Below are positions 1 through 64,000 of a stretch of 64,000 bases of DNA, piece by piece; the stretch's first letter is position 1; the number at the start of each line of letters is the position of its first letter. Both the position numbers and the translations under genes were made by a program. Location: contig NC_089272.1 of NCBI RefSeq assembly GCF_963678975.1, positions 42,537,391 through 42,601,390 on the forward strand, given 5' to 3'. The DNA is from Dysidea avara (lineage: Eukaryota; Porifera; Demospongiae; Dictyoceratida; Dysideidae). Below the pieces are notes generated by a model. That model had not been told where the DNA came from and made no database searches. It saw nothing but the letters and a program-made list of their open reading frames with translations.

Positions 1-1459
1 AAATGGGAGCAAGATAAGGGCTGAGGACCTAAACATTTTGGAGTGTCACTTGATGATTTAACTCATTGAAGGCATTCTTAGCATTAACAAGGAGGACACC
101 ATCAACCTCAGGCAAGTCAAATATTTGTTTCATTGCATGGGCAGCAGCTTCACAACCACCCATTTGACCAGCACATAATTGAGAGGATCCTGCAGCCTGT
201 TGTAAATCACACCCTATAATTGTCATCACAGCCTTTCCAATAATTCTTTGCACAACTTCTTCCACACCAATAAGGCGAACACCAGGATGCTTGTCAAGAG
301 GAATTAGGTGACAAGCACAGTAAGCAGATAAACATTTTGGATTAATATAAAAGGTGGAAATACAATGGGCAAAAGCAGAAATATCTGCACACAAGTCATT
401 AGAAGCATCACCAAAAGCTGTACAAAGATGTCTCCAAGCATGAGCAATAAGACCAGAAGTACCTGCAGAGCCACTTATCTGCAGGACCACTGATTTAATT
501 AAAGCAGCATCTAAGCCATCCAATAGAACTGGATGAAACAATTGAGAGGAGTAAATGGGATCAAGTATAGCATCAGGGTCTGCAGCACAACCATAAGGAT
601 GTTTTTCACGCAATACATCAAACACAGTTTTGGGAGAACCATCAGACAAGGAACTCTCTAAATGATCCAAGTTAAGAGGGCCACAATCGCAAGAAGGAAA
701 CAGACAGCAAAGAGCAGCATTGACATGGCCCTGAGTCATAAGGTGGGAAAGCCTGGAAGAATGAGGTTGATCATCACAGGAAGGATGATAACGATGAGAA
801 GCAGAGATATGTTTCTGTATGACAATCACTTCATTAAATAAAGCTAAAAAATCACCCTTAAGCCAAAGATCAAGTTGTCTCTGAAGGCAAGAACGAACTA
901 CTTGAAAACTGAGTTTGGACTCGTTGTGGGGTTTCTGTAAAAGCAAGTTAGGTATCAACATGGCAGCCTTTAAGGCAAATGGTTCTAGAGCTGACTGGTC
1001 ACTAAAGGAGTGCAGCAATGATGCAAGTTCAGATACAAAGGATTTGCCCAAGTTACCTGATGGCACGGTAAACAAGTTTGGTTTCCAATGGACAACTTGA
1101 AAGTATGGTTGGTCAAGTAATTCAAGCACAGCAGGGCTAGGTGAGCCACACCACTCGAAAGTAGTAAGAGTTGACAAGTTAAAGGAAGGAAGGTTTCGCA
1201 CATCTGAACTGGTTGTACAAGTGGGGCAAATAAAATAGTCCATTATAAACATCAAGTATTCTACAGCAATAGTGATTCCGACACAATGGCCATGATACCA
1301 CTGGCAGCAGTTCTCACTGTGGCCATCACATTTAATCATAAACCCATCAGTACCAAAAGGCCGCCCACAAGAGCACCACGCACGGTCAGGATTATCATCG
1401 TCAACATCGACGTCATTATTAGACAGTTCAGTCCTTGAAATTAGGTTAGGTAATCCCAA
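1..1459 (-). pseudogene. RLE-type retrotransposon, PHD finger plus N-terminal half of reverse transcriptase (partial, runs off left edge)
   Basis: Minus-strand ORF from about 1459 to a TAG at 29-31; the reading frame stays open after the stop to the window edge, so the stop is probably a mutation. An N-terminal PHD-type zinc finger is visible (CSCG, then CQWYHGHCVG, then CPTC). About 300 mostly helical residues follow, then RT lead-in motifs (HPGVRLIGVEEVVQRIIGK, QLCAGQMGGCEAAAHAM) and RT motif A as VLLVNAKNAFNELN. The position normally held by the first catalytic Asp is Asn, so this copy should be inactive. It looks like the same class as the element at 25.76-27.37 kb, which holds the C-terminal half. 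No clear ATG; the 5' end abuts a SINE tail at 1484-1535. Confidence 0.72.
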
Positions 1460-1483
1460 GGCTGCAGCACATGTTGCTGCAGA

Positions 1484-1535
1484 CCTTCAGTGCTGGTCAC
1501 TGTAAAGCATTAATACAATACAATACAATACAACT
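1484..1535 (+). repeat. SINE 3' tail fragment with (AATAC)n end
   Basis: The stretch CAGACCTTCAG ... CTGTAAAGC followed by a pentanucleotide tail matches the 3' end of the tRNA-derived SINE at 33.43-33.66 kb (about 33602-33645). Only the tail is present here, directly next to the 5' end of the RLE retroelement on its left. Confidence 0.5.
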
Positions 1536-1715
1536 GGTTGTTTTCGACGGCTCTTCCTACGTCGTCGGGGTATTCCAATAAGTGCGCATCAAAAGATCAG
1601 AACTCAAGAAGCAGAGCGAGAGAATAACACGGTAACAAATGGTAAACTCAACCTACTTAGCGCCGTGCCCAGAGTCAGGAAGCGAATACCAGGACCGAAG
1701 ATCACTCGAAGAATC
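1536..1715. other. Unassigned spacer
   Basis: About 180 bases between the SINE tail and repeat R1. A 60-codon ORF starts at 1639 and runs into R1, with no recognisable domain. I see no gene here. Confidence 0.4.
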
Positions 1716-2068
1716 AAGAGGAGTTTCTTGGAGCTACAGCACACGTACTTGGCTTTCGAATCATAACTCAGTGGTTTGTAATCCGATTCTTCTGTGCTAC
1801 TGCATGGACCTTCTACGATGACTATTGCAGCTACACAACCGATTGTTAGTTCATTACTCTAAGCGGTTTTCCTGGTAGGAGTTAAAATTAATGGTATTTT
1901 TATTCACGAAGTTCGATAACAATTGTTACAAACCTTTGATTTCGAGTCACATCTCCATAATCGTTATTTCGATTCCTTTCAAACCGCCAAAAGGCACTCC
2001 TACGATGGATAGGCTATCCACATATCGATTTTCAACTCATTCCTAAAGCGATTTACCCTGTAGGCGTG
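1716..2068 (+). repeat. Interspersed repeat R1, copy A, segment 1
   Basis: Shares long near-identical stretches with 54672-55005 (for example GGCTTTCGAATCATAACTCA, and TCGATTCCTTTCAAACC followed by GCCAAAAGGCACTCCTACGA here). It stops at GTAGGCGTG (2060-2068), the 9-bp target of the Mutator-like element that follows, and resumes at 7697. R1 copy A is scattered over 1716-16650 in segments that together equal the ~770 bp of unbroken copy B. I recognise no coding content. Confidence 0.85.
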
Positions 2069-2747
2069 GGTGGGGTCTATTCTACGAAAAGGAACGGAAC
2101 GGAATGATGCGGGACTAAATTACGGAACGGAACGCTTTCTCAAATTGAAGCCTGCAGTTTACCGTTGCTGAAACTGCTCTTACATGTTATCGACGGATCT
2201 TCAGAGGGTGATTAAACATGCTCTCAAGAAAGATAGAAACAATTAAAGGACTGATTGTGGGTTTCTTGTTGGTTGTCATTAGTAACGAAGTATTTATTAT
2301 GGGATTAACTGTCTCAGTGATGAATTTATCACGAAGGGTATTTAATTCATTGCTTGTTTCATCAAGGCTAATAGTATGTGAGTTGTTTATGCTTACTTAT
2401 ACACTCTGGGGCCTGGGCCGGTGTTTCAAGTATGCATCTGTACACTGGAGGTACACTACATAGAAAGCAAGGAGTCAAGAAAGAGTCAGTGGAATTAACT
2501 GTTAAGGAATTTCATGCAGTGTGTGGAGCAATGATACTGACAGACTGGGCCGTGTGCCACAAGGAGGCTATATTCTGTGAGCATCAATAAAGTGGCATAC
2601 CTGAATCCATTAACTACTGCAGTGGACTAAAGCCAGCAGTGGGTTGAAAAGTTTCTGTTTTCAACTGCTAGCAGTATTTGAGACCAACCAGATCTCCTAA
2701 GACTCCCATGTATGTAACTATGTTGATAGCCACCACAGGGATTTCTG

Positions 2748-3404
2748 GGTAGTGCTAAAAGCCGGAACGGAACCAATTAGGGCGCGCGCCAAGTAGAAAA
2801 ATCGTTTGAGACGGATTTTGCATTGTTTCCAACTGCCACACAGTGACTAGAATTGTGCTAGAGTTCATTTCCTTCTACTTATATGCAAGCTAGAAATCTC
2901 TCTCTCGAAGTTTCTATTTAATGTCCGCCACGTGGCATGTTGTGCTCTTACCAATCCATCAAATTCTGTTTAATCCTGATGTAGAATTGCTTCCTTATTA
3001 TTGTAAAAGGTAAACTACTGTAGTATTTTCATGTTATAGTCGTGTCCAACTCTTTAGTAACAGCGAGGATGGTTTTCTGAAGTCTGCCAGCATGGGCAAT
3101 AATTTACGAGAGTTAACCACAGTGCATGTTAGTGGCTGTGAATCATATGCTTATAGTGCTTACAAAATAATAGTTTAGCAGGCTAAATGATAGTTTTTCA
3201 GCGTAGGTAATTGCAAAACGCAGTGGGCATTAAATAGAAACTTCGAGCGAGCGATTTCTAGCATGCCTACCAGCAGAAGAGAACTAACTTTAGCACAATT
3301 CTAGTCACTACGTAAATGGTAAGAAAAGGTGTACAATCTGCAAAAACGATTCCTTAACTTGGCGCGCGCCCCGTTCTATTCCGTTCCGGCTTTTAGCACC
3401 ACCC
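2748..3404. mobile_element. Mutator-like MITE nested in the larger element
   Basis: About 190-bp inverted repeats: the left end reads GTGCTAAAAGCCGGAACGGAA-like sequence from 2751, and the right end ending at 3404 is its reverse complement, extending inward through the CTAGAAATC / CGAAGTTTCTATTTAATG segments (about 2908-2944 and 3227-3265). Flanks GGGATTTCTG at 2738-2747 and 3405-3414 form a 10-bp target duplication. The GGAACGGAA motif is shared with the host element's ends, suggesting one superfamily. The ~280-bp core carries no ORF. Confidence 0.8.
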
Positions 3405-3414
3405 GGGATTTCTG

Positions 3415-4170
3415 TAGTGTAACATTTCACATACTTCTCTGCACATGTACAAAGAAGCTAACATGCATACTGTATTCATTTGTATCCTACTTGAATATGC
3501 TGCAACATTGTGGCCTACGTGGGTACCCAACCTGGCAGTATACCTTGAAATCTCAACTGTATAGCAGATCAACACAGAGCATAGACAAATACATGAACTT
3601 ATGAACCCATTGGACCAGCTGGACTGGGAATCACTAGAAAATATGTACACAAATTTAAAAATTATGTATGTTGCACACAACATGATGAAATTGATATAAT
3701 ATTTGATTTGTTACACTCCCATTCAAGAGAAGATAGAGTGGATGATTATGACACAGTCAGTATGTTTTTGGATAGTTAATGAATCATCTTTGACAGTGCT
3801 GTCTAAAAAGTCCTTGGTTCTATAATATGTCAGAAACACCAACTTCAAGTGTATTTGTAATTAGTACATACTTTATGATAGCACATATTATATTAATTAT
3901 ATTTAGTACATAGCTACTTGTATGTGAGGCTAGAATTTTTGCAATTAAAGATGCAGTAAGATTTCATTTTACTTAGAGAAAAATTCAGCTCGTCATTAAA
4001 ACTGGATTTATTTGTTTACTGTGCAGAAGTCACAAGATTATAATTCACACATACTTAAGTCATTACAAAACTGAATGAAGGAGGGAGAATTAATTACATA
4101 AGGGGGAGTGGGTTCCAAAGCTTAATTACTGAAGGGAAAAAATATGAATCAATGTTCTGTTTGTCATTAC
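3415..4170. other. Non-coding interior of the Mutator-like element
   Basis: AT-rich sequence. ORFs of 91-96 codons on both strands around 3329-3683 overlap the MITE end and show no domain or family resemblance. Nothing else can be supported. Confidence 0.4.
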
Positions 4171-4800
4171 TTGAAAATATCCTTTCCTTTAACCGAGGGT
4201 CACAATGGAAAGAAATCTTTAGTGATATCAATGTGGTCATTAATAATCTTGTACATCATTGTGAGTTTAGCTCTGACTCTTCCCTGTTGTAGTATGGGTA
4301 GATCAGCATATTAGAACAATGGAGTATCTCAAAAAATCATTTAGACAGAGTCTGGTAGCTCTCTTCTGGATGGCTTCAGCTTTGTTTTTGGGGGATCCCA
4401 AACAGGTGATGCATATTCCACAATAGGTCTAACCATGCTTCTGTAACAATTGCACTTACACAACTTGGGAACGTAGTGATGTAAAATTCTGTGTATATAG
4501 AAGGTGTTGATTTGGTTGGCTCTTCTGAATATGATATTCAAAGTCAGCTTGCTATCAAAACCCCTAGATAGGTAGCAGACAAAACTTCCTTGATTAGTGT
4601 GTTCTCAATGTAGAAAGTATGTACGATGGGACTTCTCATTGTCACTCTTAAAAACTCGCATTTTTGAGGATTGACTGACATCATCCAAGTGTGAGACCAT
4701 TGGACTAGCAAGTCCAGATCTTGTTGCAAGGCAACACAGTCATCTGTATTGTGTATAAAAAAGAAAAAAACAAAAACATCACCATCATAGTCCATTGCAA
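4170..4800 (-). pseudogene. CR1/L2-type LINE fragment, RT C-terminal part
   Basis: Two minus-strand ORFs in different frames (4544-4795, then 4341-4541) give consecutive parts of one RT: HNTDDCVALQQDLDLLVQW (motif C region, first Asp eroded), NPQKCEFLRV (motif D), ATYLGVLI, then CYRSMVRPIVEYASPVWDP. A frameshift lies near 4545. Both ends are truncated and no tail is clear. It belongs to the same broad class as the other LINEs in the window but is more decayed. Confidence 0.7.
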
Positions 4801-5283
4801 CTAAAATTTGATGAATCCAATCTCATAAATCTTCACATGTGGTCTGAAACTCTGAAAGTGATACTTCACTCACTCAGTCACATACCTATTATGCTGAAGT
4901 TAGACTGAATCAAGTTGTGATCAACTAACCTTTTCCTGTCACCAGTGCCTTTCTGATTTCTGGAAGATGTGGCCAGTTTATTGTGACTGTGCTCTGAAAC
5001 TGATGAAATTGATTGGCCTTCTGAATAGCTTGTCAATACCATCAGAAACAATTAACTGACTTCCAATCTGGCATCTGAGCCACTGCAACAAACTCGCCTC
5101 AGTCATCAATAAATGAATTAAAGAGCATTGCTTGGTATATTAGGGAGGAGAGCAGTCACTGAGACAGCTAATACCACAATTACAAATTCGTTGCTAATAA
5201 CGACTAACACGAACCCACAATCAATCCTTTAATCATCTCTATCTTTCTTGGAGGTATGTTTGATCACCAACTAGAAGTCCGTT
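4801..5283. other. Interior and right arm of the Mutator-like element
   Basis: 4801-5090 is unassigned. About 5095-5275 is the reverse complement of 2218-2345 (shared AAGAAAGATAGA and GATTGTGGGTT segments) and so is the inner part of the right inverted arm. It ends at the LINE inserted at about 5284. Confidence 0.55.
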
Positions 5284-7565
5284 GATAACTTTTTATTATT
5301 ATTATTATTGTTTACTGAGCAGTCAGCCCTGCTGGTGTGCTCAGGAATCACATAAACAAATACATTAGGTACAATAATATGATTGGAGTCTAGCTGTAAA
5401 TAGATCAGTATCTGCAATTTCAATTGTATCAGTTGGTAGTATGTTCCACTCGTTTATTGTTCTTGAGAAATAGCTGTTTTGGTATGCCGTGGTGGATGAG
5501 GTAGGTAAAATATAGTGAAGATGGTGGTATTGTCTTGTTGGTCGTGTTTTGGTAAGTAATAATGAGGAATTTGGAGTGATAACTGTTGGTAGTGTATCTT
5601 ATGCAATATTTGTAACCTAGATAATTTCCGACGAATTTGTAATGTAGGCCATTTCAGCTGATCCAACATTAGAGAAACTGAACTGAATCTGCCATAGTCA
5701 TTCAACACCCAGCACGCTGCTGTTCGTTGTACTTTCTCTAACTCTGAAATATCTCCAACGTGGTAGGGATCCCAGACAGCAGATGCATACTCTAGTTGTG
5801 GTCTCACCATTGTTAGGTAAGCTGATTCTTTAACTTGTTTTGAACATTTGTTTAGATTGCGTTTTAAGAAATTGAGTGTTCTAGATGCTTTATTGACAAC
5901 ATTTGATATGTGAGGTGACCAAGACAGTGATTTATGAATTAAGACTCCTAGGTACATATGTTGATCAGATATATCTAGTATGTGACTGTCAAGTGTGTAG
6001 TCGTAAGTGAGTGGTGATAAGGATCTCGTGCAACGTATAACTGTACATTTACTAATATTGAACTTAAGTTGCCAAGTATCGGCCCATTCTGACAGTTTAT
6101 TTAAATCTTCTTGAAGTCTGTTGATGTCTTCTACACTATTGATAACTCTATAAAGCAAGCAATCATCAGCGAACAGGCGGAGTGGTGAGTTGATGTCTTT
6201 AGTTATGTCATTTATATACAATAGGAACATTAGAGGTCCAAGAACTGTGTCTTGTGGTACCCCAGACATTACCGACACTGGACTAGAGGATCCACTATTT
6301 AAAACAACACACTGAGTACGTTGGGTAAGCCAAGTTTGGATCCAGTTATAAGTACTGCCATTAATTCCATAACATCTTAGTTTGGTCATTAAGCGTTGGT
6401 GTGGTACTGTATTGAATGCTTTAGAAAAATCCAATAGGATGATATCTATTTGTTTCTGATGGTCTAGAGCAAAGGATATGTCTTCTGTAAGAGTAATTAG
6501 TTGAGTTATGCATGAATGATTAGATCTGAACCCATGTTGATTTTCAATTAATATGTTGTTTTCGTTTAGATGGTTGATGATGGAATGATATATAATGTGT
6601 TCCATAACCTTTGCGCAAATGGAGGTCAAAGATATGGGGCGATAATTACTAACACTACTGTGGTTACCTTTCTTGAATACTGGACATATATTGGCTTTTA
6701 ACCAATCAGATGGCAATGAGTTAGTTGACAGAGAATGATTGAAAATTATGTGTAATATTGGTGTTATTTCATCTGCGCAATGCTTCAAGATGTAAGGGGA
6801 TATACGGTCTGGACCACTAGCTTTATTTGTAGCAAGTGTTATAAGTAACTTATGTATTCCAGATTGTGAGATAGATATATCAGGCATGTTGGCCAATTGG
6901 GTACTTCAGTATTACTATCCGTAGTAGGCATTGTTAACAAGTTTTCCTTTGTAAACACAGATTTAAAGTGATTATTCAAAGCATTTGCTTTGTCTTTTGC
7001 ATGATGGATTGTTTGGTCACCTATAAGTAATGTCAGAATATCATGTTTATCTTGTTTTTTGGCTCTGATGTACTTCCAAAATTGTCGACGATTTCCACTG
7101 AAGGAGTTATTAAATAATCTGCTGTAATAGTTATTGTGTGCTGCTCTCACTTTCGAATTTATAGAATTCTTTAATTTACGATAAGCATCCCAATCAGATT
7201 GTAAAGTGGTTCTTTTAGCTTTGTTGTACAAACGTTTTCGAACTTTCATATCCTTTTTCATTTGTCTATTTATCCATGGCAGTACATTACTTGATTTATT
7301 TACTTTGTGTGGAACATGATCAAGAACAGCCTTGTGAAGTGTTTGCTTAAACTCTTGCCATAGCTGATCAACAGATCTAGACTGAGGGTTACTGAGCAGG
7401 AAAGCATTTCTAAAGGTTATGAGATCATCTTTTATTGATTGAATATCTCCTTTATGGTATAAAGCAACTTTGTGTTGGTTTCTACTTGATGTTGGTTTAT
7501 GAATTATGTCAAAATCAAATATTATAGCATCATGATCAGAAATACCAGGTACAATGCCAAGATCA
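5284..7565 (-). mobile_element. CR1/L2-type LINE, 5'-truncated, inserted in the right arm of the Mutator-like element
   Basis: On the minus strand the element starts inside the endonuclease domain and ends in a (TAA)n tail at 5290-5310 (seen as TTATTATT on the plus strand). Before the tail is a hairpin with outer stem TGAGCA 5316-5321 / TGCTCA 5338-5343 and inner stem CAGC 5324-5327 / GCTG 5331-5334. Comparison with the left arm of the host element locates the insertion, with AACTT on both sides as a likely 5-bp target duplication. The truncated 5' end and the oligo-A-type tail fit target-primed reverse transcription. Confidence 0.75.
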
Positions 7566-7588
7566 ACTTGTAAGGCCAGTTTCAGCAA
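5454..7588 (-). pseudogene. LINE ORF2: C-terminal endonuclease and reverse transcriptase
   Basis: Two overlapping frames, 7588-6839 and 6896-5454, joined by a frameshift near 6890. The first ends the APE-type endonuclease (GISDHDAIIFDF) and includes the linker WINRQMKKDMKVRKRLYNKA. The second carries RT motifs: NKASGPDRISPYILK, ANICPVFKKGNHSS, NYRPISLTSICAKVMEHI, motif A ILLDFSKAF, motif B GVPQDTVLGPL, motif C RLFADDCLLYR and motif D FNISKCTVI. Motif B has Asp where Gly is usual (GVPQG), which with the frameshift suggests a dead copy. The first few residues of the 7588 ORF come from transposon-arm sequence, not LINE. Confidence 0.85.
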
Positions 7589-7696
7589 TGGTAAGCTGCA
7601 GGCTTCAATTTGGGAAAGCGTTCCGTTCCGTAGTTTAGCCCATCATTCCGTTCCGTTCCGTTCCGTTCCGTTCCGTTCCGTAGAATAGACCCCACC

Positions 7697-7714
7697 GTAG
7701 GCGTGACAATAAAT
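7697..7714 (+). repeat. Repeat R1, copy A, segment 2 (18 bp between two insertions)
   Basis: GTAGGCGTG (the 9-bp target duplication) continues as ACAATAAAT, matching R1 copy B at the same place (GTGACAACAAATCG, about 55012-55025). GACAATAAAT at 7705-7714 recurs at 12662-12671, where R1 resumes. Confidence 0.7.
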
Positions 7715-7727
7715 AAATAAATACCCA

Positions 7728-8672
7728 ATGGCGGTTGTAGTGTCTCAAAGTGCTCTCTCTCCCGACCATCCTATTGACGTTATTTGTGGTTCCTTACCGG
7801 CCAAACTGTTCCCTGATAAGCTCAAGGATGGTTTCAGTCGTTGTATTTCGTTTACTGCCGGGAATGGGTCGTTTATGACCCCTTGTAAGTTTGAGCGTCG
7901 CGCTGGTCGCTCTTCATCCAAGAACTGGAAGAGAACAATTCGTTACGCAGGGAAACCCATTGGTGACTTTCTTCAGTGTGTTGTGAATCAGAATGGCAAA
8001 AAGGAAGTTAGTTTTGTCACCTCCAGCCCGCCATTGTTACGCTCGATAGTCGCTGACACAGCAAGTCTTACTTTGTCGGTATCTATGTGTTCTTCAGCTG
8101 GTCGTGGCCCAGTTGTCACTTCAGCAATTCCTGATAAAGCCGTATCCACTTCAACAAGTTCTGTTAAAGTTGTGTCCTCTCCAGCAAGTCCTGGTAAATG
8201 TGTTCCTATTCCAGCAAGTCTTAAAGTTGTGTCTTTTCCAGCAAGTCCTGATAATCCTGTTACTTTTCCAGCAAGTCTTAAAGCTGTGTCCTCTTCAACA
8301 AGTCCTGTTAATGTTATCACTATTCCAGCAAGTCCTGTTAAAGTTGTGTCCTCTCCAGCAAATCCTGATAAAGTTGTTCATTCCCCAGCAAGTCCTGATG
8401 AAGTCTTGTCCTCTTCAGCAAGCCCTGATAAAGTTGTTATTCCAGTAAATGTTGTGTCCTCTATGGCAAGTCCTGATAAAGGTGTTACTATTCCAGCAAG
8501 TCCTGATAAAGCGTTGTCCTCTCCAGCAAGTCCTGATAAAGTTGTTCTTTCTCCAGCAAGTTCTGATGTAGTTTTGTCCTCTTCAGCAAGCCCTGATAAA
8601 GTTGTTACTATTCCAGCAAGTCCTGTGCCCTCTCCAGCAGTTCAGACAGTCCTGATTTGTGTCGCACTATGA
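7728..8672 (+). CDS. SAND-domain ORF1 of an RLE-type retrotransposon, with 10-residue repeats
   Basis: 314 codons from the ATG at 7728. Residues ~15-85 read as a SAND domain, a DNA-binding fold known from Sp100, AIRE and DEAF-1: DVICGSLPAKLF, then FMTPCKFE, then the signature SKNWKRTIRYAGKPIGDFL with KNWK at residues 65-68. Residues ~130-310 are about 17 imperfect 10-residue repeats (PASPDKVVSS type), encoded by a 30-bp tandem repeat at about 8125-8640. The frame is open throughout. Its TGA (8670-8672) overlaps the ATG of ORF2 (8669-8671) as ATGA, so it is probably the first ORF of the element. A captured host exon is the other possibility. The role would be nucleic-acid binding by the retrotransposition complex (inference). 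Confidence 0.75.
   Translation: MAVVVSQSALSPDHPIDVICGSLPAKLFPDKLKDGFSRCISFTAGNGSFMTPCKFERRAGRSSSKNWKRTIRYAGKPIGDFLQCVVNQNGKKEVSFVTSSPPLLRSIVADTASLTLSVSMCSSAGRGPVVTSAIPDKAVSTSTSSVKVVSSPASPGKCVPIPASLKVVSFPASPDNPVTFPASLKAVSSSTSPVNVITIPASPVKVVSSPANPDKVVHSPASPDEVLSSSASPDKVVIPVNVVSSMASPDKGVTIPASPDKALSSPASPDKVVLSPASSDVVLSSSASPDKVVTIPASPVPSPAVQTVLICVAL
8125..8640 (+). repeat. 30-bp coding minisatellite
   Basis: About 17 tandem copies of a 30-bp unit (CCAGCAAGTCCTGATAAAGT core) inside the SAND ORF. The period is a multiple of three, so the frame is preserved and a Pro/Ala/Ser-rich repeat is encoded. Some units are shortened by whole codons. Confidence 0.85.
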
Positions 8673-11600
8673 TGCAGTCATCTTTGCAGCCCTCACCAAT
8701 GATGGTGGGTATCCCAGCCAGTGCTTCCTCGGCTGATCACTTTTTTTCACTTCTATCTTGTCCTATTTATAATAAATCCTGTTCCTCCTGTTCTCTTTTA
8801 TGGCAACACATCAACTCGGTTCACATATCTAGGTATGTTTTTCCATCTGCGACTTTCTTTCCTTGTAACCGTCTTATTTGCTCTGTTCCCTCTTGCCGTT
8901 GGGCTACTCATGAACGTTTTCGTAAAATAGGCTGCAGACATTTACTTAAGCCTGGTCAGCGCTGTAATGCTCCATTAGTTTCTGCTTCTGATCTTCCTTT
9001 CTTAATTTGTGATCAGTCTGAAAGTCAGTCTCCCACTTCTCCTTCACCACCTTCCTTAGCTTTCTCCACCAGTATTCCTTCTGATCCTTTAGAGTTAGCC
9101 CTTCTGTCAGCTTCTGCATGTTCTTTTGTTGGCCCTCCTCATCTTGAGTCTGAGGCTCTGTCTGTAGTGATGAATTATGTTATGACCTGTCCTGTCTCAA
9201 CTGTTGTTCACATTCCCCGCAGTGTTCGTCCTTTGCTAGCTAGAGTCTTGTCTACCGAGTTTCAAAATGCAATTTCTTCAGTCTGGGGCTTTATGCATCT
9301 TTTTCTGTTTGCTAAACTGGCACTACGTATGCCTCCACTTCGTCAGCGCCGCCATCGTTTTATTTTAGCTTCTGTTTTGCTAGACCGCCTTCATCTCTGG
9401 TCTCAGCCCGATGGTTTGTATAATCTTTGGAAAGCTCTACAAGATGATTTACATGTCTCTCGCTCCAGTCACTGTATTCAGTCTTCAAAACACAATATTT
9501 CTCGAGCTTTGTTCTGGGCTCGGGAAGGTAGGTACAGTAATGCTGTACAGTCTCTTACTTCTACTGGTGTGGCTGATAAGAATGATGATTTGGCATTTCA
9601 AGAGTTGCTTCAGCGACATCCTGTCTCTGATCCACCTTCTTGTTCGGCCCCCAAGACTGCTTCTTTAGTTGTAGATGAATCTGCTGTATTAATATGTTTG
9701 AAGGGTTTTCCTCGTGGTACCAGTCCCGGTGCCTCTGGTTTACGTGCACAGCACCTTCTTGATGCAGTCAGTGGCCACACTGCACCTTCTGCTGAACTTT
9801 GCCTTATCACCCTCACTCGTCTGATGAACTTTTTGCTTTCTGGAAAAGCTTCTCTATCGCTTGCCCCTTGGTTGTGTGGTGCCCCTTTAACAGCTCTTCT
9901 GAAAAAGAACGGGGGTGTTCACCCTATTGCAGTTGGTGAAATTCTTCATCGCCTTGCCAGTCGTCTGTGCTGTCAGTTTGCTCGTCCCTTTCTCTCAGAC
10001 TTTTTCCTACCTTATGGTCAAGTGGGTGTTGGTATCCCAGGTGGTTTTGAGGCAGCTATCCATGCTGTCCGTCATTCTCTTTCCCAATTTGGCAATGATG
10101 AATCTCTAGCTCTACTCAAAATAGACATGAAGAATGCATTTAATGAATGTAATCGCTCAGCTTTTCTTGATGGTGTGTGTAAAGAGTTTCCAGAGATTTC
10201 CCCCTGGGTGTATTAGTGCTACAGTCAACCTGCTGAGCTGAGGTTTGGCCACAGGCGTATTCTTGCTTCCACAGGTGTCCAACAGGGAGATCCTCTTGGT
10301 CCCTTACTTTTTTCTTTGGTGTTGGTGCAATTTCTTCGTTCCATCTCTTTTAGTGAAACATGTCTTCTTAACCTGTGGTATTTAGATGATGGCACATTTA
10401 TAGGTACTAGATTTTGTCTTCACGCATTACTTTCACATTTTACTGAGTCAGGTCCCAGTTTTGGTCTTTACATCAACCTATCCAAGTGTGAACTATACTG
10501 GCCTTCTGGTGACAGTTCTTTTCCTAACTTTCATCCTGCCATCAAGCGTATCAACCCCAAGAACAGTGGTTTGGAGCTTCTTGGATCTCCTATTTGGGGA
10601 CCTCCACAGTTTTACGATGCCTTTTTATCTGTTCAATTTGATAAAATAGTTGCAATTCAGGATAAATTGGTTGACCTCGAGGACCCTCAAGTAGAGTTGC
10701 ATCTGCTTAGGAGCTGTCTTAGCGTTTGCAAGGTCACTCACCTTTTACGTTGTGTGCCATCTTCCTCTTTGGGCTCCTTTCCCTCACATTTTGACCTTAG
10801 GTTGTGAGAATTCCTTAGTAGAATCTTGTGTTGTGGAATTTCTGATAGTAGTTGGACACAAGCCACCTTGCCATTTAAGTTAGGAAGCTTGGGCCTATGT
10901 GAATCTGAGCGTTCTGCTGTTCCTGCATTTGTGGGGTCCTGTAATTCTGCCCGTATTTTAGTGTCACGTTTAGTGGAAACTTTTGATGTTTTTATGCCAT
11001 TTCCCGGGGAGGATTGTTCCCTCGCTTTCTTCGAAGGTATGTCTGTTTCTGTGTTGCATAACTCCTCTCAAACTGACCTTCAAGCCATTTTAGATGATTC
11101 ACTTTTTAAACAGCTTGTAAGCAGTTCCACTATTCATGATCAAGCACATCTGCGTGCTTTATCACATTCTTCTGGCACCAGCAGTGGTTGGCTTAAAGCA
11201 CTTCCACAGCCTGCTTTGGATCTAGCTATTCCTCCTCACGATTTTACTATAGCTTTACATTTGTGGCTTGGCATTCCTTTGTTCCCTTCTTTACCACTCT
11301 GTACTTGTCTATCTGTCATTGACCAGTTTGGTGATCATCTGGTGCTCTCATGGTCCCTTGAGGATCCAGCGTCATAATGCTTTAGTGTCTGTTGTACACC
11401 ATGCCTTGCTCCAAGATCACCCTGGTGTTCTTAGGGAGCAAGGCATTTCATCTGACCAATCTCGTACTGGCGACATATACCACTCTGACTTTCATCTTGG
11501 TCGTCCTGCCTATTTTGATCTCTCCATCAGGACTACCACTCAGTCTGCTGTCATATCTTCTGCTTCTTCTCAGGCTGGGGTGGCCGCTGCTGTTGGTGAG

Positions 11601-11882
11601 ATAGCTAAGGACAATCAATACCAGGACATTGTGAATGATAATGGAGGAGATTTTATCCCTCTTGTATGTGAGACCTTTAGTGTTTGGTCACCATATGCCC
11701 TATCAATTTTAGGATCCATAGCTGACAGAACAACTGTTAGAAACGGTTTACCTCGAAAGTTTGCTAGGCGCCAACTTCTCCAGCAACTGTCTGTGACTTT
11801 GTGGAGGTACAATGCGAAAATGATACTCCGCCAGTATTCGCTTACTGCTGAGGACGAATTTCCTGACTTTGACATTGGTTAA
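8669..11882 (+). pseudogene. ORF2 of RLE-type retrotransposon: zinc fingers, reverse transcriptase, restriction-like endonuclease
   Basis: One frame from ATG 8669 with TAG at 10214-10216 and TGA at 10805-10807, then a frameshift near 11350-11380 into the frame ending at TAA 11882. The N-terminus has Cys/His pairs (CSSCSLLWQHINSVH; CSVPSCRWATHERF). RT: GTSPGASGLRAQHLLDAV, motif A ALLKIDMKNAFNE with Asp present, motif B TGVQQGDPLGPLLFS, motif C as WYLDDGTFIG rather than YADD, motif D NLSKCELYWP. The C-terminus (11380-11860) reads RTGDIYHSDFHLGRPAYFDL, then FIPLVCETF, then LLQQLSVTLW; R-GD ... FDLS ... E is consistent with a PD-(D/E)XK nuclease. Related C-termini occur at 24.05 and 47.55 kb. Confidence 0.85.
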
Positions 11883-12034
11883 GTTAACTACGTAGGTAGT
11901 AATAAGTATATAGTTAGGTAATAAGTAGTAGCAAGAGTTAATAGTAGTATGGTGTAGTTTTCAGTATGTACGTGTGTTATGTCCCATATTCTATAAATTT
12001 TTTTTGAAAACAACTAGAAAACAACTCGGTCGAG
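11883..12034 (+). other. 3' untranslated region of the RLE element and 5' leader of the MED17 fragment
   Basis: AT-rich with repeated AGTAGTAATAAGTA-like words, ending in TTTTTTTTGAAAA (about 11998-12009). The copy at 47.5-48.1 kb also ends near ATTTTTCAAAAAG, so the element's own 3' end is probably here. AAAACAACT occurs twice just before the MED17 ATG at 12035. Confidence 0.5.
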
Positions 12035-12661
12035 ATGGCCAGTTCGTTTAAAGTATCTGTGGAACCCTTAGCCACTGCTAGAATAAAACAGATTAATTAT
12101 GAGGGCGAAGAGATTTATCAAGAGAGGCCTACTTCATCACAACTACTCACCGAGCTAGTGCAACGGGTTGACTTTAGCGCTGTAGAGAACAAAGATGATT
12201 CAGAGACTGGTCCGCCTGCGAAGAAATCTGTAGATAGGTGGCCATGGGAGGAGACTCACTCAAAACTGAAGCAAGCTTTGATGGAAGTTAATGTGTTGGC
12301 CGATTTACTACGAATGGCACAAGATCACAAACACTATGTGATGCTTGACCCAGTACTACAGGAACCCAGAACTGTTAAGTCCTCATACCAACTGTATATC
12401 AAAAAGAAGGCTATTGCTGCTGCTGCAGACATCTTACAAGAAGGTGCAAAGAATTTGAATGCATTTCTTGGGGTATCAAACAGTGACCACTTCCACAAAG
12501 CTTTGTTAGAGATGAGAAAAGGGTGGAAATTACGGAGAACCAACACTGGGATTGTAGGAGATCTCAATTATTATTCTGGGCGAGTTAGTCATTTGCCATC
12601 AACATTTGGGGTACACAAGGGAGACAGCGACCAAGGTACAATTGTCATAACTGTTCCAAGA
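12035..12661 (+). pseudogene. MED17: Mediator complex subunit 17, N-terminal ~208 residues only
   Basis: An open frame starts at ATG 12035 in a good initiation context. Recognised by collinear MED17 features: SVEPLATARIKQINYEG, QRVDFS, RWPWEETHSKLKQAL, YVMLDPVLQEP, YIKKKAIAAAADILQEGAK, MRKGWKLRRTNTGIVGDLNY and GTIVITVP. Animal MED17 is ~650 residues; this matches roughly the first third, with no intron and no stop. The frame then runs into repeat R1 (from 12662) and ends artificially at 12703. MED17 is a head-module core subunit needed for RNA polymerase II transcription. A truncated end inside an apparent insertion suggests a retrotransposed or transduced copy, not the working gene; a real exon 1 separated from the rest is the alternative. 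Confidence 0.8.
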
Positions 12662-12840
12662 GACAATAAATCGATCTTGCTTTATGCGGATAATCGGTCG
12701 TAACTCATGAACTGTTCATCACCTTTTCACCACACTTGGTACTAGGATTCATTATTAGACTGCCTTTAAGTGTGCCAAGTTTCAAGACGATCGGTTAAAC
12801 GCGTTTGTGTTTATAGCAATTTTTTAAAGTGCGAAAAAGA
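12662..12840 (+). repeat. Repeat R1, copy A, segment 3
   Basis: Collinear with 55015-55195 of copy B (AAATCGATCTTG, ATAATCGGTC, TGTGCCAA-TTTCAAG-CGATCGG, ATAGCAATTTTT). It ends at AAAAAGA (12834-12840), the 7-bp target duplicated by the LINE that follows. Confidence 0.85.
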
Positions 12841-13210
12841 TCGTCAAGCAGATAAATTGATATTTCAAGAGTTATGTTCAACAGTGTTTAAATTGAATAT
12901 TACTTTGACGAAGACAGCTCGCCTTGGTAAGAGAATAGAAGACAAGCCGAGACCCTTACTTGTTTGCCTTAGTGACGAATCTGACAAAATTGAAATTCTG
13001 TCAAGGTCTGGAATGCTTCGCAAACAGGAACAATATAGTAGGGTATGTATTGCACCTGACAGAACAAAGTTTGAGCGCCAGAAACACCATAAATTAGTGG
13101 AATAAATGAAACGCAGAAGACAGAGTGGTGAAAAGAATCTGGCAATCCGGAATGGTAGACCTCGTTCCAGTTCGTTTTCCCCTAATGACACCTCTCAGCA
13201 CTCCTCATAA
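12841..13210 (+). pseudogene. LINE ORF1 C-terminal fragment (nucleic-acid-binding protein)
   Basis: Frame reading RLGKRIEDKPRPLLVCLSDE, then MLRKQEQYSRVCIAPDRTKF and, after a TAA at 13103-13105, KNLAIRNGRPRSSSF to a stop near 13210. The arrangement (GKR...RPLLV.L...PDRT) resembles the RRM-like part of CR1/L2 ORF1 proteins, also seen in the LINE at 46.0-46.7 kb. The N-terminus is missing because the element is 5'-truncated. Confidence 0.6.
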
Positions 13211-13229
13211 TCCACATATAGTTGCAGCA

Positions 13230-16077
13230 TTACAGTGTAATGCTCATAGTTTTGATAACTGTCATCTCCCATACATTAACAAGATTTCTCCACACAATAG
13301 AGCACGCATAAACCACATACCTCATCCACCTAAGGTTCCCCAAATTAAAAAATCAATGAAACTGGCAATTGTTAACTGTCGCAGTATTGTCAATAAGCAT
13401 GCTGAGCTTGAAGCTTTACTTCATGTACATAACTTAGACTTACTTATTGGCACTGAATCACACCTTGATGAAACGGTTATATCCTCAGAAATTTTCTCAT
13501 CACAATAATATACTACCTACCGTCATGACAGAAACAGGCATGGTGGCGGTGTGTTCATACTGGTTAGAAATGACATTCCATCCTCCCAAATTCATGTATC
13601 TGAATCGATTGAGCAAACTTGGGTTCACATCCACAAGGATCACAAGCAGAGTATCATACTGGAATCAGTCTACTGTCCACCAAATTCTCCTAGTACAGTC
13701 TTAGATGAATTAAAAGATACTATCAGTAACATCAGAAACTCCCATCCTACTGCTAAACTACTTCTTGGAGGCGATTTTAATTGTCCAGGAATTGATTGGC
13801 ATCATAAAACATTATTAGATTCATATGTACCTGTGTCCTTTAGGGAGAAACTCTTGAAGTGGTAGAAGAGTTTCATTTTGAGCAACTGGTTACCACTCCT
13901 ACCAGGGGCCCTAACATCCTGGACCTATGTTTTGTTAGTCACCCAGATCTTTTTACCTTGTGTCAAACTGCTCCTGGTATTAGTGATCATGATTCAGTTA
14001 TAGTAGAATTTTCTACTCAAATTAAGCTAGTGAAGAAATCTCCTAGAGAAATCTTCTTATACCATAAAGCAAACTGGGACCTTATACGAGATAAAATGTG
14101 CAGCATTAATGAAAGATACTTTGATTTAAACTCTACCAATGAAAGAAGCGTAGAGGATAACTGGACATTCTTTCATGATCATTATCTTCAACTTATAGAA
14201 GAACACGTCCCTAAAAAATCTCTCAGTACTAAGTCTCATTTACCCTGGATGAACACTACTTTAAAACGATTGCTCAAGAAAAAGCAACGGACATATAATC
14301 GTGCTAAGAAGTACCAACGTGCAAAGGATTGGGATGAATATAAAAGATTACAGTATCAATCTAAAAGTATTATGCGCCAACAACACAAGAGGTACCTATC
14401 CAACTTAATAAATCCACAAAACAACTTGAAATGCTTTTGGCATTATGTTAAAGGTAAACACCAGGACAATGTAGGAATTGGGGCATTAAAGAATCAGGCA
14501 AATGATATGATCACCAATTCTATAGAAAAGGCTGAGATTCTAAATAAGCAATTTGAGTCAGTATTTACTGCTGAGGACACAAGTAGTATTCCAGATACTG
14601 GTACCTCTCCTTACACATCCATCCCAGATATTGATATTACACTCAATGGAGTGAGGAACCTCCTTTTAAAATCCAACGTGAATAAATCTGCAGGTCCTGA
14701 TAACATACATGCTGCTTTTTTGAAGAATACTGCTATTGAATCAGCTCCTATATTGACTCATTTATTTAAGCAATCATTAAGAAATGTTATAGTACCAGTC
14801 TCTTGGAAACAAGCAAATGTCACTCCAGTATATAAAAAGGGGGATAAGACAGACCCCGGAAATTACCGCCCAGTATCTCTCACATCACTTGTATGCAAAA
14901 CTCTAGAGCATGTCCTAGTAAGTCAGATAATGAAACACCTCGAGTTAAATCAGATACTAGCTGATGTACAGTATGGATTCAGATCCAGTCGATCATGTGA
15001 AGCCCAACTCTTCCTCGCAGTAGATGATTTGGCAAGAGCAGTAGATAATAAACTTCAAGTTGATTTAGCCATTTTAGACTTTGAAAAGGCATTTGATAAA
15101 AAGTTGCTCATACCAGATTGACCCATAAATTAGATTACTATGGTATAAGAGGTGATTTACTGCAGTGGACCCAATCCTTTCTTACTAACCGTGCACAGAA
15201 AGTTGTTGTTGATGGTGTATGCTCTTCACCTTGCAATGTCACATCAGGAGTACCACAAGGATCAGTGCTTGGTCCAGTTTTATTTCTTATCTACATAAAT
15301 GACATAACAACCAATGTTCACAGCCAGCTTAGATTCTTTGCTGATGATTGCCTAGTTTATCGCCCTATTAATTCTCCAGAAGATCATAAGATATTTCAGG
15401 ATGACCTTGACAAGGTAACAACATGGGCTGATATTTGGCAGATGAAGTTCAATGTCAAAATTTGCTGCATCCTACGAGTATCTACTCTACACTCTACTAG
15501 TAATTTTACATATACAATGTAAAGAATCCCTCTACAAGTTGTCGAAAAACATTACTATCTGGGAGTGCTTTTAGATAGCAAGTTATCATGGACCGCTCAC
15601 ATTAACTCGATTTGCAACAAAGCAAATCGACTACTAGGATTTCTACGCAGAAACCTCCATCATTGTCCACCTCACTTAAAAGAGCGTGCTTATAAACAGA
15701 TTGTTTTACCAACTATTGAGTATTGTTCTGCTATATGGGATCCATACCAGCAAACATCCATCCATAAGCTAGAAATGCTACAGCATCATGCTGCACGGTT
15801 TGTATTAAACAAACCTTGGAGGAGGAACCACAGAGACAGTATAACCGACATGCTAATGACGTTGAAATGGCCATCGCTTGAGAATCGTAGAAGACAGTCA
15901 TGTTTAATTCTGCTATTTAAGTTCGTAAACAAGTTGATACATATTCCTACCCAGTATTTGCCAGTGCCATCCCCCTTAACAACTACCAGGGCTAACCACG
16001 ATCAAAAGTTTATGCGACAGTATGACAGAATGGACCGATATCTTTATTCATTTTTGCCAAGGACAATTTCTGACTGA
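13230..16077 (+). pseudogene. LINE ORF2: APE-type endonuclease and reverse transcriptase
   Basis: Endonuclease from about 13357: KLAIVNCRSIVNKHAELEAL, IGTESHLDE, (TAA at 13506-13508), HGGGVFILVRND, LLGGDFNCPGIDW, frameshift near 13860, then PGISDHDSVIVEF. RT: KSAGPDNIHAAFLK, VTPVYKKGDKTDPGNYRPVS, motif A LAILDFEKAFD, a frameshift in the A-run at about 15098-15102, motif B SGVPQGSVLGPVLFLIYIND, motif C RFFADDCLVYR, a TAA at 15520-15522, then YYLGVLLDSKLSW and YCSAIWDPYQ. Catalytic residues are intact but at least two in-frame stops and two frameshifts make this copy dead. Confidence 0.9.
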
Positions 16078-16241
16078 AATAACTTGAGTATTGAGAATTT
16101 AAGTAATTGTAATCTAGATTTTTTAAAGGATTATTTATCTAGTTAATCACTTACATGACCTTTTTTTGTACATTAGCGTTATACCCTTGATGGGTTTTGC
16201 TAATCAATAAATAAATAAGTAAAATAAATAAATAAAAAAGA

Positions 16242-16650
16242 CTAAGAAAAAAACACGAAATTTTGGCCACTCTTATCTCGGAAACGGTTGGGGTGATTTT
16301 CTTCAAATGTGGTATGTGGGGTGGCCTACCTGGCGGGCACCTCTACAGTGAAACTGCACTGTAAATTCAGAAGTGTGAAGTTCATACTGGGTATGACTCC
16401 TGCGGTCGCTTAGTGTGATCATCATACTTCAGAAGTATGAGCATCACACTTTGAAGTATGATCATCACACTAAGTGACTGCAGGAGTCATACCATCAATT
16501 TACAGTGTGGTTCCAATCGGATGAGAAATCATGGAACTAAAAAGGTGTGAAAATCACGCTTTCTTTCTTCCTGTCAAAATACATACTTATGGTGTAGCAA
16601 GCTGGCTTCTTTGGCCAAATGACACACTATAGCTACCGTGTGTCTTGATT
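16242..16650 (+). repeat. Repeat R1, copy A, segments 4 and 5, split by a palindrome
   Basis: 16242-16356 and 16508-16650 together match 55195-55441 of copy B (TATCTCGGAAA, TGGTTCCAATC, AAGGTGTGAAAAT, GACACACTA...CCGTGTGTCTTGAT). The block between, 16357-16507, is absent from copy B. Confidence 0.85.
16357..16507. mobile_element. 151-bp palindromic MITE (foldback)
   Basis: Starts CACTGTAAATT and ends AATTTACAGTG. The arms are complementary almost to the centre (GTATGACTCCTGC / GCAGGAGTCATAC; TTAGTGTGATCATCATACTTC / GAAGTATGATCATCACACTAA). It interrupts R1, giving an empty-site comparison with copy B. The target duplication is short or absent (TG on both sides). Confidence 0.75.
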
Positions 16651-18690
16651 AAGCAGGCAATTAAGGTGGCCACACCCAATACGGATAAAGTTCGCCATGC
16701 TTGAGGCCATGCCAGCTACACAAGGCATGTTTGTTTGTATTGTTTACTTGAATTTTATATGTAAATGTATTGTAAAGAGGTGGTATGTGTCTTAATGTTT
16801 TCTTGTATTGTTTAATTAATTGTATTGTATTATTTTTCCTTCACCTGGCTTACAAGGCTCTGGCTGGCTTGGCTGTTTTCCTTTATCAGGTTCACATGGC
16901 TTGCATACTCTTAACTACTGCAGTATTGTGTAATCCCTGAAAGTTGTGTATATTATGCATATAGTGCATACCCATCATAATGTATAGTTTTCTCCTGTAT
17001 GTTTTGTATGCATATATACTGTGTACACATCACTGTGCCATTGCCACATCAATGATGTACCAGCACTTAACTACTGGTGGCCTCTAGTTGCAATGTAACT
17101 AGAGGCCACCGATGTGGAATGTAAAATAATGTTATTTTTGTGCTTAGCAGTAGTTACAGGAATGGTTTCTTGCAAGAAACTATTGAAGGTATCAGAGAAT
17201 AATCCCATGCATCCAAAACACTGAGATTACCTAATGCATCATTCCAGTCAATATTACTCATAAGACTCTTGAGTTTGTCATAGTCAACACGTAGGCATGC
17301 GTACATTATGCTGGAATAATTTTGGAATAATTGGTGGTAAAAAGAATCAGGAATGATTCTGGAATAATAGGGTGATCTTTCAGAATAATTAATTAGAATT
17401 CACACATTTTTCGTGTAGTATCACAAAAAAATTCGTAAAGGAACATCCACAATCATTGCTAGCACAAAATCGGGCAAAAAAGATAGAGATACTCTAATAG
17501 AGCAGTCACTTACCCTAATAGAACAGTCAGACAAGTTTAGTTGTGACTGATCTATTAGAGTATCTCGATCTTTGGGTATAGTTTTTATGCTTGCAAGTGG
17601 TTATATTCTCAGTTGCAGAAGAATATCCATTTGACTTTTACAATTCCAGGGATTGCTTCAGGAATATACATCAATAGATCATCAAATTTATGCATTAACA
17701 GATCATCAAATTTATTTAGAAACTGATCACAATAAGTGTAGAGAATCTTGAGGTTTCTCAAAGTATAAAGATTTGTGCTACCATTGACATGTTTGCTGGA
17801 ATTTAGGAATGAACATTAGGAGGGTAATTATCTACAAGTTCTGTATTATCTAGTCATTGATGGGAAGCAGTTTCAGTGGATGATTTATCAGAACTTTTTT
17901 GGTTTCTAGTAGAGTTTCATTTGATTATCTTGCCATGTTTAATCATCAGATCTTTTCACCTTTCTCCCTGCGACTTTTAATTCAAGATACAATTTCTTTT
18001 TCACTTGTGTTTCTTTTAAATGTAAATCAGGAGAGATGTATACATTATGAAATTTTGAGTCATTCCTAAGTTTGGGACCTGTTTTAGACATTTCCATTTT
18101 GATGTTTCGTCTGCCATCATCACCAGTAAGGGCCTTGGGGAATTTTCCTTGCTAATAGAACAGTCACTTTGTATTGAAATACTCTAATAGAGTATTCATT
18201 GATTATAATGTTCCAAGATGATTTGTAAGAAATATTGCTAACCTAGGAGCATAATGGGAACACTAAAGAACATAATAGATGACAATTTTTGGAATATTAC
18301 TTTTGGACAAAAATAATTTTGACTCAGACCTACGTACTCGATAATCAGGACACTTTTAGTTAGTCACAAGGTATCCATAATTCACATGTCCAGAATCCTG
18401 CATAACAACCACCTTGGTGTTCAAGACACCCATCTGAATCAATACAAGTAAGTGAGTAGTTTGTTGTGTTATGAGGAATTGCTTTATAGCACGCAACATC
18501 ATGCATAACTTTTGAAAAAACTATGTCAGGCATATGATACCTACTTTGTAAGGCTTCACAACTACCTGTTGTGATATTCTGATGCGCTACATGCTGTAAT
18601 GGTCAACTGCGATGGTGTAATTCTTGTCAGAGACAGCTTATTTTTGTTCTTTATTAAGTAGCGTAAATGACCTATTATCGTCATACATAT
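16651..18690. other. Non-coding stretch with small inverted repeats
   Basis: No ORF with recognisable content. It holds a perfect 14-bp-stem hairpin at 17076-17110, an inverted pair of the ACTCTAATAGA motif at 17487-17571, another copy of that motif at 18160-18202, and AATAATT-rich sequence at 17300-17400. It probably includes the outer ends of the decayed Tigger-like element that starts before 18.9 kb, but I could not pair termini. Confidence 0.45.
17076..17110. repeat. Perfect 14-bp stem hairpin
   Basis: GGTGGCCTCTAGTT (17076-17089) and AACTAGAGGCCACC (17097-17110) flank a 7-nt loop; CCACATC at 17044-17050 and GATGTGG at 17111-17117 extend the symmetry loosely. Either a tiny foldback remnant or a structured RNA; nothing distinguishes them here. 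Confidence 0.6.
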
Positions 18691-18898
18691 ATTGTCGTCA
18701 GTTTTGACAACAATTATCATCATGTTGGTTTATGAGATTTTCCGGTGTTATACTGACATCCTTTTCCATGTGCAGTTGTTATCGTTGAGTCTAATCCTTT
18801 TCAATCACTTTGTATGCCTTTATTTTGCACCAGTAAGTTATATCTATATGATTGTACGCTTATATTATATCTTTGATTATCCGCTTTTGTAGGTTAAT

Positions 18899-21420
18899 AT
18901 GAAATGTGGGAGGCCTAGTAAAAAGGCTCAGTCCAAAAGGAAACGTACTTCCTCTGCTCCACCGGTGTTGATATCTCCCAAGAAATGCTTAAAATGGACT
19001 GAAGAATCTATGCTAGCAGCGATTAAAGCTGTTTGAAATGGTTACACTGTTAACAGGGCTGCTATCAATCATGGCATTCCCAGAATGACGCTTCAGGAAA
19101 GGCTTTCTGGTGGAGTTATACATGGAACCAAACCTGGACCTCTCCCTTGCTTAAACAAGAATGAAGAAGCCAAGTTGGCAGAGTTTTTGGAGGTAGTGTC
19201 TGATGTTGGGTATGGCAAAACTAAAAAGCAAATCAAAAGTATGGTTGAGTCTGCAGCTTGTGACAAAGGAGTGTTAAGAAAAGAAAAATCACTGATGGAT
19301 GGTTTCGCCGCTTCATGGAAAGACAACCTCAGCTGAGATTGTGTAAAGGAGATAAAACAGCCTTTGTACGTATGGATGCTATGCAGCTATTATTTAACCT
19401 TGTATTTATTGGTTGAACATGACTTGATGGACTGACCTAAACAAATATATAACATTGATGAGTCTGGGATGCCTCTTGACCACCAATCTCCTCGAGTTGT
19501 GGCAAGAAAAAGAAAGAAAAAGTGAGGTACTGTACCTCAGGTAATAAATCACAAATTACAGTAGTGAGATGTGTTAATGCTATTGGCCAAGCAATGCCAC
19601 CATTTATCATTTTTGATGTAAAAAATCTTAATATGGATTGGACTGAGAGGAGGTCCCTGGTACCACCTATGGATTAAGTGAAAATGGATGGATTGATATG
19701 GAGCTTTTAAACTATGATTTTTCAATCACTTCCTGCATCCTGCTGGAGCAAGTCGACCCTTACTGCTTCTGCTTGATGGCCATAGTTCCCACTACAATCT
19801 AGAAGCAATTACCCTGGCAAGAGAAAATGGTGTCATTACATTCACTCTTGTGCCACATACCACACATGAATTGCAACCCCTTGACACTGCTGTTTTTGGA
19901 CCATTAAAAAACTGGTATGAAGAGTGCCATATGTATGTCCAATCACATCCAGGAAGAATCATAACAAAATGCCACTTTAACGAGGTCTTTGCTAAACATG
20001 GCTGAAACGTATGGTGCCAGCTAATCCAAAGACAGTTTTAGATCATGATCCTACCAAGGAGAAGTCTACGGAAGTTGATACTTTGTCAATCACCAGTTCA
20101 CAAGGTGAACACAGCACTAATGAAGTAGCAACTTTTACTGCAGAAGAAGAGGCTCTTTTCGTTAAACGGTATAATAATGGATATAACATACCTGATCCTC
20201 ACTATGTATGTTGGGTGGAACTAAATCATCATGAAGATAGATTGATTGACCATTTGAAAATGTAACACCTTTGGAACACTGCAATATGGATTCATGATTG
20301 CCTCCAGTCACAGAAAGTGCTGTTACAACCCCTAATGCCCTGCCTTCAGAAAGTTCAAGCCTAACATCAAGCACTGAATCTTTATCTCCCCATTCAAGTA
20401 CAGTACACCTACTACTATACCAGACTCTAATCACACTTCTAGAACTTTATCTTGTTCAACTAAAAGTAGTGAACCAACCATCATTGTTGTTCCAGAGTCA
20501 CCACCATCCTTTTCTGGCTATGTGGTGAAAACTTCTGAATCTATCACATCTACTGCTACACCAGCATCTTGTCATGAATCAGGTATGCTTGTGGTTTTGA
20601 TTATCATAACCTAGCATTTATATGAGGTTGTTAATCTAGAGTCACCACTATCTTGCTTTTCTGGTAATGCTGCAAAACTTCAGTATCTACTGCATCTACT
20701 GTTACATCAGGATCAACACCATCTCGTCTTGAATCAGGTACGCTTGTAGATTTGATTATCATATCCTTGTATTTTTATACTGATTTTCTGCAGTTTGTAG
20801 CAATGCACATTCACCAGTATCTGATGCTATTTCCAAGTATCTTGTTCAGTATGTGCCTCCTCTCCCAGTTTAAAAAAATGCTGTGTCCATCAGAGTAACT
20901 GGATCGAGGGTGTTGACTAGTACAGAAGGTTATGCTATGTTACTAGAGGAAGAAGAGAAGAAAAGGAAGGAAAAAGAAGAAAAAGAAAGGAAAAACAAGA
21001 AAGAATAGAAAAAAATGTGAAAAGGAAGAAGCTTCTAAGAGGAAGGCTGAAGAAAAGGCTAAGAAATCTGCAACAAAATCTGCAACGAAATCCAATACCA
21101 CTACCAGAAAAAGGCGTAAGGGAAAGGCACAGAGTGGTGATGATACATTGCTGACATCAACCTCTCTTGATGAGATGACACAAGATTCAAGGCCAGAAAA
21201 CACACAGAATGAGTTGCTACTTCTGCTGTCAATGATCAAGATACTGATCAAGATTACGCAGGTGTGAATGTTTGGAACTTATGAGGATGATGTCAGGATG
21301 GGCAGTGGTGCAAAATGGGCAAAGTGCGTGTGTAAAAGGTGGATTCATGTTGACTGCATCAGTAAAACTGCCCTAGATGAATCTGGAGAAGAAAGGACTT
21401 GTTCTAACTGTGTGGTTTAG
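18899..21420 (+). pseudogene. Tigger/pogo-like DDE transposase with C-terminal PHD-like zinc finger
   Basis: ATG at 18899 follows a splice-acceptor-like CTTTTGTAG. The N-terminus is basic (GRPSKK, SKRKRT), then a CENP-B/psq-type helix-turn-helix region (WTEESMLAAIKAV, IPRMTLQERLSG, GYGKTKKQIK). A TGA lies at about 19034 and frameshifts near 19295 and 19520. Catalytic residues: D1 in YNIDESGMPLD (19457), D2 in LLLLLDGHSSHY (19775), D3 in HELQPLDTAVFGPL (19883), giving 35 residues between D2 and D3. Further on: FVKRYNNGYNIPDPHYVCW, a Lys/Glu-rich stretch (20943-21080), and a Cys/His finger at about 21270-21418 (KWAKCVCKRWIHVDC, CSNCV). The copy is dead, with many stops in the linker. Confidence 0.8.
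20488..20795 (+). repeat. ~155-bp tandem duplication inside the Tigger-like element
   Basis: The segment ending CATGAATCAGGTATGCTTGT with TTTGATTATCATA after it (20570-20612) recurs as CTTGAATCAGGTACGCTTGT with TTTGATTATCATA (20726-20765), preceded each time by GAGTCACCAC-ATC and a Ser/Thr-rich coding-like stretch. Each unit looks like a short exon piece plus a GTATG/GTACG donor-like intron start. Confidence 0.65.
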
Positions 21421-22541
21421 TTTTCATAGTATCATTACACTTTGATAATACGTTTGTTATTGAATTTTATCTGTATTGTTACGTGTGTTATTAGCTTTTC
21501 AATTATACACAAATGTATGTGGGTGATAAGACAGTATATCGATATCGTAGCTGTAGTGGTAAAAAATAATGATGGGCTTCTGTGATGAAAATTCCAAAGA
21601 GGTGACGATAATAAAGCATAGAAAAATGTACAGGGTTATGATAATATGTACCGGGTGATGATAAATGGCTAATTGCACTTGCTAGCTCTGTCGATAGTAC
21701 CTTCAAGTACGAAACGAATACCAAGCCGATTTTTCTTGTGCAAAGGATTGATGAAGTGCTTTACCAGCATACAAAAATTACTGGCTGTATTTTGTTGTGC
21801 TACGGAAGGACACCCGGGCGAACAAGTTCATGCCGATAATTGGTATATTACGCTAGCAATGACATTATATTAAACAATAATTACTATTCTCCATACATTT
21901 AGTGTGGCAAATAAAGTGTAGTAGTATCTAAAAAAACCTTACCATATCATAACACTGAAAATCACTGATGACATGTATGTTGCAATCTGTCATGTTTTTA
22001 TGAAGTATTGTTAACTATGACCTGTGACACCAAAAGTCATATTCTGTGCAGTGTTTATTGTACACAATTACCCCCATGTAGTAATTAACTAGTGATACTG
22101 TATGACACAATGCATTATTATTAGCAAATTACTGACTCAATCAGTAATATTACAACTGGTCATTCTACAAAGAAGTGGTCACTTTAGAAAGGTATTACCC
22201 ACCCATGCATTTTACTACGTTGAGTGCTTATGTGGTGAAAATTTCATGTCATTATAGGAAATTCCTATTGAAAGTTATGGCATGTTGGATATTGTGCTTG
22301 GTACCATGCTAATGTGCAAAAAAGTCCTAAAATTGTTGTACACAAAATTCACCACTCTACCAACTTCTTTAGTTTGTAACTCTTGATAGGAACCACCGAT
22401 TGAGGTGAGGTTTGCACTAAAATGATTCTAAAAGAAAGCAAAATATTTGCCATACCAAAGAATTTACGAAATGTAAAATTTTTAATTTGGTTGGAAATCC
22501 TCACTCTAATCTATAAGCACCACCCCCTAGGAAATATTGTA
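21421..22541. other. Non-coding stretch
   Basis: AT-rich sequence after the transposase. The 66-codon ORF at 21673-21873 and the complementary ORF at 21503-21724 show no family features. No paired termini were found. Nothing more can be supported. Confidence 0.4.
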
Positions 22542-22715
22542 CAACAGGAATCGGTTACATTCGAGGAACTAAATTCACCTTAATTGAGGAATTAATAATT
22601 GAGGAATTAATTATTCTAGATATGCAATTTCTTGCAAATTTATAATTTGTCAAACTGAATTCGTCAAAATTTAATTTTCCCTTCATCCCCAAATTCATCA
22701 ATATTTCCTGTTGTA
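22542..22715. mobile_element. Possible 174-bp MITE with TA target duplication
   Basis: CAACAGGAA starts at 22542 and ...TTCCTGTTG ends at 22715, with TA on each side. The inverted match is short (~9-12 bp), and the interior repeats GAGGAATTAATAATT. A weak call based on termini only. Confidence 0.35.
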
Positions 22716-22717
22716 CG

Positions 22718-23104
22718 GTAGGGTCTGGGTACAAGGCCAATGGCAGATCCAGGATGGGACATTTGGGGCAAATGCCCCCCCCCCCCTCCCACTTTGTGGA
22801 GTAGCCATAGCTAGCTACCTACTTCTTTTGCTACTAAACTTTATGTCAGGCCAAAATCAATTTATAACTTATGAAAATATGCACATTGTACTAGCATTTA
22901 TTATTACAAATTCACCTAAAACCAAAGCAAATCAGTCAAACTAGCTTTGAAATTGTCACCCAGCACCTTCATGCATACTAAGCACCTCTAAAAACAAGTT
23001 AATGTTGTGCTACCTCTAAAAACCAGGTGCCATGCAGCTAGCTAATTCATCTGGAATTAACCATAGATAGTATGTGCTACTATGAATTAACCAACTATGT
23101 GTTA
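22718..23104. other. Non-coding stretch with hAT-like end remnant
   Basis: 22738-22795 (GCAGATCCAGGATGGG, then a C-run) resembles the outer end of the CAGGGGCGGATC MITEs elsewhere in the window, but no partner end was found. The rest is AT-rich without coding signal. Confidence 0.35.
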
Positions 23105-24035
23105 CTATTTCTTTTTCTCCCATACATAAATGATATCAATGATAACATCCAGAGCCAGATACGTCTCTGCTGATGATTGCTTAGTTTATAGAGTGATACA
23201 CACACCACAGGACCATGATATTCTTCTCCAAGATCTTAGTAATCTAACAGTTTGGGCTAGAGATTGGCATATGGAATTTAATGTCTTCAAGTGTAGTATT
23301 CTTCAAGTAACTACAAAACAACACATAAGTACTTATGAATACACCATGAATGGCACCACACTAAATATTGTTTCTCAACATCCATGTTTAGGTATAACAC
23401 TAGATCACAAACTATCCTGGCATTCTCACATTGAAACACTCTGCCACAAAGCCAATCGCACACTGGGATTCCTTAAACATAATATATACAACCTTCCTAG
23501 ACATCTTCATGAGCGTAGCTATAAACAACTAGTTTTACCAATGCTTCATTACTGTTCCTCCATCTGGGACCCTTACCATCACAATGCAATCAAACAACTT
23601 GAAATGATCCAACACTGGCAGAGCTGCACGGTTTGTCACAAACAACCCATGGCGAAGAGACCACCACGACGGTATTACCGCAATCCTAAATTGGCGAACT
23701 CTACAAGATTGACACAAAACAATAGACTAATCCTTTTATTTAAATTAGTAAATAATCTACTTATTGTTCCACACCAATACTTTTTATCTCCATTCTTTCC
23801 AAACACTAGAGCTAACCATCAATTAAAATTTTCTCACTACCAATCAAGAACAGAAATCTATCGAAACTCCTTTTTCTCCAAGACGACTATTGAATGGAAT
23901 TCCTTACCCTATCCTGATCTTGATGAGATTGATGCTGCAGATACATTTAGGTCGTACTTATTTACTTAATAATGTAATTGTACATTAGCGTGTTGCCCCT
24001 AAGGGTTTTGCTAATCAATAAATAAATAAAATATT
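23105..24035 (+). mobile_element. CR1/L2-type LINE, truncated to the 3' end of RT
   Basis: Starts just before RT motif C and ends in the TTAGC 23985-23989 / GCTAA 24010-24014 hairpin with inner CCC 23997-23999 / GGG 24003-24005, then an (AAAT)n tail. The same family as 12841-16234 by protein and by tail. Confidence 0.85.
23130..23969 (+). pseudogene. LINE ORF2 C-terminal fragment
   Basis: 279 codons: SADDCLVYRVIHTPQDHDIL (motif C; the residue before ADD is changed), WHMEFNVFKCSILQV (motif D), CLGITLDHKLSWHSHI, HKANRTLGFLKHNIY, MLHYCSSIWDPYHHN, and the C-terminal TRANHQLKF, FFSKTTIEWNSLP, AADTFRSYLFT. The segment at 23615-23715 is out of frame relative to the relatives (two compensating shifts). 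It cannot make a functional RT because motifs before C are absent. Confidence 0.82.
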
Positions 24036-24044
24036 TTACAATAG

Positions 24045-24335
24045 GGTAATTTGGAGAGGTGGCTAAGGATGTGAAGCACCTTGCTATTGTGGAGAAGGCA
24101 GGAGGTGATTTCATTCCACTAGTTGTATATAGGAAGTTTTGGGGTATGGACACCTTTTGCTTTGTCAGTTCTTAATTCTATTGCTGATCACACCACCACC
24201 TGTAGTGGGATTTCACCTAAAGTGGCCAGAAGAAATCTACTTCAACAACTCTCTGTTTGTTTATGGGTGAATAATGCTTGAATGATTTTAAGGTATTAGG
24301 CACTGCAAGGTAGTGGTGATTTCTTTGTTGTTCCC
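24045..24335 (+). pseudogene. RLE retroelement C-terminal fragment (restriction-like endonuclease end)
   Basis: Reads EVAKDVKHLAIVEKAGGDF and IPLVVY, then in another frame PFALSVLNSIADHTTTCSG and ARRNLLQQLSVCLWVNNA. This is collinear with the ends of the ORFs at 11882 and 48056. A frameshift lies near 24135 and stops follow. It abuts the LINE tail at 24035. Confidence 0.75.
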
Positions 24336-24985
24336 CTTTCCTAGTAACAGTTTGTTTTGTAGATTCTAATTGTAGCATTTGTTGTCATGTGTACCTATCG
24401 AATTTTCACGCATATTTTGTTGCTAATCAAATTAAAATACGTTGCTATGTACTGCTCAGGAACCGCTTAAACAAACCGCTTTAATCAACATATTACACAG
24501 AGAAGTATCTTCTAAACTGTTTTATAGTTTGACTATCATGTTTTTCCCACAAATTTTCTTGACAAAGCCTCATAGCTGCTCTTCATTTTCGTAGAGATTT
24601 TCGTTCGCGTATGTAAGGGATACGCCCCCTTTCAACTCGAAGCGATAGGCTATTCCTGGTAGTGTACGAGGCCTGCAACATTGTTTTTCAGTTGTTAAAC
24701 GCCTGAAAACCTCAAAGGGAAGGTAGTTTATAAAGCCTGAGAAAAATCGCCACACCCGTATTTTAGTCCGCCGAAAAGAAACCACCTCAGAGCAAAGTTC
24801 ACCTGTGCAGAAGTTTAATACACACTGCATTTCGCTTTTACTTCTTACTTAAAAGCTGCTTTTTTACCGATTTTGCTCACGTGGGTGGGTACGGTCCGTA
24901 CGGACAAAATTATAAATAGGTAGATATAGCTACTAGACAGATGCTAAAGCAAACCGTGTGTTTTTCGTGCATGCTTAGTATGTAG
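24336..24985. other. Unassigned stretch
   Basis: Contains an 86-codon minus-strand ORF (24570-24830) with a Cys-containing N-terminus but no recognised domain. It may be an unidentified exon or chance. No other feature seen. Confidence 0.35.
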
Positions 24986-24989
24986 CTAT

Positions 24990-25135
24990 ATGAAATTAAG
25001 AACGTGCTAATCAAAAGGTTGCAGGTTCGATGCTCAGGCTGGGTTCTGTACTGTTGTTTCCTTGAGCAAGAAACTTTACTTCCATTGCTCACAGCCACGC
25101 AGCATTTGGACCTGTGTGGACAGCTTTGATTATGG
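24990..25135 (+). repeat. tRNA-derived SINE-like sequence
   Basis: A pol III B-box-like GCAGGTTCGATGC at 25020-25032 is followed by TTTCCTTGAGCAAGAAACTT (about 25056), a word resembling the conserved central domain of V-type SINEs (CTTGAGCAAGGCACTTAA type). The A box is not clear and the ends are undefined. Confidence 0.45.
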
Positions 25136-25470
25136 CAACAGGTTGACCACATACATACAGTTTATTGAAGTTATGCTCTACTACAGTTTCAACTGTTGGG
25201 AAAAGATAAAGGGCATTATTAAAGCTAGACAAATCAGAAACGTGAGCAGGTGTTCCTGTCATTAAGTGTCCCCGGTCACTCTCAGTTACTTCACAATTCC
25301 TTAGCCACATTATTAATAAGTTTAGAGTCTTTTATCACTCTTTTTAGCCAATCATGTGATTTTATTTTGCTTTCAAGTTTAGCAAAGCACTGACCTACTG
25401 CATCCGTGAAACATAAGATTAATTTGTCATGGCCTTAATGATAAAGGTTCTATTAGTACTACAAGTACAG
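25136..25470. other. Unassigned stretch
   Basis: Short ORFs on both strands (25062-25310) overlap and match nothing known. No repeats noticed. Confidence 0.35.
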
Positions 25471-25755
25471 CTAGTTAGCTCAGTACCTGGTCTCTTTCTT
25501 TAGGCGTTTCTTGTGCTCTTCGTAGTCTGTCGCGCTCTCTCCTTCTAACCAACCTTTCTTCTCGTTCAGCCATCAAACCACGTGCTAAGCCATGTGGAGT
25601 AAAAGTACACCGCTCATGAAATTTTCGTGAAGCAGCGTGGAGCAACCCGTTTTCTTTCAGTATATTTTCGTTAACGCGACGTACGTACCATTCACTAACA
25701 GTGTGGGGAAATCCGTTTTCGTTCGGTAAATTTTCGTGAACGCGACGTACGTACC

Positions 25756-27366
25756 TTCTGCTCTTCGTATGTGGTGGGACCAAGTTTCCTCACTGGGCCC
25801 TAGCTTTGGTTACTTCCCTAATGCAAAGAAGACATGGCTTGTTACTAAGACTCAGTTTTGCTCTGTTGGTAAGGAATTGTTTCATGACACAGCTGTAAAT
25901 GTTACATCTGATGGCAGGCCTCATCTTGGTGCTCCAGTTGGCACCTCTGAGTATGTGGAAAGATTTACTTTTGATAAGATTAGCCAGTGGGTTTCTGAAG
26001 TTAATACACTCTCCTCCATCGCTATCTCCCAACCTCATGCTGCTTATACATGTTTTACTCATGGACTATTTAGCCGTTGGCTGTATGTAACACGTACAGT
26101 CCCTGATACATCTTCTAGTTTCCAGTCACTCGAGAAAGCCTTATTGACAAAGTTTATTCCAGCCTTGACTGCCCTTGACCCTCCTGGTGCTCTTCAACGT
26201 TCACTCTTTGCCCTTCCAACTAGATTTGGTGGTCTAGGCATTGTTGCACCTGATTCTTTATCATCTATTGAGTTTTCTGCTTCAATGTATGTCACAGCAC
26301 CCTTACGATCACTCATTTTATCACAGAATTTTGGCTATACTGCCGATACTCGTTGTAGTCTGTACTCCCGTAAGCTTGAAATTAAACAATCCAAGACTAT
26401 CAATTTGTCCACTCTTTCTAAGGAACTGTTCTCTAAGCTTACTCCCACTCTTCGGAGGGCTGTTACTTTAGCACAGGAAAAGGGTGCTTCTAGATGGCTT
26501 ACTGCCCTACCTGTGCAGGAACACGGTTTCTCCCTACACAAGACTGCCTTTCAAGATGCCCTTGCTTTGAGGTATGGATGGATGCCCTCTCGTACACCTT
26601 CCCACTGTGCGTGTGGTACCAACTTTTCTGTTGATCATGCCCTATCTTGTCCAAAGGGTGGATTCCCTTCAATACGCCACAACGAAGTGAGGGATATCAC
26701 AGCTGAATTGTTATCTGAAGTGTGCCATGATGTGGAGGTTGAGCCTCATCTGCAGCCTCTAAGTGATGAAAGATTTCAACAGAAGACAGCCAACACTCAG
26801 GATGGCGCACGCTTGGACATTGCCATGAATGGATTTTGGGGTGGTCGTTATGAAAAATGTTATACGGATGTCAGAGTTTTTAACCCACTTGCACCATCCA
26901 ACAGTGGAACCACCCTTCAGTCATGTTACAGGAAACATGAAATAACAAAGAAGAGAGCTTATGAGTTGCGAATCCGTGAAGTGGAACACAGTTCTTTTAC
27001 CCCTCTAGTGTTCTCTGCTTCCGGGGGAATGGGCCATGAAGCCAGTGTCTTTTACAAGCGATTGGCGAGTTTATTGTCTGACAAATGGAATGACCCTTAT
27101 GCCACAGTACTAGGATGGATTAGATGTAGATTGTCGTTTTGTTTACTGCGTTCAGCAATCCAATGCATTAGAGGAGCAAGATCTTCACAAGGTCGTTACA
27201 TCAAAAGTGCTCCTGTGGCCTTGGTGCAATCTGAGACTCAGTTTTTGATTTAATTGTTTAACTGTTATTTGTATGTTCTTCTTTATATCGTAAAAAAAAA
27301 ATATATATATATATATTTTCAATAAAAAATTAAATAAATAAATAAAAAATAAATAAATAAAATAAA
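25756..27366 (+). mobile_element. RLE-type retrotransposon, 5'-truncated in RT, long A-rich tail
   Basis: Begins inside the RT thumb and ends with an AT-rich 3' end and (AAAT)n tail at 27322-27366. It sits exactly between ...ACGTACC and ATTCACTAAC of adjacent ~66-bp repeat units, as in the uninterrupted junction at about 25686-25700, so the target duplication is very short or absent. The open ORF suggests a recent insertion. Confidence 0.8.
25769..27253 (+). CDS. RLE retrotransposon protein, C-terminal half (RT thumb, zinc knuckle, restriction-like endonuclease)
   Basis: About 494 codons from the first ATG at 25769; the frame is open further upstream through host-repeat sequence. It begins SSLGPSFGYFPNAKKTWLVT, the segment following the RT catalytic motif. 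A CHHC-type knuckle, CACGTNFSVDHALSCPKGG, is followed by IRHNEVRD and then the nuclease: EPHLQPL, GARLDIAMNGFW, YTDVRVFNPLAP, YELRIREVEHSSFTPLVFS, GGMGHEASVFYKRLASLL. The RLD...DVRV pattern fits a PD-(D/E)XK restriction-like endonuclease, which nicks target DNA in R2/CRE-like elements. The RT palm is missing, so it cannot act alone. It is the cognate C-terminus of the class at 1-1459. Confidence 0.82.
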   Translation: MWWDQVSSLGPSFGYFPNAKKTWLVTKTQFCSVGKELFHDTAVNVTSDGRPHLGAPVGTSEYVERFTFDKISQWVSEVNTLSSIAISQPHAAYTCFTHGLFSRWLYVTRTVPDTSSSFQSLEKALLTKFIPALTALDPPGALQRSLFALPTRFGGLGIVAPDSLSSIEFSASMYVTAPLRSLILSQNFGYTADTRCSLYSRKLEIKQSKTINLSTLSKELFSKLTPTLRRAVTLAQEKGASRWLTALPVQEHGFSLHKTAFQDALALRYGWMPSRTPSHCACGTNFSVDHALSCPKGGFPSIRHNEVRDITAELLSEVCHDVEVEPHLQPLSDERFQQKTANTQDGARLDIAMNGFWGGRYEKCYTDVRVFNPLAPSNSGTTLQSCYRKHEITKKRAYELRIREVEHSSFTPLVFSASGGMGHEASVFYKRLASLLSDKWNDPYATVLGWIRCRLSFCLLRSAIQCIRGARSSQGRYIKSAPVALVQSETQFLI

Positions 27367-27440
27367 AATTCACTAACAGTGTGGGGCAGTCCGTTTTCCT
27401 TCGGTAAATTTTCGTGAACGTGACGTACGTACCATTCCTC

Positions 27441-27960
27441 GACTATACTGGGGCTCGCTCAGGCTCGCCCCAAATATAGCTAGGTACACACACAATTTTA
27501 CCATATATTCTCTCAATAATCTATGCTTTTACGAAAACAATTTCACTAAACCAGGCGCGCACCCACAGCAGCCTTCGGACGGCTGTGGACGCGCCCCTGG
27601 TTTAATAATTATCGTGTTGCTGCTTTTAAAGACATTAATAGCCTTTAATACTTCACAACCATCTGCAAAAGCCAAAATGGCAAAGACACTGCTAAGAGGT
27701 GACTATTTGTTGCTCCAAAATGCAGTAGCTAACAAAATAATTTGGCTCTTCCCAACCTAACTGTTTGTACCCCTCCCCTTACCAGCTCCTAGATCCGCCC
27801 CTGGAGGACTACAAACTATGTACGGAGATGCCCCTCATGAACAGCCAGGTCAGTCATCTAGGGATCAGACAAGTGTCCAGGGGAAGAGCGGCATCCACAA
27901 AAGAGCTAAAACAGCCGACTCCATCATCGCATTAAAGAAAGCCAACATGGGCATCGGAGC
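27441..27960. other. Spacer with a long GC-rich hairpin
   Basis: Contains GCTCGC repeats (27470), a 57-bp imperfect hairpin at 27547-27603, and TCCTAGATCCGCCCCTG at 27787-27803, a right end of a hAT-like CAGGGGCGGATC MITE without a visible partner. A 63-codon ORF (27818-28009) runs into repeat P and has no recognised domain. Confidence 0.45.
27547..27603. repeat. 57-bp hairpin ending AAACCAGG / CCTGGTTT
   Basis: AAACCAGG...GCGC...CCACAGC pairs with GCTGTGG...GCGC...CCTGGTTT around an apical CCTTCGG. Compact, with few mismatches. Either a minimal foldback element or a structured transcript. Confidence 0.55.
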
Positions 27961-28561
27961 CACAAAACGTGTGACTGTAGAGCTTCCCCTGACGGGGGGC
28001 AATGCATGAAGATAACCTCTTAAAGATCATATCAACATTTGGTCCCTAGTATTTTGTGGCAGTCAGCTACGGATTCGGCTATGGAAAGTGGGGCGGAAAG
28101 ACAAAAGGGCGTGGCAGCAGGAAAAGGTGAATACAAACTAATAACACATCAATAAATACTCACTATTATATGTGCGCACGCTGAAACACTGTACACTGAA
28201 TGATCACTAGGTACTCATCAACATCAGGCGAGTCAGTCCATTGAGCCCGCCATCTATAAAAACTCCAACCCACAATTAATAGGTGGGGTCTAGGGATCTT
28301 ATCCGCAATGATGTCACAGCCATAAAATGACGGCGACAGTTCTGGGACTTTCGTAAATTTTTTAACGATCATATCTCAGCCAAGAAAGAATATATCGAGC
28401 TCTAACCCTCAGGTATAAGAACATTACAATAAATATGTAGAAGCGATTTTTTTCAAACGAACGCGAGACTGTTATTCATTCTGTTACCTTATTAGTGAGA
28501 CGGTTAAGTCATATGTTCGTTCACTTTGTGATAAAAACACCAAATTTGGTGTGATGATACT

Positions 28562-28838
28562 TGTTGTTATTGTTATTATCTACTTTACTAGTTAGGCACT
28601 GGAAGGTGCACACAGAAGGCAGAGCCTGTTCGAGGTGTTTATCCATAGCCTAGGAACCTAAGCGAAAATTATTGAGCTAAATATCCTGAAGTGAAACGGG
28701 ACAAATACCTAGAAGGGCTAAAAAAAAAGCCAACCTCATCATGACTTGATCCGCAGGCTACCCAGATTCCGGCCAAGCGCCACACTCAGAGCCAACATTG
28801 GGGAGGCCACCTAAGTAGGGAAATGTTGTTGCTATTAC
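28562..28838 (-). mobile_element. SINE-like insertion (present in P, absent in Q)
   Basis: Copy Q reads GTGATACTTCACC where P has ~277 bp flanked by TACTT/TTACTT. On the minus strand the insert ends in (AAT/AAC)n (28562-28582 on plus: GTTGTTATTGTTATTATC), as for a retroposed tail. No clear pol III boxes, so the source is unknown. Confidence 0.55.
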
Positions 28839-29071
28839 TTCACCTCATACCTTTTCATTTCGGGATAGGTATACCATTAAAAATTCTAATCGTATAACTA
28901 AAATCAATTTAATTAAACATTTTTGGAGAGCTTTAAACACAAAACATACTGTAGCTTAAACATGCATTTAACAAACACATGAACATATGTTTATGTATAA
29001 CAACAACACATTAATTTTATAGTAAAATGCTTGTATTTTTCTGCATATCATGCCTATATCATATGCCTCAC

Positions 29072-29360
29072 TAGGGGCAAATCCAGAGTTTGGAAAGGGG
29101 GTGCACTTTGCTGAAAAGTAAACAACAACAAAAGAAAAAGGTCACATCAATAATGGCTGCCCTTTACCAAATGTATTTACTATAAAGTATATAAAGATCC
29201 TTATTCATAGCTTCGTAGTTAAGCTACACTGTCTCATGAACACTGTGACTACTTTATTAGAGTGACTGCTCTATTAGAGTATCTCAATCTTGTATGCAAT
29301 TTTTTTGAAATGGGTAAAGGAAGGGGGTACATTCCCCCTGTGCTTCCCTGATCCACCACC
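29072..29360. mobile_element. hAT-like MITE in copy P (eroded)
   Basis: Left end TAGGGGCAAATCCAGAG preceded by CTCAC (29067-29071); right end near ...GATCCACCAC. It occupies the same site as 35589-36520 in copy Q, so the insertion predates the P/Q duplication. It includes the ACTCTAATAGA motif at about 29258-29290. Confidence 0.6.
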
Positions 29361-29364
29361 ACTC

Positions 29365-29990
29365 ATATTCTGCTAAGAGCCGCACTAACTATGTACACAG
29401 AAGTTACTCCTGCCAATGTGCAAGACAACAATCCAATTGTTTTACAACTTAAAGATTATACTAAACTTGTACGTAATTTGCTTTCTGAAGCCAGAGAGAG
29501 AGAATAAGAATGGTTCAAAAGATGGTGAGATGTTGGATATGAATTACTATCCAGTATATCTTGGGTAGCTATTCATGCTAAATTGCAACCTTATATGGCA
29601 CTAACAAAGGCAAACATCACTTTTACCTCCATGACAGTGCTCAATCAGTTGCTATGATACAGCATAGCATGATTGTTACCAAAAATGCATCCCAATGCCT
29701 AAATCCTGAGCAAGTACTAGCTAGTCAATGCAGTGGATCAACCATTGTATGCTTTAGCTAAACAAATTCAGCCAAAATTAGGTGAGGAGTCTTTTGTTGT
29801 TAGGTTGGGTGGCTTACATGTTGTAATGGCTATGTTAAACACATTAAGTAAGTGGCTTGAAAGAAGTGGTTGGTCTAGTGCTCTTGTTAAGGCTGCATAG
29901 TATTACATCAGTAGGGCTGAAGCAATGCTATCTGCTTCTCATGTTAAGCGAACACATTATACACACCGGTTTCCTTACATATTCTTCAGC
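29365..29990 (+). pseudogene. Fragment of a large orphan gene family (DQPLYALAKQIQ family)
   Basis: Broken frames give ITFTSMTVLNQLL, QPLYALAKQIQPKLGEESFV, RLGGLHVVMAMLNTLSKWLE and SGWSSALVKA. I recognise this arrangement from large uncharacterised proteins that are abundant in cnidarian and sponge genomes; I do not know a function. Stops and frameshifts are frequent. Collinear with 36540-37080 in copy Q. Confidence 0.6.
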
Positions 29991-30049
29991 AAACTACTGT
30001 ATTGACATATAGTGTTGCTGCTGTTTAGCTGGCCACAGGTCTACTTTGG

Positions 30050-30222
30050 ATTATACAAATACAAAAAGAAGTGATATCTATTATGATGGTCGTTAGTGGA
30101 AAAAAATTAATAACAACAACCATCACAGCCATTTCTTGGGCCACCACCTTGGATTTCACATCTTTTTCAACCTGGATTTTTGGGGCCACACCCTTTTTTC
30201 ACAGCTTGGCTGTTTTGGTATA
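30050..30222. mobile_element. Half of a foldback MITE (related to 49334-49682)
   Basis: CATCACAGCCATTTCTTGG, CACCTTGGATTTCACATCTT and TTTTCACAGCTTGGCTGTTTT match the right arm of the foldback at 49.5-49.66 kb. ATACAAATACAAAAAGAAGT at 30056 is the reverse complement of that element's outer end (49660-49682). Confidence 0.6.
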
Positions 30223-30477
30223 CAGTACCACCCAGAGGTAACATTACAATCCCTCGCAAGTGCTCAAATCCAGGCCACGACTCGACACGATGCATGATTG
30301 GAATATATCACGTGCAAACGCACACAGTTACTAGAGCAGCCACCCAAGGGAGCTCACCTATCATGGCTGCAGGTGGTGAGTTAGTTAGCAAATACATGCC
30401 AAAGAAATTGCAGGTCAAAGTTTAGCTACACAAGTGTCAACTGCTCGCGAGTGTAATGTTACCTCTGGGTGGTACTG
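30223..30477. mobile_element. 255-bp MITE, Tc1/mariner-type ends
   Basis: Starts CAGTACCACCCAGAGGTAAC and ends with its reverse complement, GTTACCTCTGGGTGGTACTG; flanked by TA at 30221-30222 and 30478-30479. CAGT starts and TA duplications fit Tc1/mariner. The 81-codon ORF across it is not meaningful. Confidence 0.8.
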
Positions 30478-30690
30478 TAGATTATAACTACATAAAATAT
30501 TTACTTGGGAGTAAGTGTATTTTTCCCCCTGAGACTTTAAAGTAGACAGCGATATGTCCCTCAAAGATAGTTGTGGTCATGCTCTGTTACAACTGGACCA
30601 ACAGTCCAACACGTGAGAACCCACAAGGGCACTAGTTAGAGTGAACACATTTTTGTAGTAGCTATGGCAAGTCAAGTAGCTTGTGGAAAT
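30478..30690. other. Short unassigned spacer
   Basis: Roughly 210 bases between two MITEs with no recognisable content. Confidence 0.4.
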
Positions 30691-31121
30691 GAACCTTTTT
30701 TTTAGTTTCACAATGCATGGGACAGCAATTAACTTACAAATTAGGTGATTTGTTCATTCCCAAAACCAAACATTTTCTTGTCTTTAGAAAATAATACAAG
30801 TGATTTAATTGAGGAAAAGCACAAATAACACATGATTAAACTCTCAAGGATCTCTTTTCATCCATTTTAGATTGTGAGAAAGGAGATCTTTGTCATAAAT
30901 TTGTCACACCTGATCACTGTACACTTCTAGAAACTGATAATGAAAAGTTAGTTTGTTATGTATAAGTAAATTAGCCCTGTCTTTGGAATTAATGCTTCAA
31001 TGTATCAGCACAAAATTTTCACACAAGGTAGATAACCACTCAGCGCTTCATTGTAGCTATAAAAAGAAAATTGGTCTATTTGTCCAAACGCATGGTTTTC
31101 CAAAATAAGGTCACAAATTTG
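30690..31121. mobile_element. GTGACC MITE, truncated copy
   Basis: Shares ACAAATT-GGTGATTTGTTCATT, AGTGATTTAATTGAG and GATAACCACTCAG segments with 35080-35507 and ends with ...TTTTCCAAAATAAGGTCACA, the family's right end. The left terminus is missing. Confidence 0.7.
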
Positions 31122-31890
31122 CATAAAGCTTTAGGGTCGTATGGTAGGATATCTCCCCTCCAACATTGTTCCCACAGTATCTCGGGATGGGATACAGACT
31201 AGAAATTCCTTGTAAATATGTGACCTGCTCTGCTAAAACGGTCTTATACCTTTGACTTGTGAATGTGGTATCACCAGAAATTTGGTCCCCTTATGCCCCT
31301 AACTTAGCACTATGGCTTGATGTAATATGAAGGTGATAGGTTGAAAACATGAGGAGTTATGATTATTCAAACTTGACAATTTCGGAAAGGCTATAATCTC
31401 TTTTTCACAGACCTATTGTCTTTATGACTCAAAGAAACGTGTAGACACACTTAGGAAATACATTAAATGATATTATTGTAACTGACGATGAACCTTTGTA
31501 ATTTACCAGTCCAGATTTTACCTGTGTCTGAGATTAGTGAGGTTGGTTTATGTAGTGCTTGCACATCTGGAATTGCATGGTGTCTGGTTTATGGGTTTAT
31601 GGAATAGAGGAGTGTCCACTATTCAGAGGACACATAGGTATTGGAAGTTGGATTTGGGACTTAATTAAATGTCCGTAATAGAGAGGCTGTCTGCCACTCA
31701 GGAATGTCCATTAAGAGGGGTTCCACTGTATTCAGTATTTAAATACTATGTGTTCAATATAATTATTATAGTCTTGATATTTTTGTCATGTGTAAAGGTG
31801 ATGAACAACTCTATTTTGTTGAATATAAAAATTACGATGTGCATTAATTAGAATATTAAATTATTTAAAATAGGTATTATATACCTCTGT
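31122..31890. other. Non-coding stretch with MITE ends
   Basis: TATGTGACCTGCTCTGCTAA at 31216 resembles a GTGACC-type MITE end. ATGTCCATTAAGAGGGGTTC followed by CACTG-TA (31704-31730) is a typical Tc1/mariner MITE end (CAGTGGAACC... reversed) with no clear partner. No gene. Confidence 0.4.
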
Positions 31891-31984
31891 AATTTTTTAA
31901 AGGCTGTTGCTATTGTTCCGGCAGTCACGTGAATAAAAATAAAACTTAGACAAAAAAGGTCCTCAAACGAAAAAAAAAAGAATA

Positions 31985-32075
31985 ACACAAAATGCCTTGA
32001 GCGGAAATCGAACCCAGGACCTCCAGTGCTTGAGCCCAGAGTCCTACCCATTGTGCTACATGGCTCCCAGCTACC
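31985..32075 (-). repeat. tRNA-like SINE head (pol III boxes A and B)
   Basis: On the minus strand: GAGCCATGTAGCACAATGGG (A-box-like TAGCACAATGG), then CTGGGTTCGATTTCC (B box GGTTCGANNCC). Spacing suits a tRNA-derived promoter. The stems do not fold into a clear intact tRNA, so I call it a SINE head rather than a gene. Confidence 0.6.
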
Positions 32076-32205
32076 CACCTCCCTTAGTTTCTACCTTATA
32101 TGTCTCCGAGTGGAGTACCTTGTATATAGTATACATATATTGAAGGTGAAGAAGAAACTAAAGCTGAACCCAACCCTAACCCTAACACTAGAGCTACTTT
32201 TCGCG

Positions 32206-32315
32206 TCCCCTAAAGTTGAATGCTTGGGGCAACCTACTAGACGCATTCCCTAAAGTCGAATACTCGGGGAAACCTACTAGACGTGTGCCTTAAAGTCGAA
32301 TACTTGGGGCATAGC
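32206..32315 (+). repeat. ~40-bp tandem repeat, about 2.7 units
   Basis: Three copies of CCCTAAAGTCGAATACTCGG-like sequence followed by GGCAACCTACTAGACG, starting at about 32208, 32249 and 32290. Confidence 0.7.
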
Positions 32316-32472
32316 ATACAACTACTGTGCTTGATAGTGCTTGATAGTGAGAAATCTAGTGGACTGCCGGAACAATAGCACTGACAAAATATTTCCGGCT
32401 GCCGGAACAATAGCAACTTTGTTTTTTAAAATGTCCACTGATTTTAACAACATATCACAATTTTTGAATATA

Positions 32473-32709
32473 TGTGACTGGGCCTGCAAAAATAGGGCAT
32501 GTAGGCACATAAAAATTGCCTACTTTTTCAAAGTTTGCTGTGCCATAACTTGGAACTCCATAATTGCTTGGCCATAAAATTTTCAGTATTCCTTAAACAT
32601 TTAGTTGGCTTTAAATACAAGTTACAGACTGAAAATGTGCTATTCCAATACTGAAATACGAGATTTTATGGTTTGTGCGCACATGCCCTATTTTGCAGGC
32701 CCAGTCACA
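32473..32709. mobile_element. 237-bp MITE with TA target duplication
   Basis: Starts TGTGACTGGGCCTGCAAAA and ends TTTTGCAGGCCCAGTCACA, flanked by TA at 32471-32472 and 32710-32711. The inverted match extends ~40 bp (TAGGGCATGT / ACATGCCCTA). Confidence 0.8.
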
Positions 32710-33430
32710 TATACAAAATAATGATAAAACAAAGGTAATGATGTAGCAATCAATTATCAATCAGTATCTATTATCAACCAATAATGTACCTATTAATATG
32801 AAGCCACACTACCCCCTCCTGGGCATACATGGGGGAATAGTGGGGGATTTAATCCAATTTGACCTTAAAAATTGCCCCACTAGTGGGGAATTTGACTGTT
32901 TAAAAATTTTAGCACTTGCTTTACTTTATAAGCTACCATAAATCAGGAAAATTTCGACATAGAAAATTTTCGTCTATAACATTTCGACGATAGCTACATA
33001 TTTTCGTCGCTTGCATAATCGATGAAAATTTTTTGACGGAATAACTAGCTATACGTTAATATTTGAATGTGCGAATTATCTGTATTAATAATAATAATAG
33101 TAAAAATAATTCGTCGTTTTAATTTTCGTCGATACAGCCATGACAAAAAAATTTTGATGACGAATTTTTCCTGATTTACGATATGCACTTCCTCCAAGAA
33201 TAACCTACTTTCCCAAAGTACACTAAATGGGGATTTGACTATTCATCATGCCCCACAGGTGGGGAATTAGATTTTTTTAAAAGTCAAATCCCCACCTTCC
33301 CCACCATTGCCCGGGACGGGGGTGGTGGGGCAAAATAACTAGTCCATTTAGTTCTACTTGGGGTACTTAGAGATAATGAGTCACTCTCTAGAATTCCTAA
33401 GGTTATAACTACATGAAAATATCAAGGAGA
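32710..33430. other. G-rich-box repeat sequence interrupted by a MITE
   Basis: Contains several GTGGGGAATTTGAC / GTCAAATCCCCAC blocks (32815-32895, 33225-33310) in both orientations, related to blocks at 39930-40115. It is interrupted by the MITE at 32936-33181. No coding signal. Confidence 0.45.
32936..33181. mobile_element. 246-bp MITE with TTTCG-rich ends
   Basis: Left end CCATAAATCAGGAAAATTTC and right end complementary to TCGTAAATCAGGAAAAATTC, with TA on each side (32934-32935, 33182-33183). The subterminal ATTTTCG(T/A)CG repeats recall the ends of the Tigger-type element at 59.2 kb. Confidence 0.7.
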
Positions 33431-33660
33431 AAACATCCTGACCGCCTGGTAGACTCCTGTAAGCGTTCGAACGTAAATCGGATGGCTGCAGGTTCGAGGC
33501 TACCTAGGTCCAGTCATGGATTTTTTCTACTTTCTGCAACTTTTCAAACACACCTTAAGTAGCTAATGTCTTAGTGCCTAATGTCTTTGAGCAGGCTGTA
33601 GGACCAGGTGTCCTACAGACCTTCAGCACTTGAGCTGTAAAGCTTTAAAATATATATATA
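33430..33660 (+). repeat. tRNA-derived SINE with (TA)n tail
   Basis: A-box-like CCTGGTAGACTCCTG near 33444 and B-box GCTGCAGGTTCGAGGCTACC (about 33487). The body ends CAGACCTTCAGCACTTGAGC, TGTAAAGC and a TA-repeat tail. The tail is shared with 1484-1535. Confidence 0.65.
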
Positions 33661-34137
33661 TATTGATAGGTGCATAAATATGCCGTGTTTCACAAAACGT
33701 TGACTGTAGAGCTTCCCCTGACGGGTGGCAATGCATGAAGCTAACTTCTTAATGATCACATCAACATTTGGTCCATAGCATATTTTAGCAGTCAGCTACG
33801 GATTCGGCTATGGAAAGTGGGGTGGAAAGACAAAAGGGCGTGGCAGTAGGGAAAAGGTGAATACAAACTAATAACACAACAATAAAAACTCACTATTATA
33901 TGTACGCATGCTAAAACACTGTATACTCAATGATCACTAGGTACTCATCAACATCAGGCGGGTCAGTATATTGAGCCCGCCATCTATAAAAACTCCAACC
34001 CACAATTAATAGGTGGGGTCTATGGATCTTATCCGCAATGACGTCACAGCCATAAAATGACGGCGATAGTTGTAGGACTTTCATAATTTGTATGGACGAC
34101 TATGGAAAGAAAATATTTTAACGATGATTTCTCAGCC

Positions 34138-34524
34138 TAGTCTGGCGTAGCCGACCTGCACGCGTAGCGCGAGGGTCTGGTGACAGCCGCATTCAGTACC
34201 TGTGCAGATGGAATGCAATTAAATTTGAAAATACGCGCGAAACACGTGGACAATTTTCGGTAACAGAGCGCGACAGCTACTGTACTTGCACTTGAATGAC
34301 ATATATTTCCTCTACAAACCCTTACATTTATGCTGGTTGTGGAAAAGACATAAGAAGCTTGCCATAATCAGTGGGCAAATCATGAATAACGTCATAGAAT
34401 GTTGTTAATTGGTCACTAAGCGATCTGATTGGACGCACCAGTTTTTCGTAAGGCTGGCACCGGTACTGAATGCGGCTGTCACCAGACCCTCGCGCTACGC
34501 GCGCGGGTCGGCTACGCCAGACTA
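34138..34524. mobile_element. 387-bp MITE with 8-9-bp target duplication
   Basis: Starts TAGTCTGGCGTAGCCGACC and ends with the reverse complement; the inverted match runs ~60 bp (GCGAGGGTCTGGTGACAGCC). TCTCAGCC flanks both sides (34130-34137, 34526-34533). Copy P has one uninterrupted ATCTCAGCC at this place, an empty site. The duplication length fits Mutator- or hAT-type elements. Confidence 0.85.
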
Positions 34525-34875
34525 ATCTCAGCCAAGAAAGAAGATATCGAGCTCTAACCCTCAGGTATAAGACATTACAATAAATACGTAGAAGCGATTT
34601 TCGGGTGGTTTTCAAACTAACGCTAGACTGTTATTCATTCTGTTACCTTATTAGTGAGGCGGCTAAGTCATATGATTGTTCACTTTGTGATAAAAGCACC
34701 AAATTTGGCGTGGTGATACTTCACCTGACACGTTTTAATTTCAGGATAGGAACCATTTAAAATTCTAATTGTAGAACTAAAAATCACTATAATTAAACAT
34801 TTTTGGAGAGCTTTAAGCACAAAACATACTGTAGCTTAAACATGCATTAAACAAATACATGAACATGAAAACATA

Positions 34876-35507
34876 TGTGACCCTATTTTGGAAAACCATA
34901 CATCTAGGCACATGCAAAATTTGTGGGAATTCTCAATTGAAAATTTCAGTGATCTTTTTAAAATTAATTTTTTTTACATATTCTGATAAAGCAACTATTA
35001 AGCCTTCTTGCTGTGAAATTTCACATCCATAGCTTCTTTTATCTAGGAGATATACTGAATTATATCAGACCATGTAGTAGTTTCACAATGCGTCGGACAA
35101 CAATTAACTTACAAATTGGGTGATTTGTTCATTCCCAAAATCAAACATTTTCCTGTCTTTACACAATATTACAAGTGATTTAATTGAGAAAAAGCACAAA
35201 GAACACATGATTAAACTTTCAAGAATCTCTTTTCATTAATTTTAGATTGTAAGAATGGTGATCTTTGTCAACAAAGTGATTTGTCATCAATTTGTCACAT
35301 CTGATCACTATTCAGTTCTATAAACTGATAATGAAAAGTTAGTTTGTAATGTATTAGACAGTAAATTGGCCATATCTTTGGAATGCTTCAACATATTGTC
35401 ACAAAATTTTCACACAAGGTAGATAACCACTCAGTGCTTCATTGTAGCTATAAAAAACAAAATTGGCCAATGTGCCCAGATGCATGGTTTTCCAAAATAT
35501 GGTCACA
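34876..35507. mobile_element. GTGACC MITE, copy 1 in Q
   Basis: Ends TGTGACCCTATTTTGGAAAA / TTTTCCAAAATATGGTCACA, flanked by TA (34874-34875, 35508-35509). Copy P reads ACATATGTTT here, confirming insertion at TA (or ATAT). Confidence 0.8.
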
Positions 35508-35588
35508 TATGTTTATGTATAACAACAACACATTTATAGTAAAATGCTTGTATTTTTCTGTGTATCCTGCCTATATGGCATGCCTCAC

Positions 35589-36520
35589 CAGGGGTGGATC
35601 CAGAGTTTGGAAAGGAGGGGTGCACTTTGCTGAAAAGTTGAAGAGCAAAACAACACAAAGGTCACAGCAATAATGGCTGCCCATTACCAAATATATTTAC
35701 TATAAAGTATATAAAGATCCTTATTTGTGACCTGATCTTGGAAAACCTACCTTTTTGGCACATTGGTAAATTTTCTGTGTTTTAGCTTACATGAAGTACT
35801 GGGTGGTCATCTATCTTGTGTTAAAATTTCAGCTTAATATCTTTAAGCATTCCTGAAATATGGCCAATTTTCTGTCCTGTATATTACAAACTAACTTTTA
35901 TGGTAATGTATTGAGTTCTGTGAGTGGTTAAGGGTGACAAATGGTGACAAATCACTTTGTTTACCAATAATTCCATTCTTACCATCCAAAATACTTTAAA
36001 AGACATTTCTGATAGTTTAATGAATTATTCTTGGTACTTTACTGCAATTAAATGCCATGTATCATTGTCTAAGACTAAGTTTTAGCCATTTCAGCACCTG
36101 AACAAATCACCCAATTTGTAAGTTAGTTGTTGTCCCACGCATGTGCAATTACTACATGGTCTAATATAATCATCCATATCTCCTAGGAAAAAGAAGCTAT
36201 GGGTGTGAAACTTCACAGCAAGAAGGTTTAATAGTTGCTTTATCCAAATGTGCAAAAAAACTAATTTAAAAAATATTGTTGAAATTTTCATTTGAGTTTT
36301 CCTAAAAAGTTGGCTTGTGCCCAAACGGTAGGTTTTCCAAGATCCGGTCACATTTATAGCTTCATAGTTAAGCTACACTGCCTCATGAACACTGTGGCTG
36401 CTTTATTAGAGTGACAGCTCTATTAGATTATCTCGATCTTGATTGCAATTTTTTTGAAAGGGATAAAGGAAGGGGGGGAGGCACATGCCCCCTGTGCCCC
36501 CCCTCCCCAATCCGCCACTG
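35589..36520. mobile_element. hAT-like MITE with 5-bp target duplication (Q), hosting another MITE
   Basis: Left end CAGGGGTGGATCCAGAG, right end ...CCAATCCGCCACTG, flanked by CTCAC (35584-35588, 36521-36525). Same site in copy P (29072). The GTGACC MITE at 35726-36352 lies inside. Confidence 0.75.
35726..36352. mobile_element. GTGACC MITE, copy 2 in Q
   Basis: Ends TGTGACCTGATCTTGGAAAA / TTTTCCAAGATCCGGTCACA, absent from copy P at CCTTATTCATAGC. Flanking bases are TT/TT, so the exact target is less clear than for copy 1. The interior is related to the other family members, partly in reverse orientation. Confidence 0.78.
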
Positions 36521-36529
36521 CTCACATTC

Positions 36530-39500
36530 TGCTAAGAGTCGCACTAACTATGTATATAGAAGTTGCTCCTGCCACTTTGCAAAACAACAATCCAATTGTT
36601 CCACCACTTAAAGATTATATTAAACTTGCACATAATTTGTTTTCTGAAGCCAGAGAGAGAGAGAGAGAATAAGAATGGTTCAAAAGACACTGAGATGTTG
36701 GATATGAATTACTATCCAGTCAATGACTGCATATCTTGGGTAGCTTTTAATGCTAAATTTCAACCTGATATGGCACTAACAAAGGCAAGCATTACTTTTA
36801 CCTCCATGACAGTGCTCAATCAGTTGCTATGATACAGCATAGCATGATTGTTACCAAAAATACATCCCAATACCTAAATCCTGGACAAGTACTAGCTATA
36901 GTCAATGCAATGGATCAACTATTGTATGCTTTAGCTAAACAAATTCAGCCAAAATTAGGTGAGGAGTCTTTTGTTGTTAGGTTGGGTGGCTTACATGTTG
37001 TAATGGCTACATTAAACACATTAAGTAAGTGGTTTTTAAAGAAGTGGTTGGTCTAGTGCTCTTAATTTTTAAGGCTGCATGATACTACATCAGTACGGCT
37101 GAAGCAATGCTATTTGCATCTCATGTTAAGCGAACAAGTTATACACACCAGCTTCCTTACATGTTCTTAAGCAAACTGCATATCAAAGTTACTGCACAAC
37201 ATTTGAAAAAAGTGAGGCACCACTAAACTTTATGGCATAGTGATCAAGACCACCCTAAATTATTTTTATGACTGGTGCACTGTTCTAGAGCTAGAAATAA
37301 TACTTAATGGACCAGTAATTTTAACCTTTACATTATTACTCTGAACCAAGTAGTACTATAGTTTTTTTTGCTTTGGGTCATGTTCATTATGCACACTACA
37401 TGGCTATCAGTACATATTTGAGACATGGTGGTACTAAAATCCATGCAATCTTCAGTACATGATGAGTTTCAAAATGGAAAGTTTGTTGTGCAATAGTCAA
37501 TGTATACTTTCCAGAATGGAACTTGATCAATCCCATCAATAGATACACAAATACAAATGGAGGTGTAGTGGGACCTACAGAAAATCTTGTTGCTCTGTGA
37601 AGGTGGATGTTGGCTGTACTAGAAATTGCTTGAGTAGTAGCTGAATTTGAGTGAGAATTTTTGGATGATGGAAAGTTGTTACTACAGAGCACCATGAGCA
37701 AGCTCTGCACTACCAAACAGCCTTTGCACACACTAATAGTCACTTTCAATGAGCTGGCCAATCCATTTGTAGTATGCAGTAGTGAGCTACTCACACTAGA
37801 AGATAAATAAACAAAGATGTAGTGAAATCAATTTTTTCTGCAAAAAAAATCAAACATACACCAAAATGAAGCTTTTGTTGCTTACAGAATAATTAACTGC
37901 AAACTAGCTATTACAGATACTCTTTCAAGGAATAACTTTATTTTATTTCACACCCAACTTGATCAAAATCACTATTCAAAATAGCAGCGCTCTAGAAAGA
38001 TTGTCAACCTTTTGCTAGGTTAATTGTTTATTGTACCTAAGAGAATCAGATTTAGAAATGTTTTTCTCAGTAAATACACCCTGTACGTCCTTTATTGTTT
38101 AGTTTAAGAGGTACAAAATCTGACTTTCTTCCTTGCCTTGAGGTATTGGGTACTAATCATATTAATGATTACCAGTCAGTTGTGACAGCAAGGATTCTTG
38201 ATGGAGCTGCCATTGTTAATATGAGAAAACCAAAATTAGTTAAGACATTTGGGAAATATGTGAACAACTGTTTGATACCATTTTCAGATGCCAACTTGCA
38301 GATGTTGAGAGACTAGATATTGTGTTGGAACAATATTATTTTTTCCAATAAAGACGATTAAAGAAGATATATTAATAAACAAACAATTCTCAAGAACTGA
38401 TCTGTTATTTTGCATAACAATGATAATAAAATAGAATTATTTTACTTCTGATCAAATAGAATGATAGACATTATAATTTATACTATTCACCTTGACAGAG
38501 TGCTTTCAACAAACTGTGAGTTTGCTGTGATCAGTCTGTGAGTTTGCTGTGATAAGCATGTAGTGTTAGCACTGATTTGAAAGCAGATATTGAACCTTAT
38601 AGGTTGAATGCACGTTAATTCATACTGCAAGACTTGGTCACACAAAAGTTGTACTACAAACTATGGACACTGATGTTCTAATTTTAACAATTGCTCAGAT
38701 GTATCATCTTGGTCAATGGATTGACAGAGCTATGGTTGGACTTGGAGTTGGTAAAAACTATACCGTGTTTTTACTGTGCACATTATTGCATCAAAAATGG
38801 GCTATGAAAAGGCAAGTGCTTTACCTTTCTTCCTCAAATTAACAGGATGTAACACTACATCATTATACAGGCCAGGCAGGGGAATATCTGCATGAGATAT
38901 TTGGAATGTATTCTCAGAAATTGTTCCTACCTTTTCAGCACTTTCTACTAGTGAGTGTGCTCTAACTGATGATATGCTTGAAAAGATAGAGCAACATGTT
39001 TTTGTTATACTCAAAACCAAGGCATATAAAGCTAAGCAAGCTAATGAAACAAGGCAAAAACTCATTAACAAAGAAACAAGGTCATTAGAAAAATATTTCA
39101 CCTACAAAAGGAGCATTAGTTCAACATAGTCAAAGGGCGATTTATCCAGCTGGATATATGGGAACAAATGCTGAATTCACAATAAGAGGTTCCTTCTAGG
39201 GCTGCACCGATTCCACATTTTACCGATACTTCAAATACCAAGTACTCAGCTGGGAAGTATCTGCAAGTACAAGTACTGATACCAAATACCTCAAAGTAGC
39301 TACTTCATAGTGCACGTATTTATTATATAGTGCATTTCATGGTATTCTTGTACACGTTTTCAGTATGGTTCATGTTTATAATGAAGTAGCCAATCAAGAT
39401 TCACAAAGAAAGAAGTCACTGAAATGCAAACCAGTGGATATTCCAGTGTTCTTCTGGAGAAGTGTAGATAATATCATAATGGTGTTACAAAAACAAAATA

Positions 39501-39890
39501 TTCTAATACTGAAACAGTCACTTCTACCTGATTGCTCTATTAGAGTTATTGACTGTTCTATTAGAGTATATCGATCTTTTTCTCAGTAAAGCGTTTTCAC
39601 ATGTATAGGTTTCAGCATAGATCAGTAATTTTTTTGGTAGTTGGCTATTAGTGTTATACTTCAGTGATGCTTTTGGGCGTCCACTGTGCTAGTAAAATAA
39701 ACAAGTAGCTAAACGAACGTTATTTTATTCTCCTCGCATGTGATAAGAATCGGTATTTGCAACAATATAATGGCCGATTCCGATACTTCATGAAAACAGC
39801 AGTATCGGTCCGATACCGATACTAGAATCGGTGCAGCCCTAGTTCCTTCCCCAACAGAATGGAGGTGGAGAATAAATTGGTTTCTAACAA
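36530..39890 (+). pseudogene. Decayed large orphan gene (DQPLYALAKQIQ / PIN-like family), most complete copy
   Basis: Coding remains in order: FTSMTVLNQLL, LLYALAKQIQPKLGEESFVV, GGLHVVMATLNTLSKWF (36780-37060); VHDEFQNGKFVVQ (about 37430-37490); VVTARILDGAAIVNMRKPKL with VKTFGKYVNNCLIPF (38180-38290); RLGHTKVVLQTMDTDVLILT (about 38620-38690); GYEKASALPFFLKLTGCNTT (about 38800-38860); and PSPTEWRWRINWF after the hAT insertion. These match, in order, a large uncharacterised family common in cnidarians and sponges. The DTDVL...LTGC pattern suggests a PIN/FEN-like nuclease fold at the C-terminus (inference). Many stops; not functional. Confidence 0.55.
39197..39841. mobile_element. hAT-type non-autonomous element, 645 bp
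   Basis: Ends TAGGGCTGCACCGATTC and its exact reverse complement, with the perfect 8-bp duplication GTTCCTTC at 39189-39196 and 39842-39849. Both TIR and duplication are typical of hAT. The interior has repeated ACCGATAC-type words and an ACTCTAATAGA motif pair at 39525-39580. No transposase. Confidence 0.9.
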
Positions 39891-40349
39891 TCATGACTAT
39901 AGTGGGCACAACCGAATGTTAAATGCCCCCATGGTAGGGCAAACCTATTGTGTCAAATCCCCACCCATTGGCTCCAGTTGCAACATGAGGATTTACTCGG
40001 GATTTGACATAGCGTAGAAAAAATACTTGGTTGCTTAATGAATGATTGTCCCCATAGTGGGACAGCAGTTTCATGTCAATTCCCTTGTAAAGCCCCACTT
40101 ACATACAAGGGGTGGTGGGGCAACACATTGGTAGGTGCATAATGAGTTTGCATCATAAACCTTGTGTTAAAATTTAGGCTGTCTTGCTTTTGTTGTGCTT
40201 ATAGCAGCTAATGTGCTTATTCTCAAACAAGGACTGGAGAAACTATACAAATTGTCTTCTACTGTACCTTTATCTATCAACTAGATCACTGCTGGTTATA
40301 AAATTTCCTTTGCTGTTGTAACTTGTTTACTGTTATGCTATAACCATTA
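39891..40349. other. Non-coding stretch with G-rich-box repeats
   Basis: 39930-40115 holds GTCAAATCCCCACC-type blocks related to 32.8-33.3 kb; the remainder is unassigned. Confidence 0.4.
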
Positions 40350-40354
40350 GTCCC

Positions 40355-41183
40355 CAGGGGCGGATCCAGGGGGGGGGGGGCTTTGGGGGCTGAAGCCCCC
40401 CCCCCCTTCATATTTAGGCTTTACTTGATCAATATGCTGAGTATTATAATGAAATTTTGTCTTAGCATAATTATATGATCACTAATAATACAAATACTCA
40501 TAAAACCACCTTATAAACATCTTTCCAAGGTATTATCAGTGGATTTATGCTAAAGTTTATGCAACAAGGACCCGGATCAGCATTGGAGGTGTACAAGATC
40601 GAGATACTCTAATAGAGCAGTCAGCTAACTACTCTAATAGAACATTCACTGGAAACATGTAGTTGGTTCTGTTATAGAATTTTTCCAAATCTGCCTACAC
40701 CTATACATACAATGAAGTGCATCGGTCTGTTTAAAAGGCTTCATTCATCTACTTGTGTAGTTAATACGTATGGCAATACTTAATTCAGGTACACAATTTC
40801 CATTGAAAATGCTCTCAAATTCAATCTTGTATTGTTCAAATTTCAAAACTTTCCACTTTCAACATTATTATTCTAACATGCACCTATTCTTAGTTGTCTG
40901 TACCTACCCAAACTTTTCCATTAGCAAAATGCTTCGGAGAGCCATACCTATAATCTAAAGGCAGTATATAAAATATCTGCAAGCAGAAAATATTAGGGAT
41001 TATATGTGGAAATGTCTCCAAATTGCAGTATTTTAGCATCAATTTTTCAAAATTTTCCTGGGGGGGCATGCCCCCAGACCCCCCTAGTTTTCGCATGCTG
41101 GGAAGTGTGCTTCGCACACCTCTACCCAAGAGATTAGTACCTTGACTTAGCCCCCCCTTTTATAAATCCTAGATCCGCCCCTG
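40355..41183. mobile_element. hAT-like MITE, 829 bp, 5-bp target duplication, copy 1
   Basis: Left end CAGGGGCGGATCCAG, right end CTAGATCCGCCCCTG; GTCCC on both sides (40350-40354, 41184-41188). The interior is collinear with 55716-56568. It carries the ACTCTAATAGA motif pair at 40590-40645 and a GC-rich stem (GGGGGGCATGCCCCC) near 41060. Confidence 0.85.
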
Positions 41184-41188
41184 GTCCC

Positions 41189-42110
41189 TCTTAGTTTATA
41201 TGTCTCCTAGCAACGAAAATTGTTATGTCAACAATGTAGCATAGGTGAGAACCACAAAACAAGTCAAATAATATATTACAAAATTGGTCATCAACTGCTA
41301 CCAAAATCAGTATACTGAATAATACATCTTGGGAATGGCTATGTGGGATGTCCACTTTAATGTATAATGATGTGATGCTCATGTTGTGAAGGTGTTAGTC
41401 ACACTGTTTTATCTGCTGTCTCCTCCCATACAAGACCTACCTAAATCTGATCAACCCAAGGAACCTACGTAGGACCTCCTGACAATAAAGACTTTTGTAA
41501 AGTACACTGGTTGAAGTCCAACTACATTTGTAGTATGGTGCGTGGGAAGATCAAAGGCTGCCGCCAGTGTTGCAAATCAGTTGTAAACTGGTTTACAAAT
41601 AATTGTAGCATGGCTAAGTGCCTCCTTTTGGCCACACAGTCTGGCCACTAATTAGTTCCGAGGGGTCACCAACTCACGAAAAAGCGGTACGGATTTCAAA
41701 ATCTTGAACAAATTTCTCAAGATTTTACGGATTTCAAAAGATTTCACAAAATCGAACGAGACCTGCAAGATCTGATTTTAAATTACAGGTTGGTGTAGAA
41801 TGATAAGTTCTGAAATCACCAAAAATAGTGGGAGAAAGAAACAGAAGTTCAGCAGGCATGTAGGAGCAAAGCCTCATGAAATTGAGAGGAATTGCGAATC
41901 CATATAAAGCCAGGGGTAAAGCCAAGGAATAACTATTAAATGAAACCCTACAAGACCAGGAGCAACTCGCAGCTGAAGCCCTATAAACCAGGAAACCTGA
42001 AGGCCAAGCATTCAGGGGAAATCCCGTGAAAACCCCTCAAAACCAGGAGCAACTGTCAAAGCTCTATCTGGTGTGAAACCCCACAAAACCAGGAGCATCT
42101 GTATGCTTAA
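41189..42110. other. Unassigned stretch with short imperfect repeats
   Basis: 41940-42105 contains four or five imperfect copies of AAACCCCACAAAACCAGGAG, possibly a decayed tandem repeat. The ORFs here match nothing known. Confidence 0.4.
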
Positions 42111-42257
42111 GTTATTATTATTATTATTATTGCTTTATGGTGTAAACACACCAAAGGTCTGTTGGTAACATGTACCAACAGCCGCGAAAGTACATTACAT
42201 TACATTACTTATTTACTTACTTACTTACTTACTTATATACACACATACATACATATT

Positions 42258-45200
42258 CTACAAGTGGTTCAGGTTTGAGGTGGGTGGACGTGACTGGTGG
42301 CATCTTGAGCAAGGACAGAGATAGTGCAATGAGCAATTGTTGTTATCTTCAAAGTTAGTTATAAAATGATCCCAGAGAAAAGTTTTTAGTTTTGATTTTA
42401 GCAGAGGAAAAGTTAGATCCAAGTTAAGGATAGGCATGGCATTCCAGAGAGTTGGTAATCTATGGAAATAAGAATGTCTAGATACGTTGTTTAAATGATG
42501 AGGGATGATCAATTTGTTGCTGGTGCCGGATCTAGTATTAGCTGAGCTGAAGTTGATATGATCATGAATATTGAACTGTTTAGATTGTACCTTGATTGAT
42601 TTGATTGCAAATAATATATCTTGTAACTCAAACAGGTACATCAGAGGAAGGATCCTTAGTTTTACTAGACGGGTTTTGTAACTACTGGTGTAATCATTTA
42701 ATAGATACTTAGTGGCACGGCGCTGGATTTGCTCGAGAGATAAAATGTCTTTCATCAGGTGTGGACGCCATAGTTGGGTGCAATAGAGCAGCCGAGATCG
42801 AACCATTGAAATATATAATGTGACCAATGTAGAAGTAGAATGGGTAGAAGCAATAGTACGACGTATTAGTCCCAATACCTTGTATGCACGAGCAGAAATT
42901 GATTTGTAGTGTTTGTCCCAACTTAGATTCTCAGATAATATGAGCCCTAAGTCCTTGTGTGAGTCATTATGTGGTATAGTAATATCCGAAATGGTGTAGG
43001 TGGTTTCTAACTTGCATTTAAATGATAAATGTACGAATTTTTTTAGATTAAAATTCAGATCTGTCTCTCTGGACCAAGTAAATAAAGCGATGATATCTTC
43101 TTGCAGAGTGATGTAGTCAGATGTAGTACAGATGTGCATGAAACACTTGGTATCATCGGCAAATTTTAGGAGTTGGCTTTGGTGTATATGTAATAGTTGT
43201 ATCATGTACCCGAGTGATTTGCCTGATATGTACACCCAAGCTCGAGGGCCGTTAGGCCCGAGAGCGTGGATGTACATATCAGGCAAATCACGAGGGCACG
43301 TGATACAACTGATATGTACCATGTAGGCTAATAGCCTAATGTGGTGGGCGACTAATCACCCAAGCCAATACGAGGCAACCCGCTGGATTTATTATATAGA
43401 GAGTCTTGTAAAATTCGATTATGGGTCAGCAGCAAGTAACGTTGCAGTTACGTTTGTTAACATAAACGGGAAAATCCTATGAATATCACGGAAACACTCA
43501 ATTTTGCCATTTAACAATTGTTTCAAAGTTGCTACATCGTTTAACCACTGTTTACAATGTTTTCTAAACATAAGCTTCGCTGTAGAGTGGTTACCTAGTG
43601 ATATACGAAAAGTGGGCGTGGTACGTAATCAAACACGCGAACATGCGATTGTAAATTAACCATGACACTAGTTCTCACCTTAAACTTCCGTTTGTCAACT
43701 CATAGGGTGGTAAGGGTGTCGAATCGCCTTCGTATGAGTGCTGTAGAATGCAAAATCGGGTTCATGGTTTTCATCACGTGAGTAATAATGAACTCCCACA
43801 ATCGAATACTGCCAGGATTCTTATAAAAACAAACAACGTTACCTCATCAGATATATCAAGGCCATGGTACATTTAAATGTATCATGGCCAGCCATGGTTT
43901 ATTTTAAATGTACCATAGCCAGCCATGGTTTAACTTAAATGTACCATGGCCAGCCAGGGTTTATAAGATATGTACCCTGGAATTTGGCTTTGAAGTTAGG
44001 TGGTTTCATGGTACATATGATGTCATGTCATTTATATAAATTAGAAATAGCACGGGGCCAAGTATGCTGCCCTGGGGCACACCTGAGAGAACTGGCAGTA
44101 AATCGGAGTAACAGTTGTTAATGCAAACACGTTGATATCGATCAGTCAGATATTCCCGGAACCAAGCCCAGAGTGTACCAGTTATTCCAGCAGACCAAAG
44201 CTTGTTGAGCAAGATGGCATGAGATACGGTATCGAAGGCTTTACTGATATCGAAGTACACCACATCAGTTTGTGAGGGGCTGTTAATTATGTAGTCTAGG
44301 AAAATTAGCATTTGTTGTAAGGTTGAACAGTTTTTAGTGAAACCAAACTGAGAACAACTAATATATTTACTAATGTGAGTGATAATTTTGTTGTACATTA
44401 GTCTTTCAAGAACTTTAGATGTGTTGGATAGGAGCGAGATGGGACGATAATTTCTTACAGAACAATGGTCGCCAGCTTTGAAGATAGGTATTACTTTGTG
44501 AATTTTCCAGCTAGAAGGTAAGGTGGCATGGCGTAGTGACATGGAAAACAGATGATGTAGTGGCTCACACAGAGGTCCAGCACAGCTGTGAAGTACTTTA
44601 GGAGCAATTCTGTCAATGCCGCAAGATTTCTCAACATCTAATGAAATGAGAGCTTCAAAAACATCAGTGACAGTAATAGTTATGGAGTTTAAGGATTCAT
44701 GTGTGGCTGGGTAATTGTCATGGTTTGCTGGTGAAGATGAATTGTGAAAAACAGAGTGGAAATATTGATTAAACAAATTGGCCTTGCTGGAGTCAGTGCT
44801 AGCAGATGAAGAGTCAAAGTTCATGATAGGAGGATTAGTATTAGACTTAGTGATAGATTTTAGATATTTAAATATTTTGTTGTTGCTAGTTGGGGCAAAA
44901 TTGTTTATGAGGTGAAATTCATAGTTCTGTTTGGCTGCTTTTATTTTGTCTTGAAGAGAGTTCTCAAGGGAGTCAATGATATGGAAAATGTGATATGTTG
45001 GGTGCCGCTTATTTCTACGTTGAAGAGTTCTGAGACGTTTGATGCAGTGCCTTATTTCTGAATTGAACCATATGGGGTGTCGGTCTGAATGAACTTTATT
45101 TACAGGAATGAACAGTTCCATGGCTGTAATTATCTGATATTCAACAATGTGCCATATATACTCAACGTCATCACTTGAATAGCATGATGTAAAGTCAGAG

Positions 45201-45960
45201 CAACATAGGTAGTCATGTAAGCCTTGGTAGTCACCTTTGGAATAACCAAATGTAAAGTAAGTGGTCGGCTTAGAAGACATTGTAGTACTTGTAGACAGCA
45301 AAAAGGTAATGTTGAAGTGATCATATGGTAGTAGTGGAGTTGAATGGACTTGTAAATTGGAATATTGTCATCTAAATTAGTAAGAACCAGGTCTAGTATG
45401 TTGCCATGATTATGGGTAGGTATGTCGATGAGCTGACTTAAACCAGTCTGGAAAACCAGATCACAAAACTGATTGGAAGGAAGAGAATGACTTGACAATG
45501 AGTCCCAGTCTATGTCTGGAAAGTTAAAATCACCAAGAATGATTAATTGATCAGAGGCATTAGATAAATTTGAAAGAAAATCGAACAAGGTTTCATAATA
45601 AGTAGCAGTACTGTTGGGAGGTACGTAAACTGTGCAAACGGTGACAGGATTAGGTAGATTCAGTATGACACATACGGCTTCCAAGTTTACAGGTGAAGTT
45701 AATTTCTGGGAGGAGATTTTGTCGTTGACTGCAATGAGGACCCCACCACCACGAGATTGACGATCGTGACGAAACAGGGTATAATTGGAGGGTAGAATTT
45801 CATTATCAAATATGCTATCGGAAAGCCAAGTTTCTGTTAAGTCAATTATATCAAACCATTTAGAGTAAACTACAGATTGGAATTTCTGGAGTTTATTTAC
45901 TATACTTCTGGAATTGGTATAGAAAAAAGATAGTCATTGAGAGGTAGGTGTGACAACTTC
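42258..45960 (-). pseudogene. LINE ORF2: endonuclease and reverse transcriptase, interrupted
   Basis: Endonuclease: FFYTNSRSIVNKLQKF, IDLTETWLSDSIFD, SRGGGVLIAVND, IILGDFNFPDIDW, and a frameshift near 45300-45345. RT: EKSCGIDRIAPKVLHSCAGP, IHKVIPIFKAGDHCSVRNYR, motif A VVYFDISKAFDTV, motif B SGVPQGSILGPVLFLIYIND (ending at 44006), then the insertion, then motif C LLKFADDTKCF from 43200, DLNFNLKKF (motif D), YKDLGLILSENLSWDKHY, and a Cys/His-rich C-terminus (CPCSRCHQSR). All RT catalytic residues are present, but the frameshift and insertion disable the copy. Confidence 0.87.
43195..44010. mobile_element. ~800-bp insertion in the LINE RT, with a 116-bp palindrome and a tandem repeat at its ends
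   Basis: The LINE reading frame breaks between motifs B and C, where ~200 bp of noncoding palindrome and ~600 bp of other sequence lie. 43195-43310 is a near-perfect palindrome (GATTTGCCTGATATGTACA / TGTACATATCAGGCAAATC; 4-nt loop at 43251). 43855-43990 has 3-4 copies of a ~38-bp unit (ATGTACCATGGCCAGCCATG). Exact ends and target duplication are uncertain. No ORF. Confidence 0.65.
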
Positions 45961-46021
45961 CATTGTAGAATTACTATTAGAAGTGTTTGATACTTCAGAT
46001 CTAGATTTAGGTACAAAGGTT

Positions 46022-46929
46022 GAATCAACTAGTTCACCATGTATTTGGTTTTTAACGTAAATTTTAGTGCCACGAATTTTAATGTGTTTTTATCAGTTCC
46101 TGAACTAATCAGGCTCCAATGTTCCTTTAATAGTAGTTGCTCTCTCAGCTTTTCTTCTTTGCTCATATCCGGTTTGACTTGTGTGCCTTCGGGGATTTTG
46201 GATCTATTGTAAAGGATAGTATTTACATCAAAAGCACGGGATAATTTCACAAGTAGAGGTCTTGGCTTTGTTCTAGTTGAATCGAACTTTCCCAGTCGGA
46301 AGCAGTATCTAATAGACTGTTCAGTGATGTCATTATTTGCTTCCTTCAAAATGTGGACACAACAATCGATATCTGACTTAGTGCGGGCACTCCTAGGAGT
46401 GCCAGTGGGATTCTCTTTGATGCCATAAACCACGACATTGAATTTGCGATCTATGGGATTGTCAGGCACAGCTACATATTTGTTGTTTGGTGAAGGAGTA
46501 GACTGTGATTTGCTGGTAGAAGATTCTGAAGTGATCAGTTGTGGCTCTGGAATGATATGTTGAGTGATACCAACAGTTTCCTTGGGTTGGGGACTTTCAG
46601 CTTTCAAGTCTGTGACTTCTTTTTTTGAGGCTATCAATGGCGGATGTAAGCTCATGTAGTTGCTGCTCTTGAATGGCTAGGCGACAGTGGGGACAGTAGA
46701 ATGGATCATCTCCATCTTGGTAGACTTTATAAAGTGTTTGTGAGAGACCGGCACACTGCCTGTGAATCCAGGCGTTGCAAGTACTTTCACAGTATATGGC
46801 TTCTTGTCCTTCTGCATCTTTTGTGGCATCTATGATAGGGTCCAAACAGATTGGACAGATCGTTGCATCAGAATCACCAGGTGAGTTTGGCGGTGATCGC
46901 TTCCTCTTGGAACGTGGGGTTGTTGTCAT
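46022..46929 (-). pseudogene. LINE ORF1: PHD finger, short coiled coil, RRM-like domain
   Basis: ATG at 46929 (MTTTPRSKRKRSPPNSPG, basic). PHD-type finger: CPICLDPI, CESTCNAWIHRQCAGLS, FYCPHC. A heptad-rich helix follows (QEQQLHELTSAIDSLKK). After a frameshift in a T-run (A on this strand) at about 46620 comes the RRM-like part NVVVYGIKENPTG, RYCFRLGKFDSTRTKPRPLL and EEKLREQLLLKEHW. ORF1 proteins of this class bind RNA and form the LINE RNP. The PHD finger would let it read histone tails (inference). It precedes ORF2 with little spacing. Confidence 0.78.
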
Positions 46930-47115
46930 TTTCCGCCTCAATCTAAATAAAGAACACCATGAAGAAAAAACGAACCTGAAATCACAGTGACTAGCCTTAG
47001 GTGGTACCGTTATTAATAACATGCCACGGTACAACAGCGTCTCAACGTAGTGGCGGAGAACACGAGAGGAAACAGTCCTGAGCAAAAACAGCATAAACGT
47101 TTCCCACAATCGAAA

Positions 47116-47533
47116 GTTGCTTTTGTAGTTGGTGTGTTGCTAAGTTTATGAAGTTTTGCTAAGTTTGTAGTTTGCTAAGTACAGTACAGCTCAAAGGTAA
47201 CGTCGCGCGTACAACACACGCGAGTAACATGTGTGTCGTGTGTCGGAGTCATTCCATTGCAATGTACTGTACAATCATGTGACCTGCGGATGATCGCGTG
47301 GGTGATCACCATCCACGCGAGCGTCACGCGAGGTCAACCCGCACTTAGGTGTAGTTAATTCATGCCGCTTCACTAAATCACGAAAAGTACATAGTTATGC
47401 ATAGCTACGTACCTGTACGTATCATCGGGTTAAATTCTTTAGTGTCACTGTCAGTAGTAGCTAGCACCTGAGTCCAGTTTCGCTGGGCATCAACCCTGAT
47501 ACTAATTCCGCATAGATTTATAGCTATATATTA
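47116..47533. other. CpG-richer spacer
   Basis: Possibly the LINE 5' region (minus strand) up to ~47.3 kb; it contains clustered CG dinucleotides and ACACACGCGAG/GCGTCACGCGAGG words. No ORF. TATATATTAATCTATG precedes the RLE insertion. Confidence 0.35.
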
Positions 47534-47537
47534 ATCT

Positions 47538-48056
47538 ATGCTGCGGGATATCTATGCTGTTTGTCATGCTTTGTCCCAGAGTCACTCAGGAGTTTTGAAG
47601 GAACAACGTGTTTCTTATGAAGATAATTCTCGTCCAGGTGATGTGTACCACCCTGATTTTCAGCATGGTCGTCCAGCTTATTTTGATGTGTCTGTTCGTA
47701 GCACTACCCAGCCTTCTCACATTTCTTTTTCTTCTTCTTTTGCAGGGGTAGCTGCTGCAGCTGGTGAGTTAGCCAAGGACCAGAGACATCAAGATGCTGT
47801 AGAGGAGGCGGGGTGTGACTTTGTCCCACTTGTTGTAGAAACTTTTGGTTTTTGGTCACCATTTGCGTTTCAAACCCTTCGTACCATCGCTGAACGAACC
47901 ACAGCCAGAAGTGGTGCATCAACCAAACAGGCTCGTAAACATTTGTTACAACAACTTTCAGTTTCTTTATGGACGAACAATGCCCGTATGATTTTACGGT
48001 ACTGGGCTTTGCAGTGTGAGGACTCTGATTTTCCTTTCCCTAAACCCCTGTTGTAA
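47538..48056 (+). CDS. Restriction-like endonuclease domain of an RLE retroelement (C-terminal fragment)
   Basis: 172 codons open to TAA at 48054. Its first residues come from the target sequence. Core: REDVSYEDN-like lead, SRPGDVYHPDFQHGRPAYF, DVSVRSTTQ, AGVAAAAGELAKDQRHQDAV, CDFVPLVVETFGFWSPFAFQ, RKHLLQQLSVSLW and NNARMILRYW. RPGD ... FDVSV ... VVETFG fits a PD-(D/E)XK nuclease. Closely similar to the end of ORF2 at 11.4-11.88 kb but uninterrupted. Not expressed as a complete protein because RT is missing. Confidence 0.78.
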   Translation: MLRDIYAVCHALSQSHSGVLKEQRVSYEDNSRPGDVYHPDFQHGRPAYFDVSVRSTTQPSHISFSSSFAGVAAAAGELAKDQRHQDAVEEAGCDFVPLVVETFGFWSPFAFQTLRTIAERTTARSGASTKQARKHLLQQLSVSLWTNNARMILRYWALQCEDSDFPFPKPLL

Positions 48057-48130
48057 TTAGCTGTGTTTGTAGTTTAGTTGTAGAGTAATTTGTATTGTAA
48101 CTGTATTATTTTTCAAAAAGTGTGATTTCT
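47547..48130 (+). mobile_element. RLE retroelement, truncated to the nuclease domain, 13-bp target duplication, no poly(A)
   Basis: ATCTATGCTGCGG at 47534-47546 is repeated at 48131-48143. The insert is the 3' end of a SAND/RT/RLE-type element, ending ATTATTTTTCAAAAAGTGTG without an A-tail. It is 5'-truncated, as after incomplete reverse transcription. Confidence 0.85.
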
Positions 48131-48149
48131 ATCTATGCTGCGGTGTACT

Positions 48150-49336
48150 CACGCAATGCGGCATGTGGTGCTTCATTATTGTACAGGTGTGTTCTTACAA
48201 CACTAGCTTACTATTGTTTCTATTTACAGACGACACCAAATGCATCAAAACTATCTCCTCACCACTAGATTCACTTAAACTTCAAGAAGACTTAAATAAT
48301 TTAAACTTTTGGAGTACCCACTGGAATCTTCTATTCGGTCTATCAAAAATCTTTCTGCTATCTTTTAAAAGGAAATCTCCAACATCTTACAATATCGGTA
48401 CCTCCTAGATTTCTTGTGTTGATACATACAAAGATCTAGGAATTATGTTATCAAGCGACCTGTCATGGGATGCTCACTATAACCACATTATCTCCAAATC
48501 CTATCAGGTACTTGGACTTCTAAGAAGATCTTTCTCCCTACAAAATTATGTCCAAGCCAAATCTCGACTATATATACCTCTCTTGTTAGATCCCAGTTTT
48601 TCTACTGCTCGGTCATCTGGAAACCCCACCTAATTAAGCACATTCAGCAACTCGAACGTGTTCAGAGGCGTGCAACTAAATACATTCTAAATGATTACTC
48701 TACTGACTACAAGTCTCGTCCTATTAATCTCCATATGCTACCCCTGATGTACATTCTTGATGTAAATGATGTGATGTTCTTTCTTAAAAATCTCTACAAT
48801 CCCCACAATGGATTTGACATCAATAATCTCATTAAATTTGCAACTGGTCACACCTAGCTTCTGGAAACAAGCTACTCCAAACAAGATCACCTGACAATTC
48901 CACTAGTAACTTTTATTTTAACCGGCTTCCTCGCATCTGGAATGCCCTTCCCATTATCAACTACCAGAACAACCCACTCAAGATAAAGGCCAAACTTTTA
49001 GATTATCTGTGGAATCATTTCACTGCCAATTTCACCTCCAACAACACCTGCTCTTTTTCTTTTCTATGTCCATGCTCAAAGTGTTCAAAGATCCCTCACC
49101 AACCTAACCTCAACTCCCTTTAACTGTTAATTTCCCCCCCTTTAAGTAATCTAGTAAGTAAACTTTGTAGCTAATCACTACTACGATTTAGCTTCCGGCC
49201 ACTGACACAGGATGTCAGTGGACCATCAGTGTGCTGCCATATGTCCCGATTCTATCATACCAACATCTGCAACTTGTATGTATGTATGTATATGTACACT
49301 GTAAAGTTCATTATTATTATTATTATTATTATTATC
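48150..49336 (+). pseudogene. LINE fragment, RT C-terminal region, same family as 42-47 kb
   Basis: Begins near motif C (LFLFTDDTKCIK, with Thr where Ala is usual), then [32 protein letters not shown], several stops and frameshifts from 48400, and a C-terminal CPCSKCSKIPHQPNL matching the family's CPCSRCHQSR end. The tail is (ATT)n at 49310-49336. Heavily decayed. Confidence 0.78.
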
Positions 49337-49682
49337 TAATCAAAAACAGCTAAGCTGTAAAAAAAGGTGCGGCCCCCAAAAAGGCCATGGTGAAAAAAGA
49401 TGTGAAATCCAAGGTGGCGGCCAAGAAATGGCTGTGATGGTAGGTTAATGGTTACATTTTAATAACAACAATTCAGGTGAATTTGGTGCCAAGACCAAGC
49501 GGCACAAAATTCACCTGAATTGTCGTTATTAAAATGTAACCATTAACCTACCATCACAGCCATTTCTTGGCCGCCACCTTGGATTTCACATCTTTTTTCA
49601 CCATGGCCTTTTTGGGGGCCGCACCTTTTTTTACAGTTTAGCTGTTTTTGATTAGATATCACTTCTTTTTGTATTTGTATAC
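49334..49682. mobile_element. Foldback MITE with ~154-bp arms
   Basis: 49334-49487 is almost the exact reverse complement of 49504-49657 (ATCTAATCAAAAACAGCTAA / TTAGCTGTTTTTGATTAGAT; GGCCATGGTGAAAAAAGATG and its partner). The centre is GTGCCAAGACCAAGCGGC. The right end extends to ~49682 by comparison with the half copy at 30050-30222. It sits at the LINE's (ATT)n tail. Confidence 0.85.
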
Positions 49683-49867
49683 TGCAAAGCCGGCCTATGG
49701 CTGGCTTTGGGGCTTTTTTAACTCATGTGTTTTTTTCTTTACTACAGGAAGAAGAAAAGAACTTAAAGAAGAATTTTAGTACTTCAATTATTTTTGATTT
49801 TATTAGTAATTATACAAATTATATACATATATTTATTACATGCCCATTATGCCTCACAGGATATTTT

Positions 49868-52800
49868 TTTGCAGCTGATCTCTCTACTGGGTGACTTGAA
49901 ATGTAGCTGAACTATATACAGGATGGCTTCTTTGTAGCTGAACTCTCTACAAGGTAACCTATTCTAGCTGGTCTCTCTACAGGGTATTTTGTTTCTAGCT
50001 GAACTCTCTACAGGTGATTTGTTTGCAGCTAAACTCTCTACATGGTAGTGTCTTTGTAGCCGAACTCTCTGCATGATGGTTTCTTTGTAGCTGAACTCTC
50101 TATAAGGTGACTTCGTCTAGCTGAACTCTCTACAGGGTGATTTTTTGTAGCTGAACTCTCTGCAGGGTGATTTGTTTGCAGCTGAACTGTCTACATGATG
50201 GTGTCTTTGTAGCTGAACTCTCTACAAGGTAACCTATTCTAGCTGGTCTCTCTACAGGGTATTTTGTTTCTAGCTGAACTCTCTACAGGTGATTTGTTTG
50301 CAGCTAAACTCTCTACATGGTGGTGTCTTTGTAGCCGAACTCTCTGCATGATGGTTTCTTTGTAGCTGAACTCTGTACATGATGGTTTCTTTGTAGCTGA
50401 ACTCTGTACATGATGGTTTCTTTGTAGCTGAACTCTTTACAAGGTGGCTTCTTCTAGCTGAATTCTCTACGGGGTAATTTTTTTGTAGCTGAACTCTCTA
50501 TATGATGGTTTCTTTGTAACTGATCTCTCTACAAGGTAACTTCTTCTAGCTGATCTTTCTACTGGGTGGTTCCTTTGTAGCTGAACTCCCTACATGATGT
50601 TTTCTTTGTAGCTGAACTCTCTACAAGGTAACTTCTTCTCTACAGGGTGATTTGTTGTAGTTGAATTCTCTACAAGGTGGTTTGTATGAGGCTGAACTCT
50701 CTACATGGCGGTTTCATTGTAGCTGAATTCTCTACAGAGTGATTTGTTTGCAGCTGAACTCTCTACATGATGGTTTCTTTGTAACTGAACACTCTACAAG
50801 GTGACTTCTTCTAGCTGATCTTTCTACAGGGTGAATTGTTGTAGCTGAACTATCTACAAGGTAACTTCTTCTAGCTGATCTCTATACACGGTGATTTGTT
50901 TGTAGTTGAATTCTGTACAGGTGGTTTCTTTGTAGCTGAACTCTGTACATGATGGTTTCTTTGTAGCTGAACTCTTTACAAGGTGGCTTCTTCTAGCTGA
51001 ACTCTCTACGGGGTAATTTCTTTGTAGCTGAACTCTCTATATGATGGTTTCTTTGTAACTGATCTCTCTACAAGGTAACTTCTTCTAGCTGATCTTTCTA
51101 CTGGGTGATTTGTTTGCAGCTGAACTCTCTACATGGTGGTTTCTTTGTTGCTGATAGGGACCCGCCGATTATGCTGGCATAATTATGAGCATAATAGGTG
51201 TCTGAAAGCATTGAGCATAATGCTAGCATAATAGGTAGAATATTTGTGTAATAGTATGAATTCTTGCTTATCAAAATAGCTATCACAGAAAGATCGATAT
51301 ACTCTAATAGAACAGTCAGTAACTCTAATAGAACAATCACATTGCTGACTGTTCTATTAGAGTATATCGATCTTTTCTGTGATATGCATTTTGACAAGTA
51401 AGTTTGTGCTTCAGCCACTTATTATTTATCCATAAATTGGAAATTATTAGCAGAGCATGAGAACTGAGGCATAAATAATTGGGCATAATTTGAGCATAAT
51501 GGGTAAGTATTGAGCATAAATTTAAGCATAATAGGTAAATTTTTGAGCAGTGCAGCACAGCATAGTAGGTAAAATTATGAGCATAATCGGCGGGTCCCTA
51601 GTTGCTGAACTCTCTACAAGCTGAATTCTTCTACCTGATCTCTCTACAGGGTAATTTGTTTGTAACTGAACTCTGTACAAGTGCGTTTTTGTGGGTGATC
51701 TCACTGCAGGTTGATTTGTTTGTAGCTGAACTCACTAAAGGGTGATTTTGCTTGTAGCTGAACTCCTTGCATTGTATCTAGTTTCTAGCTGTTCTCTCTA
51801 CAGGGTGATTTGTTTGTAGCTGATATCTCTACAAGTTGATCTGTGTGTAGCTGATCTCTCTACAGGGTGATGTTTTGTAGCTGACTTCTCTTTAGGGTAA
51901 TTTTTTTCTAGCTGATCACTCTACGGGTTGATTTGTTTGTAACTGAACTCTCTACAGGGTGATTTGCTTGTAGCTGAACTCCTTACATTGTGTCTAGTTT
52001 CTAGCTGATCTCTCTACAGGGTGATTTGTTTGTAGCTGATCTCTCTACAAGTTGATTTGTGTGTAGCTGATCTTTCTACAGGTTGATTTGTTTGTAGCCG
52101 ATCTCTCTACAGGGCAATTTGTTTGTAGCTGAACTCTGTACAAGGTGCTTTTTTGTAGGTGATCTCACTGCAGGTTGATTTGTTTGTAGCTGAACTCACT
52201 CACTATAGGGTGATTTGCTTGTAGCTGAACTCCTTACATTGTGTCTAGTTTCTAGCTGATCTTTCTACAGGGTGATTTGTTTGTAGCTGAACTCTCTATA
52301 AGGTGTTTTGTTTGCAGCTGAACTCTCTACAGGGTGTTTTGCTTGTAGCTTATCTCTCTACAGGTTGATTTGTGTGTAACTGATCTCTCTACAAGCTGAT
52401 TTGTTTGTAGCTGAATTCTCTGCAAAGTGTTTGTTTGTAGTGACCTCTCTTCAGGGTGATTTGTTTCTAGCTGATCTCTCTACAGGGTGATTTTTTTGTA
52501 GCTGACCTCTCTTCAGGGTGATTTGTTTCTAGCTGATCTCTCTACAGGGTGATTTTTTTGTAGCTGACCTCTCTTCAGGATGATTTGTTTCTAGCTGATT
52601 GCTTTGTAGGTTGATTTGCTTGTAGATGAACTCTCTACAGGGTAACTTGCTTGTAGCTGAACTCCTTACTTTGTGTCTAGTTTGTAGCTGATCTCTCTAC
52701 AGGGTGATTTGTTTGTAGCTGAACTCCTTACATTGTGTGTAGTTTCTAGCTGATCTCTCTACAGGGTGATTTGTTTGTAGCTGATCTCTATACAAGTTGA

Positions 52801-54590
52801 TTTGTGTGTAGCTGATCTCTCTGCAGGGTGATTTGTTTGTAGCCGATCTCTCTACAAGGTAATTTTTTTGTAGCTGAACTATCTATAAGGTGATTTGTAT
52901 GTAGCTAATTTCTCTGCAGATTGATTTGTTTTAGCTGAACTCTGATTTGTTTTTAGCTTATCTCTGTACAGGTTGATTTGTGTGTAACTGATCTCTCTAC
53001 AAGCTGATTTGTTTGTAGCTGATAACTCTGCAGGTTGATTTGTTTCTAGATGATCTCTCTACCGGTTAATTTGTTTGTTGCTGATCGCTCTAAAGGTTGA
53101 TTTGTTTGTAGCTGAACTCTCCGCAAAATGTTTTGTTTGTAGTTGATCTCTCTACAAGGTAGCTGACCTCTATTTCAGGGTGATTTGTTTCTAGCTGATA
53201 TCTCTACAGGGTGATTTTTTGTAGCTGACCTCTCTTCAGGGTGATTTGTTTCTAGCTGATCGCTCTACAGGTTGGTTTGTTTGTAGCTGAACTCTCTCCA
53301 CGGTGATTTGCTTGTAGTTGAACTCCTTACATTGTGTCTAGTTTCTAGCTGATCTCTCTACAGGGTGATTTGTGTGTAGCTGATCTCTCTACAAGTGTGT
53401 AGCTGATCTCTCTGCAGGTTGATTTGTTTTAGCTGAACTCTCTACAGGGTGATTTATTTGTAGCTGAACTCCTTACATTGTGTGTAGTTTCTAGCTGATC
53501 TCTCTACAGGGTGATTTGTTTGTAGCTGATCTCTCTACAAGTTGATTTGTGTGTAGCTGATCTCTCTGCAGGTTGATTTGTTTGTAGCCGATCTCTCTAT
53601 AGGGTAATTTGTTTGTAGCTGAACTCTCTATAAGGTGATTTGTTTGTAGTTGATCTCTCTGCAGGTTGATTTGTTTTAGCTGAACTCTCTACAGGCTGAT
53701 TTGTTTGTAGCCGATCTCTCTACAGGGTAATTTGTTTGTAGCTGAACTCTCTACAAGTTGATTTGTGTGTAGCTGATCTCTCTGCAGGTTGATTTGTTTG
53801 TAGCCGATCTCTCTACAGGGTGATTTTTCTGTAGCTGACCTCTCTTCAGGGTGATTTGTTTCTAGCTGATTGCTCTACAGGTTGATTTGTTTGTAGATGA
53901 ACTCTCTACAGGGTAATTTGCTTGTAGCTGAACTCCTTACTTTGTGTCTAGTTTGTAGCTGTTCTCTCTGCAGGGTCATTTGTTTGTAGCTGAACTATCT
54001 ATAAGGTGATTTGTATGTAGCTGATCTCTCTGCAGATTGATTTGTTTTAGCTGAACTCTCTACAGGGTGATTTGTTTCTAGCTTATCTCTCTACAGGTTG
54101 ATTTGTTTGTTGCCGATCGCTCTAAAGGTTGATTTGTTTGTAGCTGAACTCTCTGCAAAGTGTTTTGTTTGTAGTTGATTTCTCTACCAGGTGATTTTTT
54201 GTAGCTGACCTCTCTTCAGGGTGATTTTTTTCTAGCTGATATCTCTACAGAGTGATTTTTTGTAGCTGACCTCTCTTCAGGGTAATTTGTTTCTAGCTGA
54301 TCGCTCTACAGGTTGGTTTGTTTGTAGCTGAACACTCTACAGGGTGATTTGCTTGTAGCTGAATTCTGTGTAACTGAATTCTCTAGAGAGTGACTTAATT
54401 GTAGCTGAATTCTCTACACAGTGCATGACTTGTTTATAGCTGAACTTTCTTCAGTGTAACTTGTAATGCTCTGAATCTCTATAGTGATATAATTGCTTAA
54501 CTCTCCACATGGTGACTGTCTTCTTGCTGAACTGTCTATAAGATTAACTGTTTGCAGCTGAACTCCCTACAGAATAACTTGTGATGTAAT
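49868..54590 (+). repeat. 31-bp satellite array, ~4.7 kb
   Basis: About 135 tandem units of a 31-bp repeat (TGTAGCTGAACTCTCTACAG / GGTGATTTGTT), interrupted by the 446-bp MITE at 51155-51600. Units fall into subtypes: TGATGGTTTCTTTGTAG prevails before the MITE, GGTGATTTGTTTGTAG after it. Blocks of units recur at ~275 bp (AAGGTAACCTATTCTAGC at 49951 and 50226) and ~540 bp (ACGGGGTAATT at 50469 and 51008), i.e. higher-order structure. The period is not a multiple of three and no ORF runs through it. Confidence 0.92.
51155..51600. mobile_element. 446-bp hAT-like MITE, copy 1
   Basis: Ends TAGGGACCCGCCGATTATGC and its reverse complement; perfect 8-bp duplication GTTGCTGA (51147-51154, 51601-51608), which is satellite sequence. 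The centre is an ~85-bp palindrome of the ACTCTAATAGA motif. Apparent ORFs on the minus strand are a consequence of the inverted structure. Confidence 0.92.
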
Positions 54591-54671
54591 AAAATTCTAT
54601 AATGGAATAAATAAATTAGCCGAATGCTCTATTAGGGTGACTGTTCTATTAGAGTATCTCGATCTCGCTTT

Positions 54672-55441
54672 TGCTACACGGAATTGGCTTTCGAATCATA
54701 ACTCAGTGGTTTGTAATCCGATTCTTCTGTACTACTGCAGGACTTTCAATGAAGATTATTCCAGCTATACACTGATTTTCAGCTCATTGCTCTAAGCGGT
54801 TTGCCTAGTAGGCGTGAAAACTAATACTTTTTTATTCATAAAAATCGATCGCGTAATTGTGACACAGGTTGGGTTTTGTGTCCTATCTCCGTGGTCTTTA
54901 TCTCGATTCCTTTCAAACCACCAAAAGGCACTCCTACGATGGTTACTCCATCTACATAGTAATTTTCAACTCATTCCATGGAGCGGTTTAACCTTTAGGC
55001 GTGACAACAAATCGATCTTGTTTTACGCGAATAATCGGTCATAACTCCTGAACCATTCATCGGATTTGTACCAAATTTGATGCCAGGATTCGTCTTTAGC
55101 CTCCCTTTCTGTGTGCCAAATTTCAAGGCGATCGGAGTACGCGTTTGCTTGTTACAGCAATTTTTGCAAGTGTGCGAAAAGACGAAGAAGAAGAAAAAAA
55201 ACGAAGGAAAAAAACGAGACTTTGGAAGCTCGTATCTCGGAAATGGCCGGAGCGATTTCCTTCAGATTTGGAATGTAGACTCCCTTGGCTGGTGGGCAAC
55301 TGTGTAGCAAATTTGGTTCCAATCAGATAAGTGATCACCGAGATACAAAGGTGTGAAAATGACGTTTTCGTTCTTCCTGTAAATATACTCACGGTGTGGC
55401 GCGCCGGCTTCTTGGGCCGCACGACACACTACCGTGTGTCT
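54672..55441 (+). repeat. Interspersed repeat R1, copy B (unbroken)
   Basis: The ~770-bp reference copy for the segments at 1716-2068, 7697-7714, 12662-12840 and 16242-16650. Begins near ACACGGAATTGGC and ends CACTACCGTGTGTCTTGAT; ACACGG/CCGTGT could be short inverted ends. ORFs inside it are short and unrelated to known proteins. Element class unknown. Confidence 0.8.
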
Positions 55442-55636
55442 TGATACTATCAAGCCTACTGTATCTATGAGTAAGTACTTTACCATATACGCGAAACGTT
55501 ACCTGAGTGACGCGAAGAATATACGGAGACTGTACCCTAGGAGTGCGCATCAAATAAGACTTCATTGTCACGTGAGTAACCATGTGCACGGAAATAGAGA
55601 ATAAGTCGTCAAGAAGAGGCGAAGCAGGAGCAATGG

Positions 55637-57962
55637 TAGGGTCCGCAATCCGAAAAATCAACTTCTACAAATCAATCCCCCTACCATTGTGGGATGTTCA
55701 TTGTAGTATCCCATTCAGGAGCGGATCCAGGGGGGGGGGGGAGGCTTTGGGGGCTGAAGCCCCCCCTTCATATTTAGGCTTTACTTGATCAATATGCTGA
55801 GTATTGTAATGAAATTTTGTCTTAGCATATTAATTATATGATCACTAATAATACAAATACTCATAAAACCACCTTATAAACATCTTTCCAAGGTATTATC
55901 AGTAGCTTTTTGCTAAAGTTTATGCAAAAAGGACCCGTATCAGCATTGGAGGTGTACAAGATCGAGATACTCTAATAGAGCAGTCAGCTAACTACTCTAA
56001 TAGAACATTCACTAGAAACATGTAGTTGGTTCTGTTATGGAATTTTTCCAAATATGCCTGCACCTATACATACAATGAAGTGCATTTGTCTGTTTAAAGG
56101 GCTTCATTCTGCTTGTATAGTTAATATGTATGGAAATACTTAATTCAGGTACACAATTTCCATTGAAAATACTCTCAGATTCAATCTTGTATTGTTCAAA
56201 TTTCAAAAGTTTCCACTTTCAACATAGCATGCACCTATTCAGTGTTGTGCAATTGTGAGAAGGGTGCATCATATACTTGGTTGTCTGTACCTACCCAAAC
56301 TTTTCCATTAGCAAAATGCTTCAGAGAGACCTATATAATCTAAAGGCAGTATATAAAATATCTACAGGTATGAATTTTATGTGAAAATGTCTCCAAATTG
56401 CAGTATTTTAGCATCTATTTTTCAAAAATTTCCTGGCGGAGCATGCCCCCAGACCCCCCTAGTTCCAGCATGCGAAGCATGCTGGGAAGTGTGCTTCACA
56501 CACCTCTACCCAAGAGATTAGTACCTTGAGTTAGCTCCCCCCCCCTTTAAATCCTAGATCCGCCCCTGCCATTGCTTGATCCACCATGAAACCGGAGGCA
56601 CGATTGTTGTCTTCACAGAAATATTGTTTTCAGTATCTCGCAAGATACAAAATTTATTATTTTTAATTTCGTGCTCCACACAAAGGACCGGATGAAGCTT
56701 GCTACTTAGCCAAATCGTATCCAGAGTTGTTGTAGTTGAAAAGTGCGCACAGAAATAAGTAAATGATTTGCCGGGTGTCCGGCATAGGGTTGCTTTCTTT
56801 GAAAAAACAGACAGATACGAAGTTTCGAATTCAAACTGCCCTACCACCCAGGGCAAGAGAAGCCAACTCTTCCTCATAGTATTTCGATACGGTTGGGTGC
56901 ATAGTCTGTCTATGCTGTTAGTTTGGAAAAGATCTGAGACTTCTGGGTGACAAAAATAAAAATTTTCTGCAGCATCAAAGAATTGTGTCGCACTTTCTAG
57001 CCATTTCCAGCGCTTCTACAACTACAACAATCATTAGTTATTGACTAAAACTATGGCAAAAGATGTCCCTGAACATTTGGTAGCAGCAGTTGCCAATTAT
57101 TGTTTCATCCACAGCTTCCACGTCTCACTCTAAGCTATGCATCAAGGGAGGCAGCAAAATCGTGCAAATTTGACTTCACCTCTCACGCTCCACAGCAGCT
57201 TCAAATCTTCACTAGATCACCGTGCATCACCATTATGCTGCAAAACATACCGAAAAGAGAGCAAAATCTTTCATTTTTGATTTGAGCTGGGTGGAGCTCC
57301 TGGTGAGCTGCTGGTATACTGCATCATATAAAATCACAGAAACACCAACTACTACTACTACCAAACGTTTTGATCCATCATTTATCATCATTCTAAACAA
57401 AATCAAGTGACCAGTGTGGCATCAGAAGTACTGGAAAGCACTTTGGTACCATTGAGAGAATCCCTTGAAATGACGCACGAAATTTTTGACGTTCTTCACC
57501 CAGATGGTGAGAAGTCTCAGATCCTTTCCAGACTAACAGCATAGACAGACTATGCATCCAACCTTATCACATCACTATGAGGAAGAGTTGGCTTTTCTTG
57601 TCTTGGCTGGTAGGGCAGTTTGAATTCGAAAATTTGTGTTTCGTTTTCTGCTTTTTGAGAGAAAGCAACCCTATGCCGGCAACCCAGTGAATCATTTGCT
57701 TATTACTGCGCGTACTTTTTAACTACATTAACTCTAGATAATATCTAGTTAAGCAGCAAGTTGTATCCTGTTCTTTGTGTGGAGCACGAAATTTAAAAAA
57801 TAATTTTTGCATCTCATGAAATACTAAAATCGATATTTCTGTGAAGACAACAATCGTGCCTCCGGTTTCATGGTGGATCTAGCAATGGGATACCACAATG
57901 AACATCCCACAATGGTAGGGGGTTCGATTTGGAAAAGTTGATTTTTCGGATTGCGGACCCTA
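55637..57962. mobile_element. Foldback transposon with ~460-bp inverted arms
   Basis: TAGGGTCCGCAATCCGAAAA starts at 55637 and its complement ends at 57962. The arms are 55637-55715 plus 56569-56945, and 57510-57962, interrupted on the left by a hAT-like MITE. Shared arm features include ACCGGAGGCACGATTGTTG and CTGTCTATGCTGTTAG. CAATGG flanks both ends (55631-55636; 57964-57969, one extra base on the right). The core (56946-57509) has no recognisable gene. Confidence 0.8.
55716..56568. mobile_element. hAT-like MITE, 853 bp, 5-bp target duplication, copy 2
   Basis: Left end CAGGAGCGGATCCAG, right end CTAGATCCGCCCCTG; CCATT on both sides (55711-55715, 56569-56573). The uninterrupted right arm of the surrounding foldback gives the empty site (ATCCCATTGC). 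Collinear with 40355-41183. Confidence 0.88.
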
Positions 57963-57969
57963 ACAATGG

Positions 57970-58690
57970 GTATGTCGTGGTTGTTAGTACTGTTTGTCTA
58001 GAATTTTGGTACGTACGTAGTGATTATTTTTCTTGCAATTTCGATAGCGGTACGTGCTGGTCTAAAACTTCAGCAGTCAGACCGCATGGACTATTGTCGT
58101 TTATGAATTCAGATAGACAAGTTTTAAACAAGGCGCGCCCACAACGCTGTGAAGGTTGAAAGTGCTGGTTTCCTGAAATTGCTTTCCGAAAATATGTATG
58201 TATGTGCTTGTGTTTGCACCAAAACTTTTGTATGCTAAAACCAGCTAATCGCAGACACTTTCCACGCTGGTGCCTATTGATTGGAGATTATAAGCGCCGC
58301 GCTACAGGGGTTTGGAATAGAGGAGGAAGGAAACAATTTAGCTCCATTAAAATGAATTGTGAAAGTGGTTGGTATGAGGTAAAACATGTGGATGATATAA
58401 AGTATGCATGGCATTCTAGACTAAATAATTTTAAGTAGCGCTTATGAGTCTGCAGTAGTTTTAAAAATTCAGCCATCTTTTAAACACATTATATGTGACA
58501 ATTGTTTGTGCTAAAGAACAAACAGTAATAAAAAATTAAATGATATACACCCCCAAGCCACCAGAGTTTGTAGTTTTAAGCACAGAAAGGGTCCAGCCAT
58601 TAACTATTGATTTTCAGATGCAAAAATTTGAAATAACTGTTACTATATATAGGTTATGCACTTATCAATGTCAAGCCCCACCTACCCCAG
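57970..58690. other. Unassigned stretch
   Basis: Contains 76- and 78-codon plus-strand ORFs (57929-58159, 58202-58438) without recognised domains. Could include an unidentified exon; no repeats paired. Confidence 0.35.
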
Positions 58691-58701
58691 GGAGAGGTGG
58701 G

Positions 58702-59147
58702 TAGGGACCCGCCGATTATACTCATAATTTAACCTATTATGCTATGCTGCACTGCTCAAAAATTTACCTATTATGCTTAAATTTATGCTCAATACTTACC
58801 CATTATGCTCAAATTATGCCCAATTATTTATGCCTCAGTTCTCATGCTCTGCTAATAATTTCCAATTTATGGATAAATAATAAGTGGCTGAAGCACAAAC
58901 TTACTTGTCAAAATGCATATCACAGAAAAGATCGATATACTCTAATAGAACAGTCAACTATGTGATTGTTCTATTAGAGTTACTGACTGTTCTATTAGAG
59001 TATATCGATCTTTCTGTGATAGCTATTTTGATAAGCAAGAATTCATACTATTACACAAATATTCTACCTATTATGCTAGCATTATGCTCAATGCTTTCAG
59101 ACACCTATTATGCTCATAATTATGCCAGCATAATCGGCGGGTCCCTA
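58702..59147. mobile_element. 446-bp hAT-like MITE, copy 2 (opposite orientation)
   Basis: Same length and nearly identical sequence to 51155-51600, reversed. 8-bp duplication GAGGTGGG at 58694-58701 and 59148-59155. Only a handful of differences from copy 1, so both are recent. Confidence 0.92.
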
Positions 59148-59374
59148 GAGGTGGGGATTGTTGAGGATTTGCAAATGCGAGAATGCAAATTCCCTGCCCC
59201 TAGGGACAACTTTGAGTTACGAATCCCCTACTACCGTACGCGCGGAAGTTTTCACGGTGTGAAATTTTAGCTTCATCATAACTAAACAAAATTTTCACGA
59301 TTTTATTTTCACGGTTAAAGGAGTTTAGGTTTTCGCGATTTTTCGCGGTTGGAAGTGTTGCCACGTGTTGCGAG

Positions 59375-60823
59375 ATGTCTATGAAAGATATAACTTATTA
59401 TTTTAAGCAAGTTAAACCGAATGTTTCACCAAGCAACGTGTCACAGTCTACTATTGAATGCGTTAAGAGAGAGTTAAAATCAATCTCGAGTCATAGTGCG
59501 AGTTGCAGCCATGGCAATGGACAACAAAAAACTCGTGGTGAATACATCAGGTTGAGTGACGAAGAACGAGCTACCATTGGTGAATATGCGGCGAAACATG
59601 GCCCTGCTGCTGCTATTCGTCATTTTAAGAAAGAAGGAAGTTTCCCGAATTTAAAAGAAGCCGGTGTTCGGGGATGGAGAGATGCTTATCGTCGGGAAGT
59701 GTTCAATCAGTCCAATGATCGAAAACGAGACAGACCAGTGGAAGTAACATAACTTCCACAAAAGCGGCGTTGAAGGCCACTCTTAATAGGGGAGGAGTTG
59801 GAGGAAGAGGTGAAATTGTTTATAAAGGCCTCGCGTGCAGAGGGAACTGTTGTGAATACTGAGACTGTCATGGGCACTGCAAGAGGTGTTGTCATCAGCC
59901 ATGATGCCAACTTGCTTGCTGAAAATGGAGGATACATCAACATAACAAAAGAGTGGGCTCAGCGAGTGCTTCAACGAATGGGTTTGATGAAGCGGAAAGG
60001 AACGATAAAAGCAAAGGTACTGCCATCTGATTTTGAAAAAGTGAAAAGGCAGTTTCTGTTTGATGTGCGCACGATTGTTGCAATGGAAAGCATTCCTAAA
60101 GAACTAATAATCAACTGGGACCAAACGGACATGAAATACGTGCCAGTGTCGGATTGGACTTTTGAAGAGAAGGGAGCTAAGAGAGTAGAAACTGCTGGGC
60201 TGGATGACAAACGGCAAATCACCGTTTTAATGTCATGTGCTATTGATGGAAAGCTGCTGCCTACTCAAGTGATATATACTGGCAAGACTCCTGCTTGCTT
60301 GCCCAAGGTCATATGTCCAAAAGATTGGTATTTGACCTACTCTGAAAACCACTGGTCAAATGAACACACCATGATGGGTTATCTTCATAACATATTACTT
60401 CCATATGTCACAGTGACACGCTGTAATCTGAAGCTGAGCCCAAATCATCCATGCCTCATGATATTTGATTCTTGAAAGGCCAAACTACTCCAGCATTTTT
60501 GGACTTTTTTAGAACAGAACAACATCTTAGTTGTAGAGGTTCCCCCAAACTGCACTGATCGATTGCAGCCATTAGATCTAGCAGTCAACAAACCCTTAAA
60601 GGATCAAATGAAAAAGCAATTCCATCTTTGGTATGCTGGAGAGGTCAAGAAGAAGATGGAAGATGGGCAAGGCAAGAAGGTTGTTGACCTGAAACTCACT
60701 AGGTTGAAGCCACTTAGGCTACAATGGTTGGTAAATGCATGCAGTTATGTGGAATGTAACAGTTTCATTCAGAATGGTTTTTCAGAAGCTGGGATCACTT
60801 TAACTTTGTCTCCATATATTTAA
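59375..60823 (+). pseudogene. Tigger/pogo-like DDE transposase
   Basis: One frame from ATG 59375 to TAA 60823, broken by TAA (59750), TGA (about 59774) and TGA (60473). The N-terminus has a helix-turn-helix-like region (RLSDEERATIGEYAAKHGPA, EAGVRGWRDAYRREV), then KRR near 59770 and an HTH region (EEEVKLFIKASRAEGTVVNT, ITKEWAQRVLQRMGLMKRKG). The DDE domain has D1 in INWDQTDMKYV (60119), D2 in CLMIFDS (60467) and D3 in RLQPLDLAVNKPLK (60575), with 35 residues between D2 and D3, as in the transposase at 18.9 kb. The catalytic triad is retained, but three stops make this copy defective. Confidence 0.85.
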
Positions 60824-61039
60824 CCCAAGCTAAATACTGTTACAGTATAAATACTATTACCACATTATCATGATTCATTATTTGACTATTTTCACTGAAT
60901 AGGAATACAATTATGTTCATGGTTAAATTTTACAATTGACTAATCATATAGTGTTACACTACTATGGAAACAACTCCAAAGTACCACTGGAAAAACACCT
61001 GGTAAGGTGCTCACGCATCAGTAATTCTGTATAGTTCAT

Positions 61040-61805
61040 CTAAAGGGGATCTTTCCCATGTGCAACACTTGTAGCATTAGCAATGGCATACAGGCCACAT
61101 TCTTTTCCTCCCTGTTGCTTCTGCACATTTTTCAAAATAGTAATATTGCTGGGTGAACAGTGAAATTGCTTTTTAAGTAAACACAATGTTGGTTCATCCC
61201 ATTTTGTATATGCTGAATCATATACTGACACCCTTTTGCCAGCTGTACCAATGGTAGTTGCACATATCCAGTGATCTCCACCAGTATGGAAAACCTGTAG
61301 AGCGTTGTGTGTCGGATCTTTGTGGGCTTTGTCGTGCAAGAGTGTGAGACGTAAACCATTAATCTTTGGGAATTTAGCTTTCAAAAGTCTTTGTGCAAAG
61401 TTAATGTGCTTGTCAGAGAGTTTCTCACCACTTCTAAGTATTTCTTTGTCAATATTGGTCAAACTTATGTCTCTAACTTTTACCCATATTTGTGTTTCCC
61501 CACTGACACTGTCATGTGACTCATCCTCATCAATTGGCTCGGTCTTCACTTTTACACCACGAATTGATGCACTGGGCTGTGCACTAACATCTGTATTACT
61601 GGGTTTGCTCCGAGGCTCTGTTTTTACCTCCAAAGATGTGCTACCCTGCGGCTGTGGTGTTGCCAGACTGGCATGGTCTACAGTGCCAACAGAAATTCCA
61701 GCAGCTGTAAGACACAAATGTACTATACTGAAATAATGATATCCTTTACATACCTTGTAGCTCACCAACCCCATCACTTTCTTCACTTAGTAGTTTATGT
61801 GACAT
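61040..61805 (-). CDS. Ulp1/SENP-like cysteine protease (C48 type), two exons, transposon-borne
   Basis: Exon 1 is 61805-61754 (ATG; MSHKLLSEESDGVGELQ). A 49-bp intron (61753-61705) has GTATGT donor and TTACAG acceptor, and exon 2 is 61704-61040. Together 717 nt encode 238 residues without interruption. The N-terminal half is disordered with two VKTEP motifs (sumoylation-like). The C-terminal domain shows the H-D-Q-C order of Ulp1 proteases: GGDHWICATTI (His), VSVYDSAY (Asp), VQKQQGGKECGLYAIANA (Gln, Cys). The substrate is unknown; deSUMOylation is the family activity. It faces the transposase within the same terminal repeats. Intact while the transposase is broken. Confidence 0.75.
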
Positions 61806-61912
61806 CTTCGTTACACTATCCTTTCCAGTAACTTAGTACTAATCATTATTGTAACCTAAATTATAGGCACTTATGTTATTGTAACTTAAACTAGGCACTT
61901 ATGTGTACGTAC

Positions 61913-61984
61913 CTTGTACATTAGCGTAAAAACCCTGTTGGGTGTTTGCTAATCAATAAATAAATAAAAAATAAAATAAATTTA
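61913..61984 (+). mobile_element. 72-bp LINE tail insertion
   Basis: Only the last bases of a CR1/L2 LINE: hairpin TTAGC 61921-61925 / GCTAA 61948-61952 with inner ACCC 61932-61935 / GGGT 61940-61943, then (AAAT)n. Flanked by TACGTAC at 61906-61912 and 61985-61991. An extremely 5'-truncated retrotransposition event, which landed at the 3' end of the HIRAN-like ORF. Confidence 0.82.
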
Positions 61985-62281
61985 TACGTACAAGGCAACT
62001 CCACCCCCCAATTGTGGCAAATGATCTGAATACCTTCTTGGCCCAGTCACTGTGCTTGTGATGGTTCCACCATGTGATAAGAATCTTGTACACATACACG
62101 AGATGGTACGTGGTACATGGCCAACAATGACACCATCCTTTCGCAGCGCAACTGCAAATCGGTCTTCTGAATTCCCGCATTCCCGCCCGCAATTCACAGT
62201 CTCTCCAACTGAAGGATCCCATATATCCTTATAGATGTGGTAGCCATGAATACAACTGGTGAGGGTAAAAGTGCTGGTCAT
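61982..62281 (-). CDS. HIRAN-like domain protein, transposon-borne
   Basis: 99 codons from ATG 62281. Core: CIHGYHIYKDIWDPSVGE, CGRECGNSEDRFAVALRKDG, VIVGHVPRTISCMCTRFL, GTITSTVTGPRRYSDHLPQ. The pattern (E/R.....N..D..AVAL...G..VGH.PR) resembles HIRAN domains, which bind DNA 3' ends in HLTF and Rad5-type proteins. Similar stand-alone proteins are common in sponge and cnidarian genomes. The TAA (61984-61982) is supplied by the LINE tail; without it the frame would run about three codons further. May be a separate gene or an upstream exon of the Ulp1-like gene 180 bp away. Confidence 0.6.
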   Translation of the reverse strand: MTSTFTLTSCIHGYHIYKDIWDPSVGETVNCGRECGNSEDRFAVALRKDGVIVGHVPRTISCMCTRFLSHGGTITSTVTGPRRYSDHLPQLGGGVALYV

Positions 62282-62445
62282 CGAGTGTGCTGATCTACAG
62301 TACTAACTTCTGCCACGTGTAGATAACTAACTCCTATAATTTCCAGCCATCTGTGAAATATTCACGGATTAAATTTTCATGGTTACAGTATCAACCGCGA
62401 AATCCGTGAAATATACATACCGCAAAATTTTCCGCGCGTATGGTA

Positions 62446-63470
62446 CATAGCTAGGTCACAAGGACAGGACTTAAGACATATTGTCCCATTTATATATTGA
62501 GGCCCTAAGCAGAAATCGTGATACCAAAATGGTCAGTCTAGTCCCCAGTGATTTAGTCTAGCTTGCAAGGAGTGTATAAACATTGGAATGGAATTTTTGA
62601 GTAAATTATTTTATGCTGACTGCCAAGATATTACTTCTGCAGGATGCATAAACACTGCCTATGGTACATTTAGTGCATTTAACATTATGTTTGAAGGTTC
62701 ATTTAAAAATTTTCTGTATATGTCAGCTCAAAAATGGAAGTGAATCATGGATGACATTGTCTGACCATTACATTAGTTGGAATTGTATTGAAAGGTGGCA
62801 CACTGGCTTGCAAGTGGGTACAGACACTTTATAAAACTTACAATTCAAATCCGTAAAGCGTGATTTGTGAAAACCATTTCGATAGCCGGATTATGCACAG
62901 GTTCATTTAATAACACAATGCTACTAATACCTTGTATCCTTGCCCCTTGTAGTTGCCCTGTACAGCAATTGTGACCTTAGTGCTCAGCAGACTCTAGCTA
63001 ACAATTATATAATGGTCACGTGAGCACGCTTTTTGCTTTGGAAAATTGCAAGGAGTAGGAAAGTGTCTACATCGACACAGATATGGACAAATGGTAAACT
63101 TCAGTGACTAAAAAGTGGATTACCAAGTCATGTCAATATGTGTGCCCTGCTGTGAAAAAGCAACTGTATAGCCACTTAAGACACAAAAAGGGCATGTACA
63201 ATTACCAAAGTAAATTTTGTATTACATTTCGCCAAAATAAATTTATTGCAGTTGGCAAAGTATTAGAAAGCTGCCATAAAGCGAGCCGTAAAGGCATTTT
63301 TGGAGCTAATGTAAAGGGAAACCATGAGAATGGCCTTTAAATAGGACAAACTGAAATTATAGTGGCAAATGCCACACATTTGAAGGTATGTTTGTAAAAT
63401 TCTTTGTTCAGCCCGTACTGGAGGTACAAATGATAGAAGAACTTTATTCAGCGGTGTGTAGCTATGCTGC
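62446..63470. other. Mostly non-coding stretch
   Basis: Nothing recognisable except a 78-codon plus-strand ORF at 63104-63340 (CPAVKKQLYSHLRHKKGM, lysine-rich) without a clear domain. It may be chance or part of an unknown element. Confidence 0.35.
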
Positions 63471-63473
63471 TCC

Positions 63474-63593
63474 TCACCGAATATTGACTCTTATTCCTTC
63501 CTCTCTCAGTCTTTCATGAATGAGGGGTATCTTCATTCCAGCATCAAACAGGGTTACAACTCGACTCCTAGTGGGTACAGACAATCGTCCCAT
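63474..63593 (-). pseudogene. Tc1/mariner-type transposase N-terminal helix-turn-helix fragment
   Basis: ATG at 63593 reads MGRLSVPTRSRVVTLFDAG, then IPLIHERLREEGIRVNI and a stop at about 63476. The spacing (VV.LF.AG...I...L...GI.V) is that of the first HTH of Tc1-like transposases. Only this 39-residue piece is present. Confidence 0.45.
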
Positions 63594-63659
63594 GGTGCTG
63601 AATGCGAGGCTCAATGCAAAAATATTAGCATAGATTCGAGAATAGGGGGTGTCTATTTG

Positions 63660-64000
63660 TGATTAATATGCCCACCATGTACGCCTCAGAAAAAAAGTAC
63701 AAATTAAAGCACACCTGTCAACTGGCATGTTCAGATCATCTGCTGCTCTTTGCAATGTTTGAGGAAACCCAGGAAGAAGATCAATACACGCTATTGCCGA
63801 AGAAAGATGGTATATCAAAAGTATGTCAAAGTTCTGGATAACAGAATGGATTTTTGTGTCATCAGCAAACATTCTTACATTTATTACTCTCGATAAGGTC
63901 CCAAATGGCTGTTTGTCGTTGTCACTGAATAGCATTAATGATTCTGGAGAAGAATCAAGTTTACCAGTTGGGCACTGGAGGGTTTGCACAGATGTCCTTA
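63660..64000 (-). pseudogene. LINE RT fragment at the right window edge
   Basis: The minus frame 63989-63663 contains VRMFADDTKIHSVIQ, an RT motif C (FADD) with the usual DTKI continuation; the sequence after it departs from known LINEs through frameshifts (DLL-GFPQTLQRAADDLN). It continues beyond the window. Confidence 0.5.

Follow-up and report, generated by a model that had tools for sequence, protein, structure and literature searches.

An element with two convergent genes

The window analysed here is a 64,000-nucleotide stretch of the Dysidea avara genome (C1:42537391-42601390; 550.8 Mb, 108 contigs). Positions 59234-62443 of the window (3210 bp) are occupied by a single element of the pogo/Tc1-mariner type, bounded by terminal inverted repeats (TIRs) and flanked by TA (Table 1). 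Counted together with the TA, the inverted repeat pair (59232-59268 and 62409-62445) is 37 nt long and 76% complementary. The element has two genes in a tail-to-tail arrangement, each starting beside one of the termini. The preliminary description of this DNA had proposed one TA-flanked pair of termini around a plus-strand DDE transposase and minus-strand HIRAN- and Ulp1-like sequences, and this is the arrangement that we saw, both here and in independent copies.

Table 1. Features of the element in the window (terminal sequences are given reading inward)
Feature	Position	Strand	Basis
Left TA target-site duplication	59232..59233		Sequence; four close copies are also TA-flanked
Left TIR, CCGTACGCGCGGAA...	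59234..59268	+	CCGTA-starting ends also in relatives
Pogo/mariner-type DD35D transposase gene, one frame	59375..60823	+	Frames, Pfam, homology
Exon 2, Ulp1/SENP-like cysteine peptidase with H, D, Q and C residues	60962..61704	-	Borders inferred from homology
Predicted 49-bp GT-AG intron	61705..61753	-	Inferred from sequence and relatives' exon ends
Exon 1, HIRAN domain and linker, start at 62281	61754..62281	-	Frames, Pfam, relatives
Later insertion of ~145 bp splitting exon 1	61832..61976		Absent from four close copies
Right TIR, CCATACGCGCGGAA	62409..62443	-	Repeat search, genome matches, close copies
Right TA target-site duplication	62444..62445		Sequence; close copies

The surroundings of the element hold several further features. 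Just to its left (58927-59013), amid short TTATGC-type repeats, two perfect 30-bp inverted arms enclose a loop of 27 nt. By eye, frames at 29-1486 and 42258-47139 on the minus strand and at 7713-11882, 12008-16077 and 25730-27253 on the plus strand read like non-LTR retrotransposons, and a stretch past one of them (16166-16233) recurs within the insert in the HIRAN exon. Scans of the window for tRNAs and Rfam families were empty.

The transposase gene of the window copy is interrupted by nonsense codons (two TGA and one TAA) ending at 59752, 59773 and 60475; a frameshift was considered and rejected, because the three pieces separated by these stops share one frame. The Pfam DDE_1 domain scored above the cut-off only for the C-terminal piece of the window's transposase (24.1 versus 22) and below it for the middle piece (15.7 versus 22), and it was above the cut-off in the relatives P0085, P0086, P0095, L035, L033, L019 and L042. 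The Asp triad was complete at 26 of 30 transposase loci, the exceptions being L018, L028, L030 and L045, and the second and third Asp were spaced by 35 at 28 of the 30, inside the DD29-56D range given for the pogo superfamily in PMC7386202. In a fold search, the modelled transposase of a relative matched SETMAR/Mos1, aligning to Mos1 from residue 49 onward; the transposase gave no relevant match in a PDB profile search. No Pfam helix-turn-helix domain was found in the seven relative transposases scanned or in the window's N-terminal piece, and the list of transposase relatives gives PF03221, which we take to be HTH_Tnp_Tc5, for P0116. The family label Tigger is not established for the element, because DD35D fits Passer, Fot and Tigger's DD29-36D equally in the text of PMC7386202.

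On the minus strand, homology to the peptidase extends to 60965, past a premature stop at 61040-61042 that P0029 (98% identical over 270 aa) reads through. Positions 61914-61981, in the insert region of the HIRAN exon, match window positions 16166-16233 (87%) and 23978-24034 (83%), two stretches resembling the 3' ends of non-LTR retrotransposons. Both domains fell below their Pfam cut-offs in this decayed copy (HIRAN, 20.3 versus 24.7; Ulp1-like, 17.8 versus 20.7). Among relatives, the HIRAN profile was passed by P0042, P0065 and P0001 and failed by P0079, L035 and L033, and the C48 profile was passed by L035 and L033 and failed by P0042, P0065 and P0079. The relatives' models gave clear fold matches, the HIRAN part to HLTF HIRAN and the peptidase to SENP2/NEDP1. 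The catalytic His, Asp, Gln and Cys are kept at 26 of 29 loci, the window among them, and SUMO or another ubiquitin-like modifier is the predicted target, a fold of this kind being unable to tell which.

The preliminary description had read the minus strand as two accessory genes. The Ulp1-like and HIRAN-like content of that claim held up, and their separateness did not, as relatives encode one fused protein. In P0001, P0002 and P0012, HIRAN continues within the same protein into the residues that head the window's Ulp1 part. Although the window copy does read as two frames, two separate genes are very improbable in view of the 341- to 381-aa proteins that contain both domains (P0042, P0065, P0066, P0067 and P0079), the single open frames in the D. 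avara genome (L034, 381 aa; L033, 397 aa; L031, 428 aa) and the lack of the window's insertion in four close copies. Judged by these comparisons, the HIRAN and Ulp1 stretches are one fused gene cut by an insertion, and in other families, the window's included, the two parts appear to be separated by a short intron. At L026 (C4:20730101-20734516), a ~120-bp tandem repeat upstream of the peptidase part gives rise to long repetitive frames.

The window element is a dead copy, given the three nonsense codons in the transposase and the one in the protease. Its HIRAN-Ulp1 gene has both the insertion in the HIRAN exon and the premature stop in the peptidase, so that the copy is dead twice over.

Copies, relatives and recent movement

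The left end of the element had 9 matches in the genome and the right end 12, and these paired at six places, including the window. Four of the places are close copies (C1:33.1M, C7:25.7M, C3:16.6M and C1:32.5M; 3044-4178 bp), with TA on either side, flanks unlike the window's, and transposase and HIRAN-Ulp1 inside; the remaining place (C6:18.8M) has diverged further and contains pieces of both genes. The possibility that other copies lack the minus-strand genes was thus not borne out, transposase and HIRAN/Ulp1 sequence being present at 6/6 places with both ends. Nine matches were to a single end. Four of these came with loci (L006, L007, L014 and L016), none of which had a transposase or peptidase within 1.5 kb, and a weak HIRAN match (E values of 7e-5 to 0.003) was found at three of the four. 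Another left-end match (C9:9300455-9300535) lies ~3 kb from the degenerate L028, a locus without HIRAN-Ulp1 that might represent a copy lengthened by insertions.

The wider lineage was surveyed with the related transposase P0086 as the query, which gave 91 genome matches (1489 candidate places, 90 scored). In 29 of the best 30 of these 91 matches, a convergent HIRAN-Ulp1 gene lay on the other strand within 1.5 kb, on the transposase's 3' side, the one without it being L028. We then sampled about every third of the other 61, fetching 1.5 kb beyond the transposase, and found HIRAN-Ulp1 in 20/20 (best E values, 5e-31 to 2e-107), the top matches all being convergent among the matches listed. Overall, the gene was present in 49 of the 50 examined out of 91 P0086 matches, a sample whose members are not independent, as it includes near-identical copies and the pair L027 and L029, which have common flanks. 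Since the latter two share sequence past their termini, one of them is a duplicated region and not a separate insertion. Across the families that carry HIRAN-Ulp1, transposase identity to P0086 falls to 42-45%. The same pair, in the same orientation, recurs in many diverged families of this genome, inside TIRs where these are readable, and the presence of the pair in nearly every relative examined suggests that the element brings its own host-tampering protein.

Two other transposase-like sequences were encountered. A decayed pogo-like remnant within window positions 19300-20200 (at about 19745-19963) shares 25-38% identity with the DD35D family over some 45-80 aa and has no HIRAN-Ulp1 match anywhere near it, which makes one small contrast. 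Just outside the left terminus at L018 is a reading frame (~789-1298) that looks, presumably, like another kind of transposase.

Ends starting with CC and flanked by TA on both sides were found at 18 of the 30 loci, and both termini start with CCGTA in 17 of the 18; L030 has CCATA at one terminus. The 18 elements with both ends are 2.95-3.38 kb long. Only the inner stretch of the same repeat was found at L034, L038, L040 and L041, at L034 even after extension, and no ends were found at 8 of the 30, among them the window's own locus, where the fetched stretch ends short of the right terminus.

Near-identical copies of two families sit at unlinked sites. L019, L020, L021, L024 and L025 (98.2-99.97% identical) have one common block that stops at both termini. 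L034, L035, L036, L038, L040 and L041 are 99.6-99.94% alike, with a common block that begins at the left terminus and continues as far as the fetched stretches reach, inside the right repeat; after extension, L035 and L036 proved to have TA-flanked CCGTA ends. The two groups are recent independent insertions carrying both genes. Both reading frames are open in L034/L035, and L041 has lost a catalytic Asp. Some families have moved recently, with the active-site residues of both proteins retained. Two unrelated mobile elements, nested or adjacent and with the termini belonging to only one, might be suspected in a window so rich in retrotransposon-like reading frames, but this is very improbable, being contradicted by four other copies that agree in ends, TA flanks and gene order and by one TIR-to-TIR block common to five recent copies.

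Relatives outside this genome were sought in databases. We found 533 transposases, of which 120 were listed, and 56 Ulp1 matches. Neither the window's Ulp1 part nor the alignments of HIRAN-Ulp1 and of the transposase found relatives in viral_contigs, and the two alignments found none in genome_contigs either. The case for presence in other species is made by database proteins and by two equalities of contig size. These equal sizes point to possible same-contig pairs in other assemblies (P0087/P0039, 2635; P0092/P0036, 332996), which is suggestive of linkage between transposase and Ulp1 there but is not proof of it.

Possible role of the HIRAN-Ulp1 protein

We put at roughly 0.7 the probability that the window element is a dead copy of a pogo/Tc1-mariner transposon with two genes, whose fused protein aids transposition by removing SUMO or a like modifier at DNA ends. 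The HIRAN domain of HLTF binds single-stranded 3' DNA ends. A role for it at forks is described in PMC4666394. In the transposon, the transposase would cut at TA, and the HIRAN part would recognise 3' ends, free or single-stranded, where transposition has broken the DNA or a fork has stalled. Docking of HIRAN would bring the peptidase to these ends, where it might strip SUMO or another ubiquitin-like modifier from the transposase or from host proteins of silencing or repair. Removal of the modifier would favour transposition.

A rival reading, in which the fused protein targets the transposase itself or the repair of the break at the excision site and not silencing, is a serious possibility, if somewhat short of an even chance. 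HIRAN is a DNA-end-binding fold (PMC4666394), and the Ginger1 paper (PMC2836005) proposes that Ulp1 and OTU domains act on repair during transposition. Against this, SUMO is documented in transposon silencing in the literature searched, and the data here do not separate the repair or transposase target from an anti-silencing one.

Gene capture by DNA transposons is known, so HIRAN-Ulp1 might be a mere passenger, a host gene caught between the termini that gives no help to transposition. We compared 22 chosen pairs of copies. For the 11 pairs within families, dN/dS was 0.18-0.90 where defined, with few changes, as for copies decaying after insertion; such near-neutral values favour a passenger. 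For the 11 pairs between families, however, dN was 0.22-0.59 with silent sites saturated in 10, so that amino acids have changed slowly relative to silent sites, and in the comparison of L019 with L026 (dS of about 2) dN/dS was 0.14 for the transposase and 0.20 for HIRAN-Ulp1. The active-site residues retained in 26/29, and a place and orientation kept across families with transposases down to 42-45% identical to P0086, likewise speak against a passenger, which we consider unlikely.

Trees of the two genes were built from 14 representatives. The starred forks were common to both, except for one starred transposase fork (95/94) that is open in the HIRAN-Ulp1 tree, and the placements of L031, L033 and L044 were weak, or differed without strong support. 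The trees are therefore not in strong conflict, and it seems from them that the HIRAN-Ulp1 gene was acquired once, before the families split. That the fusion has been kept across many diverged families implies selection for the handling of SUMO or of DNA ends in the course of transposition. A tentative extension, which we would not yet favour, is that this is an old, still mobile pogo-type lineage with an obligatory second protein that docks through HIRAN at DNA ends and removes SUMO from there, countering silencing or handling breaks, and that has been kept through the family splits. The two-gene transposon would in any case offer a compact natural system for testing whether transposons undo SUMO-dependent silencing or steer repair, and it may also explain HIRAN-protease proteins left unannotated in public data, which would then be products of transposons.

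Comparison with known elements and domains

Ulp1 domains in DNA transposons are already known, and HIRAN-Ulp1 beside a pogo-type transposase was not met in the literature searched: among the matches listed, which came mostly from open-access literature outside Repbase, no title or abstract opening mentioned HIRAN fused to Ulp1 in any DNA transposon. The pogo superfamily of IS630-Tc1-mariner comprises Tigger, Passer, Fot and others (PMC7386202 and PMC7325037), and the former describes its elements as coding for transposases only, in one or two ORFs; neither main text contains the term Ulp1 or the term protease (0 occurrences). The present element resembles the superfamily in its DDE_1 domain, DDD spacing of 35, TA duplication, TIRs, length of ~3 kb and mariner-type fold, and departs from it as described in having a convergent HIRAN-Ulp1 gene on the other strand.

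Ginger1 is a DNA transposon with a Ulp1 or OTU domain, for which a role in transposition is proposed in PMC2836005; there the Ulp1 domain lies at the C-terminus of a Gypsy-integrase-like transposase. Both are cut-and-paste elements encoding a Ulp1 domain, but no Gypsy-integrase-like transposase with a C-terminal Ulp1 domain was found here, and Ulp1 is instead joined to HIRAN in a separate gene that accompanies a mariner-type transposase. The same source mentions Mutator-like elements that have Ulp1 domains. They too are DNA transposons carrying Ulp1, with a transposase of a different superfamily. We know of none with HIRAN. At the level of the domains, the protein shares its fold, an invariant Asn and a Gly-His with the HIRAN of HLTF/Rad5, and its fold and catalytic residues with the SENP/Ulp1 peptidases; unlike either, it joins the two domains in one mobile protein, with no helicase or RING part.
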